Origin: Verrucomicrobiales bacterium
GTDB lineage: Bacteria > Verrucomicrobiota > Verrucomicrobiia > Verrucomicrobiales > DEV007
Length of the DNA stretch: 38,255 bases
Reading direction: 5' to 3'
Assembly (NCBI GenBank): GCA_029210205.1
Contig: JARGOD010000024.1
Coordinates: forward strand, 13,516-51,770
Below the pieces are notes generated by a model. It saw only the letters and a program-made list of their open reading frames with translations. It ran no database searches and was not told the DNA's origin. The position numbers and the translations under genes were made by a program. Each line of letters opens with the position of its first letter. Position 1 is the first letter of the stretch. Shown in pieces: positions 1-38,255 of this stretch.

Positions 1-430
1 CGTCTTTTTTTTCTTTGGCTTCGCGCTGGTCTTCTTCCCAGTCTTCCAGATCGTCGGCGAGGTCATCCGCTTCATCATCGAGGTCGTCGTAGAGGTCGTC
101 GTAATAATCCTCTTTCCCCGAGGCGAGCGCGAAGTCTCGGCTAATGAGCACGTATAGCTTTTCGAGATCGGCTTTGGTTCCTTCAGGAGTGATGCCCTGC
201 GCGGCAAGAAAATCGTCGAACAAGGAAAGAATTTCCCCGAGGTTTTTGTCGGTCTTTTCCCCCTCAGCAGGATTGAAGGTCGGAAAGTCAAGGGTGTCCG
301 CAAGTGGTCTTGTCAGGGTACCAAGTGATTCAGTGGCCGGATGCTCGCCTCCCATCGTGACTGCAACGCCTGTCGTCAATGCCGCCGCAAGGAGCAGTGA
401 GGGAAGGCAGAGAGCTGGTGGCAGTTTCAT
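1..430 (-). CDS. Exported acidic protein, 3' end beyond window
   Basis: Reading leftward from the ATG at 430-428 gives 143 codons with no stop before the window edge, so the protein is incomplete at its C-terminus. It begins with a clear Sec signal peptide (MKLPPALCLPSLLLAAALTT). The mature part becomes strikingly acidic near residues 105-140, with repeated DD, DDL and EED runs around YYDDLYDDLDDE, followed by a Lys/Glu stretch that suggests a charged helix or coiled coil. I do not recognise the family. The preceding gene stops at 442, only 11 nt upstream of this start, so the two are probably co-transcribed. A charged periplasmic protein, perhaps one binding cations or a basic partner, fits the composition, but that is inference. 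Confidence 0.72.
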   Translation of the reverse strand, partial: MKLPPALCLPSLLLAAALTTGVAVTMGGEHPATESLGTLTRPLADTLDFPTFNPAEGEKTDKNLGEILSLFDDFLAAQGITPEGTKADLEKLYVLISRDFALASGKEDYYDDLYDDLDDEADDLADDLEDWEEDQREAKEKKD

Positions 431-441
431 TTCAGGAAAAG

Positions 442-1536
442 CTAGCGAACATTTAAATCCTGTCCGGAGTTGACGGTTGAGCCGGGAATTGCGGGTAGAC
501 CGAGGAGGTCGAGACACAGGTTTCCGACCCCTGCATTTCGGATCGGTGGGAGCGCGTCGGGGCTCGGAAGTGGATTTGTGTTGCCCGGATCAAGGCGGCT
601 TTCGGCATTCAACTCATAGAGATCGGCTCCCGCAGGAATCCCCGGCCCCCACACATAGAACGGTACCGTGAAGTTTTCCGGATTCTGATTGTCGCCATGC
701 TCTTTGAGCCCGATCGGTCCGCCGTGGTCGGCGGTGACAACCACAAAGGTGCGTCCGTTCCATTGCGGTTTTTCGAGATGATCAAAAATGTCCTCGATGA
801 GTTCGTCTGCTTTTTTAACCGCAGCCATGTAGATGGAGGGGAGGCTCGTCTTCCACTGAAAGCCGTGACCGGCGGTGTCAGGATTGCGGATATGAACCAT
901 GAGAAGGTCAAATGCCTGCTCTTTCTTCAGGACCGTCTCAAGATCGTCGACCATGTTTTCGGAGCGGGTCTTCATGTGATAGACATCGATCTTGTCGCGC
1001 CCATTGTCTTCGCCCACCGGATCAGGTTCTCCGTAGCGGGGACCCCAGCTTAGATCGAAGAGCGAGAATTTGGTTTTGCTTGCGAAGAGGCCGGTTCGCA
1101 TTCCGTGATCATGCGCGACGGAGAACATGCTGTGGAGGTATTCGCCTTTATTGCGATGCAGGGTGTCGCCGAGTTTCGGATCTTTGTTCCAAGTCCAGCC
1201 ATGTCCATCCGCCCCATCGACGAGACGGCTCGTTACCATCCCGGTATGATTCGGTAAGGTGTGCGTCTGTGTGATCGCGGTGCGCGCGTTGTGAGTGAAA
1301 GCCCCTTCCCTGCGAAGGCGGTAAAAAGCAGGAACGCTCTCCGGCCCGTGGGCGAGGATCGCGTCCGGTCTCAGTCCGTCGATGCTGATGAGAATGACGG
1401 ACTGTTTCGAAGAGGCCTGATTCTCCGCGGTCGCGGTAACGACCGACGAGGTGAGGGCCGCCGCCGCGAAAATGGCGGTCATTGATGAAGCGGGAATCGA
1501 GAGGCGCATTTTCCGGAACAAAGTCTCCTTTCTCAT
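442..1536 (-). CDS. Exported alkaline phosphatase superfamily (type I phosphodiesterase/nucleotide pyrophosphatase-like) protein
   Basis: The mature protein opens with VILISIDGLRPDAI, the first metal-binding block of the nucleotide pyrophosphatase/phosphodiesterase branch of the alkaline phosphatase superfamily. TQTHTLPNHTGMVT supplies the Thr nucleophile region (TLPNHTG), DTAGHG is a later metal-ligand block and VVVTADHGG the C-terminal DHG ligand motif. A signal peptide precedes this. The open frame extends further upstream, but that part would overlap the preceding hydrolase gene, so I place the start at the ATG at 1536; the ATG at 1509 is equally possible and has AGGAG about 15 nt upstream. 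Expected activity is hydrolysis of phosphodiesters or phosphomonoesters in the periplasm; the substrate cannot be told. It overlaps no neighbour if started here and lies between an exported hydrolase and an exported acidic protein, all leftward. Confidence 0.85.
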   Translation of the reverse strand: MRKETLFRKMRLSIPASSMTAIFAAAALTSSVVTATAENQASSKQSVILISIDGLRPDAILAHGPESVPAFYRLRREGAFTHNARTAITQTHTLPNHTGMVTSRLVDGADGHGWTWNKDPKLGDTLHRNKGEYLHSMFSVAHDHGMRTGLFASKTKFSLFDLSWGPRYGEPDPVGEDNGRDKIDVYHMKTRSENMVDDLETVLKKEQAFDLLMVHIRNPDTAGHGFQWKTSLPSIYMAAVKKADELIEDIFDHLEKPQWNGRTFVVVTADHGGPIGLKEHGDNQNPENFTVPFYVWGPGIPAGADLYELNAESRLDPGNTNPLPSPDALPPIRNAGVGNLCLDLLGLPAIPGSTVNSGQDLNVR

Positions 1537-1582
1537 AACCCTACCCTGGCGGCAAGGCGAGTTGATTCTTAATCGGAACGGC

Positions 1583-2611
1583 TCATTCCCAGGCCCGGTC
1601 CAATTCTTCCCGCAGTCTCGCACGAAACCAATCGCGGTCGTCGAGGGACTCGGGATTGCTAAGGGTGGAATGCGGAGTCAGTAATTTACGTTTTTGTTCG
1701 GTGGTTTCTCCGACGACCCACCGGGGTCTTCTCGCAGCGTAGGAGCTGTCAGGTTTTTCCATGACGTAGGCGGTGAATCGGTTTGTAAGTCCGGCTTCGT
1801 CGAGCGTTTCGTGAAGCTGATCGAACTTCAGAATTGGCGCGACAGGATCGTGAGCGTAGTGGAATCCGAGGATGCGTTTTGACGGGTTCGCTGCGATTGC
1901 GTTAAGGATCGGATTGAGATGGTTGGCCGAAAGAGGGAGCGATCTCTGCTTTCCTTTGGACTGCGGAATCCTGAAGAATATCTCATGCAGCTTCATGACT
2001 GGCATCGCGGGCTGAGAGAGAACGGCGACCCGAACGTAGGGTTCGTCCATGATCGCGAGCGGAAAAATTCCGGTGAGGCAGTTCCCGATTACCGCGATGT
2101 CTTGATTCCCCTCACGAGCGCTGACAGCTTTCGCAAGAGCGCGCACTTCCGCGATGATGGGGCCCGGATGTGAAGTGGAATTGAGATCCCACTCCGGTGC
2201 GTCAGCGAGAAATTTTGTAGCGGCAATACCATTGTCATAGCCATAGGCGGGCTCTTCTTGAATGGGGTCACCGTAGAGGCTTGGAATATAAACACGATAA
2301 CCCCATGACTCCATATCGAGGGCCCAGTGAAGAACGCTGGGACTGATGCCGTTGAGGGCATGAAGGAGGAGAATGGGCCGACCGGGGGATTTAGTTCTCC
2401 AAGTCGCATAAGCGGGAGCCTTTGCAGTACCTGGTAGATCCATTTTCACAAATGCGGCCTCCGGCGGAGATGTAGTGCGCTCATCGGGGCAGCAGTTCAC
2501 GCAGCTTGAGGTCGCCATCGCGGTGAAAACAAAGAGGACAGCAAGGGAGCCGAGCAATCTCTGATCCGGCTTCGTGGAAGACTGCCTGGCGTTGGATGAG
2601 GGAGAAGACAT
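1583..2611 (-). CDS. Exported alpha/beta hydrolase, dienelactone hydrolase-like
   Basis: This 342-residue protein has an alpha/beta-hydrolase fold signature: ILLLHALNG (residues 80-88) as the oxyanion-hole strand, and IAVIGNCLTG placing a Cys nucleophile at residue 178 in a G-x-C-x-G elbow, as in dienelactone hydrolases. Candidate acid and base are Asp255 in HYAHDPVAPI and His314 in LLTPHSTLS. A hydrophobic segment at residues 19-36 ends in TSSCVNCC, so the protein is exported and may be a lipoprotein, although the lipobox lacks the usual Leu at -3. The Cys nucleophile distinguishes it from the Ser esterases elsewhere in the window. Substrate is unknown. It is the first gene of a leftward group and is divergent from the small lectin gene. 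Confidence 0.8.
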   Translation of the reverse strand: MSSPSSNARQSSTKPDQRLLGSLAVLFVFTAMATSSCVNCCPDERTTSPPEAAFVKMDLPGTAKAPAYATWRTKSPGRPILLLHALNGISPSVLHWALDMESWGYRVYIPSLYGDPIQEEPAYGYDNGIAATKFLADAPEWDLNSTSHPGPIIAEVRALAKAVSAREGNQDIAVIGNCLTGIFPLAIMDEPYVRVAVLSQPAMPVMKLHEIFFRIPQSKGKQRSLPLSANHLNPILNAIAANPSKRILGFHYAHDPVAPILKFDQLHETLDEAGLTNRFTAYVMEKPDSSYAARRPRWVVGETTEQKRKLLTPHSTLSNPESLDDRDWFRARLREELDRAWE

Positions 2612-2725
2612 ATTCGTGATATGATGAACGTTGGGTCAGCTCGCTCTGAATGCCACCCAAATCGATCCCTCACCGTCCAGAGTTTTCACACGACAGAGAA
2701 GCAAAACCCGGTATTTTCTGATCTC

Positions 2726-3052
2726 ATGAGCGACCCCTTTCTCCCTTTGAATGTGATTTCCGCGTCCGTCTGTGTCGGTTCAGAAACGGACGGTTGGAAT
2801 CTTGACCAGGCTGCAGCGGAAGGCGATCCCGAACGCGTTTTCCTCGTTGACGTTTTTTTCGAAACTCCGTTCCTGGCACCTCCTGTCGTGCATCTCGGGG
2901 TGACCGGATTCGATATTGATCAGTGCAGCAGTTCGCGACTGGGCATTTCAACGATCGCGATTTCAAAGACGGGGTTTCAGGCGCAGCTCCGAACCTGGCG
3001 TTCGAGTCGGGTTTATTCGGTCGAGTTCCAGTGGATGGCGATCGGGTCATAA
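2726..3052 (+). CDS. H-type lectin domain protein
   Basis: The 108-residue product carries an almost complete H-type lectin pattern: FETPFLAPPVVHLGVTGFD, then RLGISTIAISKTGF, then LRTWRSSRVYS and a terminal FQWMAIG. H-type lectins, such as Helix pomatia agglutinin and the discoidin C-terminal domain, are beta sandwiches that bind N-acetylgalactosamine-type sugars. Those sugar ligands are family knowledge, not visible here. No signal peptide is evident. The frame is open back to 2621, but the extra N-terminal residues look unlike the domain, so I chose the ATG at 2726, which has no convincing ribosome-binding site. It is a single-domain gene and sits alone between divergent and convergent leftward genes. 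Confidence 0.68.
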   Translation: MSDPFLPLNVISASVCVGSETDGWNLDQAAAEGDPERVFLVDVFFETPFLAPPVVHLGVTGFDIDQCSSSRLGISTIAISKTGFQAQLRTWRSSRVYSVEFQWMAIGS

Positions 3053-3112
3053 GTTCTGCGCGTGGGCAGAGGGTTGAACTTCCCGGGCGACTAGTATTTC
3101 CTAAACTCCCAG

Positions 3113-4090
3113 TTAATCGCCCCGCGCTTTTTCCATCATTTCTGCGAGCGTCACTGGTGTTCCGCCGCGTGCTTTGCTCTCGTCCGCTGCGGCCATGAAA
3201 GCGAATATTTCGAGGGTTGTTTCAGGTGAAACGGGCGGCTTGCCGGTTTTGAAAAACTTCACCATTTCGGTCATCAGCTCGGGATAGGCGCCTCCGGCGG
3301 ATTCCTCGATTACTTTCTTCGTTCCGAATACTTGAATTCCGAAGGGGGTTTTCGATTTTCTCAATCCTAACAAGTTTCCAATTTTTCCGCCTTCCCAGAT
3401 TCCGGTGACGACATCCGTCCCTTCGGTGTGAGTTCGCGTGACACTGAGGCAACCGGTCCCGAGAACAGTGAAGAGGGCTTCGGTGGAGTGAATTCCATAC
3501 CAGGCAAGGTCGAGGTGATTGGGTTCGAGTGAGGCCGGGCCATGACTGATGACCGCAGCGATTTCGCCCACGTCGGTCGTTGCCGCGGCGACAACCCCGG
3601 CATGGAAGCGCAGATTTGAACTGCTCCAGACAGGAGTGCGGTGCTTCTTCGCGAGGTCAAAGATTGCGATGGCATCTTCGAGTGAGGCGGCAACCGGCTT
3701 ATCAATAAACGTGGGCTTCCCGGCAATAATGCCTGGAGTTGCCTGCTCAAGATGAGGGCGACCATCAACGCTCTCAATCATGATGACATCCACGTTCGGG
3801 AGCATCTCTTCAATGTTGTCATACATTTTGACTCCATATTCGGTGGAGAGCGTTTCTACGAATTTATCGATTCGGGAAGCGCTCGATTCTATGTCCGGGC
3901 TGAACTCAGGAACTCCAGCGATGACGCGAACGCCATGGGCGTTCTCTGGATCGTTCAGAATTTTGGTGAAAGCAGGAGCGTGAGAAGTGTCGAGACCGAC
4001 CATGCCAACACGGATTTCGATGCCCTCATCAGCTTGTGCAAAAAGAAAGCTGCTTACGAAGCAACAGATCATTCGAATAGCAGTATTCAT
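3113..4090 (-). CDS. Exported Gfo/Idh/MocA-family oxidoreductase
   Basis: After a short signal peptide ending near FAQA, the protein has a Rossmann start (IRVGMVGLD, residues 26-34), a second strand with VIMIESVDG, and the family's diagnostic lysine in KPTFIDKPVA (D130-K131-P132), followed by ASLEDAIAIFDLAKK. The C-terminal half has FGTKKVIEE and the closing helix with ETTLEIFAFMAAADES, typical of the alpha/beta C-terminal domain. At 325 residues it is of normal length. These enzymes use NAD(P) to oxidise or isomerise sugars and related polyols. Exported members are frequent in Planctomycetes and Verrucomicrobia; how they obtain cofactor outside the cytoplasm is unclear. No partner gene is adjacent, so substrate is not predictable. 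Confidence 0.85.
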   Translation of the reverse strand: MNTAIRMICCFVSSFLFAQADEGIEIRVGMVGLDTSHAPAFTKILNDPENAHGVRVIAGVPEFSPDIESSASRIDKFVETLSTEYGVKMYDNIEEMLPNVDVIMIESVDGRPHLEQATPGIIAGKPTFIDKPVAASLEDAIAIFDLAKKHRTPVWSSSNLRFHAGVVAAATTDVGEIAAVISHGPASLEPNHLDLAWYGIHSTEALFTVLGTGCLSVTRTHTEGTDVVTGIWEGGKIGNLLGLRKSKTPFGIQVFGTKKVIEESAGGAYPELMTEMVKFFKTGKPPVSPETTLEIFAFMAAADESKARGGTPVTLAEMMEKARGD

Positions 4091-4226
4091 CCCGCAAGAT
4101 TGAAGGAAGCGATGAACGATGATAAGTCCGCGATGCGGCTAAAACTGCCCGTGTCGATAAAGATTTGATGATCGACATCTGCCTTCTTTGTTCGAAAGTG
4201 GCCTTAAGTTCAACCGACGTATCCTT

Positions 4227-4724
4227 ATGCCGTTTCACGAACACCTGCGGCACAAACCGGTATCAGTGCCATCTTCTGACAATGAGCTAATCGTCGCTTG
4301 CGTGCCGATGCGGAGCAACGTGAACCTCTCTGGAATAGCGCGAACGGCCAGTGCGAGCGGCATTTCGAGATTGATCCTCACAGGTGATGCAAAGTTGATC
4401 AGCAAGATCGCGAGAGATGGTGCGGATGAGCTCTCAGTCGAGATTCATCGAACGCTGGCCCCCGTCCTGAAGAAATTTCGAACTTCAGGCTATCGGCTTG
4501 TCGGTCTGGAACAAACGACCAACTCAAAAGACCTGAATCACTATCAATTCGCTGCGAAAACGGTTCTCGTGATCGGCAATGAACGGCTTGGCTTGAATGA
4601 TGAGATTCTCGCGCTGCTGGATGATGTCGTCGAAATTCCCGTCTACGGATTACCTCACAGCTTCAACGTTTCCTCCGCAACGGCGATGGCTCTCTATGAG
4701 TATCGGCGTCAACTTTCCAACTGA
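4227..4724 (+). CDS. SpoU/TrmH-family RNA 2'-O-methyltransferase
   Basis: All three SpoU motifs are present in a 165-residue product: NLSGIARTASASG (residues 33-45, motif 1 with the N and R used in catalysis), VLVIGNERLGLND (motif 2, about 113-125) and IPVYGLPHSFNVSSATA (motif 3, about 137-153), which forms the SAM-binding trefoil knot. There is no substrate-binding N-terminal extension, so it is a minimal cytoplasmic enzyme that probably methylates a tRNA or rRNA ribose; the exact nucleotide cannot be assigned. The frame could begin at a TTG at 4188, but the ATG at 4227 gives the better family length. It is a lone rightward gene among leftward ones, divergent from the Gfo/Idh/MocA gene. Confidence 0.88.
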   Translation: MPFHEHLRHKPVSVPSSDNELIVACVPMRSNVNLSGIARTASASGISRLILTGDAKLISKIARDGADELSVEIHRTLAPVLKKFRTSGYRLVGLEQTTNSKDLNHYQFAAKTVLVIGNERLGLNDEILALLDDVVEIPVYGLPHSFNVSSATAMALYEYRRQLSN

Positions 4725-4754
4725 GTGAGTCACCGGACATGGGCGACAGCCTTT

Positions 4755-5813
4755 CTACAACCGGACCCACTCTTTGAGGTCTTCGTGCTCGAAAATCATT
4801 TTCTTTTGGATTTTCAGATCCTGCCCCATCCCGGCGTCGAGCGCGCGGGTATACATGGCGTGAGCAATACCTACATCGGCATAGGCAAGTCCCACCGCAT
4901 TGAAATAGGTCCGCTCGGAGTCACTCTCCCGGCCGGGTTTCGCGCCGCTGATCAGGTCGATCAGATTGCCATGAATGTCGTCATCAGTGAGGACACCGTC
5001 TTTGTAGGCACGACTTAAAGTCTGGGTGCGGTGCTTCACGGTTTCCCAGTCGTCGCAGACGATCTTGTCGCATTGTTTTGCGACTTCAAATTCGTCCTCC
5101 CATCCGCCGACGTGGGAGTAGAAGGCTCCGGGTTTCATCCAGGCAGCTTTCAGTAGTGGAGCCTGGGCGCTTGTAGCGGTGACAATGACATCGGCGTCCT
5201 CTGTCGCGGTTTGAAGATTGGTGTCGGCGCCTTCGATTTCCATGTCATCAAAAACAGGTGACATCTCTTTCACGAACAGCTCTTCCTCTTCCCGCGTCTT
5301 CGCCCCGACCCGGCAGCGCTTGAGTCCTGGCAGGACTGTCTTCATCGCGATGAGATGCATTTTTGCCTGCTCGCCAGCCCCGATGAATCCGATCGATTCT
5401 GAATCCGGTCGCGCAAGGTAGCGGGCCGCGAGCCCCCCCATTGCACCGACGCGTATGTTCGAGCAAAGGGTCCCTTCCATAAAGGCGATCGGAAAACCGT
5501 GGTCAATCTCCGAAAGGATAATCACCGCAGAGAGATTCTGGATCCCATACTTGACCGGATTCGGCGGAAAGACGGAAACCCATTTTACTCCGCAAATGTG
5601 CTTTGAGCGGAAGGTGGCGGGAAGGCAGTTGATTCGTTCCTGCGTCTCGTCGTTGAAAATCTGCACAATCTTCTCAGGGAAGAGGATATCTCCTGAGGCG
5701 AACAGTTCCATCGCCTCCTGAGCCGCGCCCATGGCGAGTTTCATGTCGAGGCAACCTGAGGCGAGAAGGTCTTCCTGAGAAAAATACTGACAATGGATTT
5801 CGTGGGGGTTCAT
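4755..5813 (-). CDS. Ornithine cyclodeaminase / mu-crystallin family protein
   Basis: This 352-residue cytoplasmic protein follows the family order: an N-terminal dimerisation part with GVKWVSVFPPN (the conserved substrate lysine region), FMEGTLCSNIRVGAMGGLAA (equivalent to the usual RTGA block), the NAD-binding Rossmann motif ESIGFIGAGEQAK, and VIVTATSAQAPLL, then HVGG and a C-terminal dinucleotide-domain end. Family members deaminate ornithine to proline, or act as alanine or ketimine dehydrogenases, or make amino-acid precursors of natural products, so the exact reaction is open. The usual Thr-Gly-Ala is Val-Gly-Ala here. I chose the ATG at 5813, preceded by GGTGGAGA; a GTG at 5852 would add 13 residues unlike the family. 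It is convergent with the methyltransferase gene. Confidence 0.85.
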   Translation of the reverse strand: MNPHEIHCQYFSQEDLLASGCLDMKLAMGAAQEAMELFASGDILFPEKIVQIFNDETQERINCLPATFRSKHICGVKWVSVFPPNPVKYGIQNLSAVIILSEIDHGFPIAFMEGTLCSNIRVGAMGGLAARYLARPDSESIGFIGAGEQAKMHLIAMKTVLPGLKRCRVGAKTREEEELFVKEMSPVFDDMEIEGADTNLQTATEDADVIVTATSAQAPLLKAAWMKPGAFYSHVGGWEDEFEVAKQCDKIVCDDWETVKHRTQTLSRAYKDGVLTDDDIHGNLIDLISGAKPGRESDSERTYFNAVGLAYADVGIAHAMYTRALDAGMGQDLKIQKKMIFEHEDLKEWVRL

Positions 5814-5873
5814 TCTCCACCATCGGGCTGTTGCTGAGGTGGCGCTTTCCACCCCTTGTCGGACGGTGGGCGT

Positions 5874-6527
5874 CTATTGATCAGCAGGATGCTGCGGGGT
5901 TGCTGCCCCAACTCTGGCGCGAAAGTAAATCAGGAGTACAGCAATCGTCGAACCCACCAAATTGGAAACGAGATCCCACCCGGTGTTCTCATAGCCCCCG
6001 ACATTGGTCTCCGGAAGACTAAGCGTTGCAAAGAATTCAACCACTTCGTTGAGAGCGCCAAACCCCATGCCGGCGGCAGCGCAGAGAATCATTAATCCGG
6101 CACTGGCACGAACCACCTTTCCGGTGGCCCCCAGAATCGCTTTTCCAAGTGCCTGCCAGCAAAGCCAGCTTGTGATCCCGAATCCGTAAGCGTGAATGAT
6201 CTGATCGTATTTCAGCCTTTCCGGAATGAGCCACAGATTGTAGAGCACGCTCCCGCCCTCCCCGCGATTCCATGAGGAGGGAATGGGAAGAAGCCCGCCC
6301 GCCATGTGAAGGAGTCCCCAGATCGAAAGCGCCCAAATAAGCGCCTTGCTGAGGCCGACGCGGGAATGGACGAAAAGCAGCGCCGCCAGTTGCACTGCCA
6401 TGACCACAATGTAGAAAACAAACTCACCGTTTCCGGTGCCGAAGGCGCAGACGGCGGAGGCGATTAAGTAGAGTGCACTGAAAACGAGTATGGTTCTCAG
6501 TTCATTGGTTGTCGCAGTTTGGTGCAT
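5874..6527 (-). CDS. YjdF/DUF2238-like polytopic membrane protein
   Basis: The 217-residue protein has about six hydrophobic segments and the polar landmarks of the DUF2238 (YjdF) family: LLHMAGG, then KYDQIIHAYGFG, an in-membrane GALNEVVEF and the ending GYENTGWDLVSNLVGS. The conserved His, Asp and Glu residues lie within or next to membrane helices, suggesting a metal-binding or enzymatic inner-membrane protein, but the family has no well-defined function that I can cite. It is leftward, 60 nt from the cyclodeaminase-family gene downstream, so the two could share a transcript. It is divergent from the metallopeptidase at 6591. Confidence 0.78.
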   Translation of the reverse strand: MHQTATTNELRTILVFSALYLIASAVCAFGTGNGEFVFYIVVMAVQLAALLFVHSRVGLSKALIWALSIWGLLHMAGGLLPIPSSWNRGEGGSVLYNLWLIPERLKYDQIIHAYGFGITSWLCWQALGKAILGATGKVVRASAGLMILCAAAGMGFGALNEVVEFFATLSLPETNVGGYENTGWDLVSNLVGSTIAVLLIYFRARVGAATPQHPADQ

Positions 6528-6590
6528 GGTTCCAGATTTACGTGTTGTTGAAAGTCACTTAACCTTATCTTGATTCCCTCATAACAAGAA

Positions 6591-7307
6591 ATGAAACGTG
6601 CCTCCGCTTTTTTCGCGCTGCTTTTGGCTCTTAGTTTCTCCACCTCCCATGCTCAGTCTCCTTCGATTCGGAGCGGGCAGACCCATGCGAAGGTTAAGAT
6701 GCAGGGATGGACGATTCACGTGAATCTGGAACTGTGGAAGACGGAGAAAGAAGCAACGACTCGCATGGCGGAGCTGCTCGATGGACAGCTCCAGCGCGTT
6801 GTTCAATCAGTGCCGCCCCATGCGCTGGTTCGATTGCGCCGCATACAAATCTGGGTGAACCCACCCTATCAAGGGATCCAGCCCAAAGCCGAATACCACC
6901 CCGGCGCAGACTGGTTGAGGGAGAACGGTCGCGATCCTGCGATGGCGAAGGGCATCGAGTTCACGAATGTGAAAATCTTCCCCTTTGAGAATCGTCGCAT
7001 GCCCTATGTCCTCCTCCATGAACTATGCCATGCCTATCACGATCAGGTCCTTGGGTTTGATCAGAAAGAGATCATCGCGGCCTACGAAATGGCAAAACAA
7101 GCGGGCGGCTACGAGGAGGTGCAGCGTTTCGATGGGAAAAAGACCGTGACAGGACGCGCCTATGCTCTCGAAAACCATCGGGAGTACTTCGCCGAGATCA
7201 CAGAGGCGTATTTTGGAAAGAATGATTTCTTCCCATTCAATCGCGAGGAACTGCTCAGCCACGACCCCGAAGGATTCCGCGTCGTAAAGGTGATGTGGGG
7301 CGACTGA
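6591..7307 (+). CDS. Exported HExxH zinc metallopeptidase, lethal-factor-like fold
   Basis: A 238-residue protein with a textbook Sec signal peptide cleaved after about residue 21 (STSHAQ). The zinc site is PYVLLHELCHAYHDQ, with His143, Glu144 and His147. A conserved downstream block NHREYFAEITEAYFG supplies the likely third ligand, Glu202 or Glu205, followed by DFFPFNREEL. This arrangement resembles the small secreted metallopeptidases related to the anthrax lethal factor C-terminal domain. Expected role is extracytoplasmic proteolysis; the substrate is unknown. The ATG at 6591 follows AACAAGAA closely. The sulfatase gene begins 75 nt downstream on the same strand, so co-transcription is likely. 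Confidence 0.8.
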   Translation: MKRASAFFALLLALSFSTSHAQSPSIRSGQTHAKVKMQGWTIHVNLELWKTEKEATTRMAELLDGQLQRVVQSVPPHALVRLRRIQIWVNPPYQGIQPKAEYHPGADWLRENGRDPAMAKGIEFTNVKIFPFENRRMPYVLLHELCHAYHDQVLGFDQKEIIAAYEMAKQAGGYEEVQRFDGKKTVTGRAYALENHREYFAEITEAYFGKNDFFPFNREELLSHDPEGFRVVKVMWGD

Positions 7308-7382
7308 ATGCAAATCTCACGGATTTTTAACTCCTTCTTTGCGGTCTTGTCTCAAATGCTTCGATTTGTACATGATCCTTCC

Positions 7383-8924
7383 ATGAAGACCCCGCTTTTA
7401 TTTCTCTGTCTCGCTTTGTTGATTGTTTCGGGCCTCGAGGCGAAACCCCTCAAGGGAACCCAACCCAACATCATTCTCGTCATCACCGATGATCAGGGCT
7501 ATGCCCCCGTCGGACGTCATGGTCACCCGTGGATTCGCACTCCTCATCTCGACACGCTTTACGACACCTCGACACGTTTTGATCGCTTCCTCGTGAGCCC
7601 GACCTGCTCCCCCACGCGCGCAGCGCTCATGTCCGGCCGCCACCCGATGAAAAACGGTATCACTCATACGATTTTGGAACGTGAGCGAATGGCGCTGGAG
7701 TCTACGATCCTGCCGCAAGTGCTCAAGACCGCCGGCTACACGACGGGTATTTTCGGGAAGTGGCACCTCGGTGACGAAGAGGCCTATCAACCCCACAAAC
7801 GTGGCTTTGACGAGGTCTTCATTCACGGCGCTGGCGGGATTGGACAGGCTTACGACTGCTCCTGCGCTGACGCGCCAAACAACAGCTACTTCAATCCTGT
7901 AATCAGGCACAACGGTTCCTTTGTTCAGACAGAGGGCTACTGCACGAACCTCTTTTTCGAGGCCGGGCTCGGATGGATCAAAGACGTGAAAGATGGTGAT
8001 GCCCCGTTCTTTACCTACATCACCACGAACGCTCCCCACGGACCTTTCATCGCTCCTCCGGAGAATGAGAAACACTTCACCGATCTCGGATTCGAGGCCA
8101 AGACCGCCGGCTTCTACGGGATGATTGAAAACATCGACGAGAACGTCGGACTCATGCTCGAGAAGTTGGAAGAGTGGGATCTCATGGAGAACACCGTCGT
8201 CATCTTCATGTCTGACAACGGCATGACCGGCGGTGGTTCCGGACGCGCCGGTCAGCAGATCGGCACCGACGCCAATGGCGAGGCGATGTATCCTTACAAC
8301 GCCGACATGAGAGGTCAGAAGGGCAGTGCCGATGAGGGCGGAGTCCGTGTTCCGTTCTTTGTCCGTTGGGATGGAAAGCTGAAAGCCGACCACCAAATTG
8401 AAACCGTTGCAGCACACTTCGACATTCTCCCAACTCTCGCCGATCTCGCCGGAGCGGAAATTCCGACTGAGCAAGTCGAAGGTCGCAGCCTCCTGCCACT
8501 CATCGAAAATCCGGATGCGGAATGGGCAGATCGCTATCTCTTTACTCACAAAGCACGCTGGGCGACAGGCGATGAACCGAATGATCATCAGTGGGCGAAC
8601 TGGGCGGTAAGAAATGAACGCTTCCGCCTTGTTGGCGCCGCCACCGCCAAGAACATCATCGAGAAGAAGAACAAGAAAGCTGTTCAATCGAAAGACATGC
8701 TCTATGACATGAAGGCTGACCCCGGTCAGACGACCAATGTGATTGATCAATTTCCTGAGATCGCAAAAGAAATGTGCGACGCCTATGACGCATTCTGGAA
8801 AGAGACACGACCTCTCATGGTCAACGAAGATGCTCCCATGTCACCAACCCGCCCCTACCACGTGCTCTTTGAAAAACAAACTGCCGAAGGCGGGATTCCA
8901 AAATGGGACGCTCCGGAGCTGTAG
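7383..8924 (+). CDS. Exported Cys-type sulfatase
   Basis: A 513-residue sulfatase with a signal peptide (MKTPLLFLCLALLIVSG). The metal-binding start is PNIILVITDDQG. The catalytic cysteine is in VSPTCSPTRAALMSGR (C75-S-P-T-R), which must be converted to formylglycine. GIFGKWHLGD provides the active-site Lys and His block, and VVIFMSDNG the C-terminal metal-ligand Asp-Asn. The formylglycine-generating enzyme is not in this window. The protein would remove sulfate esters from a polysaccharide or other organic sulfate in the periplasm or outside the cell. I start at the ATG at 7383, because codons upstream in the same frame overlap the metallopeptidase stop and would precede the signal peptide. 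An alpha/beta hydrolase gene follows 53 nt downstream. Confidence 0.93.
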   Translation: MKTPLLFLCLALLIVSGLEAKPLKGTQPNIILVITDDQGYAPVGRHGHPWIRTPHLDTLYDTSTRFDRFLVSPTCSPTRAALMSGRHPMKNGITHTILERERMALESTILPQVLKTAGYTTGIFGKWHLGDEEAYQPHKRGFDEVFIHGAGGIGQAYDCSCADAPNNSYFNPVIRHNGSFVQTEGYCTNLFFEAGLGWIKDVKDGDAPFFTYITTNAPHGPFIAPPENEKHFTDLGFEAKTAGFYGMIENIDENVGLMLEKLEEWDLMENTVVIFMSDNGMTGGGSGRAGQQIGTDANGEAMYPYNADMRGQKGSADEGGVRVPFFVRWDGKLKADHQIETVAAHFDILPTLADLAGAEIPTEQVEGRSLLPLIENPDAEWADRYLFTHKARWATGDEPNDHQWANWAVRNERFRLVGAATAKNIIEKKNKKAVQSKDMLYDMKADPGQTTNVIDQFPEIAKEMCDAYDAFWKETRPLMVNEDAPMSPTRPYHVLFEKQTAEGGIPKWDAPEL

Positions 8925-8977
8925 GGTAACGAGCAAAAACCCTTTCCGGTAGAGGAGTGGATCTGCTAGTTTCCCGC

Positions 8978-10297
8978 ATGCGCATTGCCCTCATCGTCCT
9001 CTGCCTCCTCCCCGTCATTCTGTCGGCTCAGGAACCTCCCTACGACGTCTACCCGGAAGCTGAGCCGCCTTACTATCGGATCCGATATGAAGGATCTGAA
9101 ACCGTCGGCGAACTCCGCTTTCCGGTGAAATACACTGTCTGGATACCAGCAGGCGTCGAGACCCTTCGTGGCGTCGTCGTGCATCAACACGGATGCGGCG
9201 AAGGCTCCTGCAAGTCCGGTCTCACCGGTGCCTTCGACCTGCACTGGCAGGCCCTTGCGCAGAAGCACGACTGCGCTCTGCTCTCTCCCAGTTATGAACA
9301 ACCCGGTGATGCTGAGTGCGGGCTTTGGTGCGATCCAAGAAATGGCTCTGGCGACAAATTTCAGGAAGCGCTCAAGGATTTGGCTGACCTGTCAGGGCAC
9401 CCGGAACTTGCGACTGTTCCCTGGGCTCTCTGGGGACACAGCGGTGGTGGAGTCTGGTGCGGGGGAATGACCCTGCTGTATCCGGAACGAGTAGTGGCAT
9501 CGTGGCTTCGATCTGGAATCGCTCCCCTCGAAAAGCTGGAGAACCGGCCCGACCGCAAAGTTTTCGAGTGGAACGACGGCGTCGTTGGCGTGCCAATCAT
9601 GTGCAATCTGGGCACCGGAGAAGGTTACTCCGTCAAAGATGGAAGATTCTCGGGCGTTTGGCCGGTGGTAGAACCCTTTCACCGGAAGATCCGGTCTGAA
9701 GGCGGGCTCATTGCTGTTTCCATCGATCCCCTGACCGATCACGAATGTGGCAACCAACGCTATCTTGCGATTCCCTGGTTCGACTCCTGCCTGTCGGACC
9801 GACTGCCTGAAGAATCAGGAGGTGCCCTGCTGCCGATGCCTGGCGAAGGAGCGTGGTTCGCGGTGGTCGAGGACCTCGCCATCACCGCCGCCGCAGACTT
9901 CGGAGGAGATCTTGCCGCGACTTCCTGGTTACCGAATCAGGAACTTGCCGAAAAGTGGGCGGCCTACATGAAGGACACCAATATTCCTGACACAACTCCA
10001 CCCCCGGCTCCGAGTGAACCTTCCGTTGAAGGCAAAGTGCTGACCTGGACTGCCGAAGCCGACCTCGAGAGTGGCATTGAGCGCTTTCTCATCGAGCGCG
10101 ATGGGGAGGTCATCGCCTCCGTCCCGGAGACCCCGAAGAACCGCTTTGGTCGTCCTCTCTTTCAGGGACTGCAATACAGCGACACGCCGGAGCAACCGCT
10201 CGTGGAGATGACGTTCACCGATGAAACCGCCGAGCCGGAAAAGGAATACACCTACCGGGTGATCGCAGTGAACACCGTCGGATTAAAGTCCGAGTAG
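8978..10297 (+). CDS. Exported alpha/beta hydrolase with C-terminal fibronectin-III-like domain
   Basis: The 439-residue protein has a signal peptide ending at ILSAQ, then an esterase-like domain with [10 protein letters not shown] (oxyanion region) and [14 protein letters not shown], placing the nucleophile Ser at residue 155. DHECGNQ near residue 257 may provide the catalytic His. From about residue 335 the sequence switches to a Pro-rich linker ([13 protein letters not shown]) and a fibronectin-III-like domain ending [19 protein letters not shown]. The several Cys residues in the catalytic domain (CGEGSC, CGLWC) suggest disulfides and support export. Substrate is unknown; the position directly behind a sulfatase suggests an ester substrate on the same kind of polymer. 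The ATG at 8978 begins the signal peptide; an earlier GTG is not needed. Confidence 0.82.
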
Positions 10298-10371
10298 CGG
10301 AAGGAGAATGATCGGCTTGGCCGTTTCCCGATTGGTCTTGACCATCTCGTGACACCGATCACACTCGCGGG

Positions 10372-11922
10372 ATGAGGAGATCGGTTGCCCTGCTACTTTC
10401 GCTTGCCTGTATACTCTTCTCGCCGATGCGGTCTGCAGGAGAAGATCTCATCCGTGTTCAGGCGACCCTCTATGAGCTCGAAGAAGCGGTCAGCTCGACT
10501 TCAACACAGGAAGAATTGGCTGAACTGGCTACTAAAGTAGCCACGGGCTCACGCCTCTTAAAACTGGAGACTTCAAGTCTGACCGTGCCAGGAGAAGAGG
10601 TCATCAGTCGCCACCTTACTAAACTCTATTTTCCAAGCGAGTATACCGATGCCAAGTTACTTCGCAGTGCGACTGACACCGAGACCTACTCGCTCAAAGA
10701 TACGGGAGACTCGAAGGATGGATCTACCTTGATTGTCCCGGTGCAGCCAACACGGCTGACCTCGGCTGAAACCGGAACCACCCTAAGTATTGTCCCAACC
10801 CTCAAATCGAATGGCAGCATTCACCTGAAAGGGAGCCTGGACGAAGTCACCTTGGTGGATTTAACGGAGGAAAACAGTCCCTCGAGAGTCACTGCCAGTC
10901 GAGGCACCAACGGTAACCGGCAAGTCGAGCTCACCACGAATTCGAAAAAGAGCCCTGTCCTACACACTTCACGGACTGCAATCTCTGCCACGTTACCGGA
11001 CCAAAAATCCACACATTATGTCATCGTGAAAGCGAAGACATCGTGCTTGAAAGACCCCGCGAATTTGCCGGCCTCTGAGACGACCATTGCGACCGGCACG
11101 ACGGTTCGAACTCTCACGATTCCGAACAAGGACAGTCAAATTCCGATTCACCCGGCACGGCCGGAAGCAGAGGAATTCCTACTCCTTGCCCTCAGGGCAG
11201 AAGCGATAGAGATCAAATCGCCACCCAAACCCACCAAAGATAGGAAGATTTATGTGACTGTTAGGTTCGTGGAGTCTGATGACGCGGATTCCCGAGTTGC
11301 ACCAATTCTTACCGACCCGCAGTTCCAGCTAGAGATACGCAGATTGAATCAGGAAAAAGGTGTCGATCTACTGTCCGCTCCATCAGTGATGGCTGTGTCG
11401 GGACAGAGAGCATCCATCGAAGTTGGTGAACGCCTCACTTTTCCGACCGCCTATGATCCGCCAGCGTTTGGCCCCGGCCTCTCAACTCAAGAGGGAACTT
11501 TTCCGGTCTCACCATCGGCTCCCACGGTGTTTGAACATCAACAACTCGGAATCAAGATGGAACTTACGGCCACCCTTAGATCTGACGGCTTGATCGAAGT
11601 TCGGACTGACACTCGCATTAAAGAGCCTTCTGGATTCCTTAATTACGGAAATCCCGTCGTCATGGTGGAAAGAAGAGCACTTGGAAAACCGGTTCCGGTG
11701 GTGATCACGGAAAATCAGATCCAAGCTCCAGTCACGTCGGCGCGCGAGCAAACCTCTACCATTGTCCTACAGGACGGTCATACCGGAGTGGCCATGAGTC
11801 TGACTGATACCCGTTCTATCAAAATCGAAGACAAGGGTCTCCTTGGATTGACCAAAAATGAGTATGTAGAGAGAACGCCTCGGCATCTCACCGCATTCGT
11901 CAGGGCCCAGTTAATGGACTGA
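10372..11922 (+). CDS. Exported protein with two tandem secretin-like domains
   Basis: A 516-residue exported protein with signal peptide (ALLLSLACILFSPM). Residues 293-482 look like the C-terminal beta domain of type II/III/IV secretins: YVTVRFVES, then DLLSAPSVMAVSGQRASIEVG, then GIKMELTATLRSDGLIEV and TSTIVLQDGHTGVAMSL. Residues 27-223 seem to be a second, diverged copy in the same order: RVQATLYELEEA, LLKLETSSLTVPGEEVI, GTTLSIVPTLKSNGSIHL and TSRTAISATLPD. No N-domains or other secretion genes are adjacent, so it is unlikely to be a complete secretin. A single-gene outer-membrane or periplasmic beta-rich protein is the cautious reading. It ends only 2 nt from the convergent esterase gene. 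Confidence 0.68.
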   Translation: MRRSVALLLSLACILFSPMRSAGEDLIRVQATLYELEEAVSSTSTQEELAELATKVATGSRLLKLETSSLTVPGEEVISRHLTKLYFPSEYTDAKLLRSATDTETYSLKDTGDSKDGSTLIVPVQPTRLTSAETGTTLSIVPTLKSNGSIHLKGSLDEVTLVDLTEENSPSRVTASRGTNGNRQVELTTNSKKSPVLHTSRTAISATLPDQKSTHYVIVKAKTSCLKDPANLPASETTIATGTTVRTLTIPNKDSQIPIHPARPEAEEFLLLALRAEAIEIKSPPKPTKDRKIYVTVRFVESDDADSRVAPILTDPQFQLEIRRLNQEKGVDLLSAPSVMAVSGQRASIEVGERLTFPTAYDPPAFGPGLSTQEGTFPVSPSAPTVFEHQQLGIKMELTATLRSDGLIEVRTDTRIKEPSGFLNYGNPVVMVERRALGKPVPVVITENQIQAPVTSAREQTSTIVLQDGHTGVAMSLTDTRSIKIEDKGLLGLTKNEYVERTPRHLTAFVRAQLMD

Positions 11923-11924
11923 CT

Positions 11925-12857
11925 TCACTCAGCCGTCAGCATCGCGACGATGTAGTCGGTCTCATTCTCATACTGCGGATGCGTCTTTCCTTTGTAGATC
12001 AGCTCGCAGGAAACTCCCACCTCACGGCAGCGCTCCTGCAACATCACGCCAAAATTTGCCGTGTGGGTCGGGTCCTTCTGAACTTCCCCCACAGCCGGCG
12101 GAGCTGAGTAGACGAGAAAGACCGGAGGGTCGTCTTTGCTCACGAGCGCGTAAGGTGAATACTCTTCGATCCAAGGGGCAATCCGCTCTCGGGCTTCATA
12201 GAAATCATTAAATCTCCGAAGGCCGAAGGCGTGGCCTCCATACTTACTGTTCGGCGTCCACTCTCTCATCTGAGCCGGATCGAGTGAGGTCTGCGCTCCC
12301 TTCACCGCAGCGCACCAGAGCCGCGTTGATTCGCGGGCAATCGGATCCTCGCTCTCAGGGTCGGCGAGGTCATCATGAAAGGCGAGCCACAAAGAAGAGC
12401 AAGCGCCTGCGGAACCGCCCATCGCGCCGATTCGCTCTTTCTCGAGGTTCCATTCTCCGGCTTTCGAGCGAACGAACTGAAGTGCGCGTGCTGCATCATG
12501 AAGCGGGCCTTTCACCGGAGGTACCACGCCATCTTCAGTCGCCTGCTTCGTGTAGCGGTAGTTGATCGCCACGACTGAGATCCCAGCTTCAAGAAGCTGA
12601 TTGGCATTCGCAAACCGATCGAGTCGTTCCTTGCTGCCGCCCGACCAGCCCCCGCCATGGATGACAAAGGCGACCGGTGTCGGTGAGTCAGACTCCGCTT
12701 TCCAGAAATCGAGGACGTGGCGCTCGTGTTCGCCGTAGCGGATCTCTGCGAGGGTCGGCTTGGGAACAGATTTACCGTAGGTGGGAGGAGCGTCCTTCTC
12801 CTGGGCAAAGAGAGGGGTTCCAAAAATAACGAGGAGTAGAGCAAGCGGGAGTTTCAT
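11925..12857 (-). CDS. Exported esterase/lipase, alpha/beta hydrolase (HGGGW type)
   Basis: The 310-residue product has a signal peptide ending in PLFAQ, then VAFVIHGGGWSGGSKER (oxyanion-hole HGGG at residues 67-70) and IGAMGGSAGACSS, with the nucleophile Ser149 in G-x-S-x-G. Candidate Asp lies in the DDPPVFLVYSAPP region and His in YKGKTHPQYENETDY near the C-terminus. This resembles the hormone-sensitive-lipase or feruloyl-esterase-like secreted hydrolases abundant in polysaccharide degraders. Expected activity is deacetylation or ester cleavage outside the cytoplasm. The gene is convergent, with a 2-nt gap, with the secretin-like gene, and no terminator fits between them. Confidence 0.85.
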   Translation of the reverse strand: MKLPLALLLVIFGTPLFAQEKDAPPTYGKSVPKPTLAEIRYGEHERHVLDFWKAESDSPTPVAFVIHGGGWSGGSKERLDRFANANQLLEAGISVVAINYRYTKQATEDGVVPPVKGPLHDAARALQFVRSKAGEWNLEKERIGAMGGSAGACSSLWLAFHDDLADPESEDPIARESTRLWCAAVKGAQTSLDPAQMREWTPNSKYGGHAFGLRRFNDFYEARERIAPWIEEYSPYALVSKDDPPVFLVYSAPPAVGEVQKDPTHTANFGVMLQERCREVGVSCELIYKGKTHPQYENETDYIVAMLTAE

Positions 12858-12966
12858 AAGCCCTGAAGCTAGAGGTTCCGAACGCGTCGTGCAATTCCGC
12901 TCCTGCGTATCGATTTTTCTTAACCCATTCTGACGACACGAATGCGCTACGCTTGCTCGAATGGAA

Positions 12967-13200
12967 AAGAATAGCCACGAATTCCCAGGATAGAGATTCG
13001 TTTCATTCCTTAAAATTCGTTCTTCATTCGTGTTAAAAACCGAATCTGTTTTGGGAGAAATCAGCCTCTAATGATTGTGAATGATGGCCCGGCGACCGCG
13101 GTGCTTTGTTTCCGTGTATTCTGTGTTTTCCGTGGTTAATCGCTGCAATGCCTCCGCCTTTTTGAACCACTGAAAACACGGAATACACAGACAGGTTTTC
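12967..13200. repeat. Inverted-repeat element in a 442-nt intergenic region
   Basis: No gene is supported between 12858 and 13299. The spacer contains a 26-bp imperfect inverted repeat: 13112-13137 pairs with the reverse complement of 13165-13190 at 23 of 26 positions, around a 27-nt loop. The arms are built from GTGTATTC, GTGTTTTC and GTGGTT units. A looser second pair lies to the left: CACGAAT at 12976-12982 and ATTCGTG at 13026-13032. Similar CGTGTTTTCCGTGG-type and CACGAAT-type intergenic repeats are, from memory, dispersed in many genomes including Verrucomicrobia. This suggests a small non-coding mobile or palindromic element rather than a gene; a role as a terminator between the flanking leftward genes is possible. 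Confidence 0.6.
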
Positions 13201-13299
13201 GTCCCTGAGCATCTATCGCGAACCTCCAAGTCCAGAGACCAAAGCATTCCCCTTCGTAAGCCTCGGGACAAAGGCAGAGATACCATCGCTACCTGATGC

Positions 13300-14151
13300 T
13301 CACCCTGCAAAGCTCACCGAAGGCACTCCCTTCACGCCCGGCTCGGCCTGGAAAAGTCGTCCCGCATTTTCCTCATCAAGATTCGGAAATTTCCCTGTCG
13401 TGATGTAGAGCGTCTTCAGTTCGGGCCCACCAAAGGTGCAGGAGGTCGGACCCGTCACTGGAAGCTCGACCTTGTCGAGGATCTCTCCACTTTTCGGATC
13501 AAAACAAATCACCGCGCTGCCCCGGCAGAAAACGACCCAGAGATTGTCGTTCTCATCGATCGTCATGCCGTCGGGCGAACCTTCGAGTTCCTGCGTGTCG
13601 ATCGCGATAGATTCGTTGCTGATCTCGGCAGTAGCGTTGTCGAAATCAAACGCCCGAATCTTTTTGGACGGCGTGTCGATGTAGTAAAAGGTCTTCGCGT
13701 CTGCGGTCCAGGCGAGGCCGTTGGAATTCGTTACGTTTGGATATTTCAAAGAGTGCGACAGATCAGTCTCGAGACAGTAGAGCGCGGCATCACCGGTTTG
13801 TTTTACGGTGCTGATCGTGCCCGCCCAGAGCCGTCCTGCAGGGTCACACTTCCCATCGTTGAATCGATTCTGTGGCTTTTTGTCAGGCTCTGGATCAGCG
13901 ACTGGAACTTTCTCTCCTGTCGCCGGATCCAGAAAGGCGATCCCATTGTCTCCTGCCATGATATAACCGCCCTGCGCCCGGGGAACGACAAGTCCGACGC
14001 GTTCTCCGACTTCGAGCGACGTTTCTGCTCCTGTCGCCGGGTCGAAGGTGTTTACGCGATGCCCTTCGATATCGACGTAGTGAAGGACTCCATCGTGCCA
14101 GACCGGGCCTTCGCCCCATTTTGAAAATTGCTCTCCTGCTAAGGTTACCAT
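13300..14151 (-). CDS. SMP-30/gluconolactonase-family lactonase
   Basis: A 283-residue cytoplasmic beta-propeller enzyme without a signal peptide. The divalent-metal ligands of the SMP-30 family are recognisable: Glu14 in KWGEGPVWHD, Asn98 in NRFNDGKCDPAGRLWAGT, Asn144 in NSNGLAW and Asp194 in EGSPDGMTIDENDNLWV. The length is normal for the family, which opens sugar or other lactones, for example gluconolactone in oxidative sugar catabolism. The specific lactone is not predictable. The start ATG at 14151 gives MVTLAGEQF, directly before the first metal ligand as in family members. It is divergent from the small lipoprotein gene. Confidence 0.9.
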   Translation of the reverse strand: MVTLAGEQFSKWGEGPVWHDGVLHYVDIEGHRVNTFDPATGAETSLEVGERVGLVVPRAQGGYIMAGDNGIAFLDPATGEKVPVADPEPDKKPQNRFNDGKCDPAGRLWAGTISTVKQTGDAALYCLETDLSHSLKYPNVTNSNGLAWTADAKTFYYIDTPSKKIRAFDFDNATAEISNESIAIDTQELEGSPDGMTIDENDNLWVVFCRGSAVICFDPKSGEILDKVELPVTGPTSCTFGGPELKTLYITTGKFPNLDEENAGRLFQAEPGVKGVPSVSFAG

Positions 14152-14468
14152 GTCGAGACTTTCGGGGCAAAGGCCCGAGATTCAACCGGTGTGCGTGCAA
14201 AAGGCTGACAAAGTAGAAGCATGAATTTGCATGAGTGGGCTTTGACCCTTGCTCTCTTTGCTCGAAACTATTCGCTGCGTCAGCCGTCTCACAGGTTTTG
14301 AGCGGGGACTCAACCCTGTTAGGTCCGGCAATTTGTGGCGACGGGACTTCTGCCGTTGAGCCAATGCAGGCGGGCAGAAAATTCTTCGTTGAGCCTTATC
14401 TCTTGACCGCCTCACTTCACTTCATTTCCGACTCGCCTTTGTCCCTAAGGTTCGCTACAACCGAATCC

Positions 14469-14624
14469 ATGAAGATTGCCATCCTTACACTCGCCCTCAT
14501 TGCCATCGCTTCATCTACCCTCGTCAGTTGCACAACAAACGACGGTTATCCTCCCCGTGGTATGCATAACGATGACCCCATGCCTGCAGCGGTTCGGAGA
14601 CATCAGCAGCGGATGCGGAGATAG
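14469..14624 (+). CDS. Small lipoprotein, 51 residues
   Basis: The ATG at 14469 opens a 51-residue frame with a signal peptide and lipobox, LALIAIASSTLVSC, where LVSC fits the usual lipobox, with the lipidated Cys at residue 21. The mature part is only about 30 residues, contains TTNDGYPPRGMHNDDPMP, and ends in a basic tail (RRHQQRMRR). It resembles entericidin-like or other tiny lipoproteins only in size; I do not recognise the family. No cognate partner is visible. The following 286 nt up to 14910 hold no gene that I can support. Confidence 0.6.
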   Translation: MKIAILTLALIAIASSTLVSCTTNDGYPPRGMHNDDPMPAAVRRHQQRMRR

Positions 14625-14910
14625 CGGAACTTTCCGCATAGTCGGGTCGCCATTTTTCCACGTAAAACAGGGATAGATTCGAGACCATCGGTCACGTGGC
14701 CGAGACCCATACGAATTTTATCGTTAAGATTTTCGTTGGGTCCGGAATGTGTCGTTCGTCAAAGTTTTCGTCGATAGCTGCTGCAGTAGGTGACGAACCA
14801 GCGTAAAACAAATCAATCGCCGCTGATCAACTTCCGCATTGCGTCTGATATCGTGCCTTGGGATTGGAAGTGTAAAAACCTAACACAATTCCATTTTTTT
14901 TTCATAAAGC

Positions 14911-17097
14911 TCAGCGAGGAGGCTTTTGGTCTTTGGTCAGGCCCTCACGTTCAGACGAGGAAACCTTGCTTTGGGTAGCGAGGTAATTCTTCAGTCCGAT
15001 CCTGCGCAGATACTGCAGGCGTTTTTTCATGGCGTGAGGGCCTAGCTCTCGCCTTAAAATCGCCAGTAGTGCGCTGAAGCTATCGGAAAGAAGTAGATCA
15101 TGCCGTATTCTGTGGACATGGATTGCCGAGGCTCTTGTGTCGCTTGTCTTGTAGAATCGTGATCGGGCAATGGTCATGATTCGTTCCTGCCGTTGATCCC
15201 TGGGGATGGAGTCGAGGACCTGCGCAGGGAAAGAAATATCCAGATCTTCGGACAGAATTTGAATCGGAATCCAGAAAGTACGGGGAAACCTCAGCATGTT
15301 TACCCACCGCAGAACTTTCGTCCATTGAATCGATTCACCTTGAGTCTTCAGGATCCACGCGACACCCCATGCCGTTTTTAATCCGCGGTGATAGCATTCG
15401 GTAGAGAGATGAGTCGTTAGATGGATAAGGAAAGCCTCCGGTTCCATGATTCGGAGTGGTTCCCAGTGAGGGACGGGAACAGTGTGCGCGATCATCGCTT
15501 CTTCCGGCAAATTCCACGTTTTGTCCGCAATGCGAGTGTGGATCTCTAAGTTCAATCCCTTGAATGAAATCGGATCCAGATGCTGAAATCCAGGATCGAA
15601 ACTTGATTGGGCATCGCCGGTAAATCCTCTTTCGAGAAGTAGGTTGCGAAGAGATAGAGCTTTATCGGGGGGAACGAAAAGATCAATGTCGCCTAGCGCC
15701 TTGCAAGGCTGGTCCTTCTCAATTTTCCAACTCTCCAAGATGAGAGCTCCTCCTTTGAGAACTATTGCGTTTTCGATCCTCGCTATTTTTAGAGCCTCAC
15801 GGATTTCTTCGAAAGCTGCCCGGGTGACATTCATTCGGATCGCTTCTCTGAGGGAAGCATCCTGAATTCCTTGTTGAAAGTAGCTCGGGCAGATCGCTTT
15901 TACGGTCGCGTCCTCAAAGAAAGAAAGAGTGGGGCTAGCTAGTCCATTTAGGGAGATCTGTTGGAGAGTTCGTGCCCAATCCAGGTCGGTCCTCCTCACG
16001 ATGTTCAATGGGATCTCTTTTCGACTTCGTCGAGCCAACGAGACATCCAGTATCAGGCTCGTAATTCCCGCGCTGTTTACGAAAGCCATGTTCATGGAAC
16101 CGTGCCTGCGTTTTTGCTCTATCAACATGCGAGCTGCCAGCCTCTCCGCAATTTTTTCTTCCGTTTCGAGTGCCTGATAGATCGCAGCGACCGCTTCCTG
16201 GTGGGAATTGATGTGCAAACATAAATCGCAAATCCCGTTGTATTGCTGCCGGGGTACGAAATCCAGTTCCGGGATATTGCGTATCTCCTCAAGCAGTCTG
16301 GTCGGTCCGAACGTTCGGATGGTTTCCAATATCGGGTCGTTTCTGTGCTTCTCGAGAAGCTCAGGTAAAGTTGATTGATTTAATCTGCCGACTACGAGAG
16401 GTGAATCGTCTTTTGAGAAATAGGAGGGACCGTTGCAGGCAATCAGTCTTCCATCGTCTGTGATGGCAGGGCGCTCACAGGCGTTGCAGAATCCTCTTGT
16501 TTCGCTTCTGAGTTCAGAGCCAGGGAGTCCTTTGGCTCTCCCTACCGGCTGAATGTCGTAGAATCGGAGGTCAACTTGACTGAATCGACTGATCGAAGAG
16601 ATCAGGGGTGAAAGTGCTTCATCGGACTTGAGGCGGGTGAGATTAATCTGAAGCCCAAATCCTATTTCTTCGCATGCTTCTGCGATTGTTAGGATGGGAT
16701 CAATGCCATGAAACTCATCATGAAAAGTGTCATAGCTGATGGTGAGTTGGGAGAGGCCGGCAGATCGAAACTGACGAAGAATTCGAATCACATTCTCTAG
16801 AGTATCTGCTCCCCAGAAACCGTTAGAAACCACAGCTGTCTGAAGATTGTATTTCTGGGCGTGTCGCAGAAGTCTTACGAGGAGATCATGGTCTAGCGTG
16901 GGCTCTCCTCCGGTGAATTGAATCCAGGGGATCCCTGCAAGAGCGGTATCCTCAATCATCTGACGTAGCGTTTCCTCCGAAGTTGAATCCTTCACCGACG
17001 GAGAGCTTGCGACGCTGCAGTGGCCGCAACTCATGTTGCAACGCCTCGTTACCATCAAGGCGATCCCCGGGGTCATTGAATTTCGTTCGTTGAGCAT
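14911..17097 (-). CDS. Radical SAM enzyme fused to a nucleotidyltransferase (RiPP maturase candidate)
   Basis: This 728-residue protein has two parts. The N-terminal radical SAM domain has RRCNMSCGHC (Cys20, Cys24, Cys27; CX3CX2C for the 4Fe-4S cluster) and the GGEP SAM-binding motif at 63-66. A SPASM/twitch-like auxiliary Cys set follows: Cys204/207 (GFCNAC), Cys221 and Cys290/293 (GICDLC). From about residue 430 the sequence becomes a nucleotidyltransferase of the NTP_transf_5 type, with AIVLKGGALILESW (447-452 core) and the metal-binding ALGDIDLFVPPDKA (Asp470, Asp472), then LEIHTRI. Family knowledge: SPASM enzymes modify peptides, and NTP_transf_5 proteins occur in lasso-peptide and related clusters. 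It follows the HPr-kinase-like gene by 13 nt and ends the leftward operon. Substrate is inferred to be the small peptide at 18355. Confidence 0.82.
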   Translation of the reverse strand: MLNERNSMTPGIALMVTRRCNMSCGHCSVASSPSVKDSTSEETLRQMIEDTALAGIPWIQFTGGEPTLDHDLLVRLLRHAQKYNLQTAVVSNGFWGADTLENVIRILRQFRSAGLSQLTISYDTFHDEFHGIDPILTIAEACEEIGFGLQINLTRLKSDEALSPLISSISRFSQVDLRFYDIQPVGRAKGLPGSELRSETRGFCNACERPAITDDGRLIACNGPSYFSKDDSPLVVGRLNQSTLPELLEKHRNDPILETIRTFGPTRLLEEIRNIPELDFVPRQQYNGICDLCLHINSHQEAVAAIYQALETEEKIAERLAARMLIEQKRRHGSMNMAFVNSAGITSLILDVSLARRSRKEIPLNIVRRTDLDWARTLQQISLNGLASPTLSFFEDATVKAICPSYFQQGIQDASLREAIRMNVTRAAFEEIREALKIARIENAIVLKGGALILESWKIEKDQPCKALGDIDLFVPPDKALSLRNLLLERGFTGDAQSSFDPGFQHLDPISFKGLNLEIHTRIADKTWNLPEEAMIAHTVPVPHWEPLRIMEPEAFLIHLTTHLSTECYHRGLKTAWGVAWILKTQGESIQWTKVLRWVNMLRFPRTFWIPIQILSEDLDISFPAQVLDSIPRDQRQERIMTIARSRFYKTSDTRASAIHVHRIRHDLLLSDSFSALLAILRRELGPHAMKKRLQYLRRIGLKNYLATQSKVSSSEREGLTKDQKPPR

Positions 17098-17110
17098 TCC
17101 AGATGGTTCC

Positions 17111-18016
17111 TTAGGCGCTGCGAATCAAATTCAGGATCGTTGAACTCATCGACGAAAGGCTGCGTCGCGGGATTGAGTATACCGGTGCCTTTGATGTGAG
17201 GTCCAGGATTGAGGCAACTGTGCTTGAGGGAGGCACGTCGGAGAGGCGAGCGGTCGATCTGATTATTTGTAGCAATGCTTCTTGAGGATCCAGCTTACTT
17301 GCTTTCGAATCATTCCGTTTCTCTGGATCCAGAAGAAAAACCGCATTGATGTCTGCAGTTGGCGAGTCACTGGTCGGACTTCGGATCTCGGAAGGTTGAA
17401 AGAGGTGACGGACTTCTTTTTGAACCAATTGCTTTGCATAGAGAGAGGACGCGCGAATTGCGTTCAGCGATAGGGGTGAAAGAGCCTCAAAGGTGGACGA
17501 GCGTAGCGAAACACGGCGCAGCAGCGGCGCAGCAATTAGTGGGGTTGTTTCCCCCAAGACAAGACAACGGTCATCGCCCAGGATATCAAATCCTGATTCC
17601 CAGAGTTTCACTGTCAGAGTGGATTTTCCAGCTCCAGATTTGCCAATCAGGAGAATTCCATTCTCGTTTTTATCGCGAAGAAGAGCTGCGTGGATGGGCA
17701 GAGCCTTCGGGGAAGCACGGATGATTTTTCCGCAAACTTGATACTCGAGGTAGTGGAGGCAGTCGTTATGATCAGAGAATTCAGCACTGTTATGGCTACT
17801 GTGCTGCTCTTGTATTCGCCATGAATCAGAGCTTCCGGAGATGTGCCAACTAGTCTCGAAGGGTTCGCACAAATCGACAGGAAACTCGTGGTTCCATGGG
17901 GATCGAGAGAACAGGCGCGAAATAATTTCGACGAGCTCCTGGTCATGACATGTAATGAGAAAGGAAGCGTTCGAATACTGCCAACGGAACTCTGAAGGCC
18001 CGCTTTCGCTATCCAT
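17111..18016 (-). CDS. HPr kinase-like P-loop protein
   Basis: The 301-residue protein has an N-terminal region of about 100 residues without recognised motifs and then an HPr-kinase-like core. It includes PIHAALL (107-113), the Walker A GILLIGKSGAGKSTLTVKL (GKSGAGKS at 125-132) and GFDILGDDRCLVL (GDDR 147-150), the acidic catalytic/metal block. It lacks the HPr-binding context of true HprK. Homologues next to PqqD-like genes in lasso-peptide clusters phosphorylate the precursor's C-terminal serine, so a peptide kinase role is the working inference. Its start overlaps the PqqD-like gene by 8 nt and the radical SAM gene begins 13 nt after its stop, which argues for one operon and translational coupling. 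Confidence 0.8.
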   Translation of the reverse strand: MDSESGPSEFRWQYSNASFLITCHDQELVEIISRLFSRSPWNHEFPVDLCEPFETSWHISGSSDSWRIQEQHSSHNSAEFSDHNDCLHYLEYQVCGKIIRASPKALPIHAALLRDKNENGILLIGKSGAGKSTLTVKLWESGFDILGDDRCLVLGETTPLIAAPLLRRVSLRSSTFEALSPLSLNAIRASSLYAKQLVQKEVRHLFQPSEIRSPTSDSPTADINAVFLLDPEKRNDSKASKLDPQEALLQIIRSTARLSDVPPSSTVASILDLTSKAPVYSIPRRSLSSMSSTILNLIRSA

Positions 18017-18305
18017 TTTCAGACTCGGTGATGTTGATCATTTGCCGATCACTGACTTTCTCAAGAAAGGCTTCAACGTCCTTTCGTAACTGGACCTCCT
18101 CTTGATCGGGAAAACTGGACTTCAGAACATGAACCAATTCGACGACACTCAGTCCACCTGGATTTGATGAAAGCGAATCCCACAGAATACTGCCCGTTGG
18201 GTTCAGGACGAGAACTTTAGAGGCAGACGAATTTCCAATGACGATGCGCTTTCCTGATTTTGAGGTGTTCACCCCTTCGCTAGGAAAGTATCGACTAGTC
18301 AGCAA
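18009..18305 (-). CDS. PqqD-like RiPP recognition element protein
   Basis: This 98-residue protein has the PqqD/RRE pattern: KVLVLNPTGSILWDSL, then LSVVELVHVLKSSF, a second helix LRKDVEAFLEKVSD and a final strand QMINI. These winged-helix proteins bind the leader of a ribosomal peptide and present it to the modifying enzyme. The start is a TTG at 18305 supported by GGAGA at 18320-18316, ten bases upstream; no ATG is available. It lies 49 nt after the small-peptide stop and overlaps the kinase-like gene by 8 nt. A stand-alone RRE, rather than one fused to an enzyme, is normal for lasso and PQQ systems. Confidence 0.82.
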   Translation of the reverse strand: MLTSRYFPSEGVNTSKSGKRIVIGNSSASKVLVLNPTGSILWDSLSSNPGGLSVVELVHVLKSSFPDQEEVQLRKDVEAFLEKVSDRQMINITESENG

Positions 18306-18354
18306 ATTGAGAATTTCTCCGGTGATAAAACGATAAGATCTAAGTCACTGGAAA

Positions 18355-18519
18355 TCAGGGATTTGGCATTGATCCGACAGGAATGACCTGGCCTGCATAG
18401 AGCTGCTCCATTTCGAGAGCTTCATCAGTGAGTTCCAGCTCAATATCTGGTGCTTGATAGGACTGCTGATCAGGTGCCGTCATGCGATTATCTGCAGCCT
18501 GTTTCTCATCGTGTATCAT
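18355..18519 (-). CDS. Candidate RiPP precursor peptide
   Basis: A short acidic peptide directly upstream of the PqqD-like gene in the same operon. From the ATG at 18519 it has 54 residues; an ATG at 18483 gives 42 and a TTG at 18552 gives 65. The leader-like part contains SYQAPDIEL, a Y-x-x-P-x-[I/L] pattern like the RRE-binding motif of lasso leaders, followed by an acidic helix (LTDEALEMEQL) and a distinct tail, YAGQVIPVGSMPNP. The tail is the likely core. It holds one Tyr and one Ser, the latter five residues from the end and so a candidate phosphorylation site. No Cys is present, which argues against thioether chemistry. Assignment rests on position, size and the YxxP motif. Confidence 0.62.
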   Translation of the reverse strand: MIHDEKQAADNRMTAPDQQSYQAPDIELELTDEALEMEQLYAGQVIPVGSMPNP

Positions 18520-18524
18520 TTCGG

Positions 18525-18552
18525 ATGGTATGCGTCCGGATTGAATAGTCAA
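18525..18552 (-). promoter_or_regulatory. Putative sigma-70-type promoter of the RiPP operon
   Basis: Reading leftward, TTGACT (18552-18547) matches the -35 consensus at five of six positions and is followed after 16 nt by TACCAT (18530-18525), four of six for the -10. Transcription would begin near 18518. That would exclude the TTG start at 18552 for the peptide and favour the ATG at 18483, or a nearly leaderless message from 18519. Assigned by eye only. Confidence 0.35.
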
Positions 18553-18724
18553 CGGGAATAGTTTTTCAGTAGCATCCGGGATTCGCGCTGTGTTCCTGCC
18601 CCATCAGGATCTGTAAGTCGCTGACGGTTCTGAGCATGGAAATACCAATACCCATTATACTCTGGTCAATCTTACGGAGGCGGAATCTCAAGTTGGTCTG
18701 ATCAAAACGAACGGGTTTATTCGG

Positions 18725-19114
18725 CTACGGATCGCCACGAACCAGATCGATCCCCGCCGGCTCCCACAGTTCAATCGCGTTACCTTCGGGATCTTTGAGG
18801 TGGGCGAAACGTCCATTCGGATAGACCGTTTCTTCAACCGCCACCTTGATCTCCGCCGCGCGGAGCTGTGCCACCATCGTGTCGAGGTCCCGGACCCGGA
18901 AATTGATCGACCAGGTACGCGAGGGGCGCTTCCCGGATTCTTCGCGCGAAGGCTCGGCTCCAAAGATCGTGGGTCCGGCGTCCTGCCACCAAGAAGGGTG
19001 TTCATAGTTTTCCGCGTAGCCTGCGATGCCGAAGTTCTCCTGATACCATTTCGTGAGCGCTTCCGGGTTCTCACCGTAGAAGAAAAACCCGCCAATGCCG
19101 GTGATCTTTTCCAT
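18725..19114 (-). CDS. Glyoxalase/VOC-family protein
   Basis: A 129-residue single-module vicinal-oxygen-chelate protein. It starts with KITGIGGFFFYGENPEALTKWYQENFG, the first beta-alpha-beta unit, and closes with the second unit, WSINFRVRDLDTMVAQLRAA and FAHLKDPEGNAIELWEP, where the Glu of IELWEP is the usual metal ligand. VOC proteins include glyoxalase I, dioxygenases and antibiotic-binding proteins, so activity remains open. I use the ATG at 19114; a TTG two codons earlier is unnecessary. The RiPP operon promoter lies downstream on the same strand, 172 nt away, and I see no sign that this gene belongs to that pathway. Confidence 0.85.
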   Translation of the reverse strand: MEKITGIGGFFFYGENPEALTKWYQENFGIAGYAENYEHPSWWQDAGPTIFGAEPSREESGKRPSRTWSINFRVRDLDTMVAQLRAAEIKVAVEETVYPNGRFAHLKDPEGNAIELWEPAGIDLVRGDP

Positions 19115-19141
19115 GGGCAAATGGTGAGGACTTGAGAGGGG

Positions 19142-19402
19142 TTGGTCAATGAGTCAATTGACTTCGCTTTGCTCAGTTACTCTTCGAATCTGTTGGGTTT
19201 CGGGGTGTGGGAGAGGAAACCCTCAAGAAATTTCGTCGGACCCCTTGGCTCAGCTGATCAGGAATACGGCAGTGGAAAACTTCAGCTGCAAGCGAACGGC
19301 ACCACCTATCATCTCACCAAGCAAACGCACGACGGCAGCATCCGCTGGGTAGGAACCTCAAATGGACCCGGTGGCGTTTATCAGGTGACGATGAACCGAT
19401 AG
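19142..19402 (+). pseudogene. Probable relic of a small exported repeat protein
   Basis: The frame ends in a segment that resembles the repeat of the exported protein at 24437-25144: GTTYHLTKQTHDGSIRWVG here against GATYMLNREADGQWAGF and GLYYEFRKQKTGHSFKWVG there. The shared pattern is G-x-x-Y, a charged stretch, G, W and G. The upstream half of this frame (TTG start, no signal peptide) does not look coding, whereas the overlapping frame from the ATG at 19149 begins with a hydrophobic stretch ending WVSGC that resembles a lipoprotein signal. A frameshifted or truncated gene explains both, but the evidence is thin. Confidence 0.35.
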
Positions 19403-19489
19403 CCCGCCAAGCAGCTAAGTGCTAGGCCTCGTTCATTTCAGGACCCGACCCTAAGATGTTGCGAACTCCCTGGGGGCGCGAAATTCGTC

Positions 19490-19618
19490 TCAGACTTGCC
19501 AGGTGTTCATATCTCTGATTTGAACCGTTTTGGACTCGCCGTCTTCAGCCATCAGGTCGAAAGCATGAAAGGCATCGGCTAGGGAAGTCTGATAGATCGT
19601 TTTCCCGTCGCTTCGATT
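19490..19618 (-). pseudogene. 3' relic of an unidentified leftward gene
   Basis: Reading leftward to a TGA at 19492-19490 there is a protein-like tail, GKTIYQTSLADAFHAFDL followed by GESKTVQIRDMNTWQV, with a normal codon composition. It has no start codon or plausible upstream domain: going further upstream the frame runs into sequence that is coding on the other strand (the sulfatase relic). I therefore read it as the surviving C-terminus of a deleted gene. The family is not recognised. Confidence 0.4.
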
Positions 19619-19638
19619 CCTTTTCTTTCTTCCCTGCG

Positions 19639-20013
19639 ATGAAAGGCCGGGTGGGGGAAGTTCGTCCCTTCACTGTGCATCATTCCATCGGAGGGGAGTT
19701 CTCGATTCGCGAGGGCCCGTGGAAACTATTGCTGACCAATAAGGTCAAAGGCGGCTGGGGTGGGATGCCCGCTCAGGAAGCCGTCGAGACGCCGGTCGAA
19801 CACGTTCAGCTGTTTCATCTCGGCGACGATCCCGGCGAAACGAAGAATCTCGAAACCATCCACCCGGATAAAATCGAAGAGCTCGTCAATCTACTCGCGA
19901 AAGCCATGGCTGACGGACGTACCACGCCGGGTGAAGGTCAGGACAATGAAGGCTGGCCGATGCTGCAGAGGGAGATCATTCAGTTATTTCCGCAGTTGGG
20001 TGAGCCGGAGTAG
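19639..20013 (+). pseudogene. C-terminal relic of a sulfatase
   Basis: The 124-codon frame matches only the C-terminal part of arylsulfatase-like proteins: VHHSIGGEFSIREGPWKLLL, VQLFHLGDDPGETKNLET and a final helical region ending AMADGRTTPGEGQDNEGW, the usual closing motif of this sulfatase type. The whole catalytic part, including the C-x-P-x-R modification site and the metal ligands, is missing; intact relatives are roughly 450-500 residues. The ATG at 19639 is probably incidental. Just to its left lies the 3' end of another gene on the opposite strand, consistent with a deletion that removed both 5' halves. Confidence 0.72.
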
Positions 20014-20116
20014 ACGCAAGAGGTCTTTGGTCTGTTTCGGCTGGATTGATACATCGTTACCAAAAATCCCCACAGAGTATGACGGGGCTCCGAATTGGTG
20101 CCGATCCTCGTGATTC

Positions 20117-20701
20117 CTATCCGAACACTTGATTCAGTGATTGGTCCCGGATTGATTCCAGTGTCTCTTTTTCTGCTTTGGCTTTGCCCATGACTCGCAG
20201 AGAAAAGACCGTGCCGAGCAAAAACGCGGCTATCTCATCAACAGGGCGAGAGGATTTTAGCTCGCCTGTGATCTTGGCGTCTTCCAGGATCTCGCTGAAA
20301 ATTTCTCTATTCGTTTCAAGATATTGTCGCGCCGCGCTCCCTCCTGCTCCCTCATGGGAGGCAAGCTCAAGGAGGGTATTGATTATCAGGCATCCCCGGC
20401 AAGTTTGCTCCGAATCCATTTGGTTGATGATGGAATCAAAGATCTTGAGAAATGCCTCTTTCGCAGAGGAACTGGAGCGCTCGATATCTCTAAACCTTGC
20501 CTGAGCCATTGAGGAATAGTGCTCCAGGCAGGCTAGAAGGAGTTTCTCTTTGCTTCCGAAGGCAGCGTAAATGCTCCCGGGATTGAGACCCATCGCACTC
20601 TTTAAATCTCCTATGGAAGAGCCGTAATAACCTCGTTCCCAGAATACTTCCATCGCCTGCTCAAGCACCAGGTCTCGTTCAAACTCAGCAGTTCTCCCCA
20701 T
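20117..20701 (-). CDS. TetR-family transcriptional regulator
   Basis: A 194-residue TetR regulator. The N-terminal helix-turn-helix is LVLEQAMEVFWERGYYGSSI, then LKSAMGLNPGSIYAAFGSKEKLL, the standard recognition-helix signature. The ligand domain contains CRGCLIINTLLELASHE, a Cys-containing block found in one TetR branch, and a C-terminal RVMGKAKAEKET. The gene is divergent from the peroxiredoxin-like selenoprotein gene, with 73 nt between their starts, and two matching palindromes lie in or at the edge of that interval, so autoregulation and control of the redox operon are likely. The two cysteines (CRGC) could sense oxidants or electrophiles; that is inference. Confidence 0.88.
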   Translation of the reverse strand: MGRTAEFERDLVLEQAMEVFWERGYYGSSIGDLKSAMGLNPGSIYAAFGSKEKLLLACLEHYSSMAQARFRDIERSSSSAKEAFLKIFDSIINQMDSEQTCRGCLIINTLLELASHEGAGGSAARQYLETNREIFSEILEDAKITGELKSSRPVDEIAAFLLGTVFSLRVMGKAKAEKETLESIRDQSLNQVFG

Positions 20702-20719
20702 GCCTGAGGATAGCTTTTG

Positions 20720-20735
20720 TTGAATGGTTGTTCAA
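20720..20735. promoter_or_regulatory. Palindromic operator candidate 1 (TTGAA-N6-TTCAA)
   Basis: TTGAA at 20720-20724 and TTCAA at 20731-20735 form a 16-bp inverted repeat 18 nt upstream of the tetR start. The same half-sites with the same 6-nt spacer recur at 20771-20786, 51 bp away centre to centre. A TTGACA hexamer at 20743-20748 lies between the two, suitable as a rightward -35 element. Confidence 0.55.
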
Positions 20736-20770
20736 ATAAAAATTGACAGCCCTTGGGGAAGGTGTTTTTC

Positions 20771-20786
20771 TTGAATGAACCTTCAA
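20771..20786. promoter_or_regulatory. Palindromic operator candidate 2 (TTGAA-N6-TTCAA)
   Basis: TTGAA at 20771-20775 and TTCAA at 20782-20786, extended by one base on each side to CTTGAA and TTCAAG, repeat the palindrome at 20720. It overlaps the first possible ATG (20775) of the peroxiredoxin-like gene. That suggests the real start may be a later in-frame ATG (20793 or 20850) or that the repressor blocks the promoter just ahead of translation. Confidence 0.5.
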
Positions 20787-21533
20787 GAAAATATGATAGA
20801 TACTCTTCGGTTAAAACAATGCCTCTTTGTCGGAGGCGTTTCGGTAGGAATGGCGCTCTCTCCGGGATATCTGGACGCAGAAGAAACGACCTTGCGCGAA
20901 AAGCTTCTCGAACGTGCCTCACAGTCAGGAATGCCACCGGAGGCAAAAGCGAAAATGACACAGCATCTGAACGAACTCACCGATTCAGACATTGTTAGCA
21001 AAGCAGTGAAAACGGGTGACAAGGCTCCGGATTTCAGCTTGAAAGATCACACAGGTGTCGAGCGGTCTCTTTCTGAATATCTTGAGAAAGGTCCGGTGAT
21101 ATTGACCTGGTATCGTGGCGGTTGGTGACCCTACTGCAACCTTGCCATGCGTGCCATGGCAGACCATGCAGATGAGTTCAGTTCGAAGGGTGCAACGGTT
21201 CTCGCTCTCACTCCGGAGCTTCCGGATTACAGCGCTGAAACGGCTGAAGAAAATGGAGTGCCTTTTCCAATACTAACGGATGTAGATCTCCAGATAGCGG
21301 AAAAATACGGGCTCGTTTTTGATCTGGGCATTATTGCAGATCTCTTTGAAGATTATGCAAAATTATCGGAGAGACATGGTGAAGATTCGAAGTCGAAACT
21401 TCCTCTTACCGCAACTTACATCATCGATAGCGACGGTATCGTTCGCTACACGTTTATTGACCCGAATTATCGTAAACGAGCCGAGCCAGCGGATTTGGTA
21501 TCCGAGCTGGAAAAGTTACAAGCAACGGAGTGA
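20775..21533 (+). CDS. Peroxiredoxin-like (AhpC/TSA) selenoprotein with in-frame UGA
   Basis: Reading through TGA at 21126-21128 as selenocysteine gives one 252-residue thioredoxin-fold protein. Before it stand VKTGDKAPDFSLKDHTGVE and GPVILTWYRGGW; after it PYCNLAMRAMADHADEF, LTPELPDYSAETAEENG, VPFPILTDVDLQIAEKYGLVF and ATYIIDSDGIVRYTFIDPNY. The UGA (residue 118) occupies the peroxidatic Cys of the family's W-C-P-Y-C motif, leaving U-P-Y-C with the resolving Cys121 intact. The frame is preserved on both sides and a SECIS-like hairpin follows immediately. Start is uncertain (ATG at 20775, 20793 or 20850); a weak signal peptide is possible with the first two. It likely reduces peroxides, and a DoxX-like gene follows after 50 nt. 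A nonsense-mutated pseudogene is the alternative. Confidence 0.85.
21126..21162 (+). promoter_or_regulatory. UGA selenocysteine codon and bacterial SECIS-like hairpin
   Basis: After UGA (21126-21128) the arms TTGCCATG (21142-21149) and CATGGCAG (21155-21162) form seven Watson-Crick pairs plus one outer U-G pair around the 5-nt loop CGTGC. The loop starts 21 nt after the UGA and its second base is G, followed by T. Bacterial SECIS elements usually place an apical loop with a G in its first two positions about 16-37 nt after the UGA; this one fits. Found by eye. Confidence 0.75.
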
Positions 21534-21583
21534 CCAAGCCAGCGCTCTCGCCTCGCATTTCAAACTATTAGCGAGCCCTCAAG

Positions 21584-22057
21584 ATGAGAACAGACTCTAT
21601 ATTCGAAAAACACCTTTCCTTCTGCCTCCTTTTCTTGAGATTGGGCATCGCGGTTGTTTTCGTGATGTGGACACTTGATAAGTTTTTGAACCCGGAGCAT
21701 GCGAAAGCTGTATTCACCAAATTCTACGGAGTTACCTCTTCGAGCGACCTCCTGTTCTACATCGTAGGGGGACTGCAATCACTACTTCTCCTGGCATTTA
21801 TCTCAGGCGCTTTCAAGTCAGTTTCGTATTTAGGGGTTCTTTTAATGCATGCGGTTTCCACCCTGAGTTCATTCAAACAATACCTGGATCCTTGGGCTTA
21901 CCCTTACCTCCTATTTTTTGCCGCGATTCCCATGTTGGCGGTTTGCCTCTTACTGTGGAGGTTTCGAAACTACGATCGACTGTTTTCAGTGGACGCTGCG
22001 AGAGACCAGTCTGGCCTACCGAAACTTAATGTTCAGTTAAAATCCAAAGAGCGCTGA
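21584..22057 (+). CDS. DoxX/MauE-like membrane protein
   Basis: A 157-residue protein with four hydrophobic helices (around LSFCLLFLRLGIAVVFVMW, LLFYIVGGLQSLLLLAFI, VSYLGVLLMHAVSTL and YLLFFAAIPMLAVCLLLWRF), typical of DoxX/MauE-family inner-membrane proteins. The Phe-Leu-Asn-Pro-Glu-His segment after helix 1 (DKFLNPEHAKAVFTKFYG) matches this family. DoxX/MauE proteins are often linked to thiol or quinone redox systems. Its position 50 nt behind a peroxiredoxin-like selenoprotein suggests that it passes reducing equivalents across the membrane or supports that protein; this is inference. The short cytoplasmic tail is unremarkable. Confidence 0.75.
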   Translation: MRTDSIFEKHLSFCLLFLRLGIAVVFVMWTLDKFLNPEHAKAVFTKFYGVTSSSDLLFYIVGGLQSLLLLAFISGAFKSVSYLGVLLMHAVSTLSSFKQYLDPWAYPYLLFFAAIPMLAVCLLLWRFRNYDRLFSVDAARDQSGLPKLNVQLKSKER

Positions 22058-22168
22058 TGGTTCAGAGCTCAGGAATAAAGATTTCCTGCTCCCACCGGGT
22101 ATTTCCTCATTTTTGCCGTTCCAACGAGAGTTTCAAATAGTCGTTGCCCGCCAGTATCCAAGGACGAG

Positions 22169-22774
22169 TCAATCGCCAAGCGGGATCGAAAACAGCGTGA
22201 CGCGTACCTCCGACGGAGCCTCTTCTTCCACTGCATCTTCGATGATGTCCGCGTTTTCGTCTTTCGCCGCATCGATATAGGTGCTGCTAAGAGAAATTCG
22301 CTCCATGACAAACCTAATGGCTTCGTCTTCATCGATCTGACCATCTTCGTTTTTATCGACTAGAAAGAATTTTTCGTTCCGTTCGCGCTTCTCCCGATTC
22401 GCAGCCTTCCACTCCTCGTTGGAGATTTTTTTGTCGTCGTTCAGATCGTAAATACTCAATTGCGCTCGGTGATCATGCAAAGCTACTTCCCGCTCCGTCA
22501 GTTTGCCATCATCGTTTCGATCAGCTTTCACCAAATCTACACTGGTAGTTTCCTCATCGTCGTTTGGTGTGACTTTCGCGAGCGGAACTACCTCCACGCT
22601 ATCGTGCATCTTTTTGATCGGGACTTCCTTTGCAGCAGGGACGACCTCTGCGACCGGGATATCGGCTGGATCTTCTGCCTTTGCACTATGGTCGTCGGCT
22701 ATACTGCTTGAGGGGATCAATGCGAAGATAGACGCTGCTACGATAGCGAAATCGAGAGGGGCTCTTATTTTCAT
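22169..22774 (-). CDS. Exported EF-hand calcium-binding protein
   Basis: A 201-residue exported protein. The ATG at 22774 starts a signal peptide (FAIVAASIFALIPSSSIADD); the open frame extends further upstream but without signal-peptide features. After a Val/Pro/Glu-rich stretch (PVAEVVPAAKEVPIKK) come three EF-hand loops: DRNDDGKLTEREV, DLNDDKKISNEEW and DKNEDGQIDEDEA, each with acidic residues at positions 1, 3, 5 and 12. The middle loop has Lys in place of the conserved Gly at position 6 and may bind calcium weakly. The C-terminus is acidic. The role is probably calcium-dependent structure or protein binding outside the cytoplasm. It is divergent from the PQQ-propeller gene. Confidence 0.83.
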   Translation of the reverse strand: MKIRAPLDFAIVAASIFALIPSSSIADDHSAKAEDPADIPVAEVVPAAKEVPIKKMHDSVEVVPLAKVTPNDDEETTSVDLVKADRNDDGKLTEREVALHDHRAQLSIYDLNDDKKISNEEWKAANREKRERNEKFFLVDKNEDGQIDEDEAIRFVMERISLSSTYIDAAKDENADIIEDAVEEEAPSEVRVTLFSIPLGD

Positions 22775-22984
22775 TTCCGATGTTACGCTAGGCGGCAAGA
22801 ACTCGACGCAGTTTGCCGACTCTTTCAAGAACCGCTTGGAACAGAATTCGTCGAACTTCAGGAAGAATTCACGGATCCAGAGAACCAGCAAACGGCACTC
22901 AATAGTTCTCGCCTTAGCCTCCTCGGCGCGGACCGGTCACCCACACCTATTGACACCTTGATTCCGGCGAGGCACTCTACCGTG

Positions 22985-24310
22985 ATGAGATCCTCCCTGT
23001 TGATTCGCCGTCTCTGTGCCTTCACTGCACTCGCCTTTTCGGCCGCTCTCTCCGCCGCTGACAGTTGGCCCGACTTTCGTGGCCCCACTCAGGATGGTCA
23101 CGTGGGGGCTACCAACCTGCCGGAGACGTGGAGCGAATCCGTAAACGTGATCTGGAAAACCGAGATGCCACTCCTCGGCTTGTCGTCACCGATCGTTCTC
23201 GAAAATCAGATCTGGTTGACCACGGCGACGGTGGAGGGCCACGAATACTATGTGCTTTGCGTCGATGCGACGACGGGTGAGATCGCCACCAATGAAAAAC
23301 TGTTTCACGTCGATGACCCACAGGACATGGGGAATGGAGCGAAGGACAACAGCTACGCGACACCTTCCGCCGTCATCGAGCCCGGCCGTGTCTATGTTCA
23401 CTATGGGAATGTCGGAACCGCCTGCCTCGACACCGAGACGAGCGAGGTTCTTTGGAAACGCGAGGACTTGGAGTGCTGGCACTATCGGGGGGCTTCTTCC
23501 TCCCCGGTTCTCTTTGAAGACCTCATCATCCTGACCTTTGACGGCGCCGACCTGCAGTATCTGGTCGCCCTCGACAAACGCACCGGAGAGACCGTCTGGA
23601 AAACCGAACGGTCCGCGGAGTGGAACGACGAGGATATCGACAAGCAAATGGTCAAAGAAGGAGACTGGCGTAAAGCGCACAGCACCCCGCTCATCGTTTC
23701 CATCGACGGAGAACCGGTCATGTGCAGCACCGGAGCGAAAGCTGCCTACGGCTACGATCCCCGGACCGGCGAAGAACTCTGGCGGGTCGATCACGATGCC
23801 TACTCCGCCTCCCCCCGACCGGTCTATCATGATGGCAGCTTCATCCTCGTGACGGGCTTCAGCAAAGGCGCGGAGATGATGTCGGTGAAAGCCGGCGGCC
23901 GCGGCGTGGTCAACGACACCCACATCGAGTGGCAAATCGGCACCTCGTTCCCGAAGTATTCGTCCCCCATTCTTGTCGACGACCTTCTCTATTACGCGAT
24001 GGACGACAGCTTTCTCGTCTGCATCGATCCCAAAACCGGGGAGACGGTCTGGAAAGGTCGCGCCGGTGGTAAATACCGAGCTTGCCCCATCTATGCCGAC
24101 GGGAAGATCTACTTCTTCAGTCTTGAAGGCAAAACGACGGTGATCGAGCCGGGCCGCGAATTCAAGATCCTCACGACGAACGAACTCGCCACGGATGCTC
24201 CTCTCGACGATCCCCGACGTGGGCCCGGTTTCATGGCCTCACCTGCCGTGGTGGGAGACGCGATGTTTGTTAGGACTCGGTATCACCTCTATCGGATTGA
24301 GGCGGATTGA
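22985..24310 (+). CDS. Exported PQQ-like beta-propeller protein
   Basis: A 441-residue exported protein with signal peptide (ALAFSAALSAADSW) and the WPDFRGPTQDGH opening typical of PQQ-repeat propellers in this phylum. Blade motifs recur: VDATTGEIATNEK, LDTETSEVLWKRE, LDKRTGETVWKTE, YDPRTGEELWRVD and IDPKTGETVWKGR, with interspersed LxFEDLIILT-type strands. The fold is related to BamB and PQQ dehydrogenases, but the catalytic residues of a dehydrogenase are not evident, so a binding or scaffold role is more likely. The frame opens earlier at a TTG, but the ATG at 22985 starts the signal peptide. A truncated copy lies at 29144-29387. Confidence 0.85.
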   Translation: MRSSLLIRRLCAFTALAFSAALSAADSWPDFRGPTQDGHVGATNLPETWSESVNVIWKTEMPLLGLSSPIVLENQIWLTTATVEGHEYYVLCVDATTGEIATNEKLFHVDDPQDMGNGAKDNSYATPSAVIEPGRVYVHYGNVGTACLDTETSEVLWKREDLECWHYRGASSSPVLFEDLIILTFDGADLQYLVALDKRTGETVWKTERSAEWNDEDIDKQMVKEGDWRKAHSTPLIVSIDGEPVMCSTGAKAAYGYDPRTGEELWRVDHDAYSASPRPVYHDGSFILVTGFSKGAEMMSVKAGGRGVVNDTHIEWQIGTSFPKYSSPILVDDLLYYAMDDSFLVCIDPKTGETVWKGRAGGKYRACPIYADGKIYFFSLEGKTTVIEPGREFKILTTNELATDAPLDDPRRGPGFMASPAVVGDAMFVRTRYHLYRIEAD

Positions 24311-24436
24311 GCTCTTCGATTCGACCTGGGCCCTAGACGTCCGGCAGGCAACGCTGCTCGAAACTGTTCGTCTTTCTCAGATACGAAAACTAGTCAGCGA
24401 GAGCCTACCAGTAGGTCTTCGTAGAAGAAGGGAAGA

Positions 24437-25144
24437 TCAACGGCTGAGCGAGATCTTTCCTACCTGACCGTCAGCGAAGTTGATAAAGCCAGCCCATTGT
24501 CCGTCTGCCTCGCGGTTCAGCATATAAGTGGCACCTTGATTATCGGTGAAAACGATAAATCGATTTCTGGGATTGTTTCCGGTGAACTCGTAGTGCTCAG
24601 TCGGGGTGGTGATCGAGCCTCGGATGCTGTCGTTTCCGTTGATATTCTTCCAGACAATCGTGGCTTCCCCGAAGCCGTAGAATCCAGACATCGTGTAAGT
24701 CCTTGTCGTGCCTACGAATTTGGCGGGGGTAATTACCGGGTCGGAGGGAGCCGTAGAGACACCCCCAACTCGCGTTTTCCCGTGTTTGGTCGGAACCAGT
24801 TCGGCATGGTTCCCGGAAGCGTCCTTTCCGACCCACTTGAAGCTGTGACCTGTCTTCTGCTTTCTGAACTCATAGTAGAGCCCCGTCTCGGTGCGAAGCC
24901 AGATGAACCCGGAAGAGGAATTCCGTCCCGTGAACATCATTTCACCAGCAGCGAAGTCGATGAATCCATCGATCGAATCAAGCCCGCTGATATTTTTCCA
25001 ATGTATCGTCACCGGCGTGGTCGATCCTTCACTGGCCAGTTGATAGAATTGAGTCGTTTTCGCCTCGGCGGTGGCGGCGAAAAACAGCATTCCGAAGGCG
25101 ATGAGGGTGAAGGCAAAAAGACGGTTCGTGGATGAAATTTTCAT
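24437..25144 (-). CDS. Exported two-repeat protein of unknown function
   Basis: A 235-residue exported protein (signal peptide FAFTLIAFGMLFFAATAEA) containing two copies of a beta-rich unit. Copy 1, about residues 45-107, has VTIHWKNISGLDSIDGFI, FTGRNSSSGFIWLRT and GLYYEFRKQKTGHSFKWVGK. Copy 2, about 161-222, has ATIVWKNINGNDSIRGSI, FTGNNPRNRFIVFTD and GATYMLNREADGQWAGF. They are joined by a Thr/Pro linker (PSDPVITPAKF). I do not recognise the family. The start ATG at 25144 is chosen because it begins the signal peptide; 32 codons upstream in frame look non-coding. It is convergent with the PQQ-propeller gene. Confidence 0.78.
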   Translation of the reverse strand: MKISSTNRLFAFTLIAFGMLFFAATAEAKTTQFYQLASEGSTTPVTIHWKNISGLDSIDGFIDFAAGEMMFTGRNSSSGFIWLRTETGLYYEFRKQKTGHSFKWVGKDASGNHAELVPTKHGKTRVGGVSTAPSDPVITPAKFVGTTRTYTMSGFYGFGEATIVWKNINGNDSIRGSITTPTEHYEFTGNNPRNRFIVFTDNQGATYMLNREADGQWAGFINFADGQVGKISLSR

Positions 25145-25509
25145 AAGCTGCTGATCTGACGCGTCGGCTGCTACCTCTATGTATCTTTCGCGAAACAATC
25201 GCTGCAAACGGTCCGGATAAATGGCTCGCGAATCACTCATCGACTCTTGTCACGCCATTCTTACCTGACCTCGCTGAACTGATAATTGACCTGCTCCGTA
25301 AAGTTTATCTCGACCAATCAGGTGGGAACTCAGCCTCGTTTACCAGTTGAGAGGATTGCCGAATCTCCGCGTTTTCTGTAACATCTGCGTCGAATTGCGA
25401 TCTACCCCCATACGGCCGCATTCACTCGGTAACCGCTTGTTCCGGGTTTCCATGATGACAGGAATCCTCGGAAACCGACGTTTGTTTCTATTTTCGATCC
25501 GACCACCCT
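25145..25509. other. 365-nt spacer without a supported gene
   Basis: Between the divergent repeat-protein and DUF1549/1553 genes I see no coding frame, tRNA or clear repeat. Short frames in both directions lack starts or protein-like composition. The stretch should hold both promoters, but no convincing -35/-10 pair stands out. Confidence 0.5.
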
Positions 25510-27576
25510 ATGAAAATCCTACGATTCCATTTCCCCCTCGCGCTTCTGCTGACAGTGGGATTCTTTCTCCCTTCGGTATCCGACGCTCGCGTCTGGACCA
25601 GTACTGATGGCCGCAAGCTTGAGGCCATCTTTGAGAGCCTTGAAGGCGATACGATCACACTCAAGCTTCGCAACGGTCAAAAAGTGAAGTTTTCTCTCTC
25701 CAAGCTCGTTGAAGAAGACCACGAGGCCGCCAAGCGATTTGACCTCGTCGGCGACGACGCCATGACGATGGCCTCTGCCAAGAAGATTGACTATCTCCTC
25801 GCTCGCAATCTCGGAGCCAACGAAATCAAGTCATTCAACGAGCGTCTCCCCGACGATCTCTTCGTGAGAAGGATCTATCTCGATGTCATCGGGCGCATTC
25901 CGACGCGGGATGAGTTTCAGGAGTTTACGGATAGTGCCGACGAGGACAAGCGTGCCGTTCTGATCGATACCCTCCTCGCAAGCAGTGGCCGGGCCAGCCA
26001 CCTCTTCAACTACTTTGCGGATATGTATCGTATCCGGGGGGACTTCCGACGGGAGTTGAGCTACGAGCCATACGCCCAGTGGTGGCGCGATTCCCTCGAA
26101 TCGAATCAGCCATACGACGAGATCGTTCGTGAGATGATAACTGCCGATGGCAACCTGGGACACAACCCGGCGAACGGATTTCTGCAGCGCGACGAGGGGA
26201 TGGAGTTCGACGCCTTCTCCAACTTCGGTCAGGTCATGATGGGCATTGATGTGAGTTGCGCGCAGTGCCACGACCACCCGTTCGAAGAGTGGACCATGCA
26301 TGACTTCTACCAGATGGCTGCCTTTTTTGGTCAGACGCAGCGTTCCACGGGCAACTACATGGCCGCGAGCGGCGGGCGCTACCGTGCCTCCATTCCCGGG
26401 GCTCCTGAGGAATGGTCGCAGGATTTTCGCAAGTTCACCGAAAAGAGCGGCGTCGATCTGGACAATCGAAACGAGCGCCGCCAATTCGGGTGGTACATGA
26501 CGGCTCTGGGGCTCAATCTCGCGGACAACGACGAGATCGAAATTCCGGTTCCAAAAACGATCGATGAAGTCGGCGGATCGATCATGGCTCCGCTGACTCT
26601 CTACGGTGACAACGCCAACATGAGTGGCAAGTCCCGCCGCGAGGCCCTCGCGGAGTGGATGACTTCTCCGACGAACGAGCGCTTTGCCCTCAACATTGCC
26701 AACCGGATGTGGGAGCGAGCTTTTGGCCAAGCACTGGTGGAGCCTGTGATCGACTTCCCGATGAACTGGGAGATCCACACCGGGCAGCCGGAAGTTCTTC
26801 AATTCCTCGCTCAGGAGATGGTGCGGGTGAATTTCGATCTGCGGGAGTTCATGCGGATTCTCTACAACACGCAGTCTTACCAGGGATTTTCCACCTATGA
26901 TCGTCCGGTCGATGAGGGCGCTCATTACCTGTTCCAGGGCCCCGTCCTTCGCCGCATGCGTGCGGAGCAGGCCTGGGATTCCCTACTGACCCTCGCTTAC
27001 GGTTCAGACATTGACCACGTCTATGGAGGTGACGGTTCCTTCATGAGAGAATTGCTCGACGTGGATTTCGAAAGCGACACGATGGAGGAAGTCTTCAAAA
27101 AGTTCGAGGCTTACAAGAAGACACGCAACAAAGGTGAAATGGTGCTGGCAGGGACGAGCACGCTCACTCCCTCCAAACCCGAAGTTCCCGTTGTGGACGG
27201 CATCAAGATGCTGCGTTCCTCGCGCCTTGCCCAGCCAGCAGGGGGCACCACTCTCCTCGCTGAGTTTGGACAGTCCGATCGACTGGTGACGGACAATCAC
27301 ATTTTCGATGGCACCGTTCCACAGGTACTTGCCCTGATGAATGGTCCCGTCACCACTCGCCTCACCGGCAGCAGTTCTCAGGTCGTTGAGGACCTCAGCG
27401 CTTTCGATGGTCCTGATGACAAAGTCCGCGGTGTCTTTTTCACGATGCTTTCGCGCTACCCCACCGAGGAAGAGTTGAAGAAAGGCGTCGCGATCATGGA
27501 GGAGTACGGAGACGACGGAGTCCGCGATCTCGCCTGGGTGCTTCTTAACACCCCTGAATTCCTCTTCGTTCAATAA
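25510..27576 (+). CDS. SHD1-DUF1549-DUF1553 exported protein
   Basis: A 688-residue exported protein. The signal peptide (PLALLLTVGFFLPSVSDA) is followed by an SHD1-like domain, RVWTSTDGRKLEAIFE with NGQKVKFSLSKL, about residues 26-72. DUF1549 begins with KIDYLLARNLGANEIKSF and RRIYLDVIGRIPTRDEFQ and contains CAQCHDHPFEEW (Cys250, Cys253, His254), a heme-c-like CxxCH. DUF1553 follows with TNERFALNIANRMWERAFGQ and LRRMRAEQAWDSLLTL, ending TPEFLFVQ as usual. In Planctomycetes and Verrucomicrobia these proteins pair with DUF1501 proteins, as here. A role in polymer metabolism or surface structure is suspected but not proven; heme attachment by the CxxCH is an inference. Confidence 0.92.
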   Translation: MKILRFHFPLALLLTVGFFLPSVSDARVWTSTDGRKLEAIFESLEGDTITLKLRNGQKVKFSLSKLVEEDHEAAKRFDLVGDDAMTMASAKKIDYLLARNLGANEIKSFNERLPDDLFVRRIYLDVIGRIPTRDEFQEFTDSADEDKRAVLIDTLLASSGRASHLFNYFADMYRIRGDFRRELSYEPYAQWWRDSLESNQPYDEIVREMITADGNLGHNPANGFLQRDEGMEFDAFSNFGQVMMGIDVSCAQCHDHPFEEWTMHDFYQMAAFFGQTQRSTGNYMAASGGRYRASIPGAPEEWSQDFRKFTEKSGVDLDNRNERRQFGWYMTALGLNLADNDEIEIPVPKTIDEVGGSIMAPLTLYGDNANMSGKSRREALAEWMTSPTNERFALNIANRMWERAFGQALVEPVIDFPMNWEIHTGQPEVLQFLAQEMVRVNFDLREFMRILYNTQSYQGFSTYDRPVDEGAHYLFQGPVLRRMRAEQAWDSLLTLAYGSDIDHVYGGDGSFMRELLDVDFESDTMEEVFKKFEAYKKTRNKGEMVLAGTSTLTPSKPEVPVVDGIKMLRSSRLAQPAGGTTLLAEFGQSDRLVTDNHIFDGTVPQVLALMNGPVTTRLTGSSSQVVEDLSAFDGPDDKVRGVFFTMLSRYPTEEELKKGVAIMEEYGDDGVRDLAWVLLNTPEFLFVQ

Positions 27577-27622
27577 GCCGAGAAGACCCTAACCAATTCC
27601 TATTTTACCCATCCAGTTTATC

Positions 27623-28909
27623 ATGAAAATTAAAGAAATTGCCGGCAACAATGACCTTAGCCGACGCATCTTTATGGAGCGCACCGCAAAGGCTTCTCTC
27701 GGAGTCAGTGTAGCGACCACATTCGGAGCGGCTCTCTCGCAGAGGGCGATCGCTGAAGAGACCGCCGGTGGCGGAAAGGCCAAGAGCCTGATCTACATCT
27801 ACTGCAGCGGCGGCATGACTCACCTCGACACGTTTGACCCGAAAGAGGGCAACAAAGAGGTGATGGGAGATACCAAGATCATCAACGGCAAAACCGACGG
27901 AATGCGTTTCGGTAGCTTCCTGAGCGGAATTGCCGAAGTGTCCGATAAGGTCTCTGTGATCAACAGCATGAGCAGCACCAACGGGGCCCATGCCCAGGCT
28001 CGCTACCAGATGATGACAGGCTACAACCAGCTTGCCACGATCGTGCACCCTCACATCGGGCCATTCGCTGAGAAATACTTCGGCAAGCGCAACGAGCTGC
28101 TGCCCGACAGTGTCGTCGTGAACCGGGGAACCTCGAACTCCGGCTATCTTGATCCTGCGTTGAGCCCTCTCCCAGTCGCCAACCCGGATGCCGGAATCGC
28201 CAACTCGGTGATGACAACGACGGAGGACCGCTTCAAGCAACGCATGGAAATGTCGCTCGATATCGGAAAGAACTTTGTCGACAAGTACCAGCACTACTCC
28301 AGCCCCAAAGGCTACATCGAGTTCTATGATCAGGCCTCTCAGTTACTTCAGAGCGAAGAACTCGAGGCCTTCGATATCTCAGGGGAGAGCAATCGACAGG
28401 ACTACGGCATGGACAAGCTCGGGCAGGGCTGCCTGCTCGCTCGACGTCTCGTCGAGAACGGAGTTCGCGTGGTCGAAGTGCACTGCGGTGGATGGGACAT
28501 GCACAATGACATTCAGGGTTCGATGTCCAATCGTCTTCCTTCCTTTGACCAGGCCGTATCGGCGTTGATCAAAGATCTCGATTCACGTGGCCTTCTCGAA
28601 ACCACCATGGTGGTGGTAGGCACCGACTTTGGCCGCACCAGCCGGATCAATGATCGCGCAGGTCGCGACCACCAGCCGGCTGTCTTCTCCACGATGTTTG
28701 CAGGCGGTGGAATCACCGGAGGTCAGACCTACGGCGCCTCAGATGCAAACGGCCGCCGCGTCGGCTCGGACAAGGTAAGCGTCGAAGACTTTCATGCTAC
28801 GATCGGCTATGGCCTCGGAGTCGCTCTCGACTATGAGATTTACTCTCCATACGGCCGCCCGTTTGTCTTCGGCAATCACGGCAAGCCGGTCACCTCTCTT
28901 TTTGGTTAA
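27623..28909 (+). CDS. DUF1501 Tat-exported protein
   Basis: A 428-residue protein of the DUF1501 family, related to the alkaline phosphatase/sulfatase fold. It begins with a twin-arginine motif, SRRIFM (residues 13-18), and a moderately hydrophobic segment ending QRAIAEE. Landmarks are IYIYCSGGMTHLDTFDPK, DKVSVINSMSSTNGAHAQARY, VEVHCGGWDMHND, VVVGTDFGRTSRIN and GRDHQPAVFSTMFAGGG, the family's GRDHW-type block. The Asp, Ser and His residues in these blocks could bind a metal. The gene follows the DUF1549/1553 gene by 46 nt and the pair ends in a strong terminator, so they form one operon. Confidence 0.92.
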   Translation: MKIKEIAGNNDLSRRIFMERTAKASLGVSVATTFGAALSQRAIAEETAGGGKAKSLIYIYCSGGMTHLDTFDPKEGNKEVMGDTKIINGKTDGMRFGSFLSGIAEVSDKVSVINSMSSTNGAHAQARYQMMTGYNQLATIVHPHIGPFAEKYFGKRNELLPDSVVVNRGTSNSGYLDPALSPLPVANPDAGIANSVMTTTEDRFKQRMEMSLDIGKNFVDKYQHYSSPKGYIEFYDQASQLLQSEELEAFDISGESNRQDYGMDKLGQGCLLARRLVENGVRVVEVHCGGWDMHNDIQGSMSNRLPSFDQAVSALIKDLDSRGLLETTMVVVGTDFGRTSRINDRAGRDHQPAVFSTMFAGGGITGGQTYGASDANGRRVGSDKVSVEDFHATIGYGLGVALDYEIYSPYGRPFVFGNHGKPVTSLFG

Positions 28910-28932
28910 GCCTTCTGCTGAAGCGCTTTTCG

Positions 28933-28977
28933 AAAACAGGTTCGCGGGAAGGTCTCCTGCGAACCTGTTTTGTTGTT
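28933..28977 (+). terminator. Rho-independent terminator after the DUF1501 gene
   Basis: The arms AAAACAGGTTCGC (28933-28945) and GCGAACCTGTTTT (28959-28971) pair perfectly over 13 bp. The stem continues inward by a G-U and three Watson-Crick pairs to a 5-nt loop. A T-rich tract (TTTTGTTGTTG) follows. It lies 23 nt past the DUF1501 stop. The A-rich 5' arm makes it capable of acting in both directions, though nothing transcribed from the right reaches it closely. Confidence 0.85.
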
Positions 28978-29143
28978 GAGCACCCCTGTTGGGCCTTCCG
29001 GTTAGCAAGGTAGAATCACTTCGCGTTTCGTTCGCGACGCTCCAAACCAGTCGAGCCGGATACGGTTCTTGGCCTTGGTTACGGCCAGGAGAAATAGAGG
29101 GACAGCCCTTTGAAGCGTCAATATTCGTTGTTTTACCCTTCGA

Positions 29144-29387
29144 CGCGGACCGGCCACCAGCCGGCGTGACACGCTGATCCCGACTCAAGATGGTCATGTG
29201 GGGGCTAGCAAGCTGCCGGAGACATGGAGTGAATCTGAAAACGTGAAATGGAAGACTGAGATGCCGCTCCCCGGGCTGTCTTCGCCCATCGTGCTCGACA
29301 ATCAGATCTGGTTGACCACCGCGGCAGTGGAGGGCCACGAATACTATGTGCTCTGTGTCGATGCGACGACCGGGGAGACGGTCTAAT
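29144..29387 (+). pseudogene. Truncated copy of the PQQ-propeller gene
   Basis: From about 29182 to 29370 this stretch reads as VGASKLPETWSESENVKW and so on, nearly identical to the start of the mature PQQ-propeller protein encoded at 22985-24310 (LPETWSES, SSPIVL, NQIWLTT and EGHEYYVLCVDATTGE all match). It lacks the signal peptide and all later blades. Just upstream, CGCGGACCGGCCACC (29144-29158) also matches the sequence ahead of the intact gene (22927-22941, one mismatch), so the copy appears to include the upstream region minus the signal peptide. Its last 16 nt (29369-29384) match a later blade of the intact gene at 24035-24050. The stop codon of the caspase-like gene overlaps its end. 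Confidence 0.8.
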
Positions 29388-30609
29388 CCCCTAACGCCTC
29401 AACAATCGCATCGAGTCGATTCTTTTCCGCCTTCAAATCCGGAGCAAGGGAATTGACTTCCTGAATGACTTCCAGGGCGGCGACACAGGTATGGTATTGG
29501 GGACTCCCTTCACGAACCGGTGTGCGTCTATTGTTGGTTAGTGTCACAATTGTGTTTTCTGCTTCCTGCCACCGGGCCCGTTCGGTCTCTATTTTTGCGG
29601 TCACTTCGGCCAGCTGTATTTTCGCCTCAAGGAGCTTCTCCTCTTTCATCTCACTGGCCTTGCTCGGCATCATAATTGTCGGTGCCGGTGTCACGGCGAC
29701 CGTTGATGAGTCCCCATCAGCAGGATTGCGCGCTTCGGAGACAAACGCGAAATTCAAACCTTCAGGGTTTAGCTTGGAGTATTCGGCGGGCTCATGCATG
29801 ACCCCCTTGTTCTCATCACTGAGAAGCTTAGCCCGTTCGCGCACCTCAGTTCGGGTTCGGGCAAAAACCTCCATGAGATTTTTCCCGGGAATCTGAATGT
29901 TTTTGGCAAGGACTGACGTGAATAATCCATCATTCGCCTGCTGCCCTGCATCCGCCGAATAGCTGATTAGCATTCCACTCGGAGCGGTGACTCGACCGAG
30001 CCCTTTTTTTGCTCCCATCAAAGAGCGTGTTCCATTTTTGGTTTCCAGCTCCAGAGGATTGTCGCGGCACGAGTCCAAAATTACCAGCTTGAGCAATGCC
30101 CCGGTCTCATCAAGATCCGATATTGCTTTGCGCAACGCGAGCGTCTTGTAATAGAGTCGGTCCTTCATTCGCTGAACACTTTCATTTCCTGAAGCCTGGA
30201 TTTCAGTATCTCGCAAAAGCAGGTAGTTTTCCCCGTGAAATTCGATCCCGTGTCCTGCGAAATAAACCAGTGCACACTCCGCTCCTTTCGCTGTCTCCAC
30301 GAATTGGTCCATCGCCGTCGCAATCTCTTCGCGATTCCCGTTGGTAATCAACGTCACTTTGAAGGGAATAGGGAGGCTTCGCAGCGTTTCCGCGAGGAGT
30401 TCGGCATCCTTCACCGCAACCTGTAGCTGTGCGTTCGCAGGCAAATGATCATACTGATCGACTCCAATAATGAGAGCGGCCCGCTCAGAAACTCGATCAC
30501 CCTTGTCTTGGGCGAAAAGTTGAGACGCTAGCGCACCGGCTATAACACACCCGCAAAGGCAGCGCATGCCGGCGAATAGTGTTTGATTTCCTTTGGTTAG
30601 CAGATTCAT
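29383..30609 (-). CDS. Exported caspase-like (peptidase C14) protease
   Basis: A 408-residue protein with a signal peptide (VIAGALASQLFAQ) and a caspase p20-like domain: RAALIIGVDQYDHLP, VKDAELLAETLRSL, CALVYFAGHGIEFHGENYLL with catalytic His120, and LKLVILDSCRDNP with catalytic Cys181. GMLISYSADAGQQANDGLFTSVL continues the fold. From about residue 310 a predicted coiled coil follows (EMKEEKLLEAKIQLAEVTAKI). Such orthocaspases cleave after basic or other residues and are common in PVC genomes; partners are unknown. A later Met (residue 15) could also start the protein. It follows the CTLD-Lon gene on the same strand after 176 nt, so both are exported proteases in one neighbourhood. Confidence 0.87.
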   Translation of the reverse strand: MNLLTKGNQTLFAGMRCLCGCVIAGALASQLFAQDKGDRVSERAALIIGVDQYDHLPANAQLQVAVKDAELLAETLRSLPIPFKVTLITNGNREEIATAMDQFVETAKGAECALVYFAGHGIEFHGENYLLLRDTEIQASGNESVQRMKDRLYYKTLALRKAISDLDETGALLKLVILDSCRDNPLELETKNGTRSLMGAKKGLGRVTAPSGMLISYSADAGQQANDGLFTSVLAKNIQIPGKNLMEVFARTRTEVRERAKLLSDENKGVMHEPAEYSKLNPEGLNFAFVSEARNPADGDSSTVAVTPAPTIMMPSKASEMKEEKLLEAKIQLAEVTAKIETERARWQEAENTIVTLTNNRRTPVREGSPQYHTCVAALEVIQEVNSLAPDLKAEKNRLDAIVEALGD

Positions 30610-30785
30610 TTTTCGGAATATATCTTGAGACCCTGATCTAAGTTGATCGCGAAAAGGTTCAGTGTTCTGGTTGCCTTTTCAAGCCCAACGCCCATCGAGC
30701 CGGGTTGGAATAGTTCCAGAATGTGAAAGCCCAAAGAGCAGGCTAAACTTCACGGTGTCTCGGCTGAAGGATAGCATCGCCAGGT

Positions 30786-33047
30786 TCACTCCTGCAATTC
30801 TTCCATGACTTCGGGATTCTCAAGAAGTCTCGATCGTTCCGCGCGAGCGGCATCTCCGGCGGCGTTAATATCATCGATCAGCTTATTGACATTGTTGGTT
30901 GATTTGGGCCGGTTGGTCTGGTATTCGCGCATCAACTCCCCCCATCTCGATAGATCATCGGCCCAGTCCCAGGTCCTCTTGTCTAATTTGAGTTTGGAGC
31001 GGCGCAGCAGGCTGAGCGCATCCGAAACCTGGTCATGGTCAAAATCTTGTAGCTCCGAGACTTCCCCGTCTTGAATGACATCCACAATTTGATGGGCGTT
31101 CTGATCGATGAAAGTAAAGGAGCCGGGCAATGAAAGGGAATCAGGGATCCGTCCTTGTGCGAAGGTGAGAAGAATTGAAGCAGAAAGGTGGTTCGGCATG
31201 CCTTTTAGAATTTCTTGAAGCCTTTCAATCGCCTTGGGATGTCGAATCGAGTTGTAAAACGCCGTCGGATTCTTTCGATATATTTCCTGGATTTCGGAGA
31301 ACCCGTTTAGCGCTGATTGGACCGATTCCGACTTCGTGCTGCGGGCAATGGAGTATGCCTCATCGAACGAATTGATGGAGAATACTTGAATCTCGATGAT
31401 CGATCGAATGCCATCCATGACCACGGAATCGTAAACCGATGTGACATTGTCGAAAGGAATCGCAATGGTGGAGCATTTCTGATTGGTGGCGCCTCGAAGT
31501 TTGGCTTCAACGCCGCCGATGGGCTGAACGGAGCCGTCGGCATTCATGTCACCTGTCACAGCGAAGCCGGCATCGAGCGGATCACCAGTGATGGCTGATT
31601 CAAGAAGCAGAGCGCAGGCGACGGCGGCGGAAGGCCCGTCTTTTGGGTTGTACTTGTTCTCAAACGATATCTCAAGTGCATGTCCTCTTGGCCAACCGTT
31701 GTGGCGTAGTTGAGAAAACTTGACCACCTCTTCCAGCGCTTTTTGCATGGTGGCACCGACGTTTTGATTAAATTGCAGTGTGGCCGGAGTTTCCGGGGCT
31801 ATTGGCAGGGCAATCAGTGTCATCGCAGAAGTGCTGCCTGCGTAATTGAGACCACCGAGATCGATCACGAGAAGGCTGTAAACACGAGACTGATTTCTTT
31901 TGATCTCGAGCGGCGCGGCGTGAGCATTCCCCGTGATAATGGCTTTCATGGGACCATCCGGGGGAGTCGAGTTATTTTTTGATGATGTCGTAGTTGTTGT
32001 GGGTTTGGAATTCTGTTTGCTTGGAAGGGTGAGCGAAAAGTCTTCACCCGGCGTGTATTCAACAATCAGTCCATTACCGAATACGGAGCTATCGACGTCT
32101 ATCATTTCCCTTGCTCGGTTTGCATGACCGATCAGGATCCGACGCCCCGGATCCATGCTCTTCGGGCTCTCTTTTGCGAAAGGTGAGCCGTTGATCCATT
32201 TCCACTCTGTTCCGGTGAAAAATCCTCCTAACCAATACCGAAAGTCCGGTTTTGCTGCTGTAAGGAGCATTTTAATAAATCCATGTTCTTCGGCTGTTTC
32301 GATACAAGCGAGATACCCTCCCTGATTTTGAGCAAATTCCTGAGCTTGATCCCAGTAGAGTCTTTCATCATGTGCTACGACATCGTTCTTGGATTTCACA
32401 TCATACCAATGCCCGTTGAACTGAATGGCAGAGTCTGGAATTCCTGAAGGACGAGCGGTAGGGGTATTTGAAGGTTGATTTCCCGACTTCTTTCTAAAGT
32501 AATTAACCAGTTCTTGTTGCCCCCCCGGCAAGTGCGACTCGACTTCTTCTTCAGGCGAGTATTCGACCATCAATCCGCCGCCCTCCTTGGTGTGTCTTCT
32601 AGCCTGAAGGAGAATGATTCCCTCAGCGAGGTTGTTGGCAAACAGCCGATTTTCGCTGTTTGTTTGGGATGGGTTCTTTAACTTTGACTCATCGACCGCG
32701 GTATTGTTGATCCAGCGCCATCCAGCGGTTTCTGAGTAGAATCCGCTGGTCCAGATGTGCCCTCCCGGTCGGGTTTTCATTAGCTCGATGATAAAAGCCC
32801 ATTCATCGGGGGTTTCGATGCAGGCAAGATGCCCTCCTTTCTTTAACGCTATTTCATATGATTCGTCCCAAGTTGGTCTTCTGGGTGGGTCGAGGTCATT
32901 GCTCTTAATGAATTCATACCAATGCCCGTTGAAGTATTTGGCCGTCAAAGGTACTCCGGGCGGGCGCTCCTGGCCCTTGGTTTTCGCGAGCAAGAGAGTC
33001 CAAGCAAAGCACAGCACGGAAAGAACTCGAACGTGAGATAGAGACAT
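30786..33047 (-). CDS. Exported protein with two C-type-lectin-like domains and a Lon-type Ser-Lys protease domain
   Basis: A 753-residue protein with signal peptide (VLSVLCFAWTLLLAKTKG). Two C-type-lectin-like domains occupy about residues 38-165 and 208-333; each starts FNGHWY and has a GG[HY]LACIET block and a [GE]W[RK]WIN block, the classical fold signature. A Thr/Ser/Asn-rich linker (342-365) leads to a domain resembling the Lon proteolytic domain: YNPKDGPSAAVACALLLES gives the catalytic Ser473, and VTGDMNADGSVQPIGGVEAK gives Lys516, the two residues of the Ser-Lys dyad. The AAA+ ATPase part of Lon is absent. An alpha-helical C-terminus follows. The protein may bind glycans or proteins on the surface and cleave them; its target is unknown. 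Confidence 0.82.
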   Translation of the reverse strand: MSLSHVRVLSVLCFAWTLLLAKTKGQERPPGVPLTAKYFNGHWYEFIKSNDLDPPRRPTWDESYEIALKKGGHLACIETPDEWAFIIELMKTRPGGHIWTSGFYSETAGWRWINNTAVDESKLKNPSQTNSENRLFANNLAEGIILLQARRHTKEGGGLMVEYSPEEEVESHLPGGQQELVNYFRKKSGNQPSNTPTARPSGIPDSAIQFNGHWYDVKSKNDVVAHDERLYWDQAQEFAQNQGGYLACIETAEEHGFIKMLLTAAKPDFRYWLGGFFTGTEWKWINGSPFAKESPKSMDPGRRILIGHANRAREMIDVDSSVFGNGLIVEYTPGEDFSLTLPSKQNSKPTTTTTSSKNNSTPPDGPMKAIITGNAHAAPLEIKRNQSRVYSLLVIDLGGLNYAGSTSAMTLIALPIAPETPATLQFNQNVGATMQKALEEVVKFSQLRHNGWPRGHALEISFENKYNPKDGPSAAVACALLLESAITGDPLDAGFAVTGDMNADGSVQPIGGVEAKLRGATNQKCSTIAIPFDNVTSVYDSVVMDGIRSIIEIQVFSINSFDEAYSIARSTKSESVQSALNGFSEIQEIYRKNPTAFYNSIRHPKAIERLQEILKGMPNHLSASILLTFAQGRIPDSLSLPGSFTFIDQNAHQIVDVIQDGEVSELQDFDHDQVSDALSLLRRSKLKLDKRTWDWADDLSRWGELMREYQTNRPKSTNNVNKLIDDINAAGDAARAERSRLLENPEVMEELQE

Positions 33048-33117
33048 GATTTTAGCACAGCGAAACTCAGGCGTTCTGTCAATGTTACTCCGTCGTCGAA
33101 AGTAGAATCCGGTTCAG

Positions 33118-33321
33118 CTATTTTAACAATTCTTCAAGCTCTTCGACACTCGACTTTTCAGTGATTGCCACCCGGGTCGAAAAGGTTCTATTCGTTTTCG
33201 CGAAAAGATCTTTCGGGCCCATGTCTTTGAACCTGTCAAGACATCCGGGAATCGAAGCTTCTTTGTTATTCTGCTTCTCTGATGCTCTTAAAGTTTCCCC
33301 TGCCTTCTCCTGCGATTCGGG
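33118..33321 (-). pseudogene. Possible 3' relic of an unidentified gene
   Basis: Leftward, a 67-codon open stretch between TGA (33324-33322) and TAG (33120-33118) has protein-like composition and ends RVAITEKSSVEELEELLK, a good amphipathic helix. The only ATG lies in its middle (33222) and no other plausible start exists, so it is either a short C-terminal remnant or chance. It sits in the 298-nt gap between the TorD-like and CTLD-Lon genes. Confidence 0.25.
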
Positions 33322-33345
33322 TCAGGCAGCATTTCGTGACTAAGC

Positions 33346-33918
33346 CTACCCAAACCCACCCAACACCACCCCCAAACCCCGATACAACGCCATTTCACTC
33401 TTCCCCTGCAATGCCGCCGAAAAAGCCTCCACCCAGGGCGAAATCATCTCTGCCTCATATTGTGTCACCCACTCCTCGGGCGCACCACTCACACCGGCCC
33501 TCACCGCTAGAATCTTCGCGACATGGGTATCGGGCAGCTCCGCCAAATGCGGTGCTAACTCAGGCAAATCCTCCTCTGCAAACCATCGGCGGATCGAAAA
33601 CTGTTCGCCGCTCTGGGTCTTCAGCCAATGCTCGGGCCTGGCCGGAGCAACGGCGGGGTAGATAAACAAGCGGCAAAATTCGACGGCGTGGGCCTCGAAG
33701 TCGGTTTTCGTCCACGTCTTCTCGAGACACGCAGCCAGCTCCGGATCTCCTGCTGCGAGCACTTCCTTCACTCCGTCCGCTTGCAAGAGACTGAGAAGCT
33801 CATCGTCGACCTCGCGGCTCAGTAGCTCAGCGAGGAGCTGAGCTACTGGAGCGTGCGGGTCTGAATTTTTTGCAAATTCAGCTACGGGGAGTTGATGCCC
33901 CGGTCCTAAAAAATCCAT
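33346..33918 (-). CDS. TorD-like molecular chaperone (Tat/molybdoenzyme maturation)
   Basis: A 190-residue all-helical cytoplasmic protein with features of the TorD/DmsD/NarJ family: APVAQLLAELLSREVDDELL as the first helix pair, then FEAHAVEFCRLFIYPAVAP, the family's Y-x-RLF-like block, then LPDTHVAKILAVRAGV, equivalent to the P-D-H segment, and EEWVTQYEAEMISPWVEAF as the final helix pair. Such chaperones bind Tat signal peptides of redox enzymes or help to insert molybdenum cofactor. No molybdoenzyme is in the window, so the partner must be elsewhere. It is 43 nt downstream of the DUF1080 gene, possibly by read-through only. Confidence 0.6.
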   Translation of the reverse strand: MDFLGPGHQLPVAEFAKNSDPHAPVAQLLAELLSREVDDELLSLLQADGVKEVLAAGDPELAACLEKTWTKTDFEAHAVEFCRLFIYPAVAPARPEHWLKTQSGEQFSIRRWFAEEDLPELAPHLAELPDTHVAKILAVRAGVSGAPEEWVTQYEAEMISPWVEAFSAALQGKSEMALYRGLGVVLGGFG

Positions 33919-33961
33919 GCCTCTTCTCTGTCGGAGTAAGCACGGATTTCAAAGAGCCGGC

Positions 33962-34738
33962 TCAACCCTTTTTCGGAGTCGCTGGTCCCGTTCCCTGCGG
34001 ATTCCTCGTCTTCGGCCGTTCGATCTTTTCGGCACCCTCGGGAAGTTCGAAAGGCAGCACCTTCTCATCAGTCAGCGCTTTGACCTGGATGTCCTTAATC
34101 TCAACGCGATTTGCATTGCCCCGATGAAGCTGAATCGCGAGGAGTCCCTCGAGAGCGCGACCTTCCTCGTGATAATCGAAAAGCTCCGAAGTGGTTTCGC
34201 CATTCACCTGATGGATCAAATGATTGCCTCGGGCGATGATGGTGTATTCGGTCCACTCCGAGGTGTCGGCCTTGACCGGCTCATGCTCAGAAATCTTCCA
34301 GCGCTCGCCTTCAGGATCGAGAAGGACATTCGTTCCATTCAACCCGAAGATCCCGCGCCCTTTTTCCTCGTAGGTCATCCCGGTGTGTTGAATCGCGGGG
34401 TGGATGTCGCACTGGTAGCCGGTGATGGCCCATTTCCCGAACTCCGGGAGCGGTCGGCTGCGATATTGAATGCCGGAATTGTTATCACCGATGACACGAA
34501 CGGTGGCGCGAAGCTCGAAGTCCTTGAGCGTGTCGTCGCGCCAGATGAGAAAGGAATTGTGCTCCGGGCTTTCGGGGCCGGTGCAGGTGCCGATGATGAC
34601 TCCGTCCTCGACCTTCCAGAGAGCCGGATCGCCGTCCCAGCCGGTGAGGTCTTTGCCGTTGAACAAAGGCGTGAACTCCTCGGCGAAGAGTGGGGTCGCG
34701 AGGCAGGAGAGAGTGATGAGAAGAAGGAATCGCTTCAT
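33962..34738 (-). CDS. Exported DUF1080 (3-keto-disaccharide hydrolase-like) protein
   Basis: A 258-residue exported protein (signal peptide LLLITLSCLATPLFAEE). The DUF1080 pattern is clear: FTPLFNGKDLTGWDGDPALW at the start, then VEDGVIIG, FELRATVRV, NSGIQYRS, GYQCDIHP and LAIQLHRGNANRVEIKDIQVK at the end. This concanavalin-like domain family includes 3-keto-glycoside hydrolases and sugar-binding proteins. The gene overlaps the sulfatase-sialidase gene by 4 nt, so it is translationally coupled and probably acts on the same glycan. The C-terminal 35 residues form a Pro/Lys-rich tail (TRNPQGTGPATPKKG). Confidence 0.92.
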   Translation of the reverse strand: MKRFLLLITLSCLATPLFAEEFTPLFNGKDLTGWDGDPALWKVEDGVIIGTCTGPESPEHNSFLIWRDDTLKDFELRATVRVIGDNNSGIQYRSRPLPEFGKWAITGYQCDIHPAIQHTGMTYEEKGRGIFGLNGTNVLLDPEGERWKISEHEPVKADTSEWTEYTIIARGNHLIHQVNGETTSELFDYHEEGRALEGLLAIQLHRGNANRVEIKDIQVKALTDEKVLPFELPEGAEKIERPKTRNPQGTGPATPKKG

Positions 34739-37179
34739 GGTTCGATGGTAGGGTTTAGGGCGGCGGGATCAAGAACGACGTGTTTGATCGTCTCGCGTTT
34801 CCAGGTGTAGGTGATGTGGATTTTGCCGTCGGAGGTCTGGATCATGGCGGGGTAGGAATACTCCCCTTCATCCCGCTCGAGGGTAAGGATTGGGGTCCAC
34901 TGTTTTCCATCGTCTGAGATCGCGACGTTCAGCATCGCGCGCTTCGCGGGGAATGGTCCTTTCCTAACGGTGTGATTGTAGACGATGAGTTGTCGTCCAT
35001 CGCTGAGGGTGACGGCATCGGTTCCTGAGTTGGGATTCGGCAAGGCGGTCGCCGAAAAGTCGCTCCAGGTTTTGCCGCCGTCCTCGGACCAGCTTTGACC
35101 GACGAAGCCTTCGAGTGAGCGACACAAAACTTGCAGTCGCCCGTCAGGATAGCTGAGGAGGCTTGGCTGAATCATGTTGTAGTTCTTTGCGTCATTGATT
35201 GGGCCGATCACTTCCCAGGTTTCGCCGAGATCACGGGTCACTTCGAAATGGACGCGCCATCCATCGTGCTCGGTGCTGCTGGGGCAAATGATCGTTCCAT
35301 CAGCGAGCTCGAGCGGTTTGTTTTTAACCGGTCCGATGAGGTGAGGATTTCCTTCGCCGAGCTTGGCCGACTGCCCGAGGCGCTTCGGCTCACTCCAGGT
35401 TTTCCCGTGGTCGGTGGAGGTCGTGAGCATGCCCCACCAGTGGGTCGCCCTTCCCACTTCAGGATCGACGACTTTGTAGAAAAGCATGAGAGGACCTTCC
35501 GAGGGCTGAAAGAGAACGGGATTCCCGACGCGGTGATCGCGGGACTCCCCTTCGGTCCCGTCAACGACCATGGTCGGCTCGTCCCAGGCACCGTTGAGAT
35601 GACGCGAAACCCAGATCACGTTGTCGATATCGGGTTCGCTCGTGCCGCCGAACCACGAGGCGACGAGCCCGTTGGAGGTTTCGACGATGGTCGAGGAATG
35701 ACAACTCGGTGTCGGTGCCTCGTCAGGAGGAAAGATCATCTCCGCACTGAGGTATCCGGGGTCTCCGGGAGAGCCGAGAGGAGGAAGCTTCGATTTTGAA
35801 GGATGGTAGTTGTCCGACAGCCAAATCGGTCCGCCGCGATAGATCTCGCCGATGGGATAGCGATCATTCGGCGTCACTGCTTCCGCCATGATCGTTTCAA
35901 TTTGGCTGACGACTTCAGGATGATCCGCTGCGAGGTCGGTCGTTTCTCCGAGGTCTTCGGCGAGATTGAAAAGCTGAAGCTGACCGTCATTTCTTCCAAG
36001 ACGGACTCCTTTCCAGTCCCCGATGCGAACCGCCTGATCGTAGTAGCGACGGCAATGTCCATGATCCCAGTAGAGAAAGGATCGCTCTTCTTCGAGCTTC
36101 GCTCCGGTCAGGGCGCCGGTGATGGAGAGGCCGTCGAGGTCTTCGGGAATCTCGGCTCCGCCGAGTTCGGCGAAGGTAGGCATCATGTCTTGAGAAGCGA
36201 TTACTTCATCGCTGACGAGACCGGGTTCAATCGTTCCGGGCCAGCGGGCGATGAAGGGAACGCGGACGCCTCCTTCATAGAGGTCCCGCTTGAAGCCTCG
36301 AAGCGGTCCGCTCGTTTGAAAGATTTCATCGACATTCTTGTGCCCCCCGTTGTCGCTCGTGAAAATGATGAGGGTTTCCTCGGCGAGGCCGAGCTCATCG
36401 ACGAGATCGCAAATTCGACCGACGTCACGATCAAGAAGATGAATCATCGCCGCGTATTTCTTCGCCTTCTCTGACCAGTCCCGATCGGCATAGGGATCGG
36501 TCGATGGCACAGCAAGACCGTCAGGGTCTTCATCGAGCGAAGAGAAGTGCGGCAGGGTGTAGGCGGCGTAATAGAAAAAGGGCGTGTCGCCCGACTCACT
36601 GATGAATTTGACCGCTTCGTCGGTGAGAAGATCGTGGCTGTAGTGCTCTCTCGTGATGGCATTGTCAGGAAGTTCGCGGCGGCCTTTGTCGTCATCGAGA
36701 TACTCGGTGAAATAGTAGTGAGCATGATCCTGATTCAGGTAGCCGAACCAGTGATCAAATCCCTGATTTAGAGCGGCGCCCGATGTTCCGGCATCGCCGA
36801 GTGACCATTTTCCGATCCCGCCGGTGCGGTAGCCGGAGGCCTTGAGGACTTCGGCGACGGTGAGATCCTCATCGTCGAAGTAGGTCGGGTAGTGAGGAAC
36901 GTTGTCGCGGGCCGGGGTACGACCGGCGTGGAGGCCGGTCATGAGAACGCTGCGCGAGGGGGTGCAGACAGGGCCTCCGGAGTAGGCCTGAGTGAAACGA
37001 ATTCCCTCTTCCGCCAATCGGTCGATGTGAGGTGTCTCGATCAGCTTCTGACCGTAACACCCGAGGTCGCCGTAGCCGAGGTCATCGGCCATGATAAAGA
37101 TAATGTTAGGCTGTTCCCGTGCGTCGGAACAGCTGATTGTAGCGATGCCGATGAGAACAAAGAAGGCGATGATTTTCAT
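34735..37179 (-). CDS. Sulfatase-sialidase fusion protein
   Basis: This 814-residue exported protein joins two enzymes. The N-terminal sulfatase (about 20-470) has PNIIFIMADDLGYGDLG (metal ligands), the formylglycine site VCTPSR (Cys72), TGGIGKWSLGD and LIIFTSDNGGH. From about residue 480 a sialidase-like beta-propeller follows: SCHSSTIVETSNGLVASWFG, then Asp-box-type repeats STDHGKTWSEP, TRDLGETWEV and SEDGGKTWSD, the last strand carrying AISDDGKQWTP and EGEYSYPAMIQTSDGKIHITYTW. The substrate could be a sulfated, sialylated glycan or another O-sulfated sugar; sialic-acid specificity is not proven by Asp boxes. The gene overlaps its neighbours by 4 nt at both ends, consistent with tight coupling. 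Confidence 0.88.
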   Translation of the reverse strand: MKIIAFFVLIGIATISCSDAREQPNIIFIMADDLGYGDLGCYGQKLIETPHIDRLAEEGIRFTQAYSGGPVCTPSRSVLMTGLHAGRTPARDNVPHYPTYFDDEDLTVAEVLKASGYRTGGIGKWSLGDAGTSGAALNQGFDHWFGYLNQDHAHYYFTEYLDDDKGRRELPDNAITREHYSHDLLTDEAVKFISESGDTPFFYYAAYTLPHFSSLDEDPDGLAVPSTDPYADRDWSEKAKKYAAMIHLLDRDVGRICDLVDELGLAEETLIIFTSDNGGHKNVDEIFQTSGPLRGFKRDLYEGGVRVPFIARWPGTIEPGLVSDEVIASQDMMPTFAELGGAEIPEDLDGLSITGALTGAKLEEERSFLYWDHGHCRRYYDQAVRIGDWKGVRLGRNDGQLQLFNLAEDLGETTDLAADHPEVVSQIETIMAEAVTPNDRYPIGEIYRGGPIWLSDNYHPSKSKLPPLGSPGDPGYLSAEMIFPPDEAPTPSCHSSTIVETSNGLVASWFGGTSEPDIDNVIWVSRHLNGAWDEPTMVVDGTEGESRDHRVGNPVLFQPSEGPLMLFYKVVDPEVGRATHWWGMLTTSTDHGKTWSEPKRLGQSAKLGEGNPHLIGPVKNKPLELADGTIICPSSTEHDGWRVHFEVTRDLGETWEVIGPINDAKNYNMIQPSLLSYPDGRLQVLCRSLEGFVGQSWSEDGGKTWSDFSATALPNPNSGTDAVTLSDGRQLIVYNHTVRKGPFPAKRAMLNVAISDDGKQWTPILTLERDEGEYSYPAMIQTSDGKIHITYTWKRETIKHVVLDPAALNPTIEP

Positions 37180-38255
37180 GGAGTGGAGAGTCCGTAACTT
37201 TGAGCGGTAGTGTTCATCGCGTTATTCCAGCCCTGCCAGTCATCCATCAATGCTTGAACGCGTTCAGGGTAGCGATCGGCGAGGTCGGTGCTTTCGGATG
37301 GGTCGTCGATGAGGTGAAAAAGTTGGGCCCTGTTTTTCGTGGAGCAAAGTTTCCAGGGTCCGCTGCGAACCGCGCCGTGGGTTCTCGTGCGCCAGTAGAG
37401 ATTGCGGTCTGGAACGTCTTCCGCATTGAGAAGGTGCGAAGAGAGATCGAGCCCGTCCGTCGTCGTCGGTTTCAGTCCGGCGATTCGTTGAAAGGTAGGA
37501 AAGAGGTCGTTGCTGTGGGTGAGCGCATCCGAAACGCCCGGCGTGATTTTACCGGGCCAGGAGAAAATGGTCGGGACACGATGCCCGCCTTCGTAGACCT
37601 CCGTCTTTTGCCCGCGATACACGCCGTTGCTGGAGATTTGTTGGAAGAGTTTCCCGTAGTTGAGATAGCCGCCGTTGTCGGAAGTGAAGACGACGAGCGT
37701 GTTTTCTGATAGGCCGAGTTCCTGGAGAGCCTTGATGATCCGGCCGACGCCGGTGTCGAGTGCTTCGACCATCGCTTTGACATGAGGGGCGACGTTTGCC
37801 GGATCCGGGATGATCCCAAACTTGTCCTGATGATAGCTGGTCCCGGCGACGCGATGGGGGGGATCAGTTGGTCCCTGCCAGGGAAAATGAATCGCGAGAT
37901 GCGGAAGGTAGAGAAAGAACGGCTTCTCGCGATTTTCCTCCATGAACGCGATGCTGTGCTGAGTGAGAAGATCCGTGGTGTATCCTGATTCTTTGACCGG
38001 TTCATCATTCTCCCACCAGTCTTCATTGCCGGAGCGATCGACCTGCGTGTGAAAGTCTCCGTCGCCGGAGAGGAGCCCGCGGAATTCATCGAAACCCTGT
38101 TGGTTCGGCAGGAAAGGAGCTTCGTAGCCGAGGTGCCACTTTCCAAAGCATCCGGTGGTGTAGCCATTTTCCCGCAAGACTTCGGCGATCGTTTCCGCTT
38201 CGAGAGGAAGACCGCTTTGAGTGTTCTTCGCGGAGAGAGCGCCATCGAACTGACT
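37176..38255 (-). CDS. Sulfatase, N-terminus beyond window
   Basis: The frame is open to the window edge and covers 359 codons of the C-terminal part of a sulfatase. The visible landmarks are TTGCFGKWHLGYEAPF (active-site Lys and His), PFFLYLPHLAIHFPWQG, VVFTSDNGGYLNYG (metal Asp-Asn) and RSGPWKLCSTKNRAQLFHL followed by DDPSESTDLADRYPE, the usual C-terminal motif. The formylglycine Cys site lies outside the window, so catalytic competence cannot be checked. Its stop overlaps the start of the sulfatase-sialidase gene by 4 nt, making it the first visible member of a leftward glycan-degradation operon. Confidence 0.92.
   Translation of the reverse strand, partial: SQFDGALSAKNTQSGLPLEAETIAEVLRENGYTTGCFGKWHLGYEAPFLPNQQGFDEFRGLLSGDGDFHTQVDRSGNEDWWENDEPVKESGYTTDLLTQHSIAFMEENREKPFFLYLPHLAIHFPWQGPTDPPHRVAGTSYHQDKFGIIPDPANVAPHVKAMVEALDTGVGRIIKALQELGLSENTLVVFTSDNGGYLNYGKLFQQISSNGVYRGQKTEVYEGGHRVPTIFSWPGKITPGVSDALTHSNDLFPTFQRIAGLKPTTTDGLDLSSHLLNAEDVPDRNLYWRTRTHGAVRSGPWKLCSTKNRAQLFHLIDDPSESTDLADRYPERVQALMDDWQGWNNAMNTTAQSYGLSTP

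Follow-up and report, generated by a model that had tools for sequence, protein, structure and literature searches.

We describe a cassette of four close-packed genes in a Verrucomicrobiales bacterium (GCA_029210205.1, contig JARGOD010000024.1) whose best reading is an undescribed RiPP variant. Comparison of loci defines the gene set, the gene order, the peptide family, the residue patterns and the absence of a lasso B2 match, and on these sequence grounds we consider it fairly probable that the cassette as a whole is a four-gene RiPP pathway, with a RiPP recognition element (RRE), a kinase and a bifunctional fusion enzyme acting on one precursor. Such a cassette would bring together two areas of RiPP biology, leader recognition and tailoring of the lasso type and radical chemistry of the EpeE type.

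A four-gene cassette with a conserved precursor peptide

The window, by which we mean the whole 38,255-nt stretch analysed, carries four open reading frames at 14911-18552, all on the minus strand. Their checked positions leave 49, -8 and 13 nt between successive genes from peptide through RRE and kinase to fusion, which agrees with the preliminary description of four leftward genes overlapping or at most 49 nt apart.

18355..18552, minus strand: precursor peptide gene (65 aa if started at TTG; family of five peptides from four loci)
18009..18305, minus strand: PqqD-like RRE (98 aa, TTG start; PF05402)
17111..18016, minus strand: HPr-kinase-like putative peptide kinase (301 aa; PF07475, TIGR04352)
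14911..17097, minus strand: radical SAM and NTP_transf_5 fusion gene (728 aa; PF04055, PF14907)
16108..17097, minus strand: EpeE/YydG-like radical SAM domain, roughly residues 1-330 of the fusion (TIGR04078, 8ai6, Foldseek)
14911..15987, minus strand: NTP_transf_5 domain of the fusion with the C-terminal tail (starting near residue 371; PF14907)

Each family that had been claimed (PqqD-like, HPr-kinase-like, radical SAM and NTP_transf_5) has a Pfam or NCBIfam match, and all window proteins score below the cut-offs of the named NCBIfam families listed. Conservation of the gene order in several species, which had been named as support, is seen in four loci from three phyla: the window, G570 in a genome of the window's genus, L039 in Ca. 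Sumerlaeaceae and L040 in Ca. Rokuibacteriota, where the fusion gene is split over two frames. Four is a lower bound (at least four in the genome scan). The fusion occurs in 2 of 288 genomes of the window's order and in 1 of 40 and 1 of 95 genomes of the other two phyla; within a 387-genome sample of the window's phylum only the window genome gave a fusion-level match, and 294 genomes of Planctomycetota, the phylum of L070, held one relative at E <= 1e-40, the non-fusion L168.

The five peptides of the family share the consensus Y-x-x-P-x-[IV]-E-x10-E-x-x-[YF]-A-G, followed by a short variable tail. Both the Y-x-x-P motif and the E-x-x-[YF]-A-G segment are present in all five, with Phe instead of Tyr in one; each tail has at least one Ser or Thr, and tail length and Ser/Thr placement differ among the peptides. 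The window peptide is short and acidic and ends in the tail QVIPVGSMPNP. Its true start is uncertain among three candidates, TTG (65 aa), ATG (54 aa) and ATG (42 aa, at 18483), none with a clear ribosome site ahead of it; the 42-aa portion is the part that aligns with relatives.

We regard this peptide as real rather than a chance frame because leave-one-out profiles recovered every held-out peptide and nothing else among 23,604 reading frames, and because strong matches in the order-wide search (288 genomes) fell only in two genomes, both with the fusion. Two further order-wide matches (E 0.004-0.005), inside frames of 274 and 437 aa, are taken as chance. When the profile was built from the peptides of the other loci, the window peptide was recovered at E 3.3e-5, with no further non-training match up to E 1; the other loci of the 168 compared gave nothing better than E 0.008, and the PDB gave no match up to E 10. 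The cassette thus has a gene-encoded precursor adjoining modifying enzymes, as a RiPP should. The preliminary description had called for a conserved Y-x-x-P peptide and had named two outcomes that would tell against it, homologous loci without a conserved short peptide and fusion homologues always beside unrelated substrates; neither occurred, and the family accompanies the fusion at all four loci.

Probable lasso-type recognition and tailoring

The PqqD-like protein matches PF05402 (Pfam, E 2.5e-9). As a single sequence the window RRE found no PDB relative; a profile of the four loci's RREs matched TbiB1 (5v1u) at E 5.7e-9, and its four PDB sequences at E <= 0.1 were TbiB1, a lasso PqqD-family chaperone, a PqqD-family protein and TfuB1. 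TbiB1 and TfuB1 we take to be lasso B1 proteins. The window RRE and kinase share 26-33% identity with their counterparts at the other loci.

The kinase matches Hpr_kinase_C (PF07475, E 2.7e-5, under Pfam's cut-off) and HprK_rel_A (TIGR04352, E 1.4e-10, 40.7 bits); its counterparts score 66.3 (L039), 56.2 (L040) and 45.7 bits (G570), all below the TIGR04352 cut-off of 200. It contains the GKSGAGKS and GDDR motifs, and H109, G125, G130, K131, S132, D148 and D149 are kept in all four loci. By motif spacing, rather than by alignment to BsfK, H109, G125, K131, S132, D148 and D149 match in all four the H, G, K, S, D and D given as important in this lasso kinase in PMC10368454. Built from four sequences, the kinase structure model is of moderate confidence (pLDDT 66.9).

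These features liken the cassette to the paeninodin, pseudomycoidin and bsf (Bradymonas) lasso clusters. According to PMC10368454, Y-x-x-P is the leader motif of lasso precursors, and the cassette appears to share this Y-x-x-P-x-hydrophobic motif, a B1/PqqD-type RRE that would read it, judged by the RRE-profile match, and an HPr-kinase-like enzyme in which the key residues are the same. Another likeness is a nucleotidyltransferase that may occur fused to a second enzyme; PMC8498205 and PMC9266682 record lasso clusters with nucleotidyltransferases fused to B2 and with hexose transfer onto phosphorylated Ser.

The lasso enzymes themselves are another matter. B2 (PF13471) had no match at E <= 0.001 in the four fusion-bearing genomes, of which the window genome is 86.6% complete, and the same profile matched in 2 of 14 control genomes. 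A Pfam scan found no Asn-synthetase-like cyclase among the 29 window proteins, and tblastn with the cyclase-type protein of L042, a locus described below, gave no match in L039, L040, L124 or L125. With no B2 family match in four genomes and no cyclase nearby, we reject the reading as a lasso cluster, and the earlier claim of lasso-type helpers without protease and cyclase is upheld. In contrast to the phosphorylated lasso clusters, the cassette also has a core without a Gly start in lasso register, and its nucleotidyltransferase is fused to a radical SAM enzyme.

An EpeE-like fusion enzyme with an altered donor site

In Pfam, the fusion matches Radical_SAM (PF04055, E 1.3e-14) and, over residues 371-609, NTP_transf_5 (PF14907, E 2.6e-24). 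The closest relative of its radical domain is the epimerase EpeE/YydG, both by TIGR04078 (E 1.6e-30; 106.7 bits, below the curated equivalog cut-off of 300) and in the PDB, where the best matches are 8ai1-8ai6 (8ai6, E 2e-20). Foldseek with the fusion model, whose linker 334-372 has low confidence, likewise gave the EpeE/YydG fold (E 4.8e-15, TM on target 0.76-0.79), and its best 50 matches were radical SAM structures only. Of the earlier label 'radical-SAM/SPASM-like', the first half stands; the window fusion has no Pfam SPASM match at E <= 1, and the second half is loose rather than wrong because L041, a relative, reaches the SPASM cut-off (25.9 bits against 21.5). The NTP_transf_5 domain carries G469-D470-x-D472, shared with L039 by alignment and seen in L040 and G570.

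The likeness to the epipeptide enzyme extends over the full radical SAM domain. The motif cysteines are C20/C24/C27 and the auxiliary-type cysteines C204/C221/C290/C293, with C207 in addition; C221, C290 and C293 align with EpeE auxiliary-cluster cysteines, and the fourth is C204 or C207 depending on which of two EpeE alignments is used (C204 in the 21-row alignment). Unlike EpeE, the fusions have an NTP_transf_5 half, RRE and kinase partners, Asn (N222) at the position of the H-donor Cys223 in four of four, and the extra C207, present in all four and in none of 17 full-length non-fusion relatives, 14 of which have Cys at 222. This comparison uses 21 full-length rows of 85 (64 were dropped for not covering the profile) and includes near copies (L056/L058; L010/L012/L041). 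Loss of the donor Cys is not unique to the fusions, because other EpeE-like enzymes lack it: L072, L073 and L168 among the 21 rows, and L078 and L083 in a first residue table with at least six misframed rows. The fusions form a single clade in the tree (95/96), and the three intact ones share about 37-41% identity.

Two further loci, L042 (LP2A) and L043 (Methylacidimicrobium tartarophylax), carry an EpeE-like radical SAM gene, a kinase and an RRE beside a lasso-cyclase-type gene, with NTP_transf_5 genes in the locus, which suggests that lasso-type clusters with an epimerase-like radical enzyme exist. They differ from the cassette in keeping the cyclase-type gene and in a radical enzyme that is unfused and has the donor Cys, and L043 also keeps a B2-NTP_transf_5 fusion. 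They are a possible bridge between lasso clusters and the fusion cassette.

Proposed pathway and rival explanations

The chemical steps, the sequence in which they occur and which way evolution ran are what we infer from these comparisons. The PqqD-like protein would bind the Y-x-x-P leader of the acidic precursor, like lasso B1 proteins, and the EpeE-like domain would abstract an H atom within the E-x-x-[YF]-A-G segment. The HPr-kinase-like enzyme would phosphorylate a Ser or Thr of the short C-terminal tail, and the NTP_transf_5 domain would then attach a nucleotidyl group or a sugar to the phosphate, so that the fusion may be one enzyme acting twice on the RRE-bound peptide. Asn at the Cys223 position and the extra C207 suggest that the radical either receives its H atom from another side, which would alter the epimerisation, or enters another reaction. 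As to origin, lasso clusters bearing the kinase and nucleotidyltransferase probably gained an EpeE-like enzyme and later lost protease and cyclase. No protease, exporter, transporter or immunity gene recurs beside the cassette (flanks mostly judged from translations; downstream 0.9-1.3 kb in L039 and L040), and without a recurrent protease or exporter, maturation as read is incomplete or depends on host genes.

A bolder version, which we hold only tentatively, makes the cassette a new RiPP class. Its bifunctional enzyme would perform a non-EpeE radical reaction: either C207 would take over from position 222 as H donor, or a Calpha radical would serve to cross-link the peptide or to break its backbone at E-x-x-[YF]-A-G. 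Nucleotidylation or glycosylation of the kinase-installed phosphate would follow; the product would be a phospho-nucleotidyl, possibly cofactor-like peptide, and the class would have evolved from lasso clusters via L042/L043-like intermediates.

The lack of a recurrent transporter, immunity or protease gene in the flanks also fits an intracellular, cofactor-like molecule rather than an exported bioactive peptide, its core cross-linked or rearranged, much as Glu and Tyr are on the way to PQQ, before it receives phosphate and nucleotidyl groups in the manner of a coenzyme. The PqqD-type partner points the same way, as do the invariant Ala-Gly and the invariant Glu that precedes Tyr/Phe by three residues. 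However, one of the five peptides has Phe for Tyr, the nearest relative of the radical domain is an epimerase and not PqqE, no dedicated user enzyme is seen nearby and the cassette is rare in the genomes surveyed, and we think this explanation unlikely. Closest family and fold, retained auxiliary-type cysteines and an extra Cys limited to the four fusions among 21 rows would suit a variant epipeptide pathway in which the radical domain only epimerises, with C207 as relocated H donor, and the kinase and nucleotidyltransferase are regulatory or self-protective; Asn at the donor position, the company of RRE, kinase and nucleotidyltransferase and the lack of transporter genes beside the cassette make it improbable. 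That the cassette is a decayed, non-functional lasso cluster, with leftover RRE, kinase and nucleotidyltransferase beside a radical SAM gene, could account for the missing B2 match and the split L040 fusion, but three intact fusions this divergent keep open frames and key residues, the same is true of the genes for peptide, RRE and kinase at every one of the four loci, and we give this explanation very little credence.

If the favoured four-gene pathway is right, the minimal set with its defined substrate can be rebuilt in E. coli. The fusions, as natural EpeE relatives with an altered donor site, would help to test what determines how a peptide radical reacts, and with the cassette one could address which group the NTP_transf_5 proteins in peptide clusters transfer, a question unsettled for pseudomycoidin.

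Relation to other gene sets

Neither a plasmid nor a viral origin was borne out: in tblastn against plasmids no record covered 80% of the L039 fusion, and the L039 kinase gave none; viral contigs contained no relative, and in PHROGs the only matches were to generic radical SAM entries and, weakly, to a helicase loader. HPr-rel-A (TIGR04352/TIGR04353) resembles the cassette in an HPr-kinase-like gene adjoining an NTP_transf_5-type gene, and the L039 RRE scores 33.1 against TIGR04353 (cut-off 35). Profiles made here found no radical SAM gene or window-family peptide in nine over-cut-off HPr-rel-A regions, and with all four kinases under the TIGR04352 cut-off (40.7-66.3 bits against 200) membership is rejected. 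The SynChlorMet cassette comprises ScmA-F, with two radical SAM/SPASM proteins, and shares the combination of HPr-kinase-like, PqqD-like and radical SAM genes. Membership is rejected here too, at 24.1 of 125 bits for ScmC and 14.5 of 100 for ScmD in the window; ScmE and ScmF are not among the best 25 families listed for it, and L039 scores 29.2 and 35 against 400.

Two loci of the Pseudomonadota, L164 and L165, have peptides and PqqD-like, kinase and radical SAM genes. They differ in being unfused, in a different SPASM-containing radical family and in peptides with an R-R-L-L-K-L stretch outside the window family. L165 weakens the earlier statement that no described system has this exact set, although its enzymes are unfused and its radical enzyme and peptides are others. 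It is a second case in which genes for a kinase, a PqqD-like protein, a radical SAM enzyme and an NTP_transf_5 protein share a locus, its NTP_transf_5 gene lying on the other strand about 57 nt from the first peptide gene.

A recurrent four-gene cassette

Judged from sequence, the window carries a real, conserved RiPP-type cassette in which recognition and tailoring of lasso type are joined to an EpeE-like radical enzyme with an altered donor site. All four ORFs are present as the preliminary description had them, closely packed (intergenic gaps of 49, -8 and 13 nt) and including a small acidic peptide, whose 42-aa form has eight acidic and no basic residues. The other three are, by Pfam and NCBIfam, a PqqD-like protein, an HPr-kinase-like protein and a radical SAM domain joined to NTP_transf_5; among the families listed, no window protein reached an NCBIfam cut-off (for the fusion, the best 25 of 56), and the peptide has no family assignment, its sole Pfam match (E 0.19) falling below the cut-off.

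A genome search for co-occurrence, proposed earlier as a check, returned the same gene order in four loci: the window, a second genome of its genus (G570), a Ca. Sumerlaeaceae locus (L039) and a Ca. Rokuibacteriota locus (L040). When the alignment of radical enzymes was run against contigs from one genome per species, it matched at least 590 stretches and gave at least 453 relatives, with 80 loci kept; among the matches listed, the whole fusion was covered by L039 and L040 (best-segment identity 39% and 43%), both with peptide gene(s), RRE, kinase and fusion ordered as in the window, the L040 fusion lying in two reading frames. The 288 genomes of the window's order contained one further cassette, that of G570, with identical gene order. 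Fusion-level matches number 2 of 288 there, the window genome counted, with 1 of 40 in the phylum of L039 and 1 of 95 in that of L040; among 387 genomes sampled from the window's own phylum, the window genome was the sole one. That phylum, Verrucomicrobiota, is assigned through kinship, as the genomes placed in the same class include that of a Methylacidiphilum record, L013 and L041 having sequence in common. Despite the shared genus, the window and G570 fusions are just 41% identical. This patchy distribution suggests transfer or loss, either one.

Given the chosen starts, the RRE, kinase and fusion genes overlap or lie at most 27 nt apart in all four loci. Flanking genes are dissimilar (29 window proteins and one L039 protein were judged through Pfam matches, the rest through reading of translations), and no exporter or protease recurs in the flanks, with about 0.9 kb of downstream DNA covered in L039 and 1.3 kb in L040. 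GC content is slightly below that of the flanks in the window (0.498 versus 0.542) and G570 (0.514 versus 0.568) cassettes, and slightly above it in the other two, those of L039 and L040 (0.621 versus 0.587; 0.699 versus 0.686).

A conserved precursor peptide

The peptide of the cassette is real. A short conserved Y-x-x-P peptide at homologous loci had been set beforehand as a test, and it is seen in five peptides from four loci, with Y, P, E, E, A and G at fixed positions in the consensus Y-x-x-P-x-[IV]-E-x10-E-x-x-[YF]-A-G, followed by 5-11 variable residues. In a leave-one-out profile test over 1.37 Mb of sequence (23,604 reading frames), with both L039 copies withheld together, withheld peptides were recovered at E 3.3e-5 to 3.6e-9, and up to E 1 these frames gave no other match beyond the training set. 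Across the 288 genomes of the order, the profile matched strongly only in the two fusion carriers (E 3.0e-17 and 1.3e-20), and a search of 168 loci found no additional family member (next best E 0.008). Two other matches among the genomes of the order, at E 0.004-0.005, were regarded as chance. Ribosome-site-like sequence precedes the L040 peptide (AGGAGG) and one L039 peptide (AGGAG); upstream of the window and G570 peptides no clear site was found.

Lasso leaders have Y at -17 and P at -14, according to passages of PMC10368454. Setting the two residues to those positions places the core start at the invariant Glu, and in this lasso-type register the cores would be EQLYAGQVIPVGSMPNP, EVLYAGGAPVGSGVVL, ETLFAGVQTPG, EIHYAGGTTAM and EVQYAGRASLLAE.

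Lasso-like helper proteins

Profile and motif comparisons identify the helper proteins as lasso-like. When the four RREs were combined in one profile, four PDB entries matched at E <= 0.1, none of which was recovered with the window RRE as single query:

TbiB1, E 5.7e-9
a lasso PqqD-family chaperone
another PqqD-family protein
TfuB1, E 0.084

With the kinase profile, HPr kinases rank first and ABC transporter P-loops are matched too, and the predicted kinase model matches the PEP carboxykinase and HPr kinase folds. Residues H109, G125, G130, K131, S132, D148 and D149 are conserved in all four loci; in the lasso kinase BsfK, passages of PMC10368454 describe the equivalent H, G163, K, S, D and D as important and the G166A and G168A variants as almost fully active. 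BsfK G166 corresponds to a variable position in the cassette kinases, residues being matched through motif spacing. The nucleotidyltransferase G-D-x-D is retained in all four fusions. Passages of PMC8498205 and PMC9266682 record nucleotidyltransferase-B2 fusions in lasso clusters, as well as PsmN hexose transfer onto phosphorylated Ser.

The radical enzyme and its donor site

By sequence, the radical domain aligns with EpeE/YydG across its length, and EpeE structures take Foldseek ranks 1-9 (TM on target 0.76-0.79) for the fusion model (mean pLDDT 77.6). The second Cys of the EpeE Pro-Cys-Cys-Ser-Pro motif is the Cys223 H-donor position, where the window has Asn; PDB 8ai3, titled C223A, has Ala there, consistent with this placement. 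Among the 21 of 85 rows covering the full profile (4 fusions and 17 others), the position is Asn in 4/4 fusions and Cys in 14/17 non-fusion relatives, with Gly, Pro or Ile in the unfused L072, L073 and L168; the unfiltered residue table shows the Cys to be missing from L078 and L083 as well, both of them unfused. An extra cysteine, C207, occurs in every fusion and in none of the 17 others; it may be either a donor that has moved or a ligand of a cluster. Two pairwise alignments disagree on whether C204 or C207 is the counterpart of the EpeE ligand; the 21-row alignment favours C204. Because the fusions form a single clade (support 95/96, with several distant rows on long branches), the fusion probably arose once among the sampled sequences, together with the donor-site change.

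The L168 enzyme comes from a Planctomycetota sample, and the 4 kb examined there showed no relatives of the kinase, the RRE or the nucleotidyltransferase:

L168:1462-2502, EpeE-like enzyme, not fused, donor position occupied by Ile

Relation to lasso clusters and other kinase cassettes

With purpose-made profiles, relatives of the kinase, the RRE or the nucleotidyltransferase were detected in 5 of the 80 loci (L039-L043). L041 and L010-L013 have the gene order peptide-kinase-radical SAM-RRE (the L013 sequence equals that of L041, and the kinase ORF of L011 is split in two); a search of L041, L010, L011 and L012 gave no relative of the cyclase. This Methylacidiphilum-type cassette, with a 97-110-aa peptide bearing a hydrophobic tail, HPr-kinase-like and PqqD-like genes and an EpeE-like enzyme with the donor Cys, looks like an epipeptide-type cluster plus a kinase.

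In L042 (LP2A) and L043 (Methylacidimicrobium tartarophylax), kinase, radical SAM and RRE genes are followed by a lasso-cyclase-type Asn_synthase gene with a GATase domain (E 2.1e-37 in L042; the L043 copy 77% identical):

L042:6844-11584 and 12459-13655, lasso-cyclase-type cluster with EpeE-like enzyme
L043:5443-11677 and 13356-14720, lasso-cyclase-type cluster with EpeE-like enzyme

Each has one further NTP_transf_5 gene, and L043 encodes a Transglut_core3-NTP_transf_5 (B2-NTP_transf_5) fusion on the opposite strand. The donor Cys is retained in both radical enzymes, neither locus yielded a window-family peptide, and the products of the two clusters are possibly epimerised lasso peptides.

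The preliminary description proposed that a radical SAM enzyme had replaced the lasso B2 protease and cyclase. In line with a missing protease, PF13471, the B2 family, matched in 0/4 fusion-bearing genomes; the direction of replacement is one that we infer. On the simplest account, an EpeE-like enzyme would have joined lasso clusters having kinase and nucleotidyltransferase, and in one line would have become fused to the nucleotidyltransferase, with loss of protease and cyclase. Assignment of the window cassette to lasso or epipeptide clusters was rejected on the tests made.

In the phylum of Limnobacter (L083, Pseudomonadota), HprK_rel_A is over cut-off in 50/299 genomes and at E <= 1e-12 in 81. 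We compared 16 such regions, 9 over cut-off and 7 below. An NTP_transf_5-type gene adjoins the kinase in 6/9 over-cut-off regions, while the profiles used here detected a radical SAM gene in 0/9. Two of the seven others carry peptide, radical SAM/SPASM, PqqD-like and kinase genes consecutively, the L164 PqqD-like gene assigned through reading of the sequence:

L165:373-4840, peptides sharing an RRLLKL..YVPPA region, radical SAM/SPASM, PqqD-like, HPr-kinase-like (Pseudomonadota sample)
L164:1380-4099, the same set (Pseudomonadota sample)

On the opposite strand of L165, some 57 nt from its first peptide gene, lies an NTP_transf_5 gene as well (E 3.2e-30). L165 thus resembles the window in bringing kinase, PqqD, nucleotidyltransferase and radical SAM together, but the set is unfused, with another radical SAM family and different peptides. 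The claim that no described system has this exact set is weakened: L165 lends support to a functional connection among these enzymes and makes the set itself less novel. Three features remain particular to the window-type cassette: its fusion, its EpeE-like domain with altered donor site and its peptide family.

In a literature scope with subscription journals mostly outside it, so that negatives are weak evidence of novelty, we found no paper combining radical SAM, HPr kinase, PqqD, nucleotidyltransferase and RiPP; none combining HprK, radical SAM and RiPP; none combining radical SAM, serine kinase, RiPP and nucleotidyltransferase; and none with SynChlorMet. Of 44 papers with two of the terms PqqD, HPr kinase and radical SAM, the 15 listed do not mention HPr kinase. 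One Paenibacillus genome paper mentions radical SAM, lasso peptide, nucleotidyltransferase and PqqD, and HPr kinase and nucleotidyltransferase co-occur in three lasso peptide papers.

Other genes in the window

20775-21128 and 21147-21533, AhpC/TSA-like sequence over two ORFs matching successive parts of the family profile, either a sequencing error or a broken gene
29383-30609, minus strand, caspase-like (Peptidase_C14/CHAT) gene, adjoining the next
30786-33047, minus strand, 753-aa protein with Lectin_C and Lon_C matches
34735-37179, 814-aa Sulfatase fused to a BNR-repeat domain

Four of the scanned window proteins have Sulfatase matches.
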